Positions 1 through 64,000 of a DNA stretch of 64,000 nt are shown here, piece after piece. The position numbers and the translations under genes were made by a program. This stretch comes from Canna indica (lineage: Eukaryota > Streptophyta > Magnoliopsida > Zingiberales > Cannaceae), in assembly GCA_034359265.1 (NCBI GenBank), contig CP136893.1, positions 43,535,501-43,599,500 of the forward strand. Direction: 5' to 3'. The notes below the pieces were generated by a model, which searched no databases, had not been told where the DNA came from, and saw only the letters and a program-made list of their open reading frames with translations. Within the stretch, counting starts at the first letter, position 1; each line of letters begins with the position of its first letter.

Positions 1-975
1 GGTCGGGCATGAATTTTTTTGAGCTGGGCTGGGAAACGAATTTTTTCAGGCCGGGTCGGGCAGGAATTTTTTCGGGCCTGGCCGAGCACAAATTTTTTTT
101 GGCCGGGAACGAATTTTCTCATGCGGGGTCGGGCATAAATTTTTTGGGCCGAGCCGAGTCAAGATGGGCAGTGCACGAATTTTTTCGGGCAAGGTTGGGC
201 CCGATGCGAATATTTTGGACTGGGCATGAATTTCTTTTCGTGTTAGGTCGGGCTGGGCATAAAATTTTTCGGGTCGGGTCGGGACACGAATTTTTTTGGG
301 CAGGGCTGACCACGAATTTTTTCGGGCAGGGCCAGGCAAGAATTTTTTCAGTCCAGACCGGACACGAATTTTTTTGGGGCGGGCCGAGCACAAAATATTT
401 TGGGCTGGGTTGGGCACGAATTTTTTGGGGTTGGGCCGTGCACGAATAATTTTGGGCCGGGCAAGGCACGAATTTTTTCAGGTCGGCACGAGTCGGGCAG
501 TGCATAAATTTTTTCGGGCAGGGCTGGGTTGGGCACGATTTTTTTTGGGTCGGGCATGAAGTTTTTCGGGCCGGGCCGGGATACGAATTTTTTTTGGGCA
601 GGGCAGGGCCGGGTCGACAGTGAATTTTTTCGAGCCAGGCTGAGCACGAATTTTTTCGGGCCTGGCCGAGCACAAATTTTTTCGGGCTAGGCCAGGCACG
701 AAATTTTTGAGTCGGGCTGGGCACGGAATTTTTCAGGCCGGGTTGGGCACGAATTTTTTCGGACCGAGCCGGGCTGGGACGGGCCGTGCAGTGCACGAAT
801 TTTTTGGTCGGGTCGGACACAAATTTTTTCGGGGCGGGATGGACACGAATTTTTTCGGGCCGGGCCGAGCACAAATTTTTTCGGGCCAGGCTGGACACGA
901 ACTTTTTTGGGTCGGGTCGGGCATAAATTTTTTGGGTCGAGCCTGGGACAAATTTTTTCGGGCCAGGCTAAAAAC
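1..975. repeat. Degenerate GGGC / AATTTTTT tandem array
   Basis: About thirty irregular units of roughly 30-40 bp alternate a G/C phrase (variants of GGGCCGGGCTGGGC) with an A/T phrase (ACGAATTTTTTC). The array starts before the window and decays after the last unit near 960. Long open frames exist on both strands, but they only reflect the stop-poor unit and give low-complexity Gly/Arg/Phe or Pro/Lys peptides. GGGCCGGGC-type phrases are common inside non-autonomous plant hAT elements, so this may be the inside of one. No terminal repeat is visible to prove it. Confidence 0.75.
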
Positions 976-1002
976 TTAGGCCCGACACGATTTGTCTGAC
1001 AA

Positions 1003-1390
1003 ATTAATAATTTTTAATTTTTGTATATTATTGAAAATATATTAAAAAATCTATCAAATGACATCAGATGTAAAATCTGACACTACCATCAGGTTCAGCA
1101 CGCAAAAACCTACAACTTTGATATTTATCTCGTCTTCATCCGACGACTCTACGTCGCCAAAATTAATTATTTTTCAATACTTAAATTATTGCATTTGCAG
1201 CCCACAATCTTGTATTGCGGGCTTTTTGGACTGCAATTCCACTTGCGGGGCCCGCAAATGATATTTGAAATACAAGTTGCAACTAGTAAATGCTGCAAAA
1301 TGATTTTGCAGCCAACCAAACAAATTTGTTATCTAAATGCTGCAACTAGAGTTGCAGCATTTGTACGTGCGGGCAACCAAACGCCCCCTT
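1003..1390. mobile_element. PIF/Harbinger-like transposon end, copy 1
   Basis: The right edge reads CAACCAAACGCCCCC, the reverse of the GGGGGCGTTTGGTTG terminus usual for PIF/Harbinger and Tourist-like elements, and is followed by TTA, the usual 3-bp target duplication. The sequence beyond (cagtaaag...) is the interior of a gypsy LTR; the uninterrupted LTR copy at 6240-6255 has TTTAAACAGTAAAG at that point, so insertion at TTA explains the junction. The segment contains paired TGCAGCATTT / AAATGCTGCA stretches. The other terminus is not in the window. A diverged copy lies at 9276-9663. Confidence 0.6.
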
Positions 1391-1392
1391 AA

Positions 1393-2604
1393 GCAGTAAA
1401 GTTTTTAGCAAAAAGTTCAAGTTCGGAAATAAATGAATCAAGTCCAACAGTTCATTTTAACAAATAAAATCTGAAATGAAAGACATGAACATCCCCAAAG
1501 GACTACAATTCCAAATCACCAACACAAGTGCATGACAAACTATCAAAAACTCGACTACGACACCTAACTAGGACTGCTATGAGATGAATGTGGTTCCTCT
1601 TCCCTCCAACCGCACCAAATGCACCAGCCCACCTCACCGGTCAGTCTCTGCAAAAAAAAATGATAACAAGTGAGTTCAAAGAACTCAATGAGTGGTTCTA
1701 CCAACTCCCACGAGAAACCAAACACAGAGATATAACATATGAAAAAATACCAGTCTCAAATAGGAATAAAGTCACAAGGGTGTGACTAACTGTTAGACCA
1801 TCTGGCCATCACATGCTCGAAGGCATCTAACACTCTAGCGGTGAAGTATAACAAGCAAAAGCCTACCATGACCTAAGGCAACAAATCATACTCAAGGGTT
1901 ACTAGGATAATCAGGATTGGCCAATCCAAACTTATCCTATAACAAAGGAACTCGGGAGCAATTGGGATTTGCCCGTCTGAACTTGCTCTATGAGACATGA
2001 AGGGACAATCGGGATTCGCCCATCCGAACTTGTCCCTTTAAGATATCATATATAGGAATAATCAGAATTTGCCCGACCAAACTTATTCCTTAAATGAAAC
2101 TCGGGAACAATCGGGATTTGCCTGTCCGAACTTGTTCCATGAGAAAACACAAGAACAATCGGGATTTGTCCATCCAAACTTGTTCCAAAAGAGATAACGT
2201 AAGAATAATCAGGATTCGCCCATCCAAACTTATTCCTTTAAACACAGGTTGGGAATTAGCCATCCAACGAACTTAACCTTCCGGGCCAAGCCCGCAATCC
2301 GGCTCCTAACCGAACCTCTCCGTCATTCATAAAGATATAACGCAATATGACCTAAGTCAAGTGTCTCCTACAGTGTCTTGGGGATGTCATTATTGGGAAT
2401 GCTACAACACCCAATACCCGATCCCAACTCCTAGACCCGTAACATCATAAACCCATGAAGTTTTATTTCATAAATAAACTTTATTTGTTGGTTCATAACA
2501 GATTATGCAGCCCCTTTAATTTTAATTATGCAATTAAAATTATCATCACCAAAATTAGGATTTTGTTTTAGGATTTTATTTTCAGTTTACTGTTGAGCCT
2601 AGCA
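1393..2604 (-). mobile_element. Fragment of gypsy element 1 LTR (3' copy)
   Basis: This stretch aligns throughout with 6247-7437, the interior of the 5' LTR of the minus-strand gypsy element, in the same orientation. It should therefore be what is left of the 3' LTR. It lacks the LTR end (replaced by the Harbinger-like insertion at 1390) and is cut at about 2604, where a SIRE-type LTR begins. It retains the hairpin array at 1904-2237 and the TTTTTTTGCAG-like tract near 1640-1660, read on the minus strand. Confidence 0.75.
1904..2237. repeat. Seven-unit hairpin array with covarying stems (copy A)
   Basis: Seven 35-bp units share a conserved 21-nt loop resembling TCGGGATTTGCCCGTCCGAAC, flanked by complementary 6-8-nt stems. 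The stems differ between units yet stay paired: AGGATAA/TTATCCT (1904-1938), GGAGCAA/TTGCTCT (1955-1989), GGGACAA/TTGTCCC (2001-2037), GGAATAA/TTATTCC (2054-2090), GGAACAA/TTGTTCC (2104-2138), then a GAACAA and a GAATAA unit (to 2237). The array lies inside an LTR and is repeated at 6770-7098. Confidence 0.9.
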
Positions 2605-2605
2605 T

Positions 2606-3654
2606 AATCAAATCAAGCTTGAAGGCAAACTCAAGGAATGAGAGATCAAACTAGGATTTCTCTAAGTAATGGCTCAATGAAAGCTTGGAATTGATCAAGG
2701 ATGACTCAATGAAGTGTAGGAGTGATCAAAAGTGTCAAAGGAAGACTCTTATGGCTTCCTATTTATAATCCATGAAGAGAAGGCATGAAACAGGTGGCTC
2801 AACGGACGAAAAACTAGCTGTTTTCGTCGTCGGGTCGATGGCCGATCGACCGGAAGCAAACTGCCGCTTTCTGGCACACTTCAGTCAATCGACCGGTCGA
2901 CCGAATTGGCTACTGCCAATTTTTGGCACTATTCGATCGACCGACCGATCGACCGAAATTGGAAAAATCAGCTAGTTTGTTGATTTTTTTGCTCGTTTGC
3001 TCGTTTCTAGTTCCGTCTTCGCTAAGTCTACTTATATAACATTTATTAAGTTTAAAACATAAATGTTATATAAGGATTACCCCCCCCCCCCCTATTTGGA
3101 TATAATAAAAATATCTAAAAAATCAAAATCCTTAAGAATCAACATCTAGTTTTTGGGGTCTAGTACAAATTTCCAAAAAATGAAAATTTTCTAATCTCCC
3201 GGTTCAAATATGGGGTAGGCTAAAGGCTTCCAAAAACTCCTTAAAAGTACATCGTTATCTAGTTTCTACCCAAGGAATAACTACCGTCATTTTTTGTTTC
3301 AAGAAAATGTGTAGGTCATATAACCCTCCAATGAGCTCCTTAGGCTTAGTGAATTTCAGGACGGTTTCCGGGTTTTCATGTTTTGTGGTTCGGGTATGGT
3401 TTTTGGGTTCTTTGCATCATAAAGAGGATTACATTATATTCTACACACCCTAAACCTAAACTCTAACCTCCCAAAGAATCCCGATCGTCGACGAGCGTCC
3501 TTGCCGATTTCTCATATTTCTTCGATTTTTCCGATCGGGGATGACGTGCGCTAACCGACTTGGAACCTGAAAGATTTCTCAATAAAATATTAGTTCCATG
3601 TTTGTTATCATCAAAACCGAGATTAAGACAAAGGTAGAAAACCTTAGGCCAACA
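2606..3654 (-). mobile_element. SIRE-type copia LTR, 3'-truncated
   Basis: On the minus strand this begins TGTTGGCCTAAGG at 3654 and continues with the ...GATGATAACAAACATGG... signature of the LTRs at 18409-19848 and 46520-48186. It is about 1.05 kb, against 1.4-1.7 kb for those copies, because the R/U5 end is missing. It abuts gypsy RT at 3655 and gypsy LTR at 2604, so it replaces the 3' half of the gypsy element rather than simply interrupting it. Confidence 0.75.
2758..2965 (-). promoter_or_regulatory. LTR U3 cassette (TCGACCG palindromes) and TATA box
   Basis: On the minus strand a TATA-like GATTATAAATAGG lies at 2770-2758. Just upstream, 2833-2965 is packed with GATCGACCG, TCGACCGGTCGACCG and similar palindromic units. 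An array in the same place relative to a TATA box occurs in the other LTRs of this type. Promoter activity is inferred from position. Confidence 0.55.
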
Positions 3655-4414
3655 CATTAGTCAGCCCGTAGGACATTACCAGGAACTCAAAGTGCCCATA
3701 CCTCGATCTGAAAGCAGTCTTAGGGATGTCACTATACCAAATCCTCAACTGATGGTACCCTGACCGCAGGTCAATCTTGGAAAACCACTGAGCCACCTGA
3801 AGCTGATCAAATAAATCATCAATCCTGGGCAGCGGGTATTGATTCTTCACCGTTACTTTGTTAAGCTGCCGGTAATCAATGCACATCCGCATGGACCCAT
3901 CTTTCTTTTTCACAAAGAGCACTGGAGCACCCCAAGGCGAAACACTCGAGCGAATCAAGCCCAACTCAAGCAGCTCCTGCAACTGGGACTTCAACTCCCT
4001 CAACTTAGCTGGTGCCATCCGATACGGCGGAATGGAGATCGGCTTCACCCCAGGCTGCAAATCAATACAGAACTCGATCTCCCTTTCTGGGGGCAACCTT
4101 GGCAACTCCTCTAGAAACACATTAGAGAACCCGCATACCATCGGCGTTCCCGCAATGGCCCTCCCCTCAGCAACAGACACAAAGGCCAAGAAGGATTGGC
4201 AACCATCTAAAAGTAGCTTTCGAGCCTTGAGAGATGAAATGGCAACCAACGAATCCCCCCTTCCCTCACCCTGGAAGATAAACTGGGGCAATCTGGGCTT
4301 ACTAAAGGTCACAGTCTTAGCCCTGCAGTCTACTGAGGTGAAATGGTCTGCCAACCAGCCCAAAATTACATAAAGCTCTAGCATCGGCAGGAGTATCAAT
4401 TCGGCCATCAGCAC
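3655..4414 (-). pseudogene. Gypsy element 1 reverse transcriptase, truncated
   Basis: This is the N-terminal part of a Ty3/gypsy polyprotein RT, which would copy element RNA to DNA. It is readable from the protease-RT linker through [16 protein letters not shown], the [20 protein letters not shown] block and the SGYHQLRI block to [10 protein letters not shown]. The chain stops there because a SIRE-type LTR begins, so the catalytic YxDD box, RNase H, integrase and chromodomain are absent. One in-frame stop separates it from the protease at about 4420. The element cannot be active. Confidence 0.9.
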
Positions 4415-4420
4415 GTGCCC

Positions 4421-4702
4421 CTAAATGATCACCTCGCTGCCCCGAAAGGCTGTCTCTGCCAGCATAGAATCGCCTGTAGGCGTAGACACCACAAGAGGCA
4501 AATCAAGTATAGAGGATTTCCCTGACAACTTAGCAGCAAATAATGCAGACACAAAATAATGCGTAGCACCTGGATCAAATAATACATAAGCAATAGCAGA
4601 ACCATCAACAAGGTTACTTGACACCACTGCCATGGACGCCTCAGTGCCTTCTTGGTTCAAGCAAACACCCATGCAGCAGGCCTCTCTGAACCACCTACTC
4701 AT
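4421..4702 (-). pseudogene. Gypsy element 1 aspartic protease
   Basis: This is a retropepsin-like domain with AYVLFDPGATHYFVSALFA, the D-x-G-A active-site region usual for plant chromoviruses, followed by the TGDSMLAE segment. It sits between gag (upstream on the minus strand) and RT, the normal order in gypsy polyproteins. Its 3' end is a stop that separates it from the RT frame. The homologous domain of gypsy element 2 is at 27607-27867. Confidence 0.85.
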
Positions 4703-4739
4703 TGGCCTCCTCCCGAAGTCTGACCTCTCTAAGCCACAG

Positions 4740-5887
4740 AACCTACTGTCATCGGTGTCTTTCCTCTGGTTTGATCAAGCTGCTGACTGCCCTTACCAGG
4801 ACAATCCTTTCTATAGTGCCTAGTCTGCCCACAGCTGAAACATACCTCTGAACGTCCCCAGCAAGCTCCCTAGTCCTTCCTGTGACATCGGTTATACGGC
4901 TGCGGCCCAGGCCTCCGCTAGGAGCCTCCCGATGACACCCTTGGTCCTGAGCCCATGTGGCATCTGGAACTGTTATGACCTCCACCCTGCATTGGATCCG
5001 CTGTCTTGTGAGTACCCTTAGAGTGAGCTGGCCAACCCCCCGAGTGCTGGGGCCGAAACTTTTTCTTCTGTCATGCCTGTCTGTCGGTACCAATGCCTCC
5101 TTCCGGAGCGCCTCATCTACAAATTGAGCAAAAGAAGTGTCCTCAGTGTAATGGATAAGTCTGACGATCTGCGGCCTCAGCCCCTCGACAAACCTCTTGA
5201 CCCTGGCGGTCTCTATGGCTATCAAGGTGGGATGATACTTCGAGAGTCAAGTGAACTCCATCTCATAGTCCATCACTGACATACTGCCGGTCTGACGTAG
5301 TAGCTCGAATTCTTTCGCCCGTTTGTTTCGGATGCTCAGTGGCAGGTACTTTTCCATGATAGTAGCTCTGAACTCCTCTCTGGTAGGGGGTGGTGCATCT
5401 GTTGCTCTGCAATCCCTCCAAGTGTGAAGTCAATCCTTGGCTGGTCCACTCAGCTATAACATGATTAGTTGAGCGGTCGTCTCAAAAGAACAACCGAGCT
5501 CCCTGCACAACTCATAGCAATCTCCTAGGAAAATGGTGACCTCCGGCCACCTACTGATCTATCCCTGTATACTCCGGTTGCCTGAATGCGACAAAATCTG
5601 CATATGAAGGTGCTCTAGGAACTCTGACCATCGGTGCCACTGGCTAGGCCACCTCCGGTACTGCTGGTACTGTCGGTGCCGGTTGTGGCTGCTGCCTCAG
5701 CTCTTGCTCCCTGCAGAGTGCCTCAAACAGCTCAGCCACTCAGGCCTGCAACGACACAACCATTGGGTCCTGTGCCACCTCCTCCCGGGCCTACGGCGGT
5801 CTCCCACTACCCTGGCCCTTGGTCTCTGCCTCGGCGCTCTGTGGAGTTGCTGCCACTACCGCTCCATGCAGCATTAAAGGCCTCCAT
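4740..5887 (-). pseudogene. Gypsy element 1 gag
   Basis: A degenerate capsid gene. The likely start, Met-Glu-Ala-Phe-Asn-Ala-Ala at 5887, matches Met-Glu-Thr-His-Asn-Ala-Ala of gypsy element 2. A readable C-terminal part (5225-4749) has RVKRFVEGLRPQI and YTEDTSFAQFVDEALRKEA, typical of the retrotransposon gag domain. Several stops and frameshifts break it, and the zinc knuckle is not readable in one frame. Confidence 0.75.
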
Positions 5888-6080
5888 CAATCTGGAATCA
5901 CCAGAAAAATATCATAATTAGACAATTTAATTCACCCCAATATTTTTGCAAACTTAACCACAAGTTGCGCTGAGGTGCAGACTTAGCATATTGATCTCAT
6001 TACATAACCCTACCGTATATCGACACGCTAGCAATGCCCCATACGGTAACAACTCTAGGTCATAGTCAGACCGAACCACA

Positions 6081-6093
6081 TGCTCTGATACCA
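6081..6093 (-). other. Primer binding site for initiator tRNA-Met (element 1)
   Basis: On the minus strand, TGGTATCAGAGCA begins 3 nt inside the LTR end. This is complementary to the 3' end of plant initiator tRNA-Met, the usual minus-strand primer of chromoviruses, and confirms the element orientation. Confidence 0.9.
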
Positions 6094-6096
6094 TAT

Positions 6097-8899
6097 TGTC
6101 ACCCCCCAACTTAGGATCACGTGACCGGCCAGGGTATACGTGCCTATACTCCGCAGCCTAACTCATGCACAAGCCAACTCATAAAAGATAGCGGAAGAAA
6201 TAAATAATTTTTATTATAAAAGAGAAACCAAAACAGATTTCATTTAAACAGTAAAGTTTTTAGCAAAAAGTTCGTACGAAAATAAATGAATCAAGTCCAA
6301 CAGTTCATTTTAACAAATAAAATCTGATATGAAAGACATGAATGTCCCCAATGGACTACAATTCCAAATCACCAACACAGGTGCATGACAAATTATTAAA
6401 AACTCGACTACGACCCCTAACTAGGAATGCTTTGAAATCAATGTGGCTCCTCTGCCCTCCAGCCACGCCAAGTGCTCCAGCCCACCTCACCGATCAGGCT
6501 CTGCAAAAAAAAAAACGACAACGGATGAGTTCAAATAACTCAGTGAGCGGTTCTACCACCCCCCCCCCCCCCCCCACGAGAAACCAAACACAGAGATATA
6601 ACATATGATAAAACACCTATCTCAAATAGGAACAAAGTCACAAGGGTGTGACTAACTATTAGGCCATCTGGCCACCACATACCCGAAGGCATCCAACACT
6701 CTAGCGGTGAAGTATAACAAGCCAAAGCCTACCATGCCCTATGACAACAAATCATACTCAAGGGTTACTAGGATAATCGGGATTGGCCCATCCGAATTTA
6801 TCCTATAATAAAGGAACTCGGGAGCAATCGGGATTTGTCCGTCCGAACTTGCTCCACGAAATGCGAAGGAACAATCGGGATTTGCACGTCCGAACTTGTC
6901 CCTTTAAGATATCACAGGAATAATCAAGATTTGCCCGTCTGAACTTATTCCTTAAAAGAAACTTGGGAACAATCGAGATTTGCCTGTCCGAACTTGTTCC
7001 ACGAGAAAACACAGGAACAATCGGGATTTGCCCATCCGAACTTGTTCCAAAAGAGATAACGTAGGAATAATCGGGATTCGCCCATCCGAACTTATTCCTC
7101 TAAACACAGGTTGGGAATTAGCCCACAATCCGGTTCCTAACCGAGCATGTCCGCCATTCATAAAGATATGGCGCAATATGATCAAAGTCAAGTGTCTCCT
7201 ACGGTGTCTTGGGGATGTACATCTTTATTGGGAACGCTACAACTCCAAATACCCGATCCCAACTCCTAGACCCGTAACATCATAAATTCATGAGGTTTTA
7301 TTTCATACATAAATTTTATTTATTGGTTCATAACAGATTATGCAGCCCCTTTAATTTTAATTATGCAATTAAAATTATCATCACCGAAATTAGGGTTTTG
7401 TTTTAGGATTTTATTTTCAGTTTACTGTTGAGCCCAACACTAGTGCACCCAAATCGAATCTGACTTCTAAAGTGTGACTTATAGATCCAGACTATATTTT
7501 CTGGTCGAAATGACAGGTTAGACGACTATGTTCAGTAAACTATACACATCACAACAGAGATTACAAAATCAGCCCTGAGTTACAATTTCAGCATGAATTT
7601 CCAGCAAGATTGAATTTTCAGCATGTTATGGAAATAATTCCGAAATTCACAGAATATAAATCCTAAATTTCCATCACCACGGATTCATAACATCAAGTCC
7701 ATTGTACAAAACAAATTCATAGTTTGTTAATCAAGATCTAGCAAGCATCTACATCATCATAAGATCAAGACTTCAAGTTTTAAATCAAGAATCCACATCA
7801 AAAACACCCATGGCATCAAGAGAAATCTTTCCACATGCAACATAGATTTATAAACTGAAATTACATATCTAAACACATCTCATACATTGGCATCAAAGGA
7901 ATTTAAATTAAAGAGGTCAATCCAAACCTAGTTTGTAAAGAACATATTAAAGATTTCTTTTAAGCATTTCATCGAACACCTTGAGGGCATCCTTATCTCC
8001 ACCTTGGCCGAGCACCCCTAGGATCAACGAAGGACTGTCGAGCCCCAAAGGGGGGGAGGGGGGTTCGGGCCTCCTATTCCATGGCAATAAGAAAAAGCGG
8101 CAAGAACTCTAGATTCGACGGAAAACCAACAAAAACATCTTGATTTCAAGAACGGCTCAAGAATATGAAAGAAACTTGAGAAAAGGAGGGGTAAAACCAC
8201 TCACCCGATTAGGAAGAAATAAATAGAGAAGGACTTCGAAGCGGCGACCTCCGAATCCGGCCCCAAAGGGTGGCGGCGGCTCGGCTCCTCAAGGGAAGGG
8301 GTGGTGGCTCGAAGGCTCAACGGGGGGAGGGGGGGGGGGGGGGGTTGCTTCAACCAAGCCGGTGGCTTGGCTCAAAGGAGAGGGGAAAGAGGGAGGGATG
8401 GCTCGGTGGCTGGCTTCTTGGAAGTGGCGGCTTCAAGAGAAGGGAAAGGGGAGAGGGGCGGCTCGGCTTGGGTGGCTCCTCTCTCCTACTCGGCTGGGGT
8501 GGCTCCAACAGGGAGTCGCCTAGCCCTAAGGGGGGATTTTATAATCCCCTCCTATTTCCTCCTATCCACACCCTAAATCCGCACTCTCATCAACCTAGAT
8601 CTGTAACCCGCTAACCCAACTAATCCCAGTAGCTCAACATAACCCTATACTAAATACAATCATCAATCACATGCACACCCATGCATTATAATTTAATAAA
8701 TCAAGCACACATAACAGAATAATTAAATAAATTTAATCTACGTAGGGCTGGGAATTGCATAATTCAAACTCCTACTTACCTGAGCTCGCAAGCTCCCACC
8801 GGATCATGAGTCGACTCGGCTCGACCTCGAACTAGCCCGCTAGGGGCTGACAATCACAAATAATAACCCAAATTAAATATTAATATCTAGGATATTACA
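6097..8899 (-). mobile_element. 5' LTR of gypsy element 1 (Tekay-like chromovirus)
   Basis: On the minus strand this begins TGTAATATCCTAGATATT at 8899 and ends GGGGGGTGACA at 6097, next to the tRNA-Met primer site. Its ends match the LTR at 36577-44935. It holds the hairpin array (6770-7098) and a poly-T/GCAG tract near 6480-6510 that resembles a 3' splice site shared with the LTR of element 2. Homopolymer runs (C at about 6558-6576, G at about 8325-8343) lie within it. The outside flank is CCAAC; the partner target duplication is not recoverable. Confidence 0.85.
6770..7098. repeat. Seven-unit hairpin array with covarying stems (copy B)
   Basis: This is the second copy of the LTR array, in the same order and better preserved: AGGATAA/TTATCCT (6770-6804), GGAGCAA/TTGCTCC (6821-6855), a GGAACAA/TTGTCCC unit with one mismatch (6868-6902), AGGAATAA/TTATTCCT (about 6916-6952), GGAACAA/TTGTTCC (6966-7000), GGAACAA/TTGTTCC (7013-7048) and AGGAATAA/TTATTCCT (7063-7098). 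The loops keep the CGGGATTTGCCCG core, itself able to pair CGGG with CCCG. Confidence 0.9.
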
Positions 8900-9275
8900 C
8901 CAACACGATAAAATCATGATCGGGGCACACATTATTGTGTTGGGCCAGGGGATGTAGGTCCGACCCAACCTTATAGCCTAAGATCGGCCCGAGCCCGATG
9001 CGGCGATCCTGTGCCGGACTGGCCATCCCTTTGGGAATCTGGGTCGTGACAGACACGTCCTAATTGGCATTGGGCCTGACCGGGCTCGGGACAGGGCTGA
9101 CTCGAGCACGACCTATTGGAGGCACGAAGATGTTAGTCAAATAGAGGTAAAAGGATAAATATGTCATTTACCCCCCCCCCCCTCTACAATAATTGATCGA
9201 TTACAAGAGAATCAATTCGATCCATAATAATTTTATTTTATACTCTAAATCACTATTTAGTTTAGTAAAATATAT
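8900..9275. other. Intervening sequence rich in GGCCCGAGCCCGA phrases
   Basis: No gene is seen. The first part (about 8930-9125) has GGGCC/GGCCC-type phrases like those at 1-975 and could belong to the same non-autonomous family. It is followed by an A/T-rich stretch with a short poly-C run (about 9172-9182). Confidence 0.4.
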
Positions 9276-9663
9276 TTTATACTAATAATTTTAATTATTG
9301 TATAATACTGAAAATATATTTAAAAAATATATTAAACGATATCAAATCTAAAATCTGATACTACCATTGCGTTCAGCGCGCGAAAATCTATAACTTTGAT
9401 ATTTATCCGGTCTCCATCTGACGACTCTAAGTCACCAAAATTAATTATTTTCCTATACTTAAATTATTACATTTGTAGCCCGCAATCTTGCATTGCGGAT
9501 TTTTTTGCTGCAATTTCATTTGCAGCCTTCAAATGATATTATAAATACAAGTTGCAACTAGTAAATGCTGCAAAATACTTTTGCAGCCAACCAATCAAAT
9601 TTGTTATCTAAATATTGCAACTACAGTTGCAACATTTGCACTTACGGACAATCAAACGCTCCA
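9276..9663. mobile_element. PIF/Harbinger-like transposon end, copy 2
   Basis: This is collinear with 1003-1390, including the AAATCTGATACTACCAT, TTTGATATTTATC and TGCAACTAGTAAATGCTGCAAAA stretches. It ends CAATCAAACGCTCCATAA, a decayed form of the CAACCAAACGCCCCCTTA end of copy 1. The opposite terminus is not identified. Confidence 0.6.
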
Positions 9664-9933
9664 TAAATTATCCGCATATAAAACTAATCATGTATTTATA
9701 TTAGGTAACGTGTATTAATTAGCCATATATGAAATTTATAAAATTTTTATTTTTACATTCAGTCATTACAAGAACGGGAAACAATAAGATTAAGATAATA
9801 GAACTAAGGAAGCCGTAAATGAAACAAAGATTTCATATTTAAAGTAGGTAACGTGCATTGATCAGCTATAACGAAGATTTAAGAGAGTAGCTGCATGTTA
9901 ATGAGATTATCTCCAATTTTAAAAAGCTAATTG
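9664..9933. other. A/T-rich spacer, nothing recognised
   Basis: No coding region or repeat is recognised. Its last bases, AAAGCTAATTG at 9923-9933, recur at 16172-16182 and are the candidate left target duplication of LINE A. Confidence 0.5.
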
Positions 9934-9941
9934 CAAATCAA

Positions 9942-11664
9942 ATGGCAGGCAAACCTTCAAATTTGGGCGATAACATTGGCGATGGCGTAGGCGACGATGT
10001 TGGCTTGGGCTTGAGTTCGGGAATGGAGGGCTCCACCCGGATTGTTCCTAAGCCGAAGAAGCCTCCAAATCCATCTCCTAGAGGAAGGGATCTCAGATCG
10101 TCAATCTGGAGAAAAAAGCTCGCTACTGACGAAAAGATTGATTCGGGATCTCAAAATCTCCCCTATGAGCAAAATCTTTGAATAAACTCAAACACCAAAA
10201 GTATGAACCCCTCATCAGTCGCTGCTAGTTCTGGGTTTTCAAAGGATTTCTTTGCTATAGAGAATCCTTTATTTGATAAAAATCTTAAGGAGAATCCTAC
10301 ATCTGTTGTTGCTCAAAAAGAGCATGATAAGAAAATGCAATCTCCCCCCACCTGGGCTGCTCTCTTTCACGAAGCCAACATGCATGATGATATGCCTCAG
10401 AGAAGTATTCTAGATGAAAAACCAAAAAAGATTCAGGAATCATCTGAGAACACTGTCACCATTGATGACAAGCTGATTTCGGCTGCAAGGGCAGAATGGA
10501 ACACAAGTTTATATGGGAAATTCTATGGTTCTACTCCACCATTACAGCTCATTCAACAAGTGATGCCAAAGATCTGGAAACTCAAAGGAAATGTTGAGAT
10601 AATTGACCTTGCAGTAGGTTTTTTCTGCTTCAAATTTTCATGCTCTGAAGACTTAAACAAGGTACTAACTGAGGGACCTTGGTTCTACAGAGGTAAGGCT
10701 CTGTTGCTAATTCCCTGGAGACCAAGTTTTCAGCCAATGCGAGAGAAGATTGAAGCAATTCCAATATGGATTCAGCTGCCTGGTGTTCCTCTGGAATACC
10801 TACATAAAGATATATTGATTAGCATTGCAAGAAGCATTGGCCAATCAATTAAAATCGATGGAATCACTTTAAAAGGACAAAGAGCAAAATTTGCTAGAAT
10901 ATGCCTTCTTTGGAACCTTAGTAACAAAGTACCAGCTGGTATATTGATAAATGGGGGTGGTTCTTCTTTTTGGCAGGCCATAGCATTCGAAAATGTGCCA
11001 AGGTTGTGTTTCCATTGTGGTAAAATTGGTCATCTCGAAGACAATTGTATCAATAAAAAAGTTGAAATGCCAGCTGAGGCAAATTGTGAAACAGATTGTG
11101 GCAATCAAGGTGGAAACCAGGGAACATATGCCTTACCAAAAAAAAATAGACTGCAAAGATACTAGTGATGGTATTTTTGGACCATGGCAAATTATAAATA
11201 GGAAGAAGAAAGTAAATGGTACAAAACTTGATTCACAAGAAAACAGAAGCAGGAATAAATTTGAAGTCTTGTCCAAGACTCCAATTCTGGACCAAGTTTC
11301 TAAAATGGAAGAAGACAAAAACATTTCCATGGAAGCTTCAAAAGAAAGCAACTCTCCTCCTCTCTTCAAAAAGTCTGACATTAACGGAGAATGCATAGCA
11401 AATAATATTGAAAAGAATATTATTTTTACTGCGGAAAAATATGAGCATTTAGCAATACAGATTGATGTTGAAAAGGACTTGGAAAAATTTCACAAAAAGC
11501 TAACATATACTCTTGAGGTTGCAGTTAGCAAAATTACAGTAAGCAGTCAAACAAACATAGAAGATACAGATGAAGATTTGATAAGCAGCCCTCTTCTCAA
11601 TTCTAGAAGAATCAAGGAAATCTATATGTCCCACCTGGGTTGCTACAGAATTAAGCGCCTCTAG
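9942..11664 (+). pseudogene. LINE A ORF1: DUF4283 and CCHC zinc-knuckle protein
   Basis: The nucleic-acid-binding ORF1 product of a plant L1-type LINE. The start MAGKPSNLGD at 9942 is followed by an in-frame TGA at 10179, then the same frame runs on from 10182. A DUF4283-like region shows GPWFYRGKALLLIPWRPSF, then IPIWIQLPGVPLEY, and a CCHC knuckle CFHCGKIGHLEDNC at about 11007-11048. A slip in the A-run near 11140-11149 shifts the frame. The C-terminal part then continues in the other frame with SDGIFGPWQIINRKKK to a stop at 11664. ORF2 starts just downstream. Confidence 0.88.
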
Positions 11665-11679
11665 TATTTTTTTAATGGA

Positions 11680-14600
11680 GATTTTATCTTTGGAATATTA
11701 GAGGTGGGCTTAAGGCTGCTGGTTGGGACTATTTGGAGTTAATGGTAAAACACACAAGCCAACAATGGTTCTACTAGTTGAAACTCACTTGGAAGATGAA
11801 GACTCAATTACTTGCATCAAGAAATTTGGCCCTAACTGGGAGGGTCTTCATGTAGTAGGTAATGGAAGATCTGAAGGCTTCATCTTAGTTTGGAAACATG
11901 AAACAATCAAAGCTCACATCCTTTATAGTTGCCCTCAAGCTTTGCATGTTTCTGTTTGTATTAATGGAAAGGAATCTTGGCTGATAACAGGGCTGTATGC
12001 AAGTACCAGTGCTAAAGAGAGAGAACTGCTTTGGAATTTCCTCAAAAATCTTAGTATTGACAACATTCCGTGGGTTTTATTGGGAGACTTTAATTGCATT
12101 GAAAAGCAAAAAGATAAGAAAGGTGGCAGATTATTCAAAATGGGGAATTCAACAATGGCCTTTGATGCTCTTTGCCTTGATGCTGAGTTGATTGATCTGG
12201 GTTTTAATGGTTGTAGGTATACATGGTGTAACAATAGATCAGGTGATAAAAGAGTCTCTGTCAGCCTTGACAGAATATATGCTAATGGTAATTGGATTTC
12301 CAAATATAGCAGTGCAAGGGGCCATCATTTACAGATGCTAGCTTCTGATCACAGACCTGTTATGCTAGACATAAACATGAGCAATATATTCACTAGAATC
12401 AAGAGGAATTTTGTCTTCGAGCTATACTGGTTAGAAGATGAAAACATCAATGAGTTCATAGAAAATAATTGGGTCAATTCCAACACGAATAATGGTAGCT
12501 TGGATTCATTTGAAACATCTTTGATGTCCTTGGGGGAAAAGCTTAGTACATGGAGCAGATACCAATTTGGCTCACAGGAGAAAAACCTAAAGGATACTAT
12601 GGCTGAGTTTGGCAGACTTGAAGCTGCCGATGAAATTAGTGTTGCTTCAGAAGAGGACATGGTTAAGATAAAAAGCCTTTCAAACAAAGCCATGGCCCTC
12701 AATCGACAACTCCATATCAAATGGTGGTCTAAAGCAAAAACAAATTGGATTGAGATGAATGATAAGAACACGAAATACTTTCACAACCTGGTGAAGTATA
12801 AAAGGAGGAAAAATTTAATCACTGAACTAACAGTAGATGGGAAAAAGCTTACTGAAATCATGGAAATTTCTGAAGAAATTGTAAAATGGTACAAAGACTT
12901 ATGGAGTGAAGACATTACTTGTTTCCATAACTAGAAGGAAATTAAACAAATGAATTGGAGGAAGATTCCTCACAATGCACATAAAGATCTGATCAAAGAC
13001 TTTACTGAACATGAATTTGTTTCTGCAACGAATGGACTAGGTAGAGGCAAAGCACCAGGTCCAAATGGTTTCAGTTTGGAGTTCTTTTTGAAATTCTAGG
13101 AGATCATAAGGATAAATTATATGGATGCAGTCAAGTCTTTGCACAAAGATGCACAAAGTTTTTGATGAATCCTGGGGTAGTACCAATCTAGTGTTTATTC
13201 CAAAGAATGACCAACCAAAGACTGTAAAATAATTTAGGCCCATTGCATTATGCAATGTTGCCTATAAGATACTTTTGAAAGTATTAGTCAACAGAATTAA
13301 GACTTGGGTTGGGTCAATTATATCCAAAGAGCAATCTGCATTTGTGAAAAAAAGAGACTTGCAGGACAATATCATTCTTCTCTCTGAGAAAGTAAGCATC
13401 ATGAGAAGATCTAAAAGAAAACATCCCTATTTTCTCATTAAACTTGACCTCGAAAAAGTTTTTAATAGGGTCAGTTGGGAGGCTCTTGAGGGTATCTGCA
13501 GATGTATTAATCTTCCAAGTAAGTTTACCGGATAGATCATGGGATGTCTTAGAGCTGCTAATTTTAAATATTGTATAAATGGCCAGCAGTCAAGGTCTTT
13601 TAAGAGTTTCAAGGGAGTAAGGCAATAGGATCCTATCTCCCCTTACTTATTCATTATTGTTTAGGAACTCCTTACTGTGCTTATTAATAGGGAAGTAGAG
13701 AACAAACACATAAAGGCATTCAAATACAAAAATATCACTGTTAGTCATTTATTTTTTGCAGATGATATTATTATTACTGTCAAATGCAATAGAAAGTCAT
13801 GTGATCACATCAAATCGGTGCTTAATCAGTATGGAAATATCACGAACCAAAGGATTAATTTTGGCAAATCAGAAATTATTTTTCCTGGTGATTATCCAAA
13901 ACAAAAAAAGAGGAGACCTATAACCTATTGGGTATCAAAGAAGGAACTCTTCCTCTTCAGTACCTGGGTGCTCAGATCAACAAAGGTAAATGTTTCATTG
14001 ATAGCCAAATGTAGATTATACATAAAGCTGAAAGTAGACTTAATAGTTGGACTAGCAGGAATATCTCCCAAGCAGGTAAAACAGTTCTGCTTAACTCAAT
14101 TATTAATTCAATTTCCATTCATACTCTTTCTTCTACTTGGATAAATGATAAGGTAGTGAAAGAGTATGAACAAGTTGCAAGGAACTATATGTGGAAATCA
14201 AACTCAAAGAAGAAAGGCCTACATCTAATAAACTGGAAAAAAGTTACCTTGTGCAAAGCAAAGGGAGGCTTGAGATTTAAAAGTGGTGAAATATTCTATT
14301 CATGTCAAAAGAATTTTACCACTTTTAAACAAAAAAGATCTCAGCTGGGTAAACATTTTGGTTCAAAGGTATAACAACATCCACCCTTAGGCTGAAGGTC
14401 ATAAGGATTGAAGGCTGTCAACTATGGTCAAGCTCAGAAATGGTCTGAAAATTAACATTGGCAATGGTACAAACACTGATTTTTGGAAAGATCCTTGGAT
14501 AGATTGCATTCCCTTAAACAAATGGCCAACTTTTATTAATATAAGAAACAAAAAGACTTTGAAAAAGTAAGTGACATGATTTCTAATGGTGAATGGAATC

Positions 14601-15858
14601 TCCAAAAAAAAAAAAAAAATCTCATCTCTTTGCTGAAGAGCTTTCCAATAGAAGTTCTCAAATCTACATTACAAGAAGGAACATTGATGACAAGTGGGTA
14701 TGGGCTCTAAATAGGAAAAGAAAATTGAATTGTAAGGTAGCTTACAACTTCATGAAAGTGAAACTTTTGAAGCAGATGACAATAAGTTCATTTGGAAAGA
14801 GATGTGGAACTTAAAAGTTTTCCCAAGAATCAAAGTCCAAGGTAGCTTATGAATTGTCGACTTCCTACATCCAAATGGTTATAAAAAATCAGTAAGATTG
14901 AAGAACAAAAATGCTACACATGCAGTGATGGCTCTGATTCTATTTTTCATATATATTTTTATTGTAACTTTGCAAAAAGTGTTTGGAATGCCCTTGAATG
15001 TTTGGTCAAATACCACTTTGAATACAAGGAGAGTTGGTTTCAAGGTAAATGGATAGAGGAAGGCAGACTACTAAACAGTGAGAATAGAATGAATCTTATC
15101 AGTTGCATAGCAGCTGGTCTTTGGTTCATTTGGAAAAACAGAAATGAAAACTGTTTCAAAAGAAAGGTTTTTAGTCATTCTACTCTTACTTACAAAGCAT
15201 TACTCGAAGTAAGCAGTTTCACAAGCCTAAAAAAGTTTTCTCCATCTTGCAAAGTAAACAACAGTAACCATGTTCTATCTCAAGACTTGGATGGTAGAAA
15301 TGGCTCTCCTCCTCATGATGTAAATAGCCATGAAAAGAACTCCACGGAGAAAGCTTCAGTTTACTCTGCTTACTGTGATGCTGCCTGGATCAAGCAGACA
15401 CATGATGCTGGCCTGGGTTTTACCATTCTGGATAATATGAACAATGAAGTTACAATGGGATATTGTAATTCAAAAGATTCTGATGTTCTCACAACCGAGC
15501 TAAATGCTATGTGGATGTGTTTATTCCACATTTGGAATGCAAGGAACTAATGCATTTTAAGATATTTTCTGACAGCATGTCAGCTATTGAAGTTCTAAAT
15601 AGGAAACATATATATAAGCCTCCTTGGTTTGTGAAGAACCTGGTGGAGGATATTCTTTGGGCTGCTGAAAAGAGTTCAATCAAAGGTTTCTTTCATGTTA
15701 AAAGAGAGAGCAACTTGAAGGCTCATCTCCTTGCAAGAGTTGGGTTGATCAATGATGAATCAATTCTGAACAAGTCTGATTGCTGGGACACTTTGGATGC
15801 TCTCCACTTTAGTAATTGTGTTTGTAGATCTTTTTCATTTAAGAAGGTTACTGATTGA
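11680..15858 (+). pseudogene. LINE A ORF2: endonuclease, RT, zf-RVT, RNase H
   Basis: The polyprotein that nicks the target and reverse-transcribes LINE RNA. The endonuclease has LWNIRGGLKAAGWDYLEL (about 11690), then a frameshift, then VETHLED, LLGDFNCIE, SLDRIYANG and SDHRPV (11723-12370). RT follows, with GRGKAPGPNGFSLEFF (about 13040), FRPIALCNVAYK, EQSAFVKKRDLQDNI, LIKLDLEKVFNRVSW and the catalytic FADDIIIT (about 13755). A zf-RVT-like C-x2-C...H...C segment with CNFAKSVWNALEC lies near 14900-15000. RNase H of the RVT_3 type spans 15340-15858 (YCDAAWIKQ, TELNAMW, FSDSMSAIEVLN). At least six stops or frameshifts interrupt it. Confidence 0.9.
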
Positions 15859-16399
15859 GGCTAGTTTTACATCCTTGCAAGAGCTGGGTTATAGAAAAAC
15901 GACTTGTTCAGAATTGATTCAATTAAGAAGGTTTCCCTAAATCTCAGCTCTAGTAATGCTGAGGCTAATTTTATACCTTCCAGAAATGTAAATACACATG
16001 AGTGTATAGAAAAACCTTGTAGTGCTTTTTGTTCAGATATGAATAAAAGTGATAACCAAGGGAAATATAATTCTGCTTACTTGCATGGCGAAGGGTGTAC
16101 GGCTATGGCCCTCTACCCCTTTTCCCCATCTAGTGAGTAGAATTTGACCTTTGCTTTTTTTTAAAATTTTTAAAGCTAATTGTATATTGATTAATTGCTT
16201 TAAAATTGAATTTCAATTAAAAACTACAAATGAATGCGCTCTGAATTTAAATATTGAATTAAAATAATGAATAAAATTAAAATTTAAAAAATTCAATATT
16301 TGCTACATCAGCGAAACTTGGTTCTAGATATGTTGTGTGACATCTTTGAAACTTTCTTATATATATAGATAAGATAAAATTACTTAAAATGACCTAGCA
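15859..16399. other. LINE A 3' region and A/T-rich flank
   Basis: To about 16171 this is the LINE 3' untranslated region. After the candidate target duplication the sequence is very A/T rich with no recognised feature. Confidence 0.5.
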
Positions 16400-17431
16400 C
16401 AAAATTACATATCATAAGTTTGAAGTGCTTCAGCATCAAGCATATATCCACTACCTTGGCACTACACTAACTTCTAAGCCAATCACCAAAATAACTTGTT
16501 CACATCATATGAGGTTACACCAAGATCTTATCCTCAACCTAGAGAGTGTTTCTACTTCAAACAACAACAAGCTAAACAACAAGACTAGGAGTTTCAACCA
16601 TACCTTTACAGCAAAATATAAAAAAATATTAATAAAATAAGAACAACAACAAAGAAAAGCCAAAATAAAAGAACAAAACTAGTTTAAAGAATTCATCTTG
16701 GAGTTCCTAGTCCTTCGATGCCACCAAAATGAAGCTACAAGTGAATCCAAGAAAAAGCGAAGGAAACTAGCACACAAACTTGAGATTTGAGAATACAAAT
16801 GAACCAAAGTTGGTGAGGGAACTCTTAAGAGCTGTTTGGAAGCTATCTAAGAAGGTTTTTGAGGGTCCTTCACCGGGTTATATAGCTTCTAGGGTCAAAG
16901 GAAAAGCTAAGCTAACCGACTTAATGGTTTGAAAACTAGTAGTTCGGATTTCACTAGAACCTCGATCGAACGTCAGTTGAACTTTGGTCGAACCTCAGTC
17001 GAATGTTAGTCAAACTTCGATAGATTAGATTTCGGCTAAATACTACTCGAAATTTTTGACACAAGTTCGGATGCAGATTAGTCGAAATTTCTGTCAACCA
17101 ACCTTCAGGCGGACTTCGATCGAAACTGCTTAAATTTTAGATTTTTTTGTGTCGATTTTGGGTGAAAGTTGTATTTTTACGCTTTGAAAAAACAAGGAAA
17201 GAATTGTTAGGTGACATCCAAAGTTTACAACATAAAACTAAGACCTAAAAACTAACTTAGAGGTCGTCTTCCCTTGGTATCACCATTCTTGAAACTTCGA
17301 GCAATTTTTAGGCAAATTTCGTAGTTGTATCGTACTCAAACATGAAATCAAAACTCAATGAAATCATTAAATATTTATTTGTTATCATTAAAACAAAGGA
17401 CATACTCGAGGTTGCAACCTTTGGTCCAACA
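16400..17431 (-). mobile_element. Copia-type LTR, diverged
   Basis: On the minus strand it starts TGTTGGACCAAAGGTTGC at 17431 and has AATGATAACAAATAAATA at the position of GATGATAACAAACATGG in SIRE-type LTRs. Upstream sequence resembling ATCATCAAAAAGGGGGAG (here ATCATCAAAAATAAAGG) suggests a decayed polypurine tract. A GTCGAAC/GTTCGAC-rich cassette (16960-17110) precedes a TATATAA box (16885-16878). The left end is estimated. Confidence 0.5.
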
Positions 17432-18408
17432 TTACCTTTATTTTTGATGATGATAAATAATTCAAAAGAATAATAATATAGAGTACCAATACATTAAAGT
17501 ACAATTTATCTACACCTAACAATATGCATGACTTACTTTTACGCCCCTTACTATGTTGCAAACATGACATAAATATACTGCGGTTTTTATTGCAAGTGAA
17601 GGTGATGACGTCATCTGATAATCTCGTGGGGATGTTTCTCAAAATGGGTCGAGGCTGATCTCGGAGATGGAGGGCTTATAATGGCATATCATCGTGATAA
17701 GAAAGGACGTGGTTTCCATGTATGGTCGGGTGGGGTCCCCGGATGGAGCCGTTTGGTCTAGCTTGAATCTACTCTAGGAGTGTGGCCAGGTGGAGCCCCC
17801 AGGCAGAGCCGTTTGATTTGGCTCGAGGTAAGTCGTGGGGCGCTACGGGCTCTAATCTGATCGGGCCCAATAGTTCTAGTCCAGTCCACAGCCCCCCGAG
17901 CTCGGTCAGAGTTTGGAGGACTACATGTGGAGCTCTTAAGTGGGATTAACTTCCTATCTCTAGTTCTTTTGTAATTTTCGGGAACTTCTGGAAATATTTT
18001 TCATGTTGTGTTCAACCATTGTAAAGGCTGAGCTATATAGAGTGGCCTTTGAGGCCGGGCCGAAGTAGTTGATCACGAAGGTTGAACTGAAGTAGGTGAT
18101 AGCAGAGGTCATGTCGAAGTGGATGATTGCAAAGACCGAGCTGGACTTAGCGGCTGTGGAGGTCGAGCTAGAGCGAGCAACCGTGTAGGCTGAGTTGGAG
18201 TAAGGGGTCATGGAGGCCGAAACTGTCTCCTGTCTCGTCTTGAAGAAAATCGAATCAACATATTTTTATCGTGTTGTTCTTGTGTCCACTCAACTAACGT
18301 GCCTGGTAGGTTGGTTTGATAATGAAGATCTCCTCGTCCTACGTGGCAGTTAATGGTTGGCATTTGCCTCCTCATTTTTGGGGATGCATGATGGCGGAAA
18401 AACATTTG
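17432..18408. other. Unclassified repeat with 27-bp tandem units
   Basis: No gene is recognised. The part near 17890 has CAGCCCCCCGAGCTC, a phrase frequent in leader regions of plant gypsy elements. The segment 18050-18225 is a tandem repeat (separate entry). The last 70 bp (18341-18408) reappear, inverted, at 20876-20938 and define the insertion site of the solo LTR that follows. Confidence 0.4.
18050..18225. repeat. 27-bp tandem repeat, about 6.5 copies
   Basis: Units resemble AGGTCGAGCTGGAGTAGGTG plus ATCGCGG. The 27-bp period keeps a minus-strand frame open as diverged nine-residue repeats (for example TVARSSSTS, TAAKSSSVF, AITYFSSTF). The in-phase spacing suggests a remnant of coding sequence, but no family is recognised. 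Confidence 0.7.
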
Positions 18409-19848
18409 TGTAAGTGAAATGGCCTACAAAAGAGGGGGATGAATAGTGTGTTCGCTAAACTTTAGCCTAAATTCAATTTTAACCAATTCTTAATTACTTA
18501 GGCAAATTATCAATTCAAGTCTAAATGCGGAAGCAAGTGATTTAGGAGAAATTAGTGATTTAGCAACATAATAATCAAAGTAAGGACAAGCTAATCACAC
18601 TCAACCAAAGGAATGCTAACAAGATAGATTTATAGTGGTTCGGCCCCAATACCTACTCCACTACCTAAGCACTCCCATTTAGGATTTCTAACTCTAGTTT
18701 ACTAGATTAAAGTGTTTCGTTACAACGAGTTTCACTGGAAAGTCTCCGCTCTCACACCGAAGGCACTTCCACACTCGGAAGTCTCCGCCTTCCTACCGAG
18801 AGCACTCTCTCACCTCAAACCTAAGGGCAACACAACTAATCCTAGTGAACTAAGTTCACAAATATGGATTTACGGCTCAACACCAAAGAAACCACCAAAC
18901 CCAAGATCTACAACTAGATCTTTACACACTTGATATACAATCAAATAAACACTAAAAACACGAGTAAATGAGAGTAATAATAAATAATACAAACTTAACT
19001 CTCAACCAAGAAGTCTTAGCTCCTCTTGATGCCTTAATGATGAAATAATTGAAGGTTGAAGGCAAGATCAAAGGTTTTTGTCTCCAAGCTAGGGTTTGCA
19101 CAAAGAATGGCTCAATCAATCTCAATGGTGATTAAAATAAGTCTCAAGAAGTGTTGGATCCTTTGGAAGGCAAGTTTGGGGTCTTATATAGAGATCCCAA
19201 AGGTAGAAGCACGGTTTCTTGAAATCTCAACGAGTATAAATTCAAAATAGAGCCGTTGGGGGCATTCTGGGAATTCTAGAAAGTTTGACTAGTTGATTCT
19301 GTGAATACTTATAGAGTACCGATACTTTCCAGGCTATTCCGAAATGTCAATCTGGGTTGTTCCGGGTTGTCTATCCGGGTTATTCCGGATTGTCCATCCA
19401 GGTTGCTCCGAGTTGTCCATCCAGGTAGTTCTGGGTTGTCCATCCGGGTTGTTACAACATCCCATTCAGAATGTTGTTTAGTACTTGGAAACTCTTGGTA
19501 ATGTTGTAGAGTACTCGTACATTTCGGTTGAAGTCTGGTCGACCAAAACATCAAGGTTCTTTCTTTTGGTTCGAGTTTCAAGTTTGTTTCTTTAGGGATC
19601 TTTGCATCATAATGAGGATTAATACAATCATTCTAGACACCCTAAACCAATAAACTCTATTCTTCCCGACGAATTCGAGCACGTTGACCAACGTCTTTCC
19701 TGTTCACCCATTTTTTAATATTTCTGATTGAGGACATCGCACACAAACCGATATGAAACTTGAAAATTTTTCTCCATAAAAATATTAGTTCCATGTTTGT
19801 TATCATCAAAATGAGATTAAGACCAAGGTTGAAAACCTTAGGCCAACA
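18409..19848 (-). mobile_element. SIRE-type solo LTR
   Basis: On the minus strand it runs from TGTTGGCCTAAGG (19848) to CATTTCACTTACA (18409). The flanks ATTTG (18404-18408) and ATTCT (19849-19853) are diverged forms of one 5-bp target duplication. The right arm of the nearby inverted repeat still holds the uninterrupted site (GAGTTCGCTCGTGCC, minus sense). A cassette of GGGTTGTCCATCC-like units (19350-19460) lies upstream of a TATATAAGAC box (19191-19182). No internal region is left, so recombination between two LTRs is the likely origin. Confidence 0.85.
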
Positions 19849-19857
19849 ATTCTCTCA

Positions 19858-20875
19858 TGTCTTGGGGATTTCTAGAGAATCGTCGATTGTCGAGCTGGTC
19901 GGTTGAGATTTAAACATGTCCTCGCTGCTAACCATTGGATAGAGATATTGTCATTCTTTGGCCTATAAGGTGACTCTTTTCCTCCTTGTTTCGAACCTTT
20001 ATCATGTTCTTTGGCATTCGTTCTTAGCAGGTTTTGTCGGTGTTTTCTTGGTTGGTTTCTTTCTTCTTCCGCCACTGACCCCCTTCAAAAAGCTTTCTTG
20101 GTGTTCTGCTTTAGTTTTTGAATCGTTGGTGTTGGCTTCAGGTTTGCCTTCTTCACGATCCATTTACTAGTACCTTAACCACCAGGTGCACTTCCACTAT
20201 TTTCCGAAATGAACTGTCCAAAATCTTTCTATCGTTGAGGTGAGATGTCTTCATTGCTGAAGGTACCAGGCTACTTGCTCATGAGGGGATGAGTTTGTGT
20301 TGCCGGAGGTGGCGGTAGTAGCTGGTGTGTGCCCGAGAATGCTGCAGCATATTTCGGCCTTACGCATATGTTCCAATAATCAATTAGGTTTTCCCGAAGG
20401 GGTGAATCCCTCAGAATATATCCAACTCCAGATGAGCAAGTTAAGAGAGTCTATGTCTAGAGACTCCTCAGCAATGAAGACATCTTACCTGCACGTCCGA
20501 AAGATTTTGGACAATTCATTTCGAAAAATAGTGGAAGAGCACCTGGTGATTACGGTAATACTAAATGGATCGTGAAGAAGGCAAACTTGAAGCCAAAACC
20601 AATGATACAAAAATTAAAGTATAACACCAAGAAGGCTTTCTAAAGGGGGTTAGTGATGGAAGAAGAAAGAAACCAACTAGGAGAACATCGACAAAACCGG
20701 CTAAGAACGAATGCCAAAGAGCGCGAGAAAGGCCGGAAATAATAAGGGAAAAAGTCACATTATAGGCTGAAGAATGACAACCCCTCTATCCAATGGCCAC
20801 CAGGGAGGACATGATTAAATCTCAACCGACCAGCTCGGCAATCGACGGTTCTCTAGAAATCCCCAAGGCACGAGC
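19858..20875. repeat. Inverted repeat, 400-bp arms with 205-bp spacer
   Basis: The left arm 19858-20260 and right arm 20466-20875 are reverse complements with scattered differences: CTTGGGGATTTCTAGAGAAT pairs with the sequence at 20845-20870, and AGGTGCACTTCCACTATTTT pairs with 20545-20560. Homology continues outward, because the left solo LTR is answered by a plus-strand LTR at 20939-22599. Short open frames in the arms match no family I recognise. Confidence 0.85.
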
Positions 20876-21836
20876 GAACTCTTTTCCCGCCATGATGCCT
20901 CTCCATAAACGAGGAGGCAAACACCAATCAACAACTGCCATGGGAAGAATAGAGTTTAGTTTTAGGGTGTCTAGAATGATTGTATTAATCCTCATTATGA
21001 TGCAAAGATCCCTAAAGAACCAAACCCAAAACCCGAACCAGAAGAAAGAACCTTGTTGTTTCGGTCGACCAAATTTCAATCGGATTATACCAGTACTCTA
21101 CAGTATTACCAAGAGTTTTCAAATCATAAACAATATTCCAGATGGGATGTTGTAACAACTTGGAACAACCCGAACAACCCGGATAGACAACCCGGAAAAA
21201 CTCGAATGAACAACTTGGATGGACAACCCGGAACAACCTGGAGAGACAACCCGGAACAACCTGGATTGACATTTCAGAATAGCTTGGAAAGTACCGGTAC
21301 ACTGTAGTATTTCCAGCAAAATTCCCAAAATACCCCCAATGGATCTTTTTTGAATTTTTACTCGTTGAGCTTGTTGGAAACCAAGCACCTAACTTTGAGA
21401 TCTCTATATAAGACCCCAAACTTGTCTTCCAAGCCATCTAACACTTCTTGAGACATATTTTGATCACCATTGAGCTTGATTGAGCCATCTTTTGTGCAAA
21501 CCCTAGCTTGGAGACAAAAACCATTGATCTTGTCTTCAACCTTCAATTGTTTCATCATCAAGGCATCAAGAGGAGCTAGGACTTCTTGGTTGAGAGCTAT
21601 GTTTGTATTGTGTTTGTAAAAAGGTGTGGGTGATCACACACCTTGGGTTCACTTATTTGTAACTTTAGAGTTCATTAGGTTTGAGGTAGAGACACTCTCT
21701 AGTTTGAGAGATAAGGCCTGGGTAGATCCTCATTAGAAGCAAAGGAAAGTTAATACAAGTGGTTGTAAAATCCTTGCTGGTGAGCCAAGGTAGTAGAGTA
21801 GGCGTTAGGGCCAAACCACTATAAATCAACTTGTTA

Positions 21837-22524
21837 GCTAGGGGTGAGAAAAAAAAAATTGGTTTTTCGATTAACCGGAAAACCGGTCCGAAACCAAACC
21901 GGTTTTTTCGATTAACCGAACCGGTTTTTTCGATTTCATTTTATGTTTTTGAAAAAATCGGTTTTCGGTTTCGATTTCGGTCCGAGATGTAAAAGTCCAC
22001 CAATTTCGGTTAACCGATCGGTTCATAATATTATATATATTTAATAATAATTTATAAATTATAATAAAATTAAAAACAATTTATAAATTATAAAAACATA
22101 TAAAAAATTACATATAATTATAAAAATTTATAAAATTTATAAAAATTTATAAAAACATATAAAAGATTGTAAAAAAATATAAAAAACTAAAAAAGATTTA
22201 AAAAACTAAAAAAAGTTTTTGCAGCATATTATCTTGGTTCAAGTGGTTTTACTTTTTTTTTTCTTTTTTCTTAATGAGAATACTGTATTTGTTTGAATTA
22301 TTCTCCATATGTGATTTGTATAATATTATAATATTTGTAGGTTAAAAATTTTTATTGGTTAACCGGAAATTATCGGTTAACCAAACCAAAAAAATCGAAA
22401 CCGAAATGACGGTTAACCGAAGTTAATGGACAGGTTTACGGTTAATGATTTTGAAAAACCGAAGTTAATGGACCGGTTAATAAAATTGCTAATGGACCGG
22501 TTAACCGGTCCATGCTCACCCCTC
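21837..22524. mobile_element. hAT-type MITE
   Basis: The left end is GCTAGGGGTGAG and the right end GCTCACCCCTCT, an inverted pair of the TAGGGGTGAGCA type found in plant hAT elements. ACTTGTTA before and ACTTGTAT after are a near match to an 8-bp target duplication. The interior is non-coding: ACCGGTT/AACCGGT phrases near both ends and a very A/T-rich core. It sits inside the LTR. Confidence 0.75.
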
Positions 22525-22552
22525 TACTTGTATTTTCTTATTATTTCTTGAT

Positions 22553-22582
22553 CACTAGAGGGGTTAGTTAACCCCTCTAGTG
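22553..22582. repeat. 30-bp near-perfect palindrome at LTR end
   Basis: CACTAGAGGGGTTAG is followed directly by its near complement TTAACCCCTCTAGTG, giving two 14-bp arms. It lies 17 bp before the LTR terminus and 28 bp after the hAT MITE. Confidence 0.9.
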
Positions 22583-22599
22583 TGCCTTAACACCTTACA

Positions 22600-22740
22600 C
22601 AATTTGGACCTAGAAATATAAATTCTCTAGTTGATTATTACAAAGAACTGAGGTATTGAGAAAAAAATGGTAAGAAAATGAAAAAGTCAAAAACAAAGCA
22701 TCCATATATATGCTCATGTAATATATATGATCAAATCTTT
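22600..22740. repeat. Flank segment Y, copy 1 (split locus)
   Basis: This is about 95% identical by eye to 51926-52067, from CAATTTGGACCT through ATATATATGATCAAATCTTT. In copy 2 the sequence runs on as GGTGTACTCACATTAAATTT. Here it is broken, and GTACTCACATTAAATTTCC appears only at 51654, after the second LINE. Confidence 0.85.
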
Positions 22741-22890
22741 TATGTATTCATTCCCAGCACCCGAATTATCTCACTGTGATAGTAGAGATTATGCTCCTTT
22801 TCTTCTTCTTCAACATCCAAAAGCACAAACTCTGTATCAAAAATGTAACCCTGATCCTTAATCTTTTTTATCAACTCTTGTAGCTCCTGG
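22741..22890 (-). pseudogene. PPR protein DYW-domain fragment
   Basis: The minus-strand frame reads YTNQELQELIKKIKDQGY, then a DTEFVLLDVEEEEKEHNLYY segment followed by HSEII. This matches the E+/DYW junction of plant pentatricopeptide RNA-editing factors (consensus ...GYVPDT..VLHDV.EE.KE..L..HSEKLA...). Only about 50 residues remain, with no PPR repeats and no C-terminal Asp-Tyr-Trp. The frame ends at a stop on the junction with segment Y, and its other side abuts the G-run that begins the LINE B remnant. It is a fragment carried by rearrangement, not a gene. Confidence 0.8.
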
Positions 22891-23926
22891 TTGGTGTAGC
22901 AGCATCCCCCCCCCTTCACCCTACTGCCCCTCCCCCTATGGCCTCCTGCCGATCTCTCCATCGCCCCCCTTCCCCTGACCCCATACGTCGCCCTCCATCC
23001 CACCACCATCCCCACTGCGCCTGTGAAGCTCATATTTCTTGTCCCCCAAAATGGAGCCCTCGCCATCCCCCTGTGGATCGGGATGGGTGGATTCGCGTGG
23101 TATACCGCCATCGCCATCACTTCCCTTTGCCACCCCACGATCGCCCCCCTCGTCCATGGGTCGGTCCCCGTCGGATGGTTTGGAGGCCATGGCACCTCCT
23201 GTCGGGTCCTTCTTCTTCTTCTCCCAAGCCCCTTCCTGTTTGATTTAGACACGCTGGGTGACCTCCCCCTCAGCATGGTCCACTGTCCTCGAGGGCGAGA
23301 AAGTTTCTGTGTCGTGAGCCATTGCATGGCTCCAATCCCTCTCGACGTTAGGTTGCAGGCGGCCTAGGGTCCAACGGCCCTAGTACGGTGGGTGAGGTCT
23401 TGCGGCCATGCGTTGGGGCACCTGTCTTGCGTGCGAGATCCCCGTCCTTCGCTAATGTTCTTCACCAATAGACGCCTGCACCACCTGATCTAAAAACTTG
23501 GGTGTAGGGGGTCAGGCGGCCATTCCGCATGCCATCCATTGCATCCTTACGAAGGGACTTTCGCTGCTTTAATTGCTTGGCTCGACGGCACAAGTACTGC
23601 ACCTGCCCGCATCCGCTTCCTTGCTTCCGCTGCAAGTCTTCAAGCCATGCGGCCTACAACTATACGTCCGCCCGGCCTCCTTTTTAAACAGCCCCGTTGC
23701 ATGCCCCCTTCCTTCTCGTCTTGCACCCTCTTTTGAACTCCCCGCTCCTCTTTTATCACCCTCCGCCCCTTCGAGATTGCCATGGATGTCGCGCGCCCTC
23801 TCCGCGATTGGGTCTTCATCCCAATGACGCCTGCCATGACGAAAGGGATGAATCTCCTTCGGCACAAGGGAGTAAAGGTGTACATCTCTGGTGCCTGCTG
23901 CTTCGTCAATATAGTGGTCCCCCAAC
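22891..23926 (+). pseudogene. LINE B ORF1 remnant with double zinc knuckle
   Basis: A G/C-rich plus-strand stretch reading, across stops and frameshifts, as a plant LINE ORF1. RSPSFANVLHQ (about 23430-23465) resembles the 'SFA.VL' motif, and CFNCLARRHKYCTC followed by PCFRCKSSSHAAYN (about 23550-23660) is the paired CCHC arrangement of this protein type. It stops at 23926 where a gypsy LTR begins. The matching ORF2 is most likely the one at 49330-51450. Confidence 0.65.
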
Positions 23927-26180
23927 TGTAATACCCGAGATTTCCTAATATAAAATTTTATTTGGTTCAATGAGCGGGATCGGGGACTAGTCGTGTCGAG
24001 TAACAAAATTGCCGCGAGTAGAAGGTATAATTTAAATTGTTGAACTCGTGATTAATGCTTTTGTGATTCTTTAAGTTGAATTGACTCAAGTCGGGTTGGA
24101 ACTGGGTTCGCGGGTCGAGTCACGGCTCAATTCGGGCTCAGGTTGAGTTGGATAAGAGAACTTAAGTTATGAGGGCATTGTTGTCAAAAAAAAAAGAAAA
24201 TGAAACCCTCTTCCCCGGCCGCTGTACGGCTCAAGGAGAGCCGCACGTAGCTTGGGGTGAGGGAGAGGAGGGAGAGGGCAAGAGGGCGGCGCCGGAGTTG
24301 GTGTCATCGCCGGCGATCGAGAACGTCTTCGTCTCATCTTTCTCTTCCTTATAATCAAGGTGAGTGGTCGAAACTCGACTAGTAGAGTGTGGCGTGTGGC
24401 CGAACCATGTAGATGGGGTAAATCGAGATTTCATGTGTCATTTATTGTCAATAGATGATGTTTCTCGGATTCTTTAATCATGTTTTTCATTGATGTATGG
24501 ATCCTTGTGTTCAACATTCGTTTTGTGATTATTTTGGTGCCAATCGATTGAAGAAAAAAGGGGAAAGACCATGCCAAAATTTCCCCGATCCTTGAATGCT
24601 TAAATCCTTGTAGACTATCCCCAATCATGTTCGCAAGTCTTAGAGAAATTGATAGAAACATTGGCTATTGACATGTGTAGATTGTTCTTGTGTTGAGATG
24701 TATTAGAGGGTACTCTATATGTTTTCATGTTGCTAGAATTTATTTCTATAATGTTGGAATTAAAAAATTATTTGTTGTAGATAATTATTTAATTGCTGAA
24801 ATCATTGTTTATAAACTATTATGAATTATTATTGTTGTGATAAGTTATTTAAATTGCTATGATAAATATGCACATGCTGAAATAGATCAATTGTTGCCAT
24901 ATATTTCATGTATGAGTTATAGATAAACACTATAGGTTACGATTAGTGACTCCAGTACAAATAAGTGAACGACATCGTACACTTGAATGACAGGAGGGTG
25001 ACATATGTTGGACCTCACACTTTTCTATCCAATTTAGAAGTAGTGAAAGTAGAAACATTAGAGATGCTAAATCATATTCTCATGTTGAGAATGGATAAGT
25101 GTAGTAGAGATTGGCATACTACAATCCTCATTAGGACAAGAACAAGAAAAATGAGAAAAACAAATTGGTGCAGCCGGGTAGGGTTGGGTGTGGGCGTAAG
25201 CCCGAGGTAGTACTTAATTACTATGGAATACTTATTTGTATGTGTATTGTGCTTGAGATGGTTGGGCTGAGGAGTGCTTTTAGCTAGAGCGACTATTACC
25301 CGACTTAGCGGGGGGTTTTAGGGTCTTGAGATTACACCAGTGGGCCACCCTAGGTGTTAGACCCGAGTGGCGAGGGTCTTGTGATTCCGTGAGTAGGCCA
25401 CGCTGACGGTAGACCCGGATGTTGGGTGGGACTAGCTATTCCTAACTCGGTGAGGGCTCTAGAAACTAGCTGACCATCCTAGTTGACGGACTCAGTGATT
25501 GAATCGCTAAATGCAAGATTTTATGGAAATTATAATCTGCTGTGGCTAGATGCTTACTTGTATGATTGTGTAGGCCGGTATGGCCGAGTGCTGTAATGAG
25601 GTGAAGGCCGGGCATGGCCAAACCATCCATGTAGGGTAAGACCCATAGTGGTCGAGTGACACTTGTTGTATAGAGTCGAAGTTGGCTGGTTTATTTACTC
25701 ACAGAGATCGGCCAGCTAGCCGTTTATCTTGACATGACCAATATAAATTTTATGCATATGTTTTATTGTTATATATGATATTATACTGGGGATTTAAGCG
25801 GAGGTTCGGAAGAACCACTCACTGAGTTCCTCGTAGATTTATGGTTTTATTTTGTCTTTGTTTTGCAGAGCCTGACCAGTGAGGTACGACTTGATGGCGT
25901 GGAGCAGCTGGAGGGCAAGTGGCATCGTAGATCTCGTAGCAGGCAGATATTTAGTCGTAGTCATGCAGAGAGAGTCTTAGTTCATGCACTCAGTTGTTTC
26001 TTTGAATATTGAGTTGTAAAACAAGTTTTCAAACATTTAATAAATTTTGGCATACTTCATTTATGGTTTTTTTTATGTCGGTCTGGTTGCTTGTTATATT
26101 TTGTATGAGTGCATGTAGTAGGCTTCGGGGTACAGACATCTACCCTGGCCGGTCATGCGATCCTGAGTCAGGGCGTGACA
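23927..26180 (+). mobile_element. 5' LTR of gypsy element 2
   Basis: It begins TGTAATACCCGAGATTTCC and ends CAGGGCGTGACA, followed by AAG and the tRNA-Met primer site. It belongs to a different subfamily from element 1, but shares the GAACCACTCACTGAGTT ... TTTTGCAGAGCCTGACC block (25812-25880) with LTR 1, which suggests a conserved splice-acceptor-like element. The flank on the left is CCAAC. No matching 3' LTR is present. Confidence 0.85.
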
Positions 26181-26183
26181 AAG

Positions 26184-26196
26184 TGGTATTAGAGCA
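26184..26196 (+). other. Primer binding site for initiator tRNA-Met (element 2)
   Basis: TGGTATTAGAGCA starts 3 nt after the LTR. It differs by one C-to-T change from the TGGTATCAGAGC complement of initiator tRNA-Met. Confidence 0.88.
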
Positions 26197-26390
26197 TGTG
26201 GTTAGGTCTTAACTACGACTAGGGTCTAGGTACCTTATGAGGCATAGCTAGCATGTCGACATATGGTATAGCTATGCTACGAGATCAAGCCACCACGATT
26301 ACACCTTAGCGCGTCATGCAGTTAGTAAATTAAAATAATAGTTGTAAGTTAATTGATATTAATGGTATCTTTTCCTTAAATGCTAGTGTG

Positions 26391-27510
26391 ATGGAGACTC
26401 ACAATGCTGCGTTGATCGGCAGTGGAAGTAATTCCACGGAGCGCCAGTGCCAAGGCCGAGGTCGGGGCAAGGGCCATTGGAGAGAGCAACTAGAGGAGAC
26501 AGGACATGATCCCATAGTTGCACAACTGCAGGCTCAGGTGGCACAGTTGACTGAGGCACTCTGCGGTGAGCAAGAGTTGAGGCAGCGACAGCCACAGTCG
26601 GTACCGGTGGTACCATAGTTGGCCAAACCAGTCTAGCTAGCAGAGAGTGTTCCTAGGGGCGCTACCTACACTGACTTTGTTAAACTAAGGCCGCTAGAGT
26701 TCACTGGGACACTGACTTTGTTAAACTAAGGCCGCTAGAGTTCATCGGGACAGATTAGGAAGTGGAGGTCACCAGTTTCCTTAGTGACTGCTATAAGTTG
26801 TGTGAGGAGCTCGGGTGTTCCTCGGAGGCGGCTGCTCGTATGGTCGGGTTACAGTTCAGAGGGCTGGCCAAGGAGTGGCTACATAGCTGGACAGATCTTA
26901 GGGGGCCAGGTGCGCCACCCCCTACTTGGGTAGAGTTCAAGGCTGCTATCATGGATGAGTGTCCGTGACCGACGAGCAGAAGAGTTTGAGCAGCTGCGTC
27001 AGACTAGTGGCGAGATAGTGCTAGACTACGAGATGGAATTTACTCGGCTCTTGAAGTACCACCCTGCCTTGGTGGCGACTGAGACCTCCAGGGTCAAGAG
27101 ATTTGTCGAGGGACTGAGGGTGCAGATTAGTAGGCTCATCCATGCATTACACTAAGGACACCTCTTTTGCTCAGGTAGTGGATGAGGCACTCCAGAAGGA
27201 AGCACTGGTGCCATTTGAGAAACATGACAGTCCCCCAAAGAAGAAGTTTCGACATCAAGGATCTGGAGGTAGGGGGCACAGTAGTAGTAGGAGTCGTGGG
27301 GGACCAGGGTCAAGGGCGGCTAGGCTAGCAGGGCCAGGGGGTGCTCCGCAAAAGACTAAGTTGCTGTAGTGTGGTCGCTGTGACAAGAGGCACTAGGGGG
27401 CTTGCTATGGCCGCATTGATGCATGCTTCAGATGTGGATAGATTGGGCACTTCAAGAAGGATTGTCTGGATAGAGGTGGCCAGAGAACTAAGTAGTCCAG
27501 AGGGAAAGTG
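26391..27510 (+). pseudogene. Gypsy element 2 gag
   Basis: The capsid gene starts with METHNAALIGSGSN at 26391. A 41-bp tandem duplication (26671-26711 and 26712-26752) and several stops follow. The gag core is readable: VTSFLSDCYKLCEELGC (about 26768), GLAKEWLHSWTDL, then RRAEEFEQLRQTSGE and TSRVKRFVEGLRVQISRL (to 27140). A basic RGG-like stretch leads to CCHC-like knuckles, the clearest CFRCGQIGHFKKDC (about 27428-27469). Several stops are TAG where relatives have CAG (Gln). Confidence 0.88.
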
Positions 27511-27606
27511 CAGATGTCAGTTGGTTCTGTGGCTCAAAAGGGTCAAACGCAGGGTAGGGAATAGTAGACCAGTCACTTTGAGAGGCCTTCTGCCAGGGTC
27601 TATGCT

Positions 27607-27867
27607 ATGAATGGTGATGGCGTTGAAGCATCCAAGGCAGTAGTAATAAGTACTCTTATAGTTGGTTCATCCGACGCTTATGTGTTATTTGATCCAGGTG
27701 CCACGCACTCCTTTGTATCTGCTAGTTTTGCTACTAAGTTGCTAGGGATACCTTGTTTGCTTGATGTGCCGTATGTTGTGTTGATGCCTACGGGAGATGC
27801 AATCTTAGCTGAGACAATCTTCCAGAGCTGTGAAGTCCTCATTTGTGGGCACATGCTTAAGGCATAG
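27607..27867 (+). pseudogene. Gypsy element 2 aspartic protease
   Basis: Open from MNGDGVEASKAVVISTLIVG. It contains YVLFDPGATHSFVSASFATK, the retropepsin active-site region of plant chromoviruses, then MPTGDAILAE. It ends in TAG at GHMLKA, where the polyprotein should continue into the linker and RT. The domain itself looks intact. Confidence 0.85.
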
Positions 27868-28194
27868 TTGACACTTCTGCTGATACTTGAGCTTGATGTC
27901 ATACTCAATATGGATTGGCTAGCAGATCACTTTTTATTAGTGGATTACAGGGCTAAGACTGTCTCTTTCAGCAAGCCCAGGTTGCCATAGTTTACTTTCT
28001 AGGGGGGATGGAAGGGGGGACCCTATGGGGGTCATTTCAGCCCTAAAGGCTCGCAAACTATGTAGGGGCGGCTGCTAGTCTTTCCTGGCCTTTGTATATG
28101 CAACCGAGGAGGACAGAGGCACGACAGGAGATGTCAGGGAAACACAAGTAGTTTGTGAGTTCCCTGACGTATTTTCCAACGAGTTGTCGGGTTA

Positions 28195-29500
28195 ACGCCA
28201 AGAGAGATTGAATTTTGCATCAACTTGTAGCCTGGGGTGAAGCCGATCTCCATTCCACCTTATCGGATGGCACCGGCCGAGCTGAGGGAATTGAAAATGC
28301 AGTTGCAGGAGTTGCTATACTTGGGTTTCATCTCCCTGAGTGTGTCTACGTGGGGTGCTCCGGTGCTCTTCGTGAAGAAGGATAGGTCCATGTGCATGTA
28401 CATTGACTATAGGCAGCTTAACAAGGTGACAATCAAGAATCGTTACGTGCTGCCAAGGATTAATGACCTGCTGCCAAGGATTAATGACCTATTCGACCAA
28501 CGACATAGGGCGTAATGGTTCTCAAAATTTGACCTGGGGTCCGGATACCATCAGTTAAGAATCTAGGACTATGATGTGCCTAAGACTGCCTTCAGGACTC
28601 GCTATGGCCACTTTGAGTTCATGGTGATGGGTTTTGGGTTGTCTAATGAGCATGGGGCCTTTATGGATTTGATGAACCGAGTGTTCAAGGAGTACTTGGA
28701 CAGATTTGTGATCGTCTTTATTGACAACATCCTAGTTTACTCCAAGAGTAGGGAGGAACACTCCGAGCATTTGTGTATGGTCCTGGAGACCCTCGGGGAG
28801 CATCGACTGTATGCCAAGTTCTCCAAGTGCGAGTTCTGGTTTCAGAGGTAGGGTTTCTGGGTCATGTGGTGTCCATGGAAGGGGTAAGAATCGACCCCGC
28901 GAAGGTGGAGGAGGTGCAGAACTGGAGGCGACCGACCAGTGTGACTGAGATTCGTAGTTTCTTGGGGTTGGCCGAGCATTACAGGAAATTTGTGGAAAAT
29001 TTCTCTAGGATTGTAGCTCCATTGACTCAGTTGACCCAAAAAAATGTCAAGTTTGTTTGGGATGACAAGTGCAAGGAGAGCTTTTAGAAACTCAAAGAGT
29101 GCTTGACATCATCACTAGTGTTGGCCGTACCCTCAGGCTCGGGAGGGTTTGTGGTTTATTGTGATGCCTCTAGGGTTTGCCTGGGCGGTGTTCTGATGCA
29201 GTATGACCGGGTGATAGTCTATGCGTCCCACCAGTTGAAGGTTCATGAGAAGAATTACTCGATGTATCACCTAGAACTAGCATCGGTAGTTTTTTGCTTC
29301 GAAGTTAAGGCACCACTACTTGTACGGTGAGGCCTATGAGATTTACAGTGATCACAAGAGCCTCCAGTACTTGCTTACCCAGAAGGAGCTGAACCTAAGG
29401 CAGAGGAGGTGGCTTGAGCTCCTGAAGGACTATAACTGCACCATTATGTACCATCCAGGAAGGCCAATGTGGCGGTAGATGCCTTGAGTAGAAAATTCAT
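28195..29500 (+). pseudogene. Gypsy element 2 RT and RNase H
   Basis: RT blocks in order: [18 protein letters not shown] (28255), [18 protein letters not shown], a duplicated LPRINDL (28450-28490), [30 protein letters not shown], and [14 protein letters not shown], where the usual DD of the catalytic box is DN. FLGLAEHYRKFVENFSRI and an RNase H start (GGFVVYCDASRVCLGG, HEKNYSMYHLELASV) follow to [11 protein letters not shown]. Stops at 28233, 28516, 28564, 28849 and 29085 interrupt it. At 29500-29660 it passes into copia sequence. Confidence 0.9.
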
Positions 29501-29658
29501 GGACAACTTAGCCCACTTGGCGGCCAGGAGGAGGCCGCTGGCTCGAGAATTGGCCCTGTGCCTACATGATGGGACAGTTCTGACAATAGGGATGAATGAA
29601 GCCAAGATTCTGGGGCTTTGGTGGCACACCTGCGGGTACAGTTCACTTTGGTGGATAG

Positions 29659-30416
29659 GGATGAATGAAGCCAAGATAGCTTCTACACCAATGAGCACAT
29701 CAATTAAGCTTGACAAAGATGAAGAGGGTGTCAAAGTTGACGAAAAACGATATCAAGGTATGATTGGTAGCCTTCTTTACTTAATCGCAAGTAGACCCGA
29801 TATCATGTTTAGCGTCTGTGTATGTGCTAGGTTTCAATCTTGCCCTAGAATGTCTCATTTAAGTGCGGTCAAACGCATATTGAGATATTTAAAGGGCACG
29901 ATTGACTTAGGGCTATGGTATCCATGTCATACATCATTTGATTTAATCGGTTTTTCAGACGCGGATTTTATCGGGTGTAAAGTAGATAGAAAAAACACTA
30001 GTGAGTGTTGTCAATTCTTAGGAGCGAGTCTTGTTTCTTGGTTCTCAAAGAAATAAAACTCAGTTGCACTTTCAACTACTGAAGCGGAATACATCGCTGT
30101 GGCTAGTTGTTGTGCACAAGTCCTTTGGATGAAACAAACCCTTTTAGACTATGGACTTGAGTATTCTTGCATACCTATTCATTGTGACAATACTAGTGCA
30201 ATAAATTTAACAAAGAGTCCTATTTTACACTCTAGAACTAAGCATATTGACTTCAGGCACCATTTTCTTAGGGATAATGTGACTAAGGGAAATATATTGG
30301 TAGAATTTGTTTCCACTGATAAACAACTTGCCGATATATTTACAAAACCCTTGGTTGAAGAAAGCTTTACAAATTTTAGGATGCAATTAGGAATTTGTGC
30401 TTTTCATAGTAGTTAA
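29659..30416 (+). pseudogene. SIRE-type copia RT C-terminus and RNase H, fused to gypsy
   Basis: From GMNEAKIASTPMSTSIKLD the frame is copia: IGSLLYLIASRPDIMFSVC, SAVKRILRYLKGTIDLGLWY, FSDADFIGCKVDRKNTSE, then a TAA within FSKK-NSVALSTTEAEYIAV, and CDNTSAINLTKSPILHSRTK to ADIFTKPL. This is the C-terminal part of RT plus RNase H of a SIRE/Maximus-like element. Upstream in the same open frame is gypsy sequence. The 20-bp word GGGATGAATGAAGCCAAGAT occurs at 29589 and again at 29659, the join. Confidence 0.9.
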
Positions 30417-30882
30417 AATGTTCTTCTTCAAAACTTATATGGGTTTCAAAACTTGCATTCTATAAAAGTATCATCACCTTATGTAATGCTCTGTAGTGGG
30501 GCTTTGTGACTTATTGATGTTTGTCTTCTATAGGCTTACATTAATAGGAAGGACTATAGTGGTAGATGATACGTGATTTTATGGCTTTCTTGGTTTTTAT
30601 GATGAAACTCATTAATTGTACCTTAATTCTTACCATTTTTGATTGATGCCAAAAGGGGGAGAAAAAGTAAGGTCACACTTGATTTTTACGATGCATATAA
30701 TTAGGGGGAGTTACCAAAATGATATGCACATTGATAGGGGGAGCATAGGTGGAGTTGTATGCATTTGTATGCATATGTTGAGTTTTATATCCTGTATACC
30801 TTAACTCATGAATGCCTTAACTCAAACTCACAAAAAATATGCATATGCTTTCTTAAAATTCCTTCTTATGTTTGTCATCATC

Positions 30883-31035
30883 AAAAAGGGGGAGATTGTT
30901 GGTTTAAGGGTCTCTCTTAAGCTTCCATCTTCATTTTGATGATAACAAACATGTATTTAATCTGTGTGAAGTATGGAGTTCAGGTTGAGGTTGCGATAAG
31001 CATGCTAAGTTCGTTCAAATAAAACGAAAGAAAAG
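30883..31035 (+). mobile_element. Polypurine tract and start of SIRE-type 3' LTR
   Basis: AAAAAGGGGGAGA at 30883-30895 is the polypurine tract. The LTR starts TGTTGGTTTAAGGG at 30897 and includes GATGATAACAAACATG. It is cut at about 31035, where a minus-strand copia element begins. The preceding 30640-30760 has several more AGGGGGAG words, usual before SIRE LTRs. Confidence 0.8.
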
Positions 31036-34000
31036 ATAACTTTGAGCAACAGTCCTAGTATTGTCATATAATACCGGTGTTGAACTGGCAACCTTAGGAA
31101 CAGCTCCCAATGAATGATAAACTCCTTTATCCGACACAATCCTAAGCGGTAGAGTAAGTAGCAAAGCATAAAGCCTTTGTCACCTTATCGGTTATAGTAC
31201 TAAACTAGGAATACTTTCCTGCTTACTACACCATTAAAGGTATCCTGATACCATCATATGGTTTAATCGTTGTATAGAGCACCTCTCATCCTTCTCAAGT
31301 GCCTGAGAGTGTTCTCCATTTGGTCTTCAATGTTATTCTCCAGGGATTCGCTCGAAAACTACCTAATACCTCTAAGGTATAAGCAATATCAAGCCAAGTG
31401 CAAAGCATTGCATGATGGATCCCGTTGCCGAAGCATAATGGATTGCTCTCACCCTTTGTCTCTCCTCAGTTGTCTAAGGAGAAATCATCTTGAAGAGACT
31501 GATACTATGACTCATAGGCAAGTAACCTCTCTTTTACTGCCTTCTATGCTAAATCTCCTTAGCATTGTATCAATATACATGGGCTGGGGCAATCCTGGCA
31601 TCCTTTCAGACCTATTCCCAATAGATCTTAATACCGAGTATATCAGAGGCCTTTTCTAGATGTACCATGGAGAATCAATATGGGTAATAACTAGAGTATG
31701 GGAACTTGTTTTTCCCACAAGTATGTCATACAATATGACTACACTCTCACTAAACACCTTGTCCATACGAGGTTCAACCACATTTTTGATAAAATCAAAA
31801 CATTTTTGACTATCTCATCAAAATAGATATTTCAACTCTTCAATGCTAACTGTAGTCCATAAATGGACCTCTGCTGCTTGCATACCTTACTCGGTCCAAC
31901 CGAGGATACGAACTCCTCTAGCTATGTCATACAAACTTCTTTATAATGGAAGAATGCAGTCTAGACACCCACTAACCATATCTCATATTCATAGTACGCA
32001 GTGATGGCTAGAAATATCCCGATGGACTTGAGAACTGGAACTGTCGAGAATGTCTTATTACATACAAGCTATTATTAGGTCCACACCTTGCCAGCTGCTC
32101 AGATCTTTCCCAAAGATCCACCTGCACTCTATAGGATTCATCCTTTTGAGCCGGTCAACCAAAGGCTGTACTTGGTTTGAGTCCAGTTTTGATTTGCATA
32201 ATGCCACCGCATAGTGTCAACATATTTGACCATTAAGAGATCGCAAATTGCCTGAATCTAGGTCATACCCTATGGCTAGATATTATCACTCAGGCAATCT
32301 ACGTAGTCTCCTAGAAGAGTGATGGGAAGTAATAATTACATCGATTGGTTTAACTTGTTGACTTTCCACTAGTTGTTGGGATTTTATTTGTGGTTGCTGA
32401 ACTTCACCAAGTTCAACATATCTTCCACTCCCACTTTCCTCGAGAAACTCCTTTTTCGAGGAAAATAGCGACAAAACTCCTTTTGTTCAGTTGGGAAAAC
32501 TTGATACCCAAAATACTTTTAAGGGTATGCCTCAACATTTGCACGTGGTCAAGTTTATCATATCTAGGCAACCCCAAATCATGAGAGGTCTCAGACTCGG
32601 TTTTTTGCTATTCCATATCTTATATGGTGGATCAGAAATAAACTTATGGCTACTACAATAGTTTATCCCCTGAAAAGAGATTGGAAGCTAAGTATGGATT
32701 ACATCATATCCAATAGGGTGTGATTCCTCCTTTCAGACACACCATTGTGTCAAGAAGGGTTCATACAAAGACAATCTTATTGTCTTCGAGATAATTCACA
32801 AACCTAGTGGATAAGTATTCTCTGCCTCGATCCAATTGAAGGCCTATAATATATTTTCCAATATGTTTCTTTAACTTCACCTTCATACTCCTTAAATGAT
32901 TCAAAGGTATCGGGTTTGTGCCCAAATAGGTGGACGTACCCATGCCTAATCATATCATAGGAGTATTCTTTCTGGCTTGAGTTGTTATCGGCCTGCATAC
33001 ACCTATGTTGGCCAACTCTAATCAACTCAGCGATCCTTTCGCCAGGTTTGGTGAATAGAGACTCGATCAGAATCTTCTTGAGACACACGTCTCAAGTTCT
33101 GACTATGATTCATAATCATCCAAAGTCATAAAACCATGAAGTAGGTGAGGTTAATTTTATCTCTTTGTGCGTTCATACCAAAAAATATTTATCATTAACT
33201 TTAAAATCCATTAAAGCAATTGAAATTGGTCCAATCGCATGTAACTCATCAGAATGGTTCATGCGACAACTATTTCCTTTGAAAGAATATTTCACAACCT
33301 TGTTTAGATAATAAAGGAAAAAATAACGTTCTTTTATTAACACTGGAGTAAATCAATTACAACGGTCTTGTTGAATAGAAGACTTGTACGATAGGTGCCT
33401 ATAGCTAAGGCTGCAACTCTTGCGCATATCGCCTTCCTGAAGGTCATAGTTGCCTTTTGTCAAGTGTCCTACTTTTCTTCTTCTCCTGCAACATATTGCA
33501 GATGATGATTGATATCAAATACCCAGTATTGAATACCACAAAGTAGAGTTTAACGACAAAGTATTTTCTATAACATACGCACTTGAAGCGACAGTTTCAA
33601 AAACTATGTTTAGTTTTAACTCTATAGAATACTCCTTGCGGTTGTGCTTCTAGTGGCCATTTTTACCACAATGGTAGCAGGTGCTATTGGGAACAACTTT
33701 CCATTTCTTCTTGATATTTCTCATGGGTTTCATAGTTCTATATTTCACTTTGTTCTTAACAAAATATAACATTGCCTCAGAGGCATCTCCCACTAACAAG
33801 ACTGTGTCATTATCCTTCGTAAGGTGGGACTCAACAGTCTGCTCGGTAAGCGAGACGTCCTGCTTGTTTATAAGGTGGAAGTTATCAACAAACTATGAAA
33901 CCAAATCCGGGAGGTATTGGAGCACTAAGTCTTGACATAGTTCTCTATCCAAGGAGAACCCCGACCTCTCTAACTCCTCAAAGAAATTGATTAGTTTGAG

Positions 34001-34270
34001 GACATGGGTCTCAACAAGAATGTTATCCTCCATTTTGGCACGGAAGAGTTGTTTAGATAGCTTGTACCTAGCTGTCCTTATATGCTCACCATACAACAAC
34101 TTGAGGTGATCAAGGATAGCTTATGTATCCAAATGTTCCTGCTACTTTTGCAACTCATCGTACATGGATGCCAGCATTATGCATTGAACAGTGGTGCTAT
34201 CTTCACTCCAAATTTCTTGCAACTTCTCACAAACCGTCCTCTCGTCCTCGGTGTAATCCCCTTCCCCAAG
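31036..34270 (-). pseudogene. Copia polyprotein remnant, minus strand
   Basis: A decayed Ty1/copia pol read from high to low coordinates. Gag of the UBN2 type: VCEKLQEIW (about 34230), then RTARYKLSKQLFRAKMEDN and VLQYLPDLVS (34076-33893). A CCHC knuckle, CYHCGKNGH (about 33685). Integrase: HKPDTFESFKEYEGEVKE and LDRGREYLSTRFVNYLED (33000-32760). RT: VSSVGPSKVCKQQRSIYGL (about 31900), then ILGIKIY and RVRAIHYASATGSIM (31640-31420). RNase H end: GAVPKVASSTPVLYDNT-like (about 31110-31060). Many stops and shifts interrupt it and no LTRs remain. It lies between gypsy 2/SIRE sequence and gypsy 3. Confidence 0.85.
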
Positions 34271-34271
34271 G

Positions 34272-35560
34272 GGTGTAATCTCCAGAGAGGAATATCGAAT
34301 TCTGTATTGATTTACAGCCAAGGGTGAAGCCGACTCCATTCTTCCGTATCATATGGCACCAGCTGAGTTGAGGGAGTTGAAGTCCCTGTTGCAGGAGTTG
34401 CTTGAGTTGGGTTTCATTCGCCCGAGTATTTCGCCTTGGGATGCTCCAGTGCTCTTTGTAAAAAAGAAAAATGGGTACATGCAGATGTGCATTGATTACC
34501 AGTATCTTAATAAGGTAACGGTGAAGAATCGCTACCCGCTGCCCAAGATTGATGACTTATTTGATCAGCTTCAGGGAGCTCAGTGGTTTTCTAATATTGA
34601 CCTGCTGTCAGGGTATCATCAGTTGAGGATCCGGGATAGTGACATCCCTAAGACTGCTTTCAGGTCGAGGTATGGGCACTTTGAGTTCCTGGTGTTGTCC
34701 TTTTGGCTGACTAATGCACCTGCAGCATTTATTGATCTGATGAACCGAGTGTTTAGGAAATACTTCGATAAATTTGTGATAGTATTTATTGATGATATCT
34801 TGATTTATTCCACGAGCTGGGAGGAGTATGTTGAGCACTTGAGGGTGGTTCTAGAGACTCCCAGGAAGCACCGCTTAAATGCTAAATTCTCCAAGTGCGA
34901 GTTTTGGCTGGAGAGTGTATGCTTCCTTGGCCATGTGGTGTCTAGGGAAGGGGTAAAGGTGGACCCTACAAAGATAGAAGCAATTTAGAACTAGAAAAGG
35001 CCGACTAATGCCTCTGAGATTCATAGTTCCCTAGGGTTGGCAGGTTATTACAGGAAGTTTGTGGAGAATTTCTCTAGGATTGCAGCACTGTTGACCCGCC
35101 TGACTCAGAAGAAGGTCAAGTTCGAATGGGACAGTAAGTGTGAGGAGAGCTTTCTGAAGCTCAATGACCACTTGACGTCGACACTAGTTCTAGCAGTACC
35201 CTCGGGCTCGAGAGGATTTGTTGTTTATTGTGATCATGCTTCCTGGGTCGGCTTGGGTTGTGTGTTGATATAGAATGACAGGGTGTTAGCTTATGCCTCT
35301 CGGCAGATGAAGGTTCACGAGAATAATTAACCAACCCATGATCTTGAGCTAGCAGCGGTGGTGTTCGCATTGAAGCTATGACATCACTACCTTTATGGCG
35401 AGGCTTGTGAGATATACACTGATCATAAGAGCCTCCAGTATTTGCTCACCCAGAAGGAGTTGAACCTGAGATAGAGAAGATGGCTTGAGCTTTTGAAGGA
35501 CTATGACTACACAATCATGTACCATCCAGGAAAGGCTAATGTGGTGGCTGATGCTCTAGG
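34272..35560 (+). pseudogene. Gypsy element 3 RT and RNase H
   Basis: It starts abruptly inside the polyprotein at [18 protein letters not shown], then a frameshift, then [54 protein letters not shown] and the catalytic [14 protein letters not shown], with DD intact. After TAG codons at about 34987 and 34993, LAGYYRKFVENFSRIAAL and GGFVVYC-type RNase H follow, ending at [20 protein letters not shown]. Several TAGs lie where homologues have Gln or Trp. LTR, gag and protease are missing. Confidence 0.9.
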
Positions 35561-35689
35561 AAGTCTATGGGCAGTCTGGTGCATTTGGCAGTCAGGAGGA
35601 GGCCGTTGGCTCAGGATTTTGCCCTATGTTTGGATGGCGGGGCAGTCTTGTCAGTGTCAGCTTCTGGTGCACTGGTGGCCCACCTAAGG

Positions 35690-36527
35690 GTGCAGTCCAC
35701 ATTGGTGGACATGTTACGGGCAGTGCAGGAGGAGGATGCTTTATGTTCTCTCACTATGGATCTGGCTAGGAGAGGCGATGCCGATAATGGATTCAGTATG
35801 GACTCGCAGGGCATTCTGAGGTTTAAGAACTAGATATGGCCGAGGTTCGCAGGCTGGTACTAGAGATGGCTCATCGATCTACATACACTATGCATCCGGA
35901 GCCACAAAGATGTACCGAGACCTAAGGCAGAATTATTGGTGGAAAGATATGAAAAGAGAAGTGACTGAGTTTGTATCTAAGTGTCTGGTGTGTCAGCAGG
36001 TGAAGGCTGAGCATTTGAAGCCGACAGGGTTGCTCCAGAACCTTGAGGTACCAAAGTGGAAATGGAAGAGGATAACCATGGATTTCGTGACGGGGTTGCC
36101 AAAGTCTAGGAAGGGCAACCATTCTATTTGGGTAGTGGTGAGATTTGGTAAGAAAGAAAAGCTAAGCCCTAGGTTCATTGGGCCATTTCGTATTCTCAGG
36201 CGAAGGGGAGCTGTGGCCTATGAGTTGGCCTTGCCTCCTAGTATGGACCAAGTGCATCAAGTGTTCCATGTATCTATACTGAAGAAGTAAATTCGGGATG
36301 AGTCTCATGTGATTGAGCCTACCGCAATTGAGGTGGATTCAACAGTCTCTTATGAGGAGCGGCCAATTGAGGTGTTAGACCGTCAGATCAAAAAATTGAG
36401 GTCCAAGGAGATCCCCTTGGTTAAGGTCAGGTGGGAGTACCATTCCGAGCAGGAGGCCACCTGGGAGGTGGAGCAGGATATGAGAGAGTGTTATCCTTCA
36501 TTGTTTGATGATTTGGTGAGTCCTTAA
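35690..36527 (+). pseudogene. Gypsy element 3 integrase with core deletion, and chromodomain
   Basis: The zinc-binding and first core part is readable: MYRDLRQNYWWKDMKREV, CLVCQQVKAEHLKPTGLL and ITMDFVTGLPKSRKGNHS. After IWVVV the frame jumps to RFGKKEKLSPRFIGPFRI, so most of the catalytic core, with its second Asp and Glu, is deleted without breaking the frame. After the stop at about 36288 a chromodomain follows (ERPIEVLDRQIKKLRSKE, KVRWEYHSEQEATWEVEQ, to 36527). This marks the element as a chromovirus, whose chromodomain normally directs insertion to heterochromatin. Confidence 0.9.
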
Positions 36528-36566
36528 TTTTCTTTTTCTGAAATTCGAGGATGAATTTTCTTTAAT

Positions 36567-36576
36567 GAGAGAGGAT
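36567..36576 (+). other. Polypurine tract of gypsy element 3
   Basis: GAGAGAGGAT immediately precedes the LTR start TGTAATATCC at 36577, in the right place to prime plus-strand synthesis. Confidence 0.7.
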
Positions 36577-37084
36577 TGTAATATCCTAGATATTTTAGTT
36601 ATATTTTTCCTCTTATGGTTTGTGTTTGCCAGCTTAGCGGACTAGTCCGAGGTCGAACCGAGTCGACTCATGTTCCGGAGCGAGCTTGCGAGCTCGGGTA
36701 AGTAAGAATATGAGTTATGTAAAATTTTCTTATGTAGATTAATTTATTAAATTTTTTGTTGTGTATGCATGATTGTTTAATTATGTTGTATATGGGTGTG
36801 CTTGTGTTGGATGTTTATGTGAAGCATGGGAGTAATTTGGGTTTAATTAAGCTTAGTGGGTTAGCGGGTCGAGAAGTTAGTGGGTATGGATCTGGGTTGA
36901 GGCGGATGCGGGTTAAAAATTATGGGAAGGGGTATAAAATCTCCCCATAGGGCTTGCAGCCCCCTATTGGAGCCGTACAAGGCATTGAGGGAAAGAGAGG
37001 AGCCGCCAGCCCCCCCCCTTCCTCTCTCTTGCAAGCCGCCGAGCCTTTCCCTTCACCTTCTTCCTCTTCTTCCACTACAAAAAA

Positions 37085-37460
37085 ACAGGGTATCACCAAC
37101 GGACTAAATCTGTTGGTAATAGTCATAAATCCGTTGGTAATACTATTACCAACGGACTTCTGTTGGTAAAATCCGTTGGTGATACCCTGCTAGGTATTAC
37201 CGACGGATATTACAACATCCGTTGGTAATACCAACGAATAAAAACATCCGTTGGTAATATCAACGGATATTTTTCTGTTGGTATTACCAACGGATTTGTG
37301 TTTGTTGGTATTACCAACAGATTTGTGTTTGTTGGTATTACTCTGTTGGTAATATCAACGAATAGATCCGTTGGTAACATCCATAGTTATTACCAACAGA
37401 TATACTTTCACTAGTGATATCAATTTATACACTTTGGTATACCAACAGTTATCCATTGGT
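37085..37460. repeat. CACTA 1 left subterminal repeats (CCAACGGA)
   Basis: More than fifteen copies of ATCCGTTGGT / ACCAACGGAT in both orientations, often as ATCCGTTGGTAATACCAACGGAT-like dyads. They are matched by four at the right end (43540-43610). Such arrays bind the TNPA-type protein in known CACTA elements; binding here is inferred. Confidence 0.85.
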
Positions 37461-39135
37461 AATATCATTTCTATACATTTAATCTACTTTTTGGTTATCG
37501 AATTACACACATATATATCAAATTTTCTAATTATACAACCACTCACATTTTCATAACCAATCATACACATACATATTTAAGAAACCAAACTCACATTTTC
37601 ATAATCAACTCATCTACCAAAATACATATATAACCAACCCTTTCAACATATATATGAAAATATTTTGATTAAAACCAACTGTTGGTATACATTAGTCAAA
37701 AACTGTTGGTATACATTAGTCAACTCTTTCAACAAAATACATATAAAACTAATTGTTGGTATACATTAGTTGAAACTCCTCTAATTATCCAAATTTAGAA
37801 ATCTCTCGATTCCTTGCATAAATTCATTAGTGGTGCAACCTGGATAAAAACAAACACATAGCGTACTTTAAATTAGCTTTTCGTCAAGATAACAATATAT
37901 TGATGAAGAACAATGATGGTGAACCAAATTGGTCTTTTGAAGAACATAATGTTCATTTTAGCAAGCAAAAGAAAAGCTTACTACTAGAAACCCAGTTAAG
38001 TGCAAGGAATCACATAAAATAAGGTCTAATAAGGAATATAAAAGTAAGTCAAGCACAAAATAGAGAGTTAAGTATTTATTACATGTACATGTACATGTAG
38101 ATAGAACTATGAACACCTATGTACCTTGACAGGTGCCTTTGAAGAGCTGCGATTTTTCTGTCTCACGAATATCTACACCAAAAGATAACATGTTAAAAAA
38201 ATTCAGCAAACAATATTTGCAAAGAGTTATAGGTTTAGAGGATTATGCTTCAATGGCCTAATTAATAAGAAAGTTAACCTTCTCAGCACTATCACTGATT
38301 TAGTAACTCCTACTTAGAAATAGAACATGTTCCAGGCATGTCGTCCCATGTTATCAACAAATTGTTGTCATAACTCATAAGAAAAAAAATCAAAGGTTTA
38401 AGAAAAAAATTATCTTTAACATATACCAAGGTAACAAAACATGTCAAGGATTTGAATATGCTTCAATTGTTGTCATAACATACATGAAGTAGTACTGAAA
38501 AAAATTATCTTTAATATATGCCAAGGTAACAAAACATGTCCATCTTAAGGTTTAAGAAATTATACCAGCAGTTGCACATGGTCTAATCAGTCCTACTTCA
38601 CATACATGCTATCCAAATTAAATATTAATATACTTCACCTTGCATCATCTCAGTCTATTATAGAGAGAGGGGGGGGAGAGAGAGAGATTGAGATAAATTT
38701 TCCAATTCAAAGTAAGATGGTAATAACTTTTGTTTAAGGAAATATACATGGCTTGAGGCTTGAACTAATGAAACCAGACAACTAGAAAGACTTAGAAGTC
38801 TGTTTGCCTGAAATCAGTAATGATTTCATTTATATCAATGCTCACATATCAATACCTGCTTTGGTAATACTACATCCTTCAAGTAGGTGATAGATCATAG
38901 AACAAACAAATGACTATTTTTTTAATTTACACGCGTACTAATAGGAACTTTAGAATAAAGAATAAAAAAAAATAAGTGGGAACTCTGACAATATTTTTTC
39001 ATTTCTTGCTATTAATTTTGATCTCACATCATATGCTGACTAATGCTTGGTACTAGTTTAGATGTGTAGTTTTAACACGATTTTGACTCAATCTATGTCT
39101 AATTCATTAAATCAAACACACATTTAAGAGTAATC

Positions 39136-39136
39136 A

Positions 39137-39190
<54 letters not shown>
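39136..39190. repeat. (TA)n microsatellite
   Basis: About 27 TA dinucleotides with one TG interruption near the start. Confidence 0.95.
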
Positions 39191-39195
<5 letters not shown>

Positions 39196-40218
39196 TCATG
39201 TGCAAATGCATGCCAAAGATAAATAGAGGTGTAGTAGAATGACTTGATAAGTTCAATTAACGAGGAAGACAAATGTGCAAAACAAATAAGATGTTGGTTC
39301 TTGGTTCCTATCGGAGTTTCAGATCAGTTCAAACCTAATCAAATTGAACCTAATATATGTTATTTTTATCAAATATTTCAAAAGCATAATATTAAAAATG
39401 ATAAGACATATTTCTAGAAATAGAAATGTATTACATCAGTGATTTGAAAGATCAAGTTAAATCAAAATTAATTTTGGATGCATTAAACCTGAACTAAACT
39501 AAACTTAAAAAATTGGACCAAACAAGAAGTTCTGGTTCAATTGGGTTTCTCACAAATTTTACATGCATGCTGAACAAAGAATCACAATAAAATAAAACTC
39601 AATCATGACAGAATGAAGGGTAAAAAAAACAAAGGAACTTAAATCAGAATAATTTTGCCGCGAGGGCAAGATACAACTTTTACCATGATTGCTAGTTGCA
39701 AAGATCGAATTTTTAGGGCAAATTCAGATCCATAGATCAATAGATGGATATGCACATAAAGACGAAAACAAAGAAAATAGTCCAAGCTGACAAGGAACAA
39801 GAGACAAACCATGATTATCTACTTCACACCTAGGGAAGATAAGAAAAACTACTCAGGTGATATAAATGGACGCAAAGAAAACACCTATGAATGTCTAGGG
39901 AAGATAAAACACCACAAATTAGGAACTATTTGCAAGGCAGTTGTAAGACTAACTATGCAGATGTAAGAAAATTGTATGAACTAATTAAAACCTGATCACT
40001 TTACATTCTTCATCAAAATACTCTAAAATAAGAAAAAGTTAGTTGCCACTTGCAAAAGAGCAGCATAACCAATAGCAGTAGAAACATTTAGCAGAATGGA
40101 ATAAGACAATTACATGTTTTTACTTTTGTGAAAGTGTATAGACGATAGTAATTCCAGAAATCATAGGAAGGCAATACAAGAAAAATTGCAATTAAAACTA
40201 GAGATTCCAGTAACATAC

Positions 40219-40329
40219 CTTCCAGCGATTTTTTGAACAATATGATTCTAAATATTTGTAAGCCGATCAATTATGTCTCTAAATGTTGGTCTGTCAGCAG
40301 GGTTTTCACTCCAGCAATGTTCAATTAGC
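40219..40329 (-). pseudogene. Captured exon of an ILK/Raf-like protein kinase
   Basis: The minus-strand frame reads LIEHCWSENPADRPTFRD then IIDRLTNI. This is the kinase subdomain XI signature (C-W-x4-P-x2-R-P-x-F), closest to plant integrin-linked/ankyrin-type Raf-like kinases. CATAG lies just before and GTATGT just after, so exon borders are kept. A TAG after LTNI is an in-frame stop. The rest of the kinase is not seen. Fragment acquired by CACTA 1. Confidence 0.8.
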
Positions 40330-41029
40330 CTATGAGAAAAAAACATGTCTGCTATAGTAAAGTGATATATGTGTATATATAACTACAGAAAAATGATATA
40401 GTAATGAACATTCTTTCTTCCATACACATACATGGAGAACCCTTTGCATTCATGTCCTCGTTACAACTATGAGGCTGTTCCATAAAGGGCATAAAGGAAA
40501 TGTTCTTGTGGTTCTTTCACGGAACTGGAGCATCATGATTAGTACAGCTAACAAGCTAGTTGGCAAAGGAAAAAAACTTGGTTTCACTTCATATTACAAA
40601 GGAAGAATCAGTACATACAACAATCAGTGGCAACCATAAAGTCATACGTTGGATGGTAGAGATGCATTGAGATGGGTCTGCACTCTGCAGAACCATTACA
40701 TGGTAGTTGGAGATGACAAAATATATAGGATATTATACTAGGCCTTTTAAATAGAGCAACAACATATAAGAGTTGGAAACTATTTATATACCTCTAATGC
40801 CAAAAGAGTTAGCTATTTATTCTTATTATATAGTAGCAACCATACTAAAATGTTGAATAAATACCTTTAATTCATGCTAAGCCCTTGAATACAGATGTAC
40901 TCAATTAAGAGGACTATGTGGAGAACCACTTCAATTATCGTTGGATGGAAGGACTATGTGGAGAACCTCGTTGAGTACACAAGTTGCATGACAGAAAAGT
41001 TTTTCTTTTATCTTAGCTTCATGACTTAC

Positions 41030-41166
41030 TTTGTGACAACTTTGAGCTTCATTTTTGTGGAAACATCTGAAGAAAGAAAAGCCTCAATAACACGGCCTCC
41101 TCCAGCATCTTTTGTAGTTTGAAGGACATGGGCAGCATCCATTGATGTAAGACTCATGACAAAAGA
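41030..41166 (-). pseudogene. Captured exon of a PUF-repeat (NOP9/APUM23-like) protein
   Basis: It is bordered by ATTCAG and GTAAGT. The 137-bp segment reads without stops: SFVMSLTSMDAAHVLQTTKD, then AGGGRVIEAFLSSDVSTKMK. The 'D..G.RVIEAFL.S..S.K.K' pattern matches Pumilio-like repeats of the nucleolar NOP9/APUM23 group, which act in rRNA processing. The assignment is from memory of the family and is moderate. A single exon inside a transposon cannot be functional alone. Confidence 0.6.
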
Positions 41167-41775
41167 CTGAATTAATTGCTATCAATACCAAAAATATCAG
41201 ATACCATTACATTTTAAATTTATATATTAAAAAGAAAATTCAACAGTAAGTATGGATAAGAAAAATTGTCAACAAATAAGGTAATTAGGCCTCAAATCAG
41301 ATAAGTATCAAATGAGGAGTTCAACGTACCATAGGATATCTAAAAATGATTTGTAACATTAAGCAACCCAACACATGCATTTTATCATAAGGAGGCCATT
41401 TCCAACTAGACTTGTCTCGGAAGTAGCTCTCGAGAAATAGTATATGCGGAACAATAAAGTTGGGAGATTTCAAGTCTAAATTCTATGTACAAATACTATA
41501 AAAAGCACAAAACTTTCCAGATCTTTACCACCATCAGTTAGTACAAATACTATGTAGCACTAAACAAAATAAGTCATTATCATCTTTCATCAATAAAAAT
41601 CAATTTATAATAGTCATCAATATGCCTAGACATAGAATAGTGATTATTTAACAGATGTTTGTTCCTATGTGTCTATCTCCGTCCATAAAAAGTTAAGACA
41701 AATTTAGAACCTAAATTGACACTTAGACCATAATTATGCCTTAAGCTTTTCTCTTTTTTCCCATTATGTAGATAC

Positions 41776-41887
41776 CTGATTCTTTGTAAACTCCTTGGGA
41801 TGATCATTTTCAGAACCATGCTCTGCATCCCAATCTTCCCATGCACTAATCAAGCTTACATCATAGGCTCCTTGACAAATGCAAACA
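41776..41887 (-). pseudogene. Captured exon, unidentified (SAWEDWDAEHG)
   Basis: A 112-bp open segment between CTTCAG and GTATCT, reading CICQGAYDVSLISAWEDW then DAEHGSENDHPKEFTKNQ. I do not recognise the family. Exon-like borders and a stop-free frame argue that it came from a host gene, possibly the same one as 42134-42203. Confidence 0.5.
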
Positions 41888-42133
41888 CTGAAGACATAGA
41901 ATAGTATTACCATTTTACTAAAACATTAATATATACTGATAAATGAACTTATAAGCATAAATCTTCAGGACAATAATGTTCAAAGAAATTGACCAGTTTC
42001 CTTTTGCTAATGTTCAGGGCTGGTGAATTAATAGTATTACCAGTTTCCTTCTGCCAAGAAATTGATGCAAGAAGACCAAATTATTTAAACATTATCAGCA
42101 TGAGCACACAAATTTAAGAAAATAAGAACATAC

Positions 42134-42203
42134 TGCTTTAGAGATTGGATTCCTCTGTTGGGTGCTCCTCTTTGTTTGACTGGAGGCCTAAATTTTATCC
42201 CAG
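42134..42203 (-). pseudogene. Captured exon, unidentified (KFRPPVKQRG)
   Basis: A 70-bp segment between TTGCAG and GTATGT reading GIKFRPPVKQRGAPNRGI then QSLKQ. It lies 246 bp upstream, in transcript sense, of the 41776-41887 exon with compatible phase. No family is recognised. Confidence 0.45.
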
Positions 42204-43254
42204 CTGCAAGGACAATACTTTCCCTTCCTCAATCAATAAAAAGAATGGAGAGAAGTAAAATAAGAATCAAGGATTAATGAAGCGCTCAAAGTCAATATCA
42301 CCACCCAATCCAAAAGCTCACTTTTTCCACATAAACGCGAAGTAAGGACAACCATGAGAGTAAATTGCAACACCCATAATATCAATTTTCACATTATAAA
42401 CTATCGGGAACCATCAAATGAGCAAAGATAAAAGCAGTGGAGGCATTCCAACCGTGCATAATCTATCAAACACGTTAAACGACGAGAAAAAAAGGATCTT
42501 TTGCATACCTTGTGGAAAGGGATCAGTTCCAGCTAACTCTTGGTTGGGGCAAACTCATCCGCCTTCCCTACTCGATCGATCTCTGTATTAGGAAAATTAA
42601 AATAAAATATAGAGAAATAGAAAAATGTCAGGAACGCGATAAAGTGGTAACTTGGTGCTCTTATCTGTACGTCCTTAGGTTCGTATCTACAACCATTCGT
42701 CTTCTTCTTTCGTAAACCACAGCAACTTGGGTTTTAGGTAATCCTTCACCTTGCGGGGAAGCGATCTCCGCCCAAAGATCGTTCCCCTTGCCTGAACGTG
42801 TTGAAGATTATGGAGGAAACAGAGATAAATTTGGGGGTGAATTAAATTTAGATCGGGAAGGAAGAGCAACTACGGGTACCATGAGCAGAACCAGTTAAAC
42901 AACTTTGATAAGCGACGAGTGATCCTCTAAGAGAGAGAGAGAGAGGGGAACGTACCAGGTGAGCTACAGCAGATCGGCAAATTGGGAGTGTGTGCAGACT
43001 CGGTAGAGGCATTTCATCGGTTGGGGAAAAAAAGAGCAAGCGGGGTTTTTGGTCGGCAGAGAGAATTAAAATAATAGAGCCGGAAACCAACAAAGCTTAC
43101 TTCGATAGCTGAAGGTCGCCTCTTTTCTCCTTCGATCCTCCTCTTCCCGTAAAAGACTGGCACCGAGAAGGGAGCGAGAGTAGGTGGACGGAGAAAGGCG
43201 AGGAATGAGCAGAGAAAGAAGCGGCACCGAGAATGGATCACTAGGGTAATGTTG

Positions 43255-43400
43255 AATCCCCGACAATGAGAACGGCGAGGTGTCGTAGGCTGAGGTCGCG
43301 CGGAATGGGGAGGCATCGCAGGGCGAGGTCGAGCGGAATGGGGAGGCATCGCAGAGAGAGGTCACGGAACAGGGAGGTGTTGCAGGGAGAGGTCACGGAG
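43255..43400. repeat. 33-bp minisatellite in CACTA 1
   Basis: About four diverged units of GGAATGGGGAGGCATCGCAG plus GGCGAGGTCGAGC, in the region that would be the 5' leader of the captured exons on the minus strand. Confidence 0.75.
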
Positions 43401-43539
43401 TTTGTTGGCTGGGAAAAATTAAGGGGATCGTTGTATTAGGGCTGAAAAAAATATGGCGTAAAAATAATATTTTGGTGAGTTAGTAGGGGGGAAATATTTG
43501 GTCGGCTGAAATAGAATGGAGAAAAAATTATAGGCTGAT

Positions 43540-43615
43540 TTACCAACGGATTTTTTAATCCGTTGGTAATTTTGTTGGTAATACCAACAAACTAAATCCG
43601 TTGGTGATGCTATGT
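43540..43615. repeat. CACTA 1 right subterminal repeats
   Basis: ACCAACGGATTTTTTAATCC followed by further CCGTTGGT words next to the right terminus, matching the left array. Confidence 0.85.
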
Positions 43616-44935
43616 TTTCTTGTAGTGTTCCTTCTCTTTGGAGCCGAGCCAAGAGGATCCGACTTGAAGCCGCCAACCCCTCTCTCTCTTCCCCTTTTCC
43701 TCTCCTCAAGCCGGCGACTTGAGGTGAGCCGCCGCCCGCTCTTTCCTCCTTCTTGAGTTGAGCCGCCATCTCTTGAGGCCGGATTCAAGGGTCATCGTCC
43801 GGGATTTCTTCTTTAATCATCCTTCCTATTTAGGTGGGTGGTTTTATCCCTCCTTCTCGGGTTTTCTTCGAGTTATTGAGGCCGTGGCTAGGAGGATTTT
43901 GGTTTGTTTTCCGATGATCTCTTGATTTATCGTGGATCTTTTGTGTGCCGTGTTTGAGGAGGCCCTAAACCTTCCCCTATGTGGCAGCTCAGCAGCCCTA
44001 GGATGACCCTAGGGGTGCTCCGCCACCTAAGGGGTGCCCTCCAAGTGTTCAATGAATTGCCTAAGAGAAGGATGTAGATTTTATTGCCTTCTATAATTTC
44101 AATTTGTTCATCAATCTTGATGCTTACAATTTAAATGCATGATTGATATTAAATCTGTAATTTTTTAAAATATATCATGTGTCCAAAGATGGGTTTGATC
44201 TTGAAGGCATGAGAGTTCTTGAATTAGATTCTTGAATACAAAGGTTGGTTCTTGGGTAAAGAGGGTTGTGTTGCTTGTTGTTCTTGCATATTAAATATGA
44301 TTTTGTGAGATCTATTTTAATGATTATTAATCTGATGTGATGGAAATTGTGGGAGTTAATTTTTGTGAATTTTCGGATTTATTTTTCAAGATATGTTGAA
44401 ATTTTAATATTGCTGGAATTTCATGCTGAGAATGATGAATCTGTGCTGTTTTCGAAATTGCTTGTTGTGGTGTGGGAGTTTCTCTGAACATAGTCGTGTA
44501 ACCGATCGTTTCGACCAGAAAACATAGTTTGGAAACACTCTTGAGACCTGATTCGGGTTAGATACGTCAGTTTTGGGTACAACAGTAATGGATCTCATAG
44601 TAGTCCTAGTTAGGGGTCATAGTTGAGTCTGTAGTAGTTGATCATGCACTGTGATTTGATGTTTTAGAGTTGTAGTCCTGTGGGGACATTCATGTTTTTT
44701 TCATACTTTTATTTGTAAAAGAACTATTGCTCTTTGATTCATTTATTTCCGTACTTGATCTATTTATTTAAAACTTTGATGTTTTGAAATAAAAATCTGT
44801 TTTGGTTCTTTCATTTGATAAAAGTTGTTGTTTATTCTGCTATGTTTTATGAGTTGGCATGTGCATGAGTTAGACTGCGGGGTATAGGCACGTATACCCT
44901 AGCCGATCACGTGACCCTGAATTTGGGTCGTGACA

Positions 44936-45903
44936 ACACACTTGTCCCTCATAACGATGGAAGGCGTGATTGATATTCTTAACATCTTAACCATCTGGAC
45001 TCAATATTATTGGAGGCTTTCTTCATGCAATTATAATTTATCTAAGCAACCAACAATTGAAGCAAGAGTAATAAATAAAAGCATAAAGTAAATAAGGATG
45101 ATAATGGATGTTCTAATGGTTCCACCAGAGCAACCGGGCAAACCAAGGCCATCATCCTAAGTTTCTTAAGGAGCTCTGTCTCACCAAGGGGCTGCCAAAA
45201 ACCATTTTGAAGGTTGCCGGTTCCATCAGTGCCTTCCTGGGGTTCAAGCCATCATCAACATGGCGCCGAACACCTCCTCTCCGCGCACACACCAAAACGG
45301 GACAGCAAGCGTGCTCGTCGCAAATCTGCCCCTAAACTTGTAATTTTACAAAAATAAAAAAAGAAGACCCCAAACAACCCTTGGGGAAAGGTTTAAGGAG
45401 AGGGAGAAGTGAGTTACAATCAGAATTCTCAAGAGGAAGGCAGGAATACGCAGGCCCTATTTAAAAATTACAAAGCTGAAATTTCATAAATTTACAAGCA
45501 ATCTTGACAACCATGTTTTACACACAGTCACATGCACATAGGGCTCATCCATAATCACCTTTCATGCATCACTTCATATATGAAAAATAAAGGAAAAAAC
45601 AGAATCCAAAATCGCGCAAATACAATAACGTTTCCACCCAAAATGGTTCAAACAATACATGCTGAATTTTTTCGGTTCTTGGAGCTGTTCAACCATGAAC
45701 CCACAGGATTTTTGAGTTTAAATTCTGTCCAAAATCAATATGGACAGTAGGCTTCCACCTCGATTCATCATATGAACTGAGGACCCAAGAGAATAACTCA
45801 AAAAACTCCGAAAACCAAAATCGGGCAGCATGACGTTTAGGGAGTGAACGGTTCGTAAACGTGATCAAAACACGAAATAAAAATTTCAAAACATTTCTAA
45901 AGG
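44936..45903. other. Leader/internal remnant next to copia-type LTR, no gene seen
   Basis: This begins right after gypsy LTR 3. On the minus strand it follows a tRNA-Met-like primer site at 45917-45904, so it is probably the start of the internal region of that LTR element. No gag or pol motif is readable. Confidence 0.45.
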
Positions 45904-45917
45904 TGGCTCTGATACTA
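45904..45917 (-). other. Likely tRNA-Met primer binding site
   Basis: On the minus strand TAGTATCAGAGCCA differs at one base from TGGTATCAGAGCCA. It lies just after the LTR-like segment ending TCCCATCCCA. Confidence 0.6.
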
Positions 45918-46478
45918 CTATTGGGATGGGAATAATAAATGCATCGGAGATAGCAATTTAAAAAATTCTAAACATCCCAAAATAGCGATCTACTTTAACA
46001 ACAATTAAGGAATTCAATCTACGAGAGAAGGGAAAAGGTATACCTTATACCGCGGTTGGATAGGGTGCTCCTATTCCGGTATCTAGACACCAACGTGCAT
46101 GTCCTCCAATGATAGTCCACACCAGGTGCCTCGCAACAAAAGGGCAACAAACAATCAGACTCGTCATGGATCAACGAAGACACTTTCTCAAACCTCGAAA
46201 CCCCAAAGGCTAGGCCGGCATTTCCACCAAGAACCAGACTCCAAAACGAGAGGAAGAGGATATGAGAAATCAATGGAACGAAGAGGTATATAAAAGAGTA
46301 CCTCGCTATCCTTGTTCGAAATCCTCCAAGTTGATGAAGTAGGCGGCACACCCAAGTAGAAGACACCCCGAAATTTGGCTTCGTAAAAGACCGGGAAAGG
46401 AGGAAGTAGATCGCCGACCACCAATGGAGAGGAGGAAGAACTAATTCACCAACCCCCACCAATGGAGTGCTCGGCCAC

Positions 46479-46492
46479 CATTTATATAGAGG
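46479..46492 (-). promoter_or_regulatory. LTR TATA box
   Basis: CTCTATATAAATGG on the minus strand, preceded by a C-run and followed by a leader of about 560 nt to the primer site. Confidence 0.6.
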
Positions 46493-46519
46493 GGGGGCGG
46501 TTACAAGGTAGACCTGACC

Positions 46520-48186
46520 TGTTGGTGAAATGGCGACACTAGAGGGGGGTGAATAGTATGTTATCTAAATCTTTTTGCCTAAATTCTGTTTTAATCATTT
46601 CTTGAACTACTTAGGCAAATTGCAATTTATCGACTAAATACGGAAGCAATAATAAAACAGTTAAACAAAAACAAAGATAGCAATGCTAACACAATGAGAT
46701 TTAAAGTGGTTCGGCCCCAAATCCCAATGCCTATTCCACTTCCTAAGCACCCCGCTTAGGATTTCCAAACTAAACTTTACTAGATTAATCTTGTTTTCCT
46801 TACAACGAGGACTTTGACCCGAAGAGTCTCGCTCTCAACCTAAGGCTCTTCCACACCCGGAAGTCTTCGCCTTCTTACCGAGAGCACTCTTCCACCTTAA
46901 TCTAAGGGACAACTCAACTAATTCTAGTAAACTAAGTTTACAATGGTGGGTTTAAGCCTCAACGCCAAGGTAACCACCAACTCAATCAACCTAGCACTCT
47001 AGGTTTACACAAATTCAAATACAATGAAATAAATACCAAAATACAACAATAATGAGAGAAAATTATAAACAATTTAAACTTAGCTCTCAAACAAGATGTC
47101 CTAGCTCCTCTTGATGACTTGAAGATGAATCAAGGCAAGCTCAAAGTCAATCTCAAGATTTCTAGGCTCAAAGCTAGGGTTCTTTGGAAAGATGGCTCAA
47201 GAATTCTTGTAGAGATGCAAGGAGTGGCTCTTTGAGGCTTAGAAGCATCATTAGTAGCTTGGAAGAGAGTTTGAGGTGGGTATTTATAACCGTCCTAAAC
47301 AAAATGGCTCATCAACGGGTGTATTTTTGCCCATTGCCGACGCCTGGTCGCTTGCCGATCGATCATCGGTCGACCAATGGATCTATCGCCCAAGCGACCG
47401 CAGCATTCTGTCGCTTCTGGGCGCACTTCGATCGACCGAAATGTCTACTGCCAATTTTTGGCCACATTCGGTCGACCGACTGGCAAATTATGGCATCATT
47501 CAGTCGATTGAAATGCCTTCTCCTTCGATTGGTTGACCAGTCGGTCGGTCGAACCTGGGCAGGGCAGATTTCTTTACTTGTTTGTTCATTTTCTGGATAG
47601 TTAATAACTTTAAAATATAAATGTTATATAAGGATTACGCCCCATTTGGATTCAATAAAAATATCTAAAAAATCAAAATCCTTAAGAATCAAAATTTAAC
47701 TTTTGGGGTCTAGTACAAATTTTTGAAAAACATAAATTTTTTATTCTTTCGGCTCAAGTATGGGTAGGCTAAAGGCTTCCAAAAATTCCTTTAAAATACC
47801 TCATTATCTAGTTTTTACCCAAGGAACAATTACCGTCATTTTTTGTGTCAAGAAAATGTCTAGGTCATATAGCCCTCCAAGAAGCTCCCTAGGCTTAGTG
47901 AATTTCAGGACGATTTCTAGGTTTTCATGTTTTGGGGTTCGGATTTGGTTTTTGGATTCTTTGCATGATAAAGAGAATTTTCAAAATAAATTAGACACCC
48001 TAAACCTAGACTATATCTTCCCAATGAATCCGAGAGCGTCGACCAACATCCTTCTGATTTTTCGATCGAGGACGTTGTGCGCTAACCGATACGAAACCTG
48101 AGAGAATTTCTCAATCAAATATTAGTTCCATGTTTGTTATCATCAAAACCAAGATTAAGACCAAGGTTGAAAACCTTAGGCCAACA
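46520..48186 (-). mobile_element. SIRE-type LTR, full length
   Basis: On the minus strand it runs from TGTTGGCCTAAGGTTTTC (48186) to GCCATTTCACCAACA (46520), 1667 bp, with TGTTGG/CCAACA ends. The flanks TGACC and CGCCC match at three of five positions, so a decayed target duplication is possible. The cassette 47330-47560 (GGTCGACC, GATCGACCG words) precedes a GTTATAAATACCC box (about 47290-47278). It is probably a solo LTR, as no internal sequence adjoins it. Confidence 0.8.
47278..47560 (-). promoter_or_regulatory. LTR U3 cassette (GGTCGACC palindromes) and TATA box
   Basis: TATAAATA on the minus strand near 47281, with TCGACC/GGTCGA dyads clustered 45-280 bp upstream. This is the same arrangement as at 2758-2965. 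Confidence 0.55.
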
Positions 48187-49329
48187 CGCCCCCCCTCTTA
48201 AAACTCTCTCCCTAAAATTCCGGAGTTTGCCTCCAAATATAATTCATATTTTAATGGCTTCATAATTAATTTAAAATTAATTAAATCTAATAAAATATAA
48301 ATTTATTTCTCCCTGAAACAACTTTCCTATCATGTTCGTAAACAAGATCAGTGATCGAGTTGCAACATGTCCATGCTAGTAGACATATAGGGCCGCATTC
48401 AGCCTTTATCTCATAAGGGACTCGATAGATCAACTTCTATTCGAATCTTACTAGTCAACACTAAACCCCTTTAGTGTGGTCATTAGGGACTCCACTCACA
48501 AGTCAAGATTGACGTCTAGCAACGTGTCATGACTACCCAGATAGTGTGAGGTTCAATCTACAGGGATCGAATGCCCTTCGGTGATTAGTTATCGTGCAAC
48601 TAAATCCCTCGGTTACAATGTCCCGAAGTCGGCTAGGGTACGGAAGAAGTGTGAAACCCTAATACCGATTCATATGTGTTTCACCCGCCAAGATGTAGTC
48701 TCAATAATGAAATGTTAGAAACATCTTTCTGACTTTCATGCCTACTCTGGCCAGAGATTCCCGAGTCGACACTTGCAATGACACATAGGACAGTATCTCC
48801 TCTTACTCGGAGTAACTGATTCCATGTTGGTTGCTCACCTACCTCCATGAATGATTTCCCATGCCCGGTAATACCCAACACATGACGCTGAGGGCCAGGT
48901 AGGGATAGAACAAAAGCAATGGGTCATCACTCACAAGGTCATCATGACAACTTCAGGTCCAAGGACTGCTTGCACCTACTATCACCCGAGGAACATCCTA
49001 TTGACACTCATGTAAGGATTCCATTCTATGTTCCTCGTGTAGGTACATTCAGTGAACTCATTCATTAATGAGCACATGCACTTGTACATTAATGACAGCT
49101 CAAAGGTAATTATGAGATCAGCTACCCCCTATCGTATAGGGCATATACCAAGTGCACTAGTCTATCTGGAATCACCAATCCCCTAATCGATGATCCTATG
49201 ACTAGGAACATTTAGAACAAGGGCATATGGATTGTAAGTCTCACTGGCATGATCTTATCATGACCTTAGAATCATTTGCCTGAATTCTTGGGATTCATCA
49301 TAACCTTTACAAATAAAGATGTAGCATAT

Positions 49330-51450
49330 GATGAAAAGTTGCATCATAAAGTTGATTATCCTTGAATAGTCCCTGAACACATCGACATGTGATCGGCTCA
49401 AGGGCACTATTCCTTTCAAAAAACATTGGCCAATTTCATCCAATCTCCCTAACCTCAAGCACTATACACGTCCTATCCAAGATTCTGGCCTTAAGGTTGA
49501 AGCCTCATATGCTCGCTCTGGTGGGGAATACCTAGTGTGCTTTCATGAAAGGTCGATTGACACATGATAGCTTCATGGCGCCAATGAGCTTATCTACTTT
49601 TGTAAACGATCCGGCACGGATGCCCTCCTAATTAAACTTGACATGACCAAAGTTGGGACTTTTTGTTGGAGATTCTACGCAGGAGGTATTTTCCAACTAT
49701 TTGGGTATCTTGGATTGGCATCTTACTGTGATCAGGGGAATTCGTGGTCCTGGTAAATGGTAACCCGGGTAAATGGTTCCATCATACAAAGGGTCTCCAT
49801 CAGGGGGAGACCCTATCTCCGTATCTCTTCCTACTTGTAGCAAATATTTTCTCAAGAATGATGAGGAAGGCTAATGCAAAGGGCTTAATCTCTGGTATTA
49901 ACCCGAGTGGAAACAGGTAGATTACAAATCTAGAATTCGCAAATGACTTCATCATCTTCACACGCAGGATTGGGGAGGATCTCAAGAACACAAATTTGCT
50001 TCTTCTTGCTTTTGGTTTCATGATGGGCCTCCGTGTAAACTTGGGAAAAACAACGGTGATCCACATTCTAAAGGACTCCTCCAAAGCCTAGAGGGCGGCT
50101 GCTTTTCTGGGATGCCAAGCAAAAAATTTTCCAATCAAATACCTCAGCCTCCCGCTGAGGAATGGACACCTTACTAGGGAAGACTGGAATCAGGTTATCT
50201 CTCAAATGGATCGCAGGCTTGCTTCGTGGCAAGGGTGAATGCTCGTTAGAGGGGGGAGGTTAACCCTTATTAACAATGTTTTAAGCAGTCTTTGTGAACA
50301 CTATCTGGCCATCATCCGTGCACCGAAATGGGTGATCAAGCAAATTGACATGAGAAGAAGAAACTTCCTCTGGCAAGGGGGAGGGGGGGAGGGGAAAGGA
50401 AACGCTCTTGTTTGTTGGGAGGATGTAATCTCCCCTCGGCGGAATGGGGGTCTGGTCATCATTGACTTGGAGAACCATAACCTTGCAAGGCTCGGCAGGT
50501 GGTGGTAGGGTGTGCACGCCGGCTCGGGTGTTCTATGGGTCCATATTGTTGAGCAGAGCTACTTCCCTCGAAAGAGTTGGCAAGCGAACCACAACACGGT
50601 CACCTAGTCTGTGATTTGGAAAGGGATTTATGTGGCTAAGCAGATGTTTGGAATAGGCATGGAAGCGACGGTAGGAAATGGGGAAACTACCTTGTGTTGG
50701 CTCGATAAATGGTTGCTTAACTCCCGCCTGGCTAATTTCTTCCCGAGCCTATTTAGGCTTAGCCATCATAGGCATGGGAGAATAAGTCAATTTGTAGACG
50801 TATGGTCAGACCAACCAATGGAGATTAAGTTGGAGAACGAGGGCTGAGCAGCAAGAGATTGAACGCCTGGTCGCTTCCATCGGTAGCCCAAATCAAAGCT
50901 TGGAAGCGGGCTCAGGAGTATGGCACTGGAATTCTTTGGGTATTTTCTCTACCGCCGCTATGTATAAACGTCTTGTGGAAAGAGGAATCCAAGACTCGAA
51001 ATGTGAGCGTATATGGAAGTGCAAAGGCCCTCTAAAAATAAAATTTGTCCTCTGGCTTGCTGTAAAAAACCGTCTTCAGATCAGGGATTGGCTTATAAAG
51101 CACGTCACACCGTTGGAGGACCCTAGATGAGTCTTTTGTCATAATGAAGAAGAATTAGTGTCACACCTATTCTCGAGGTGTAAACCCTATAGGTGCGGCT
51201 AGAAAAAACTCCTACAATAGGCTGGGGAACAATGCTTTGAGGTAATCCTGACGACGGATGAAGCGACCCTAACTTGGAAGAAAGGCCAGGTTACCCTAGC
51301 TATATTGTGGTGCTGGAGCGTTTGGACGGTTAGAAATAATTCCATCTTTTGGGAGAGACAGCTTGATTGGGACGAGGCAGTGCGGCTAGGTTTTTCTTTT
51401 TGAAATAGGATCAAGGCAGATGTATTGATATGACAATTCTGCATCCTATT
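49330..51450 (+). pseudogene. LINE B ORF2 remnant: RT and zf-RVT
   Basis: LINE reverse transcriptase read across shifts: GQFHPISLTSSTIHVLSK (about 49430), LALRLKPHMLALVGN, LLIKLDMTK (about 49640), then GETLSPYLFLLVANIFSR and FANDFIIF (about 49940), where the normal FADD is FAND. Thumb and connection blocks (SLPLRNGHLTREDWNQV, GRLTLINNVLSSL, IDMRRRNFLWQG) follow, then a zf-RVT region (WHWNSLGIFSTAAMYKRL, KCKGPLKIKFVLWLAVKN, to 51130). The endonuclease and RNase H are not seen. It is most likely the 3' half of the LINE whose ORF1 lies at 22891-23926. Confidence 0.85.
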
Positions 51451-51653
51451 TCTCTTTTGCTAGTTCTAGCTTTAGTTATGTTTAGTTATTGTTATGTTTT
51501 GCTTTTTAACTCCTCTTATCCTGTACCTTTTCCTCTAGGGGTTCCATTTTGAGAAACAACTCATCCTGACCGAACCCGATGTACGTTCCAATTCTCTTGA
51601 AATGATATGTGTGGCGATGGTCTCACTTTTTTTCAAAAAATAAAAAGAATTTT
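51451..51653 (+). other. LINE B 3' untranslated region and tail
   Basis: Tandem GTTATGTTTA-like words, then TTTTTTTCAAAAAATAAAAA, a typical plant LINE 3' end. The next bases, GTACTCACATTAAATTTCC, recur at 52071 and mark the insertion boundary. Confidence 0.65.
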
Positions 51654-51925
51654 GTACTCACATTAAATTTCCTTCATATATATATATATATGCTAATATA
51701 ATATATATGATCAGATAAAGTGCGGATACAATTTTTAGTTTACGAATGCAAATAAAACTGCATACAAGAAAATGATCACCAGACACCAATATTTTTGGGA
51801 TCGGACTAGATTGGATTTCATTATACATTGGCTTAGTCAAAATCCAATCAAGAATTAACCTCAGTCAATCAAAATTAAATTTTATCAATCAACTTGATGA
51901 GCCAGTGGCCTTCCAGTTCAGCGTT
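51654..51925. other. Flank of LINE B, no gene seen
   Basis: It begins with GTACTCACATTAAATTTCC and a short (TA)n run, then A/T-rich non-coding sequence up to segment Y copy 2. Confidence 0.5.
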
Positions 51926-52067
51926 CAATTTGGACCTTGAAATATAAATTATCTAGTTGATTATTACAAAGAACTGCGATATTGAGAAAAAAATGTTAAG
52001 AAAATGAAAAAATTCAAAAACAAAGCATCCATATATATGCTCATGTAATATATATGATCAAATCTTT
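51926..52067. repeat. Flank segment Y, copy 2 (uninterrupted)
   Basis: A near-identical copy of 22600-22740, here continuing directly into GGTGTACTCACATTAAATTT. It behaves as an unoccupied version of the site where the LINE B/DYW block sits. Confidence 0.85.
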
Positions 52068-52588
52068 GGTGTACTCACATTAAATTTCCTTCATCCTCAT
52101 GATTGACATTAAAAATTTATTTATGCCCATGTGGTTCCACATGTAGGTTGGGTAGTGTTTCCAGCTCACACATAAAGGGAAGTGGAATAGTATTTCTTAT
52201 CCAATATAATTTTAGATACAATGACATGGAATACTACTAATTTATCCGAAAAATTGGAACTTGATATTGATAAATATATTAAGCATTTTATAGTTTTCAA
52301 AGATATAGTTTTCTGTTAGCTTGCTGTTAAATTTTTTCTGACATGAATAATTTAAACCAATCAGTATGTTGGTTTATCACTGGCTTATGATTGTTGGATC
52401 AGCAACCATTACAGTCTATATTTTAGTAAGTAATACAGTGATACTCCGAATTACATATGTCAATCAGCTACCAAGTTTTTTATCATCGTTCTGAAGTCTA
52501 ACAAGGATGATTAACTTAAACCAACTATATCAGTTGCCTAATAGAAAATACTAATCTGCCACAAAAAGCTACCACTTCTCCATTTACA
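52068..52588. other. A/T-rich sequence downstream of the DUF1677 gene
   Basis: Non-coding. The part next to 52588 is expected to hold the 3' untranslated region of the minus-strand gene. No clear polyadenylation signal is singled out. Confidence 0.5.
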
Positions 52589-52930
52589 TTAGGACGAGAT
52601 TTCCATCCTTCCATATTTCTTTGGAAGCACTGCTGAATCAACCTTCGCGAAGTCTGCAGACCTCCTCCTCAAAATCTGCCTGATGCCATCAGCTACACCA
52701 ACTACAGGATTCAACTTAGATTCACTGCAGAAAGAGCTGTGAGCTTTTATGGCCTCCTCCACTCCACTAGTACTCTTCCTCCTCTGCTTTCTTGATTCAT
52801 CTTTCACCACTTCAGAGCAAAGTCCACACAGCCATTTGCCATCAAAGAGTGCCTTCACACTGCTTATGTAGTTCTTGGTGCAGTCCTCGCGAAGCCCGCA
52901 GCATTCGCACTTGACTGATTCGATGTCCAT
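52589..52930 (-). CDS. DUF1677 family protein
   Basis: An intact 113-residue single-exon frame. After MDIESVK comes the family's cysteine pattern: CECCGLREDCTKNYISSV (residues 8-25), then GKWLCGLCSEVVKDESRK (about 31-48). The C-x-C-C...C and C-x2-C spacing suggests metal binding. The C-terminal half is basic and Ser-rich (SRKQRRKSTSGVEEAIKA, then ADGIRQILRRRSADFAK), as in plant DUF1677 proteins of 90-180 residues. The biochemical role is unknown. The Met at 52930 is the first in frame, follows a short TATA-preceded leader, and codes directly into the conserved block. There is no signal peptide or membrane segment. A CACTA end lies about 720 bp upstream. This is the only convincing intact host gene in the window. 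Confidence 0.88.
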   Translation of the reverse strand: MDIESVKCECCGLREDCTKNYISSVKALFDGKWLCGLCSEVVKDESRKQRRKSTSGVEEAIKAHSSFCSESKLNPVVGVADGIRQILRRRSADFAKVDSAVLPKKYGRMEISS

Positions 52931-52990
52931 GCCAGTTATGGAGTTGGAGTGAATTGTATGTATGTGTTGGAAGAGAAGGCTTCAGGGGGG

Positions 52991-53003
52991 AGGCTTTTAT
53001 AGT
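52991..53003 (-). promoter_or_regulatory. TATA box of the DUF1677 gene
   Basis: The minus strand reads GACTATAAAAGCCT. It lies about 65-70 bp upstream of the start codon, so transcription starting about 30 bp downstream would leave a leader of roughly 35-40 nt. The leader has CAACACATACATACAATTCA, a CA-rich plant 5' leader composition. Confidence 0.75.
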
Positions 53004-53651
53004 CGGAGAAAGTGGAAGGTCGCCACGAAGACTCATTGCTGGCCTAGCTTTTCCTTGCATTAAAAGCAGGAGATGGAATTGGATTAGGGGAACTGAGTTT
53101 TGACTACCACCTTCATGTCATGGGTCTTCTTACCACTTCTGTAGGGCATTCTTTGTTGACTTGAATTGAATGTCAAGTACCAAATTCCTCATGTAATTGG
53201 ATAATGCTAGAGAATTCATTGCTTCCTGTCTTCAATTTTTATCTTGATCGATTAGATGTATGCTGCTTTCAAATAATTTTCAAAACGAATATGATCTTGT
53301 CAAAAGCGATTAATGTGATGGTCGATGATGCCCTATTAATTCTTATCAAACTTGGCAACTGATTAGGTGAAGGACCTCCAACAACTTGGACAAAGAAAAT
53401 TAGTAGCATTTATTTTTGAAATGTGCAACTTTTCTTTGTCTAGCTAAGAGATGAAATCTTCAGGGTTAGACACTTGTCTTTTATTTGTGAATAAAGATTA
53501 TAAACACTAAGGGCATGATAATAAATGAGAGAGAGAGTTGGACAACAACTTTTGTATAGGCCTAACTCCACCTCAAAAGCTAGCTCATGGGGGGAGGATT
53601 GCTAAATTATATAAAGGCTATCTTGATCATATCTCTAAACAATATGGGACT
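53004..53651. other. Upstream region of the DUF1677 gene
   Basis: Non-coding, moderately A/T rich. It is the remaining proximal promoter region between the TATA box and the CACTA insertion. No clear transcription-factor cluster is evident. Confidence 0.5.
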
Positions 53652-53659
53652 CACTACTA

Positions 53660-54030
53660 GAATTGTCGTCATTATCGACGGCTCAAGCCGTGGATGAACC
53701 GTCGGTGACAACTATCACGGACGGCGTTAGCCGTGGCAAAACGACGTCACTGAAGTGCGCATCTCAGATAAGTTGTGACAGCATCTTTCAGCCGTCACAA
53801 GTAATCATCAGCGACAGATGCTGGCGCTATCGCTGATTTAAACACATCAGTGATGGTTGTATGCGGCTGTCATTGATACAAACACATTAGCCACGGTCGC
53901 GGGCCGTAGGTCATACTATTAGCAACCACGATATTTGGTGCTGCCCAGGCCATCAGCCATTTACGATAAGCTTTCAGCCACGGCTTAGTGACGGTCGACC
54001 ATGGATAAGCCGTGGCTAAAGGTATATTCT
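53660..54030. repeat. CACTA 2 left subterminal repeats
   Basis: About a dozen diverged GCCGTGGC / GCCACGGC / GCCGTCAC words in both orientations (for example AAGCCGTGGATGAACCG, CAGCCACGGCTTAGTGACGG), typical of a CACTA terminus. Confidence 0.75.
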
Positions 54031-54300
54031 GTAACTGAAAAAAATGAAAATTTTGTAAATTCTTATATACAATGATATTTATAGATTACAATCTATTTTT
54101 AATCACAGATTACAACCAAAAAACATCATACATATACATTTGAAACCAAACATACAAGTTTTACATAAATATTATCAATTTAAACCTCAAACCGGATGCA
54201 AATAATTATCAAAATATCATATATATACAACCATAAGTATATAAACAACTATCAGTATACAAACAAGTATCAAAATATAAACAAAATACAATAAACCAAA

Positions 54301-54560
54301 ATCTCACGGTTGCGGTGGAGGCAGTGGAGTCGAAGCGACTGGGTTGGGAGCGTCGACTGGGTCGAGGAGGAGGACGACTGCGACATCATTGGTAGAAGGC
54401 CAGAGTGAGACACAATCTGAGTGAGGAGTGTCTGCATGTTCTGCATCGTCTGTCTAAACTCTTCATTCGTCTATCTCTACTCCTCCATCGCTAGCCTCTA
54501 TTCCTCCGTCGCCTGTCTCTACTGGGTGAGCTCCGACTCCAAGGCCGCTATGCGGCTCTG
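54301..54560 (-). pseudogene. CACTA 2 accessory gene, C-terminal part
   Basis: Minus-strand frame continuing from 60256 across the CACTA 3 insertion: IAALESELTQ, EEFRQTMQNMQTLLTQIV, then a Ser/Gln/Thr-rich tail, with several TAGs. The Gln/Glu/Met heptad character suggests a coiled coil, as in 55191-55450 of CACTA 3 (LEETVARQTEMMERQSQM). The CTG at the join is duplicated at 60253. Confidence 0.7.
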
Positions 54561-54566
54561 CACTAC

Positions 54567-54895
54567 TAGAAAAATGGTCATCAGCAACGGCTGATGCCGT
54601 TGCTGAGCCGTTGCAATAGAGCCGTGACAGAAAGTCGCGTTGCTGATGACTTCGCAACGGATCAGCAACGGCCGCTCGGGTCGTCGCTAAAACTATTATC
54701 AGCAACGGGTTTGCCACAGACCCGGAGCCGTTGCTGATAACAGTAATAGCAACGGCCGCTGAGTCCGTAGCAACGCCGTTAGTAAAACGCCGTCGCTAAG
54801 CCGTTGCTGTAGGTCATCAGCAACGACTTTCGATACACTTTTAGCAACGGCTTTCCCACGGATACCCGTGGGAAAGCCGTTGCTGATGACCAATA
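54567..54895. repeat. CACTA 3 left subterminal repeats (GCAACGGC)
   Basis: About thirteen copies of AGCAACGGCT / AGCCGTTGCT words. The right-end set is at 59945-60240. Confidence 0.9.
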
Positions 54896-55190
54896 CCTGC
54901 AACCAGAAAATTTGAAACTTTCAAATTTCCATTGATACATTGATACATTTATCTGATACATAACTCACACACCCATACCCTCATACACACATTCATTCAC
55001 ACATCACAAACACCTCATACACATTCATTCACACATCACAAACACACCAACATATATACATCAAAACAATTATACTTATATTGATAATTATCCACGATAG
55101 TATAAAAACAATTCAAATGCAAAATTGAAGTATCAATATCCAAACAAAATAAGTTAAACAAGTTCAATATCCAAACAAAAAATCTCACGA

Positions 55191-56726
55191 TCAAGATGGA
55201 GGATGGTCTGGATTATATGGCGGGGTCTGGAGCGCTTGAGTGTACACCGGCGTAGACTGACTCGAGGACGACGGATTAGATGATGCCGAAGAGATGCCTG
55301 CTTCGGGATGACCTGACATGTTGCGTAGCATAGATTGTATATCTGCCATCATCTGACTCTGGCGCTCCATCATCTCAGTCTGACGCGCGACCGTCTCCTC
55401 TAGAGTCCTTATTCTGTTACTATGATCATAACTGGATCTAGAGGTGGACGGCCGCTCACCAGCGACCGGAGGGGTCGGTGCCCCAAGTGGCCCTAGTACG
55501 GCTCGCGCATGACCACTATCTGCGAAGCCATATACGCGGCCATGGTCCCAGCCACCTGCGGCCTCGACCCACGATGCTGCGTCAAAGTCCTCGGGGGTAC
55601 CCCCGCGCTGCACCACCGTCTGGCTGTAGGTCTCCTACTCGAGTTTGATTTTTTGTTTAATATTTATCATAAAACTTAAATTATAAATATATAATGAATA
55701 ATTTAAACAAATATATAATTACCATAATGTATGCAGCGCGGTTGTGGATGTACTCCCCCGTCCCATGTGCTCGACGGTGAGTCCGCTCAAACACCGCCAT
55801 CGGGGAGGGTCGCTGGACACTCCCGTCATCCGACACCGTCGTCTACATTTACAAAACAAATACATTAATTAGTACACATAATAACAAATAAAATATATAA
55901 TTAAAAGGTATACTTACCATACGGTTTGCGTGCACTGCAAATGCAACAGAGCCGCCGGTGTGACGCGCTGCTCCTCCCGACATGCGATTTCTAGCCGCAT
56001 TCCGAGAAACCTCCTGCCATCGATCCGTCGACCATATCCCCACGAGCTGGTCCCATATATCCGGAGTAATCCAACTGGGGCCGTATCCCCGAGTCTCCGC
56101 GATGTTAGTGGTCCCAGCTCGGGCCATCGCTTGGGACCGAGCCTGCCCCAGCTGCCCGTCGTACCTTGCCCGGGAAATAGCCTCCCAGGTAGCGTAAATG
56201 AAGGGCCTCTGGTCCTCGGCCCATGTATAGCGAGCCTGCAAAATAATAATATCAGTACCAATATTAATATATCATCATGCATGTAAAAAATAATAATAAT
56301 ACGTGCCTCAAACTCGCGCCATAACATGTCGACGTGCTCGCTAGGCACGTGAGACCACGTAGGCCATGCCCCGTGCATGTATCGTCGAATAGTAGAAGAA
56401 ATGCTCCTCGGCACTTCTTCTTGCTCGAACCTGCACAACAAAAATAAATTTTAATATTATATTATGATATAATGAATTTGTAATGATTCATAATTCATGA
56501 TATATTACCGCTCCCCAATCATGCTAATCAATCTACGTGACTCTGTGGCTGGTGGAGGCTGCCACCTGTTCGGCCCGCGTGGCCGCCTACGTCTGGATGT
56601 ACTAGCCTCGGCAGTATCATCGGAATGAGGATCAGCAACAGGTGGATCAGCAGCATGAGTAAGTGCTGGAGTCTCACCGATCGGAGACTCCGAAACTCTC
56701 CTGCGTCGATAACCACGACCAGACAT
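55191..56726 (-). CDS. CACTA 3 accessory protein (Ptta/En/Spm transposase_24-like)
   Basis: A probable spliced gene. Exon 1 (56726 to about 56513) has MSGRGYRRRRVSESPIGE and a basic RRRRPRGPNRW, ending at G/GTAATA. Exon 2 (56431 to about 56313) has YMHGAWPTWSHVPSEHVD. Exon 3 (56235 to about 55920) has ARYTWAEDQRPFIYATWE, the W-E pattern of plant En/Spm-type accessory proteins. A short exon (about 55840-55730) has VFERTHRRAHGTGEYIHN. The last (about 55640-55191) has a coiled coil (LEETVARQTEMMERQSQM) and a Ser/Gln-rich end. The role in relatives is binding subterminal repeats or assisting TNP2. No stop is evident in the exons. The exon 2/3 border is unusual (GAG/GC or later GT). Confidence 0.7.
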
Positions 56727-56870
56727 ATCTGTCGAACAGACATATAATCAGATTATTGTATAAATAGTAGAGATATATTTAATAAAATATATACTTTACA
56801 ATTATTTTTCATCATCTGAATAATAGTCTTCGAATTCTTCTTCTTCTTCCTCTTCTTCCTCTTCTTCATC

Positions 56871-58825
56871 TTATTCATCTCCAGCTTCCTCAATTTCATG
56901 ATCGTCATCATCAGCATATTCAACTTCTAATTGAATTGACGTTGTGTCTGCATCCTCGAGTATTGGAATAATACGATCCACAGCAGGAAGATCATCTTCT
57001 TGATAGAAACCAGGAGGATCATTTTCTCCTACTATCGGATCAATTTTTCCTCTACCTTTTGTCTTACAGACTACACGCCAATCCGCTCTATCTTTATTTC
57101 GAGCCGGATACTTCGCGTAATATACTTGTTCGGCTTGTGATGCCAATATAAAAGGCTCATTTGCTGCCAATTTCGATTTGTAATTGACCTCAACAAGTTT
57201 GTATTTTGGATGAACTTTCATGCCCCTTTCTGTTGTATCGAACCAATGACATCTAAATAGGATCACTGATTTCAAGCCGAAGTAGTGCAACTCTATCACT
57301 TCTTCCACCAGTCCATAAAAATCCATATCACATTCAACATAGGTTGTCCCTTTCACGCAGACCCCAGCATTCATCGTCTTTTTTGTAGATGAATATTCAA
57401 GTGTGTGAAATTTATACCCGTTAACAAAATATCCGCTATAGCACAACACAAGTCGCGACGGTCCACTAACAAACTCAAATATTCTTTCATCTATTTCAGC
57501 TCTGTGATCTTTGCTGTAAGTCTGAATCCAAGTAGGGAAATCACGATTCCGTAATCTCTCCAATTCTTGATCGTTGTGAATAGAGTATTTTTGCACCATC
57601 TCAATGTCAAATATTTCAATGAATTGTTCAATCTCTGGACAATTGAGTAATACATACAAGTGTGCCAAATGATACTCTTCATCGCTTAAGTGTCGAGATG
57701 GACGAGAACCAAAAGCACGACCAGAGTGACAAAATATATTTAAGTATCCCTAGCAAATGAAGGATAACATGTATCCAAATGTTTCCATGCTTCACTGTCA
57801 GATGGATGAGTCATTACTGTATCATCACGACTTCTTGCATGCCAACTCATGTAGGGGGCTGTCTTTTCCGACATGAATAACCTTTGAAGCCTCGGTGTTA
57901 GTGGAAAATACCGAAGCACCTTAAACGGGATATTTTTCTGTCGGACCGATTTCTTCTCCTTGTAACGAGGGTGTTGACATACAGGGCATTTATCCAACTG
58001 CACATTTTCTTTATAATATAAAATGCAGTTATTTTGGCACGCGTGTATTTTTTCGTACCCAAGCCCCAATTTTCTCATTAGCTTTTTAGTCTTATAAAAA
58101 GTAGGCTCAAACTTGTTATCAGTAGGCAACATTCCATTAATCAATCCAGCAATCCGATCATACGCAACTCCGCTGATATTACAATCGGCCTTGATGCTTA
58201 AGAGCTGTGTCATTGCTGAAAACCTAGTGTATTTAGAACAATTCTCATACAAAGGTTCATCGGCAGCTTTCAACATCTCGTAAAATTCTGTAGCTTCTTT
58301 ATTCGGTAATTCAATCTCTACCGCAGCCCCTACTTCTGTGATATCAACCGCTGTAGTATCTGGTGGGACTGATGTCTGAAGATCTGGCCGATCAACATTA
58401 TCATTCAGGTGGAATTGACCCCCAAGACTATCAAGTATCATAGTTCTATAGGGATTTGACCCCCTACATTGACTGGATGAAGAAGCATCAGCAGAGGAAG
58501 ATTCACCATATGTCTGAACGACAGGATTGCTCGACGTCCCGACTTCGCGTGACTCCCCGTGACAAGTCCATAGAAAATATCTTGGCGCAAATCCTTTGGT
58601 ATATAGATGCAGAGTGACAGTCTCCCGATCGAAAAATCATCCATTTGAACAAATGCGGCACGGACATCGGATTTGATCACCCATGCTAACGAAATTTCGA
58701 TTCGAATAGGCAAAATTGAGGAAGTACGTTACGCCTAATCGAAACTCATTCGTTAAAGCTCCACGATCAAGACGTCGGTACATCCAACTTCGATCAGCCG
58801 ACATGATTCTGTCAATCAATGACAA
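56871..58825 (-). pseudogene. CACTA 3 TNP2-like transposase, catalytic core deleted
   Basis: N-terminal transposase-associated domain: MSADRSWMYRRLDRGALT (58803), FAYSNRNFVSMGDQIRCP, CRIC. A frameshift at about 58637 precedes TVTLHLYTKGFAPRYF and WTCHGES. The TNP2 N-terminal block follows (58441-57740): INGMLPTDNKFEPTFYKTKK, YEKIHACQNNCILYYKEN, CPVCQHPRYKEKKS, VLRYFPLTPRLQRLFMS, SDSEAWKHLDTCYPSF. It then passes straight into HSGRAFGSRPSRHLSDEEYH and the C-terminal DUF4216-like region (NGYKFHTLEYSSTKKT, ILFRCHWFD, QVYYAKYPARNKDRADWR) with an acidic tail. The missing middle is the DDE-containing part. Confidence 0.92.
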
Positions 58826-58878
58826 TTTCTTTGGTTAATGTCTTTAGGTGAGATTGTCCTATTCCATTCGGGATTTAT

Positions 58879-59068
58879 GTTATTCGTACTGCACTTACGT
58901 TTTTATTTTAACTGTTAACTAATTATTCTAAATTTCGACAGCATCTCCCTACAGTTCTCCGAATACGCATATCATCTGGGCGCGTATCGGAGAATAAGAG
59001 AGATGTTGCCGAAATTTAGAATAATTAGTTAACAGTTAAAATAAAAACGTAAGTGCAGTACAAATAAC
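58879..59068. repeat. 190-bp hairpin upstream of the TNP2 start
   Basis: The arms 58879-58969 and 58982-59068 are reverse complements with few mismatches (left GTACTGCACTTACGTTTTTA, right end TAAAAACGTAAGTGCAGTAC), with a loop of about 12 nt. It lies 50-240 bp upstream of the transposase coding start, probably in its leader or promoter. Confidence 0.92.
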
Positions 59069-59286
59069 TATATTCCCAAATTGTCCAATCAGAGACAATT
59101 CAAGAATTGTACGTCGTATAAAAGATCATCTACATCTTTTACACGAACATACAATTCCCGAACGGATCTAAGGTTTTGCTAAATCATATCCGATCGTCGA
59201 TGCGTACGTGAAACATATCAACTCGTCGGAGGATAATTATTTTCTAAATGTTTCGAGACAGTTCGAGTCCATATTGGATGATTTCG

Positions 59287-59485
59287 GGGCGCGTCCGAAG
59301 TGGACGATTCCGGCGCGAGTCCGAAGTGGACGATTCCGGCGCGAGTCCGAAGTGGACGATTCCGGCGCGAGTCTGAATTGCACGATTCCGGCGCGCGTCC
59401 GAAGTGGACGATTCCGGCGCGAGTCCGAAGTGGACGATTCCGGCGCGCGTCCGAAGTGGACGATTCTGGCGCGCGTCCGAAATTA
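59287..59485. repeat. 24-bp iteron array, about 8 copies (CACTA 3)
   Basis: Perfect 24-bp periodicity of GCGAGTCCGAAGTGGACGAT plus TCCG. Each unit contains the dyad GTCC-N5-GGAC. One unit carries TCTGAATTGCAC instead. It sits upstream of TNP2, the same place as the 63180-63545 array in CACTA 2. Confidence 0.95.
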
Positions 59486-59944
59486 ATCTAAACTGTAATA
59501 ATTAATCTAACAAATTAAATAATTAATCTAAATAATTAATTAACAATTATAAAATAATTAATTAACAATTATAAAATAATTAATTAACAATTATAACATA
59601 ATATAAATTATATATATAAATTATAAATTCCGGCGCCGGAGTCCACTCTCCGGCGCCGGCGTACAGTGGCCGGACACACTGTCCGGCCACTGCAGAAGGT
59701 CCGGCGGCGGCCATCGGCCGACCGCCGCCGGCCGAAACCCTAGAAATAGGGTTTCGGTCGGGTGATTCCCGCCGGCCGCAGGGAAGAGACGGCCGCAGGG
59801 AGGAGACATACCTGAACAAGTCGGAAGCAGCGGTCGGCGTCGTCGGCGTCGGCAGCAGCGACAGCGGCGGCGAGTGGCGTCGGCAGGAGCGGCGGCGGCA
59901 GCAGCGGGAGGAAGAAGGGTCGGGCGCGACTGGTGCCCTATATA
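59486..59944. other. A/T-rich stretch then G/C-rich leader in CACTA 3
   Basis: 59490-59630 is A/T rich with repeated AATTAATTAACAATTATAAA words. 59635-59940 is G/C rich (GGCGCCGG, GGCGGCGG words), between the iteron array and the right subterminal repeats. The open frames here are compositional. Confidence 0.6.
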
Positions 59945-60240
59945 AACTTATCAGCAACGGCTCACTCGCCCGTTAGAAAGCCGTTGCTGATAAGTTATCA
60001 TCAGCAACGGCTCACTTATCCGTTAGAAAGCCGTTGCTGAAAATTAAAATATCAGCAACGGCTAGACTTTCCGTCCGAAAGCCGTTGCTGATAATTAAAA
60101 TAATCAGCAACGGCTCAGTTTTCCGTTAGAAAACCGTTGCAGATACAGTTTTCTGCAACGGCTCGAGCGGCCGTAAGAATGCCGTTGCAAATAGCAACGA
60201 CTTGAGCGGCCGTCGCTGATAGCCGTTGCTGAAGACGAAG
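59945..60240. repeat. CACTA 3 right subterminal repeats
   Basis: Alternating ATCAGCAACGGCT and AGCCGTTGCTGA with about 15-bp spacers, up to the terminus at 60252. Confidence 0.92.
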
Positions 60241-60255
60241 TTTCTAGTAGTGCTG

Positions 60256-62168
60256 GTCCTATGCCCGGGATGTCGAGGGTCACTCATCTGCAGCTGGAGG
60301 GGTCGGTGCCCCAAGTGGCCCGAGCACGGCGCGTGAATGGCCACTGTTTGCAAAGCCATAAACACAATCGTGCTCCCAGCCACCTGCGGCCTCCACCCAA
60401 GCTCCTACATCCACGCTCGATCACAGTCCTCGTGTATGTTTCATACATGTGTTTATATTTTAAATATATATAAACTATAAATAAAAATTGTGTAAATCAA
60501 ATAGACATAAATACTTACCATTATGATCGAGACTCTGCTATCAACGTAGTCTGCCGCTCCTCGTTGACGACGGTGGGTGCGCTCAAACACCTCCATCATC
60601 AACAGGCGTCGGACGGTGTCATCCTCCGCCACGCGCGTCTTACATTAGAAAACAAATACATTAGTATCATTAATACACAATATATAATTTTATTAAAAAT
60701 AATTAAATTATACATACCATATGACGCTCATGAACTGCAAAAGACACGGAGCCACCAGTGTGGCGCGCCCCCGTGCCATCCCCCCCGGACATGCGGGTTT
60801 CTCTATGCAGTCCGGGAAACCTCCTGCCACTTAGGCGTGTCCCACCGCTCAACGAACTGGTCCTACACAAGACTAGGAATCCACTTCGGGGCGTGTCCCC
60901 GAGTCTGCCCTATCTGTGTGGCCCCCAGTTGTTTCATCACAGTCTGACGGGACTACTGATGCACCCCGTTATAGTGAGCGCGGGCAACACGCTCCCATGC
61001 AGTCTCAACCAAAGTGGTCTGATCCTCCGGCCATATATAATGAGCCTGCAAAAAAAAATTATTATTACCGATGAATATTTAACATTAACATTAATTTAAT
61101 AAATATACTTACCGTGAACTCTCGCCACAATAAATCCATATGCTCACGTGGTACGTGAGACCATGAAGGTCACGCCCCGTGCATAAACTTTCGGATCGTC
61201 TCTGCTATCGTGCGGGGGACGTCTTCCTACTCAAATATGCACCAAATATAAATTCATATTATGATATTTTTAATTATAAATAAATTATAAGAAATAATTA
61301 ATGCATATACTTACCGTCTTCCGCGCACACTAACTACTCTGCGCAGTTCTCCCTTGGGTGGTGGAGGGAGAATTCTGTTAGGCTCTCGTGGCCTACGTTT
61401 GGAAGACGATGGTCCTGGATCCGCAGAGGGATGGTAGCCGAAGGTAAGGGGATGGTGGCCAGATCAGGTGAGGGAACGGTGGACAGATCAGGTGGGGGGA
61501 TGGTGGCTGGTAGGGCTGAGCAAAACCCGATCCGACCCGAAAAACCAACTCGAAAATTCATTTTGGGTCGGATTATTCGAGTATATCGGGTCGGGTCGGG
61601 TTACATTTTTAAAATTTTCATCTACTATTTCAGGTCGGGTCGGGTTTGGGTGAAAACTCTGTTTAACCCGACCCGACCCGATTTTAAGTAAAATATATGC
61701 TTATGTTATATAGATTGATAAAAGATGGTGTTGGCATTTTGGTTAGAAGGGTGGAGATAAAATTTAGGAGGACTTGAGTTCAAGTCCTACTTAGGTTATA
61801 ATTCTAATACAATTATTCACCTTTTTTATCACCATTTTCAAGATGAATTTTATTTTTTTTATTTTTCTAAACTGAATTCGGGTTATTCGGGTTAATCGAG
61901 CCGGGACCCATTTTTTTTGGGTTATTCGGGTCAGGCCCCGATTAAAAAATCGGGTCTAGTCGAGTATAATTTTTTTGAAAATTTTGGGTTAATACCCGAT
62001 CAGGTCGGGTCGGATATTGACCTGACCTGCTCGATGCTCAACCCTAGTGGCTAGAGGTGGGGCAATGGTGGTGGAAGGCGAAGGATCAGTGGGTACAGGT
62101 GGGGCGGGTGGTAATCGTCGAGGGGTCCTACGAGGAATGCCTCCTCGGGAACTAATATCTCAACCATA
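60256..62168 (-). pseudogene. CACTA 2 accessory gene, 5' exons
   Basis: Homologous to 55191-56726. Exon 1 (62168 to about 61319) has a Pro-rich IPRRTPRRLPPAPPVPTD split by the hAT MITE, and ends at a GTAAGT donor. The exon 2 acceptor, GCAG in CACTA 3, is GCAT here, so splicing should fail, and GAGTAGGAAG adds a stop. Exon 3 keeps AHYIWPEDQTTLVETAWE (about 61048). A later exon has ADDTVRRLLMMEVFERTHRR (about 60635). The last (about 60430-60256) reads EVEAAGGWEHDCVYGFANSG-like and joins 54560 across CACTA 3. Confidence 0.75.
61511..62046. mobile_element. hAT-type MITE with target duplication
   Basis: It starts TAGGGCTGAGCA and ends TGCTCAACCCTA, with GTGGCTGG before (61503-61510) and GTGGCTAG after (62047-62054), an 8-bp duplication with one change. 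The interior has GGTCGGGT/ACCCGACC phrases near both ends and an A/T-rich core with no transposase. It is inserted in exon 1 of the CACTA 2 accessory gene. Confidence 0.93.
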
Positions 62169-62252
62169 GTTGTAAAATTTTAATATAATTAGATTATATA
62201 TAATATATTAATAGATATATTTAATAATTGAATATATATTTCACATTTACAA

Positions 62253-63030
62253 TTATTCGTCATCGTCATTATCATCATCTGTGTAATACTCTTCTTCTTG
62301 TTCTTCTGTATCAGAATCTTGAAATTCTTCTTCTTCTCCCTCATCATCATTTTGTCCTTTCTCAACTTCATTATCGTCGTCATCAACATATTCTATTTTT
62401 AATTGAACTAACTCTGTGTTATCATCCTCAAGTATTGGACCAACTCGTTCCACTTCGGAAAGATCATCTTCTTGATAGAAGTCATCTACTGGCTCATTCT
62501 CTCCTACTACCGGGTCAATTTTTCCTCTGACTTCAGTCTTACAGACTACACGCCAATCTGCCCTATCTTTCTTTCGAGACGAATACTGCATATAATATAT
62601 TTGTTCAGCTTGAGATGCCAATATAAATGGCTCATTTGAAGCCAATTTTGATTTGTAATTGACCTCGGCTAGCTGTTTATACTTTGGATGAACTCTCATG
62701 CCCCTATCGCATGTATCGAACCAATGACATTTAAAAAGGGCAATAGATTTACATTCGAAAAATAGCAATTCTATGACTTTTTCCAATAGTCCGTAAAAGT
62801 CAACATCACATTCAGCATACGTTGTCCCTTTGACGCAGACCCCGGCATTCATAGTCTTTTTTGTAGATGAATATTCAAGTGTGTGAAATTTATATCTATT
62901 AACAAAATAACCGTTATAATATTGTACAAGTCGTGCTGATTCGCTAGCAAACTCAAAGATTTGGTTATCTATTTCTCATTTGTGTTCTGTGTTGTAAGTT
63001 TGAAACCAATTAGGGACAATTCAAGAGTTT
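62253..63030 (-). pseudogene. CACTA 2 TNP2 C-terminal remnant (DUF4216-like)
   Basis: Open from MNAGVCVKGTTYAECDVD (62852), then FKCHWFDTCDRGMRVHPK, ASQAEQIYYMQYSSRKKD, RADWRVVCKTEVRGKID and a long Asp/Glu tail to 62253. The frame can be followed upstream to about 63030 (NRYKFHTLEYSSTKKT) with stops. Everything N-terminal (transposase-associated, TNP2 and DDE parts) is gone: the next sequence is the promoter region, homologous to 59090-59250. It is about 80% similar by eye to the CACTA 3 protein. Confidence 0.88.
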
Positions 63031-63179
63031 TACGTCGTATAAAAGATCATTTACTTCGTTTACACGAACATACAACCCCCGAACGGATCTAAGGTTTTGC
63101 AATATTAAAACTTGACTCGTCGATGCTTACGTGAAACGTATCAACTTGTCTTGATTTTTTTCTCAATTTGTGGATGCCG

Positions 63180-63545
63180 GTGTGGGTTCAAAGTGGATGA
63201 TTCCGCGCGAGTCCAAAGTGGACGATTCCGGCACGAGTCCATCCATTGTGGATGATTCCGACATGAGTCCACCGTGGATGATTTGACCGTGAGTCCTCAG
63301 TAGACGATTCCGGCGTGAGTCCACAATGGACGATTCCACACGAGTCCACAATGGACGATTCCGTGCGAGTCCAAAGTGGATGATTTTGGCACGAGTCCAT
63401 CTAGTGTGGACGATTCCGGCGCGAGTCCACCATGGATGATTTGGCCGTGAGTCCAAAGTAGACGATTTCGGCCGAGTCCAAAGTGGACGATTTCGGCCGA
63501 GTCCAAAATGGACGATTTCGGCCGAGTCCAAAGTGGACAATTCCA
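63180..63545. repeat. Diverged 24-bp iteron array, about 15 copies (CACTA 2)
   Basis: Units of GCGAGTCCAAAGTGGACGAT plus TCCG, 22-29 bp apart, many keeping a TCCA-N3-TGGA or GTCC...GGAC dyad. Same consensus and relative place as 59287-59485, but more copies and more divergence. Confidence 0.9.
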
Positions 63546-64000
63546 TTAATACTAATTAATTAATATTAAACTAATTTCATTAAATAACCTAAAAATAATT
63601 AAACCCTAATCAACATTAACCATTAATTAACATTAACCAAACTAATTACCTAATTAACAATTAATTTCTAATAACTAACAATTAATTTTTAATTATTAAC
63701 AATAAAAAATTTTAAAAAAAGAGTTTAATTAAACCCTAATCAAACTGTGATTACCCTAATCACAATTTGATTAGGGTTTGATTAAACCATAATCAAGTAA
63801 TTGATTAGGGTTTAACTCTAATCATCAACAGTAGCCGGCTACCATTGGCCCCAAATCATGGCGTCGGCGTGATGATGCCGGCGTGGAGAGGGCCGGATCG
63901 ACGCCGACGCGAAGAGGGCAGGGAGATGGAAGGAGATCGGGAGAGGAGGAGATGCTTACTGGCAGCGAGAGGGACACTGGCAACAGGTAGCGATGGACGA
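63546..64000. other. A/T-rich stretch then G/C-rich leader in CACTA 2
   Basis: Parallels 59486-59944 of CACTA 3: ATTAATTAACATTAACC-like words, repeated CCCTAATCAA / TTGATTAGGG inverted words (63730-63820), then GGCGTCGGCG-rich sequence to the window end. No gene is seen. Confidence 0.6.

Follow-up and report, generated by a model that had tools for sequence, protein, structure and literature searches.

Tandem hairpin units with matched stem changes in the long terminal repeats of a Canna indica retrotransposon

Retroviral leaders carry stem-loops in the unspliced genomic RNA, among them the packaging signal psi and the dimer initiation site, which form a small set of unlike hairpins lying mostly downstream of the primer binding site (PBS). 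We know of little work on how plant long terminal repeat (LTR) elements choose the genomic RNA for their particles. Plant gypsy elements of the Retand type, reportedly outside the chromoviruses and long in their internal region, came up in a search for tandem repeats. A closer parallel is found in satellite tobacco necrosis virus, for which a published account (PMC6475782) describes several short packaging stem-loops near the 5' end of the RNA, with a common loop motif, variable stems and a proposed role in coat-protein binding. The in vivo relevance of these stem-loops is examined in the same work (PMC6475782). Tandem repeats within the LTR are found in the U3 region of retroviruses and of tobacco Tnt1, where one paper relates them to transcription (PMC3601003). 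Matched stem changes can also be accounted for by template switching, which another paper describes as maintaining RNA hairpins (PMC8794818) and which is a mutation mechanism, not an element.

Here we describe seven tandem hairpin units within an LTR of Canna indica, located in a 64,000-base stretch of contig CP136893.1 (the window; assembly GCA_034359265.1). The array resembles the satellite virus stem-loops in its several short hairpins, presumably near an RNA 5' end, its common loop motif and its variable stems; those hairpins are viral, non-tandem and marked by an AxxA loop. Unlike the retroviral leader structures, it consists of several alike units inside the LTR and upstream of the PBS, and unlike the U3 repeats, it lies downstream of a TATA-like box and shows covariation between its arms. 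The exact array pattern had no match in viral contigs or genome contigs, a reverse-transcriptase search of viral contigs confirmed no relative, and the open frame of the array, searched as protein, matched nothing. Over window positions 1-12000, Rfam covariance models matched neither array at an E of 1 or below and gave two weak matches elsewhere. In the literature, with subscription journals mostly outside the search, no title among the matches listed described such LTR hairpin arrays.

Table 1. Features of the window, numbered from its first base; counts of kept sites are over distinct places, among loci of which some were fetched twice (L003 = L052, L004 = L051, L008 = L049a).
Feature	Position	Strand	Remarks
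LTR fragment, left copy	1389..2604	-	other repeats on either side
Array of seven hairpin units, left copy	1903..2237	-	unit order as in right copy
Remnant gag (by position), protease and beginning of reverse transcriptase	3657..5915 (upper bound approximate)	-	
Primer binding site TGGTATCAGAGC	6082..6093	-	read directly; 3 bases beyond LTR end
Complete LTR, TGTAATATCC ... GGGTGACA	6097..8899	-	2803 bp; 5' LTR of minus-strand element
Splice-acceptor-like T-run and GCAG	6501..6515	-	AG kept in 10/12 distinct related LTRs aligned; GCGG in L067 and L068
Array of seven hairpin units, right copy	6769..7099	-	unit 7 first on transcribed strand
Unit 1	6769..6805	-	stem AGGATAA/TTATCCT; 8 bp counting outer pair
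Unit 2	6820..6856	-	stem GGAGCAA/TTGCTCC
Unit 3	6867..6903	-	GGGACAA/TTGTTCC on transcribed strand; one G.U
Unit 4	6916..6952	-	stem GGAATAA/TTATTCC
Unit 5	6965..7001	-	stem GGAACAA/TTGTTCC
Unit 6	7013..7049	-	stem GGAACAA/TTGTTCC
Unit 7	7063..7099	-	stem GGAATAA/TTATTCC
Four AATAAA motifs (7415, 7324, 7302, 7229)	7224..7415	-	upstream of array on transcribed strand
Splice-donor-like GGGTGAGTGG	8197..8206	-	GT kept in 9/10 distinct related LTRs aligned there; lost in L002
TATA-box-like ATTATAAAATCC	8534..8545	-	TATAAAA kept in 5/6 related LTRs aligned there
Tandem pair of hairpins unlike the array in sequence, in family C LTR (about 23929-26180)	25321..25416	+	
Chromodomain-encoding frame, related element (LTR start 36577)	36291..36527	+	Chromo PF00385, E 8.9e-07, 29.2 bits, cut-off 25.1
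Control array	59264-59481		8 units; 0 double-changed cells
Control array	59949-60190		5 units; 1/65 double-changed cells
Control array	63192-63544		13 units; 0 double-changed cells

The carrier is a Ty3/gypsy LTR retrotransposon with TG...CA ends (TGTAAT...GTGACA), an adjoining PBS of what we take to be the initiator tRNA-Met type, matches to RVP_2 and RVT_1, and a gypsy-type order of domains. Its gag frame was without a Pfam match, and its pol is truncated at 3657, where another repeat starts. The complete LTR has a full-length match (1-2803) at locus L049 and shares its start with the window LTR at 36577. An alternative start, TGTCACGACCC at 9051, was considered and rejected, comparison with the window's other LTRs placing the start at 8899. 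The right LTR and the left fragment differ at 109 of 1179 aligned sites. Because these two copies are mutual nearest relatives among 41 array-plus-flank sequences, by the narrow margin of 0.096 to 0.101, they are likely, although not proven, to be the LTR pair of a single element.

The element itself (3657-8899) has lost the part that would bear a chromodomain. A close relative, whose LTR starts at position 36577 of the window, encodes integrase motifs followed by a chromodomain, a feature that a published survey (PMC6317226) reports for 94% of chromoviruses and for none of the other groups it studied. The chromodomain was not found in the tested piece of L067. Through the window relative, the assignment of the element group to the chromoviruses, already proposed in the first-pass annotation, is supported. 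Within the chromoviruses, the Tekay clade is a candidate, since a long LTR and a tRNA-Met type PBS would presumably fit it.

Along the transcribed strand, the TATA-like box is followed by the donor-like site, the four AATAAA motifs, the array, the acceptor-like site, a fifth AATAAA at 6215, the LTR end and the PBS. From its place beyond the TATA-like box and between the splice-like sites, we infer that the array belongs to the leader of the unspliced genomic RNA and, if these motifs work, would be removed by splicing. Judged by the motifs, whether the array falls beyond the poly(A) site would depend on the AATAAA used.

Both window copies contain seven units in the same order, just as had been proposed from the first look at the sequence, and each unit has arms of 7-8 bases flanking 21 bases. 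The core motif had 11 matches at no more than three mismatches, with 0.00 expected. Six of the seven seven-base-pair stems of the right copy are fully Watson-Crick; in the left copy this holds for four of seven, the remaining three having one G.T or A.C each. Of the five stems cited in the first-pass annotation, one, GGGACAA/TTGTCCC, is private to unit 3 of the left copy (at 2001), where the right copy has GGAACAA/TTGTCCC, the family state as written on the other strand from Table 1. Unit 1 is most simply read as AGGAATAA/TTATTCCT minus one pair in both arms. By eye, the units also follow a period-three order (1/4/7, 2/5, 3/6).

The arms of these units change together. Across the 14 window units, 92.0% of stem cells are paired, compared with 82.9% after shuffling and 37.5-50.0% with slid partners. 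Fifteen cells are changed on both sides (5.6 shuffled) and the both-side changes fall at five of eight pairs (0-1 in slid controls), in agreement with the original claim that the two stem sides vary jointly. The number of pairs with double changes is weaker evidence against shuffling, being reached by 36 of 500 shuffles, and the variety of pair types lies below the shuffled level. Between the two window copies, 4 of 112 stem positions have changed, all on one side only, and loops (20/147) and linkers (10/72) have changed alike. As controls we took three further arrays of tandem hairpins from the window; they have few double-changed cells or none (Table 1), so tandem hairpins here gain few compensations as a matter of routine.

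We searched the genome (753 Mb, nine contigs) with the array and obtained 3288 first-look candidates; we scored 40 of them and fetched all 40, the window's own included. The first seven units of 37 loci were aligned unit by unit; L029, L045 and L048 were not alignable and were left out. On the transcribed strand, the commonest stems of units 1-3 are AGGATAA/TTATCCT, GGAGCAA/TTGCTCC and GGGACAA/TTGTTCC, and those of units 4-7 are GGAATAA/TTATTCC, GGAACAA/TTGTTCC twice and GGAATAA/TTATTCC. These copies had been selected for similarity to the array, and in them the family-state arms form 48 Watson-Crick pairs and one G.U out of 49, with six of the seven units entirely Watson-Crick and the G.U of unit 3 present on the transcribed strand in 37/37 copies. 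This level of pairing was matched by 12 of 5040 whole-arm permutations and by 3 of 200,000 simulations that placed nine independent changes on an assumed tree. As nearest neighbours among the copies are mostly 8-13% apart (at most 20%) with little grouping, we take the 37-copy consensus stems as those of the source lineage. Most of the subsequent changes look like decay private to a copy, with 38 G.U and 30 A.C cells (p 0.40). Stems change in step between units and families, and post-insertion decay hits one side at a time. The array is mostly more alike than the rest of the LTR at these loci, which we set aside as evidence because the loci were chosen by the array; at L008 and L049, one 300-base stretch is more alike than the array.

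LTRs were also picked by their far end (window 44600-44933), which lies outside the array, giving 4139 first-look candidates, 40 scored and 12 fetched. Diverged arrays are present in 11 of the 12, L075 being without one; the window LTR at 36577-44936 likewise has no array-bearing segment. In a 200 kb sample beside the window, all three related LTRs that span the slot carry an array, although two of these LTRs probably belong to a single element. Two further short LTR-end matches, L071 and L072, were seen in that sample. The related arrays have about 4-9 clear units and stems absent from the window (GGGATAA/TTATCCC, GGGGTAA/TTATCCC and GGGGCAA/TTGTTCC). Their loops take two main forms, GTTCGGAYGGGCAAATCCCGA and GTTCGGAGGGCCTTCCCGA. 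Since 19-base loops also occur in related families, the loop length of 21 nt described at first is not constant.

We collected 103 units, whose outer five pairs had played no part in unit finding, from 16 stretches of sequence: 12 picked by their LTR end and four from the 200 kb sample. These outer cells are paired in 463 of 515 cases, against 408 ± 4.8 in 2000 shuffles (maximum 425) and 411 ± 5.2 when shuffled within the locus (maximum 435). With slid partners, 34-73% are paired compared with 89.9% for the true ones. Of the 103 units, 45 have Watson-Crick pairs at every outer position, and the number rises to 68 when G.U is allowed as well. At least four of the 103 (one in L075, two in L062, one in L084) are chance or misplaced units that were kept; four others had been dropped beforehand. 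Some unpaired states are common to two loci, class c in L074 and L082 and class d in L079 and L083.

A remote LTR family, here called family C, has two tandem 53-base units in a slot similar to the array's. Its search gave 2544 first-look candidates, and the sample consists of eight copies fetched from 39 others scored, plus the window's. The units combine an outer stem, GGGTCT/AGACCC, with a middle stem around TGGGCCACG-like loops, and the middle stems differ yet match, ACACYAG/CTAGGTGT in one and CCGTCAG/CTGACGG in the other. Across copies, single pairs of the second middle stem appear as C-G, U-A and U.G, or as A-U, G-C and G.U. In the named structure, 94.0% of 234 cells pair compared with 92.8% shuffled (15/500 reach 94.0%), and there are five double-changed pairs compared with 1.9 ± 1.1 shuffled (9/500 reach) and 0-2 slid, the slid controls flattering the structure because it was drawn from the family's own aligned rows. 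RNAalifold kept both middle stems and paired the outer arms otherwise, and the whole slot had no excess of inverted repeats with arms of at least six bases (4 vs 2.9, p 0.315). Family C is linked to the other arrays by similar position and a GGGC apical motif only, and its paired changes beyond controls are weaker than those of the other families. The first-pass annotation had named two outcomes that would count against it, unpaired stems in most members and covariation no better than expected from inverted-repeat decay; in the sample from the element's own genome most members do not have unpaired stems, and in three LTR families paired changes are in excess of the controls, both shuffled and slid.

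Stems, loops and linkers differ in how well they are kept. Between units of one array, loop identity averages 0.79 in the left copy and 0.84 in the right, compared with 0.52 and 0.51 for linkers and 0.45 for shuffled letters. Across the 37 copies, the base at A/T sites differs from the commonest one in 27/2183 cases in stems (1.2%), 52/2072 in loops (2.5%) and 120/1506 in linkers (8.0%). The corresponding values at G/C sites outside CpG are 5.1%, 184/1887 (9.8%) and 44/499 (8.8%), and over all sites 2.8%, 412/5439 (7.6%) and 197/2349 (8.4%), with linkers counted at their commonest length only (36, 37, 37, 28, 37 and 24 of 37 copies). Stems are better kept in every site class, and loops are better kept than linkers at A/T sites only. 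The most variable sites are found in linkers (some at 20-36%) and loops (some up to 41%), and no stem site exceeds 19%.

Unit energies and pair types mildly favour the sense RNA, on few events, and folding of the array as a whole does not. Single units average -10.1 kcal/mol in sense and -9.0 kcal/mol in antisense, the units not being independent, and the advantage is reversed in units 2 and 5 and in classes b and f. With the L073 stretch left out of the comparison, two window units gave single-unit z values of -2.17 and -2.52, and two related-family units gave 0.35 and 0.14, which is the shuffle level. For the whole array, z is -2.16 in sense, -2.26 in antisense and -1.37 for the left copy in sense, and arms of separate units pair across in these folds. 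Without the fixed c and d pairs, cells with G.U outnumber those with A.C by 32 to 21 (p 0.17); in the family C middle stems the ratio is 14 to 3, and when pooled with fixed pairs out it is 86 to 57 (p 0.019, the cells not being independent). The G.U that all 37 copies carry in unit 3 also speaks for the sense strand.

That stem pairing has been maintained through change is, in our judgement, very probable, and the array probably acts as RNA. The reading we favour, although we would stop short of calling it likely, is a row of stem-loops in the element's RNA leader, which selection maintained as long as the lineage was active and which Gag perhaps reads. Each unit would have a 7-8 bp stem, free to drift in sequence as long as it stays paired, below an inner GUUCGGA...UCCCGA part and a GGGC-containing apical loop. 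Drifting matched stems with a kept loop would be the pattern of a hairpin read by a protein, and repetition of such a hairpin may create a multivalent mark. Gag would be the obvious reader in a leader, recognizing the unspliced genomic RNA for packaging, and splicing, export or translation would fit as well. Among the candidate roles we put packaging first, although taken by itself it is rather unlikely. It is also unlikely, although conceivable, that in the chromoviruses of this plant a tandem, multivalent stem-loop code in an intron-like part of the LTR marks unspliced RNA for Gag, with the families having rewritten the hairpin sequence but retained, at one common position, a repeated hairpin whose apical loop contains GGGC.

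As the main rival, matched stems could arise by mutation, without selection, if template switching copied one arm onto the other; in RNA genes this process can mend a stem while the loop stays (PMC8794818). It would suit unit 1, most simply explained by a single step that removed a base pair from both arms, the ATGATAA/TTATCAT stem of L081, a double transversion without a G.U intermediate, and the loops, whose variation across the 37 copies is close to that of the linkers when every site is counted. However, it leaves unexplained why loops are alike between units and linkers are not, the long-lived G.U in units c and 3 looks stepwise, and inverted loops, which would be its mark, were not noticed by eye in the printed units. 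The scarcity of double changes in the other window arrays (0, 0 and 1 cells) and the one-sidedness of all four stem differences between the window copies also speak against template switching, and we consider it unlikely. Both processes may act, with switching supplying matched changes and selection keeping them. Concerted evolution, in which unequal crossing-over swaps whole units and mimics compensation without structural selection, could draw on the varying array size (about 4 to 10 units by the unit finder, some degenerate) and on the period-three order seen by eye. Crossovers inside the 21-base loop would nevertheless mismatch the arms, which is rare among family states, the origin of distinct matched stems would still be needed, and the family C double changes lie between orthologous copies of one unit, so that we regard this explanation as very improbable.

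A role at the DNA level, with dyad-symmetric binding sites or cruciforms serving as an enhancer, insulator or chromatin mark, seems quite unlikely to us. The array is part of the LTR DNA however the element is transcribed, the sense strand has no advantage when the array is folded whole, and U3 tandem repeats of retroviruses and tobacco Tnt1 have been linked to transcription (PMC3601003). Yet a protein reading sequence would keep the sequence of the arms and not the complementarity of changing arms, the array is downstream and not upstream of the TATA-like box, and unit c would carry two mismatches on the other strand. An RNA structure with another role, such as control of splicing, polyadenylation, export or translation of a long leader, would agree with the placement of the array downstream of AATAAA motifs and between donor-like (9/10) and acceptor-like (10/12) sites that are mostly kept. 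The donor GT is lost in L002, the LTRs of L067 and L068 have GCGG at the acceptor, and sequence alone cannot tell such a role from packaging; we rate it as unlikely.

With thousands of first-look candidates in one genome, the arrays would offer a large covariation data set and a defined RNA to probe. The array may also serve as a test bed for separating selection from template switching as sources of compensatory changes, with the LTR pairs and the many dead copies as a built-in neutral control.

Other tandem hairpin arrays occur in the window, and two of them, built of GTGGAC...GTCC units, served as controls for the hairpin array of the chromovirus LTR; these units possibly represent subterminal repeats belonging to a DNA transposon. 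Along the transcribed strand, a degenerate eighth unit can be made out by eye 5' of unit 7; part of this eighth unit is absent from the right array copy.

One LTR of the related, chromodomain-encoding element is missing the 980-base segment that carries the array in its relatives, and this LTR is apparently split by a DNA transposon with CCGTTGGTAAT repeats. One of the two MITE-like copies adjoins the left LTR fragment. One fragment of another LTR family, which we take to be copia and SIRE-like, abuts the severed pol end (junction 3656/3657).

Features of the window surrounding or compared with the hairpin array
Feature	Position	Strand	Remarks
Splice-donor-like site	8197-8206	minus	motif; retained in most related LTRs where alignable
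Splice-acceptor-like site	6501-6515	minus	motif; retained in most related LTRs where alignable
MITE-like repeat	1005-1388, 9283-9662		two copies, 85% identity
Minisatellite	1-980		26-base units centred on GGGCCGGGCACGAATTTTTT
Another LTR family, fragments	2605-3656, 19591-19848, 20950-21030, 47429-48187		end GGCCAACA
Tandem repeats	19328-19453, 21172-21271		23-base
One LTR of related element	36577-44936		array-bearing segment absent
Apparent DNA transposon insertion	about 37086-43635		
Degenerate eighth unit	2240-2300, 7104-7130		
GTGGAC...GTCC units	63192-63544, 59264-59481		tandem, ~25 bases each
Five tandem units	59949-60190		~51 bases; 13-base inverted arms around CAACGGC...GCCGTTG

Approximately 1.7 kb, including the array, is bounded by the donor-like and acceptor-like sites, both of which lie inside the LTR. 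An intron located within an LTR, 5' of the primer binding site, would be unusual.
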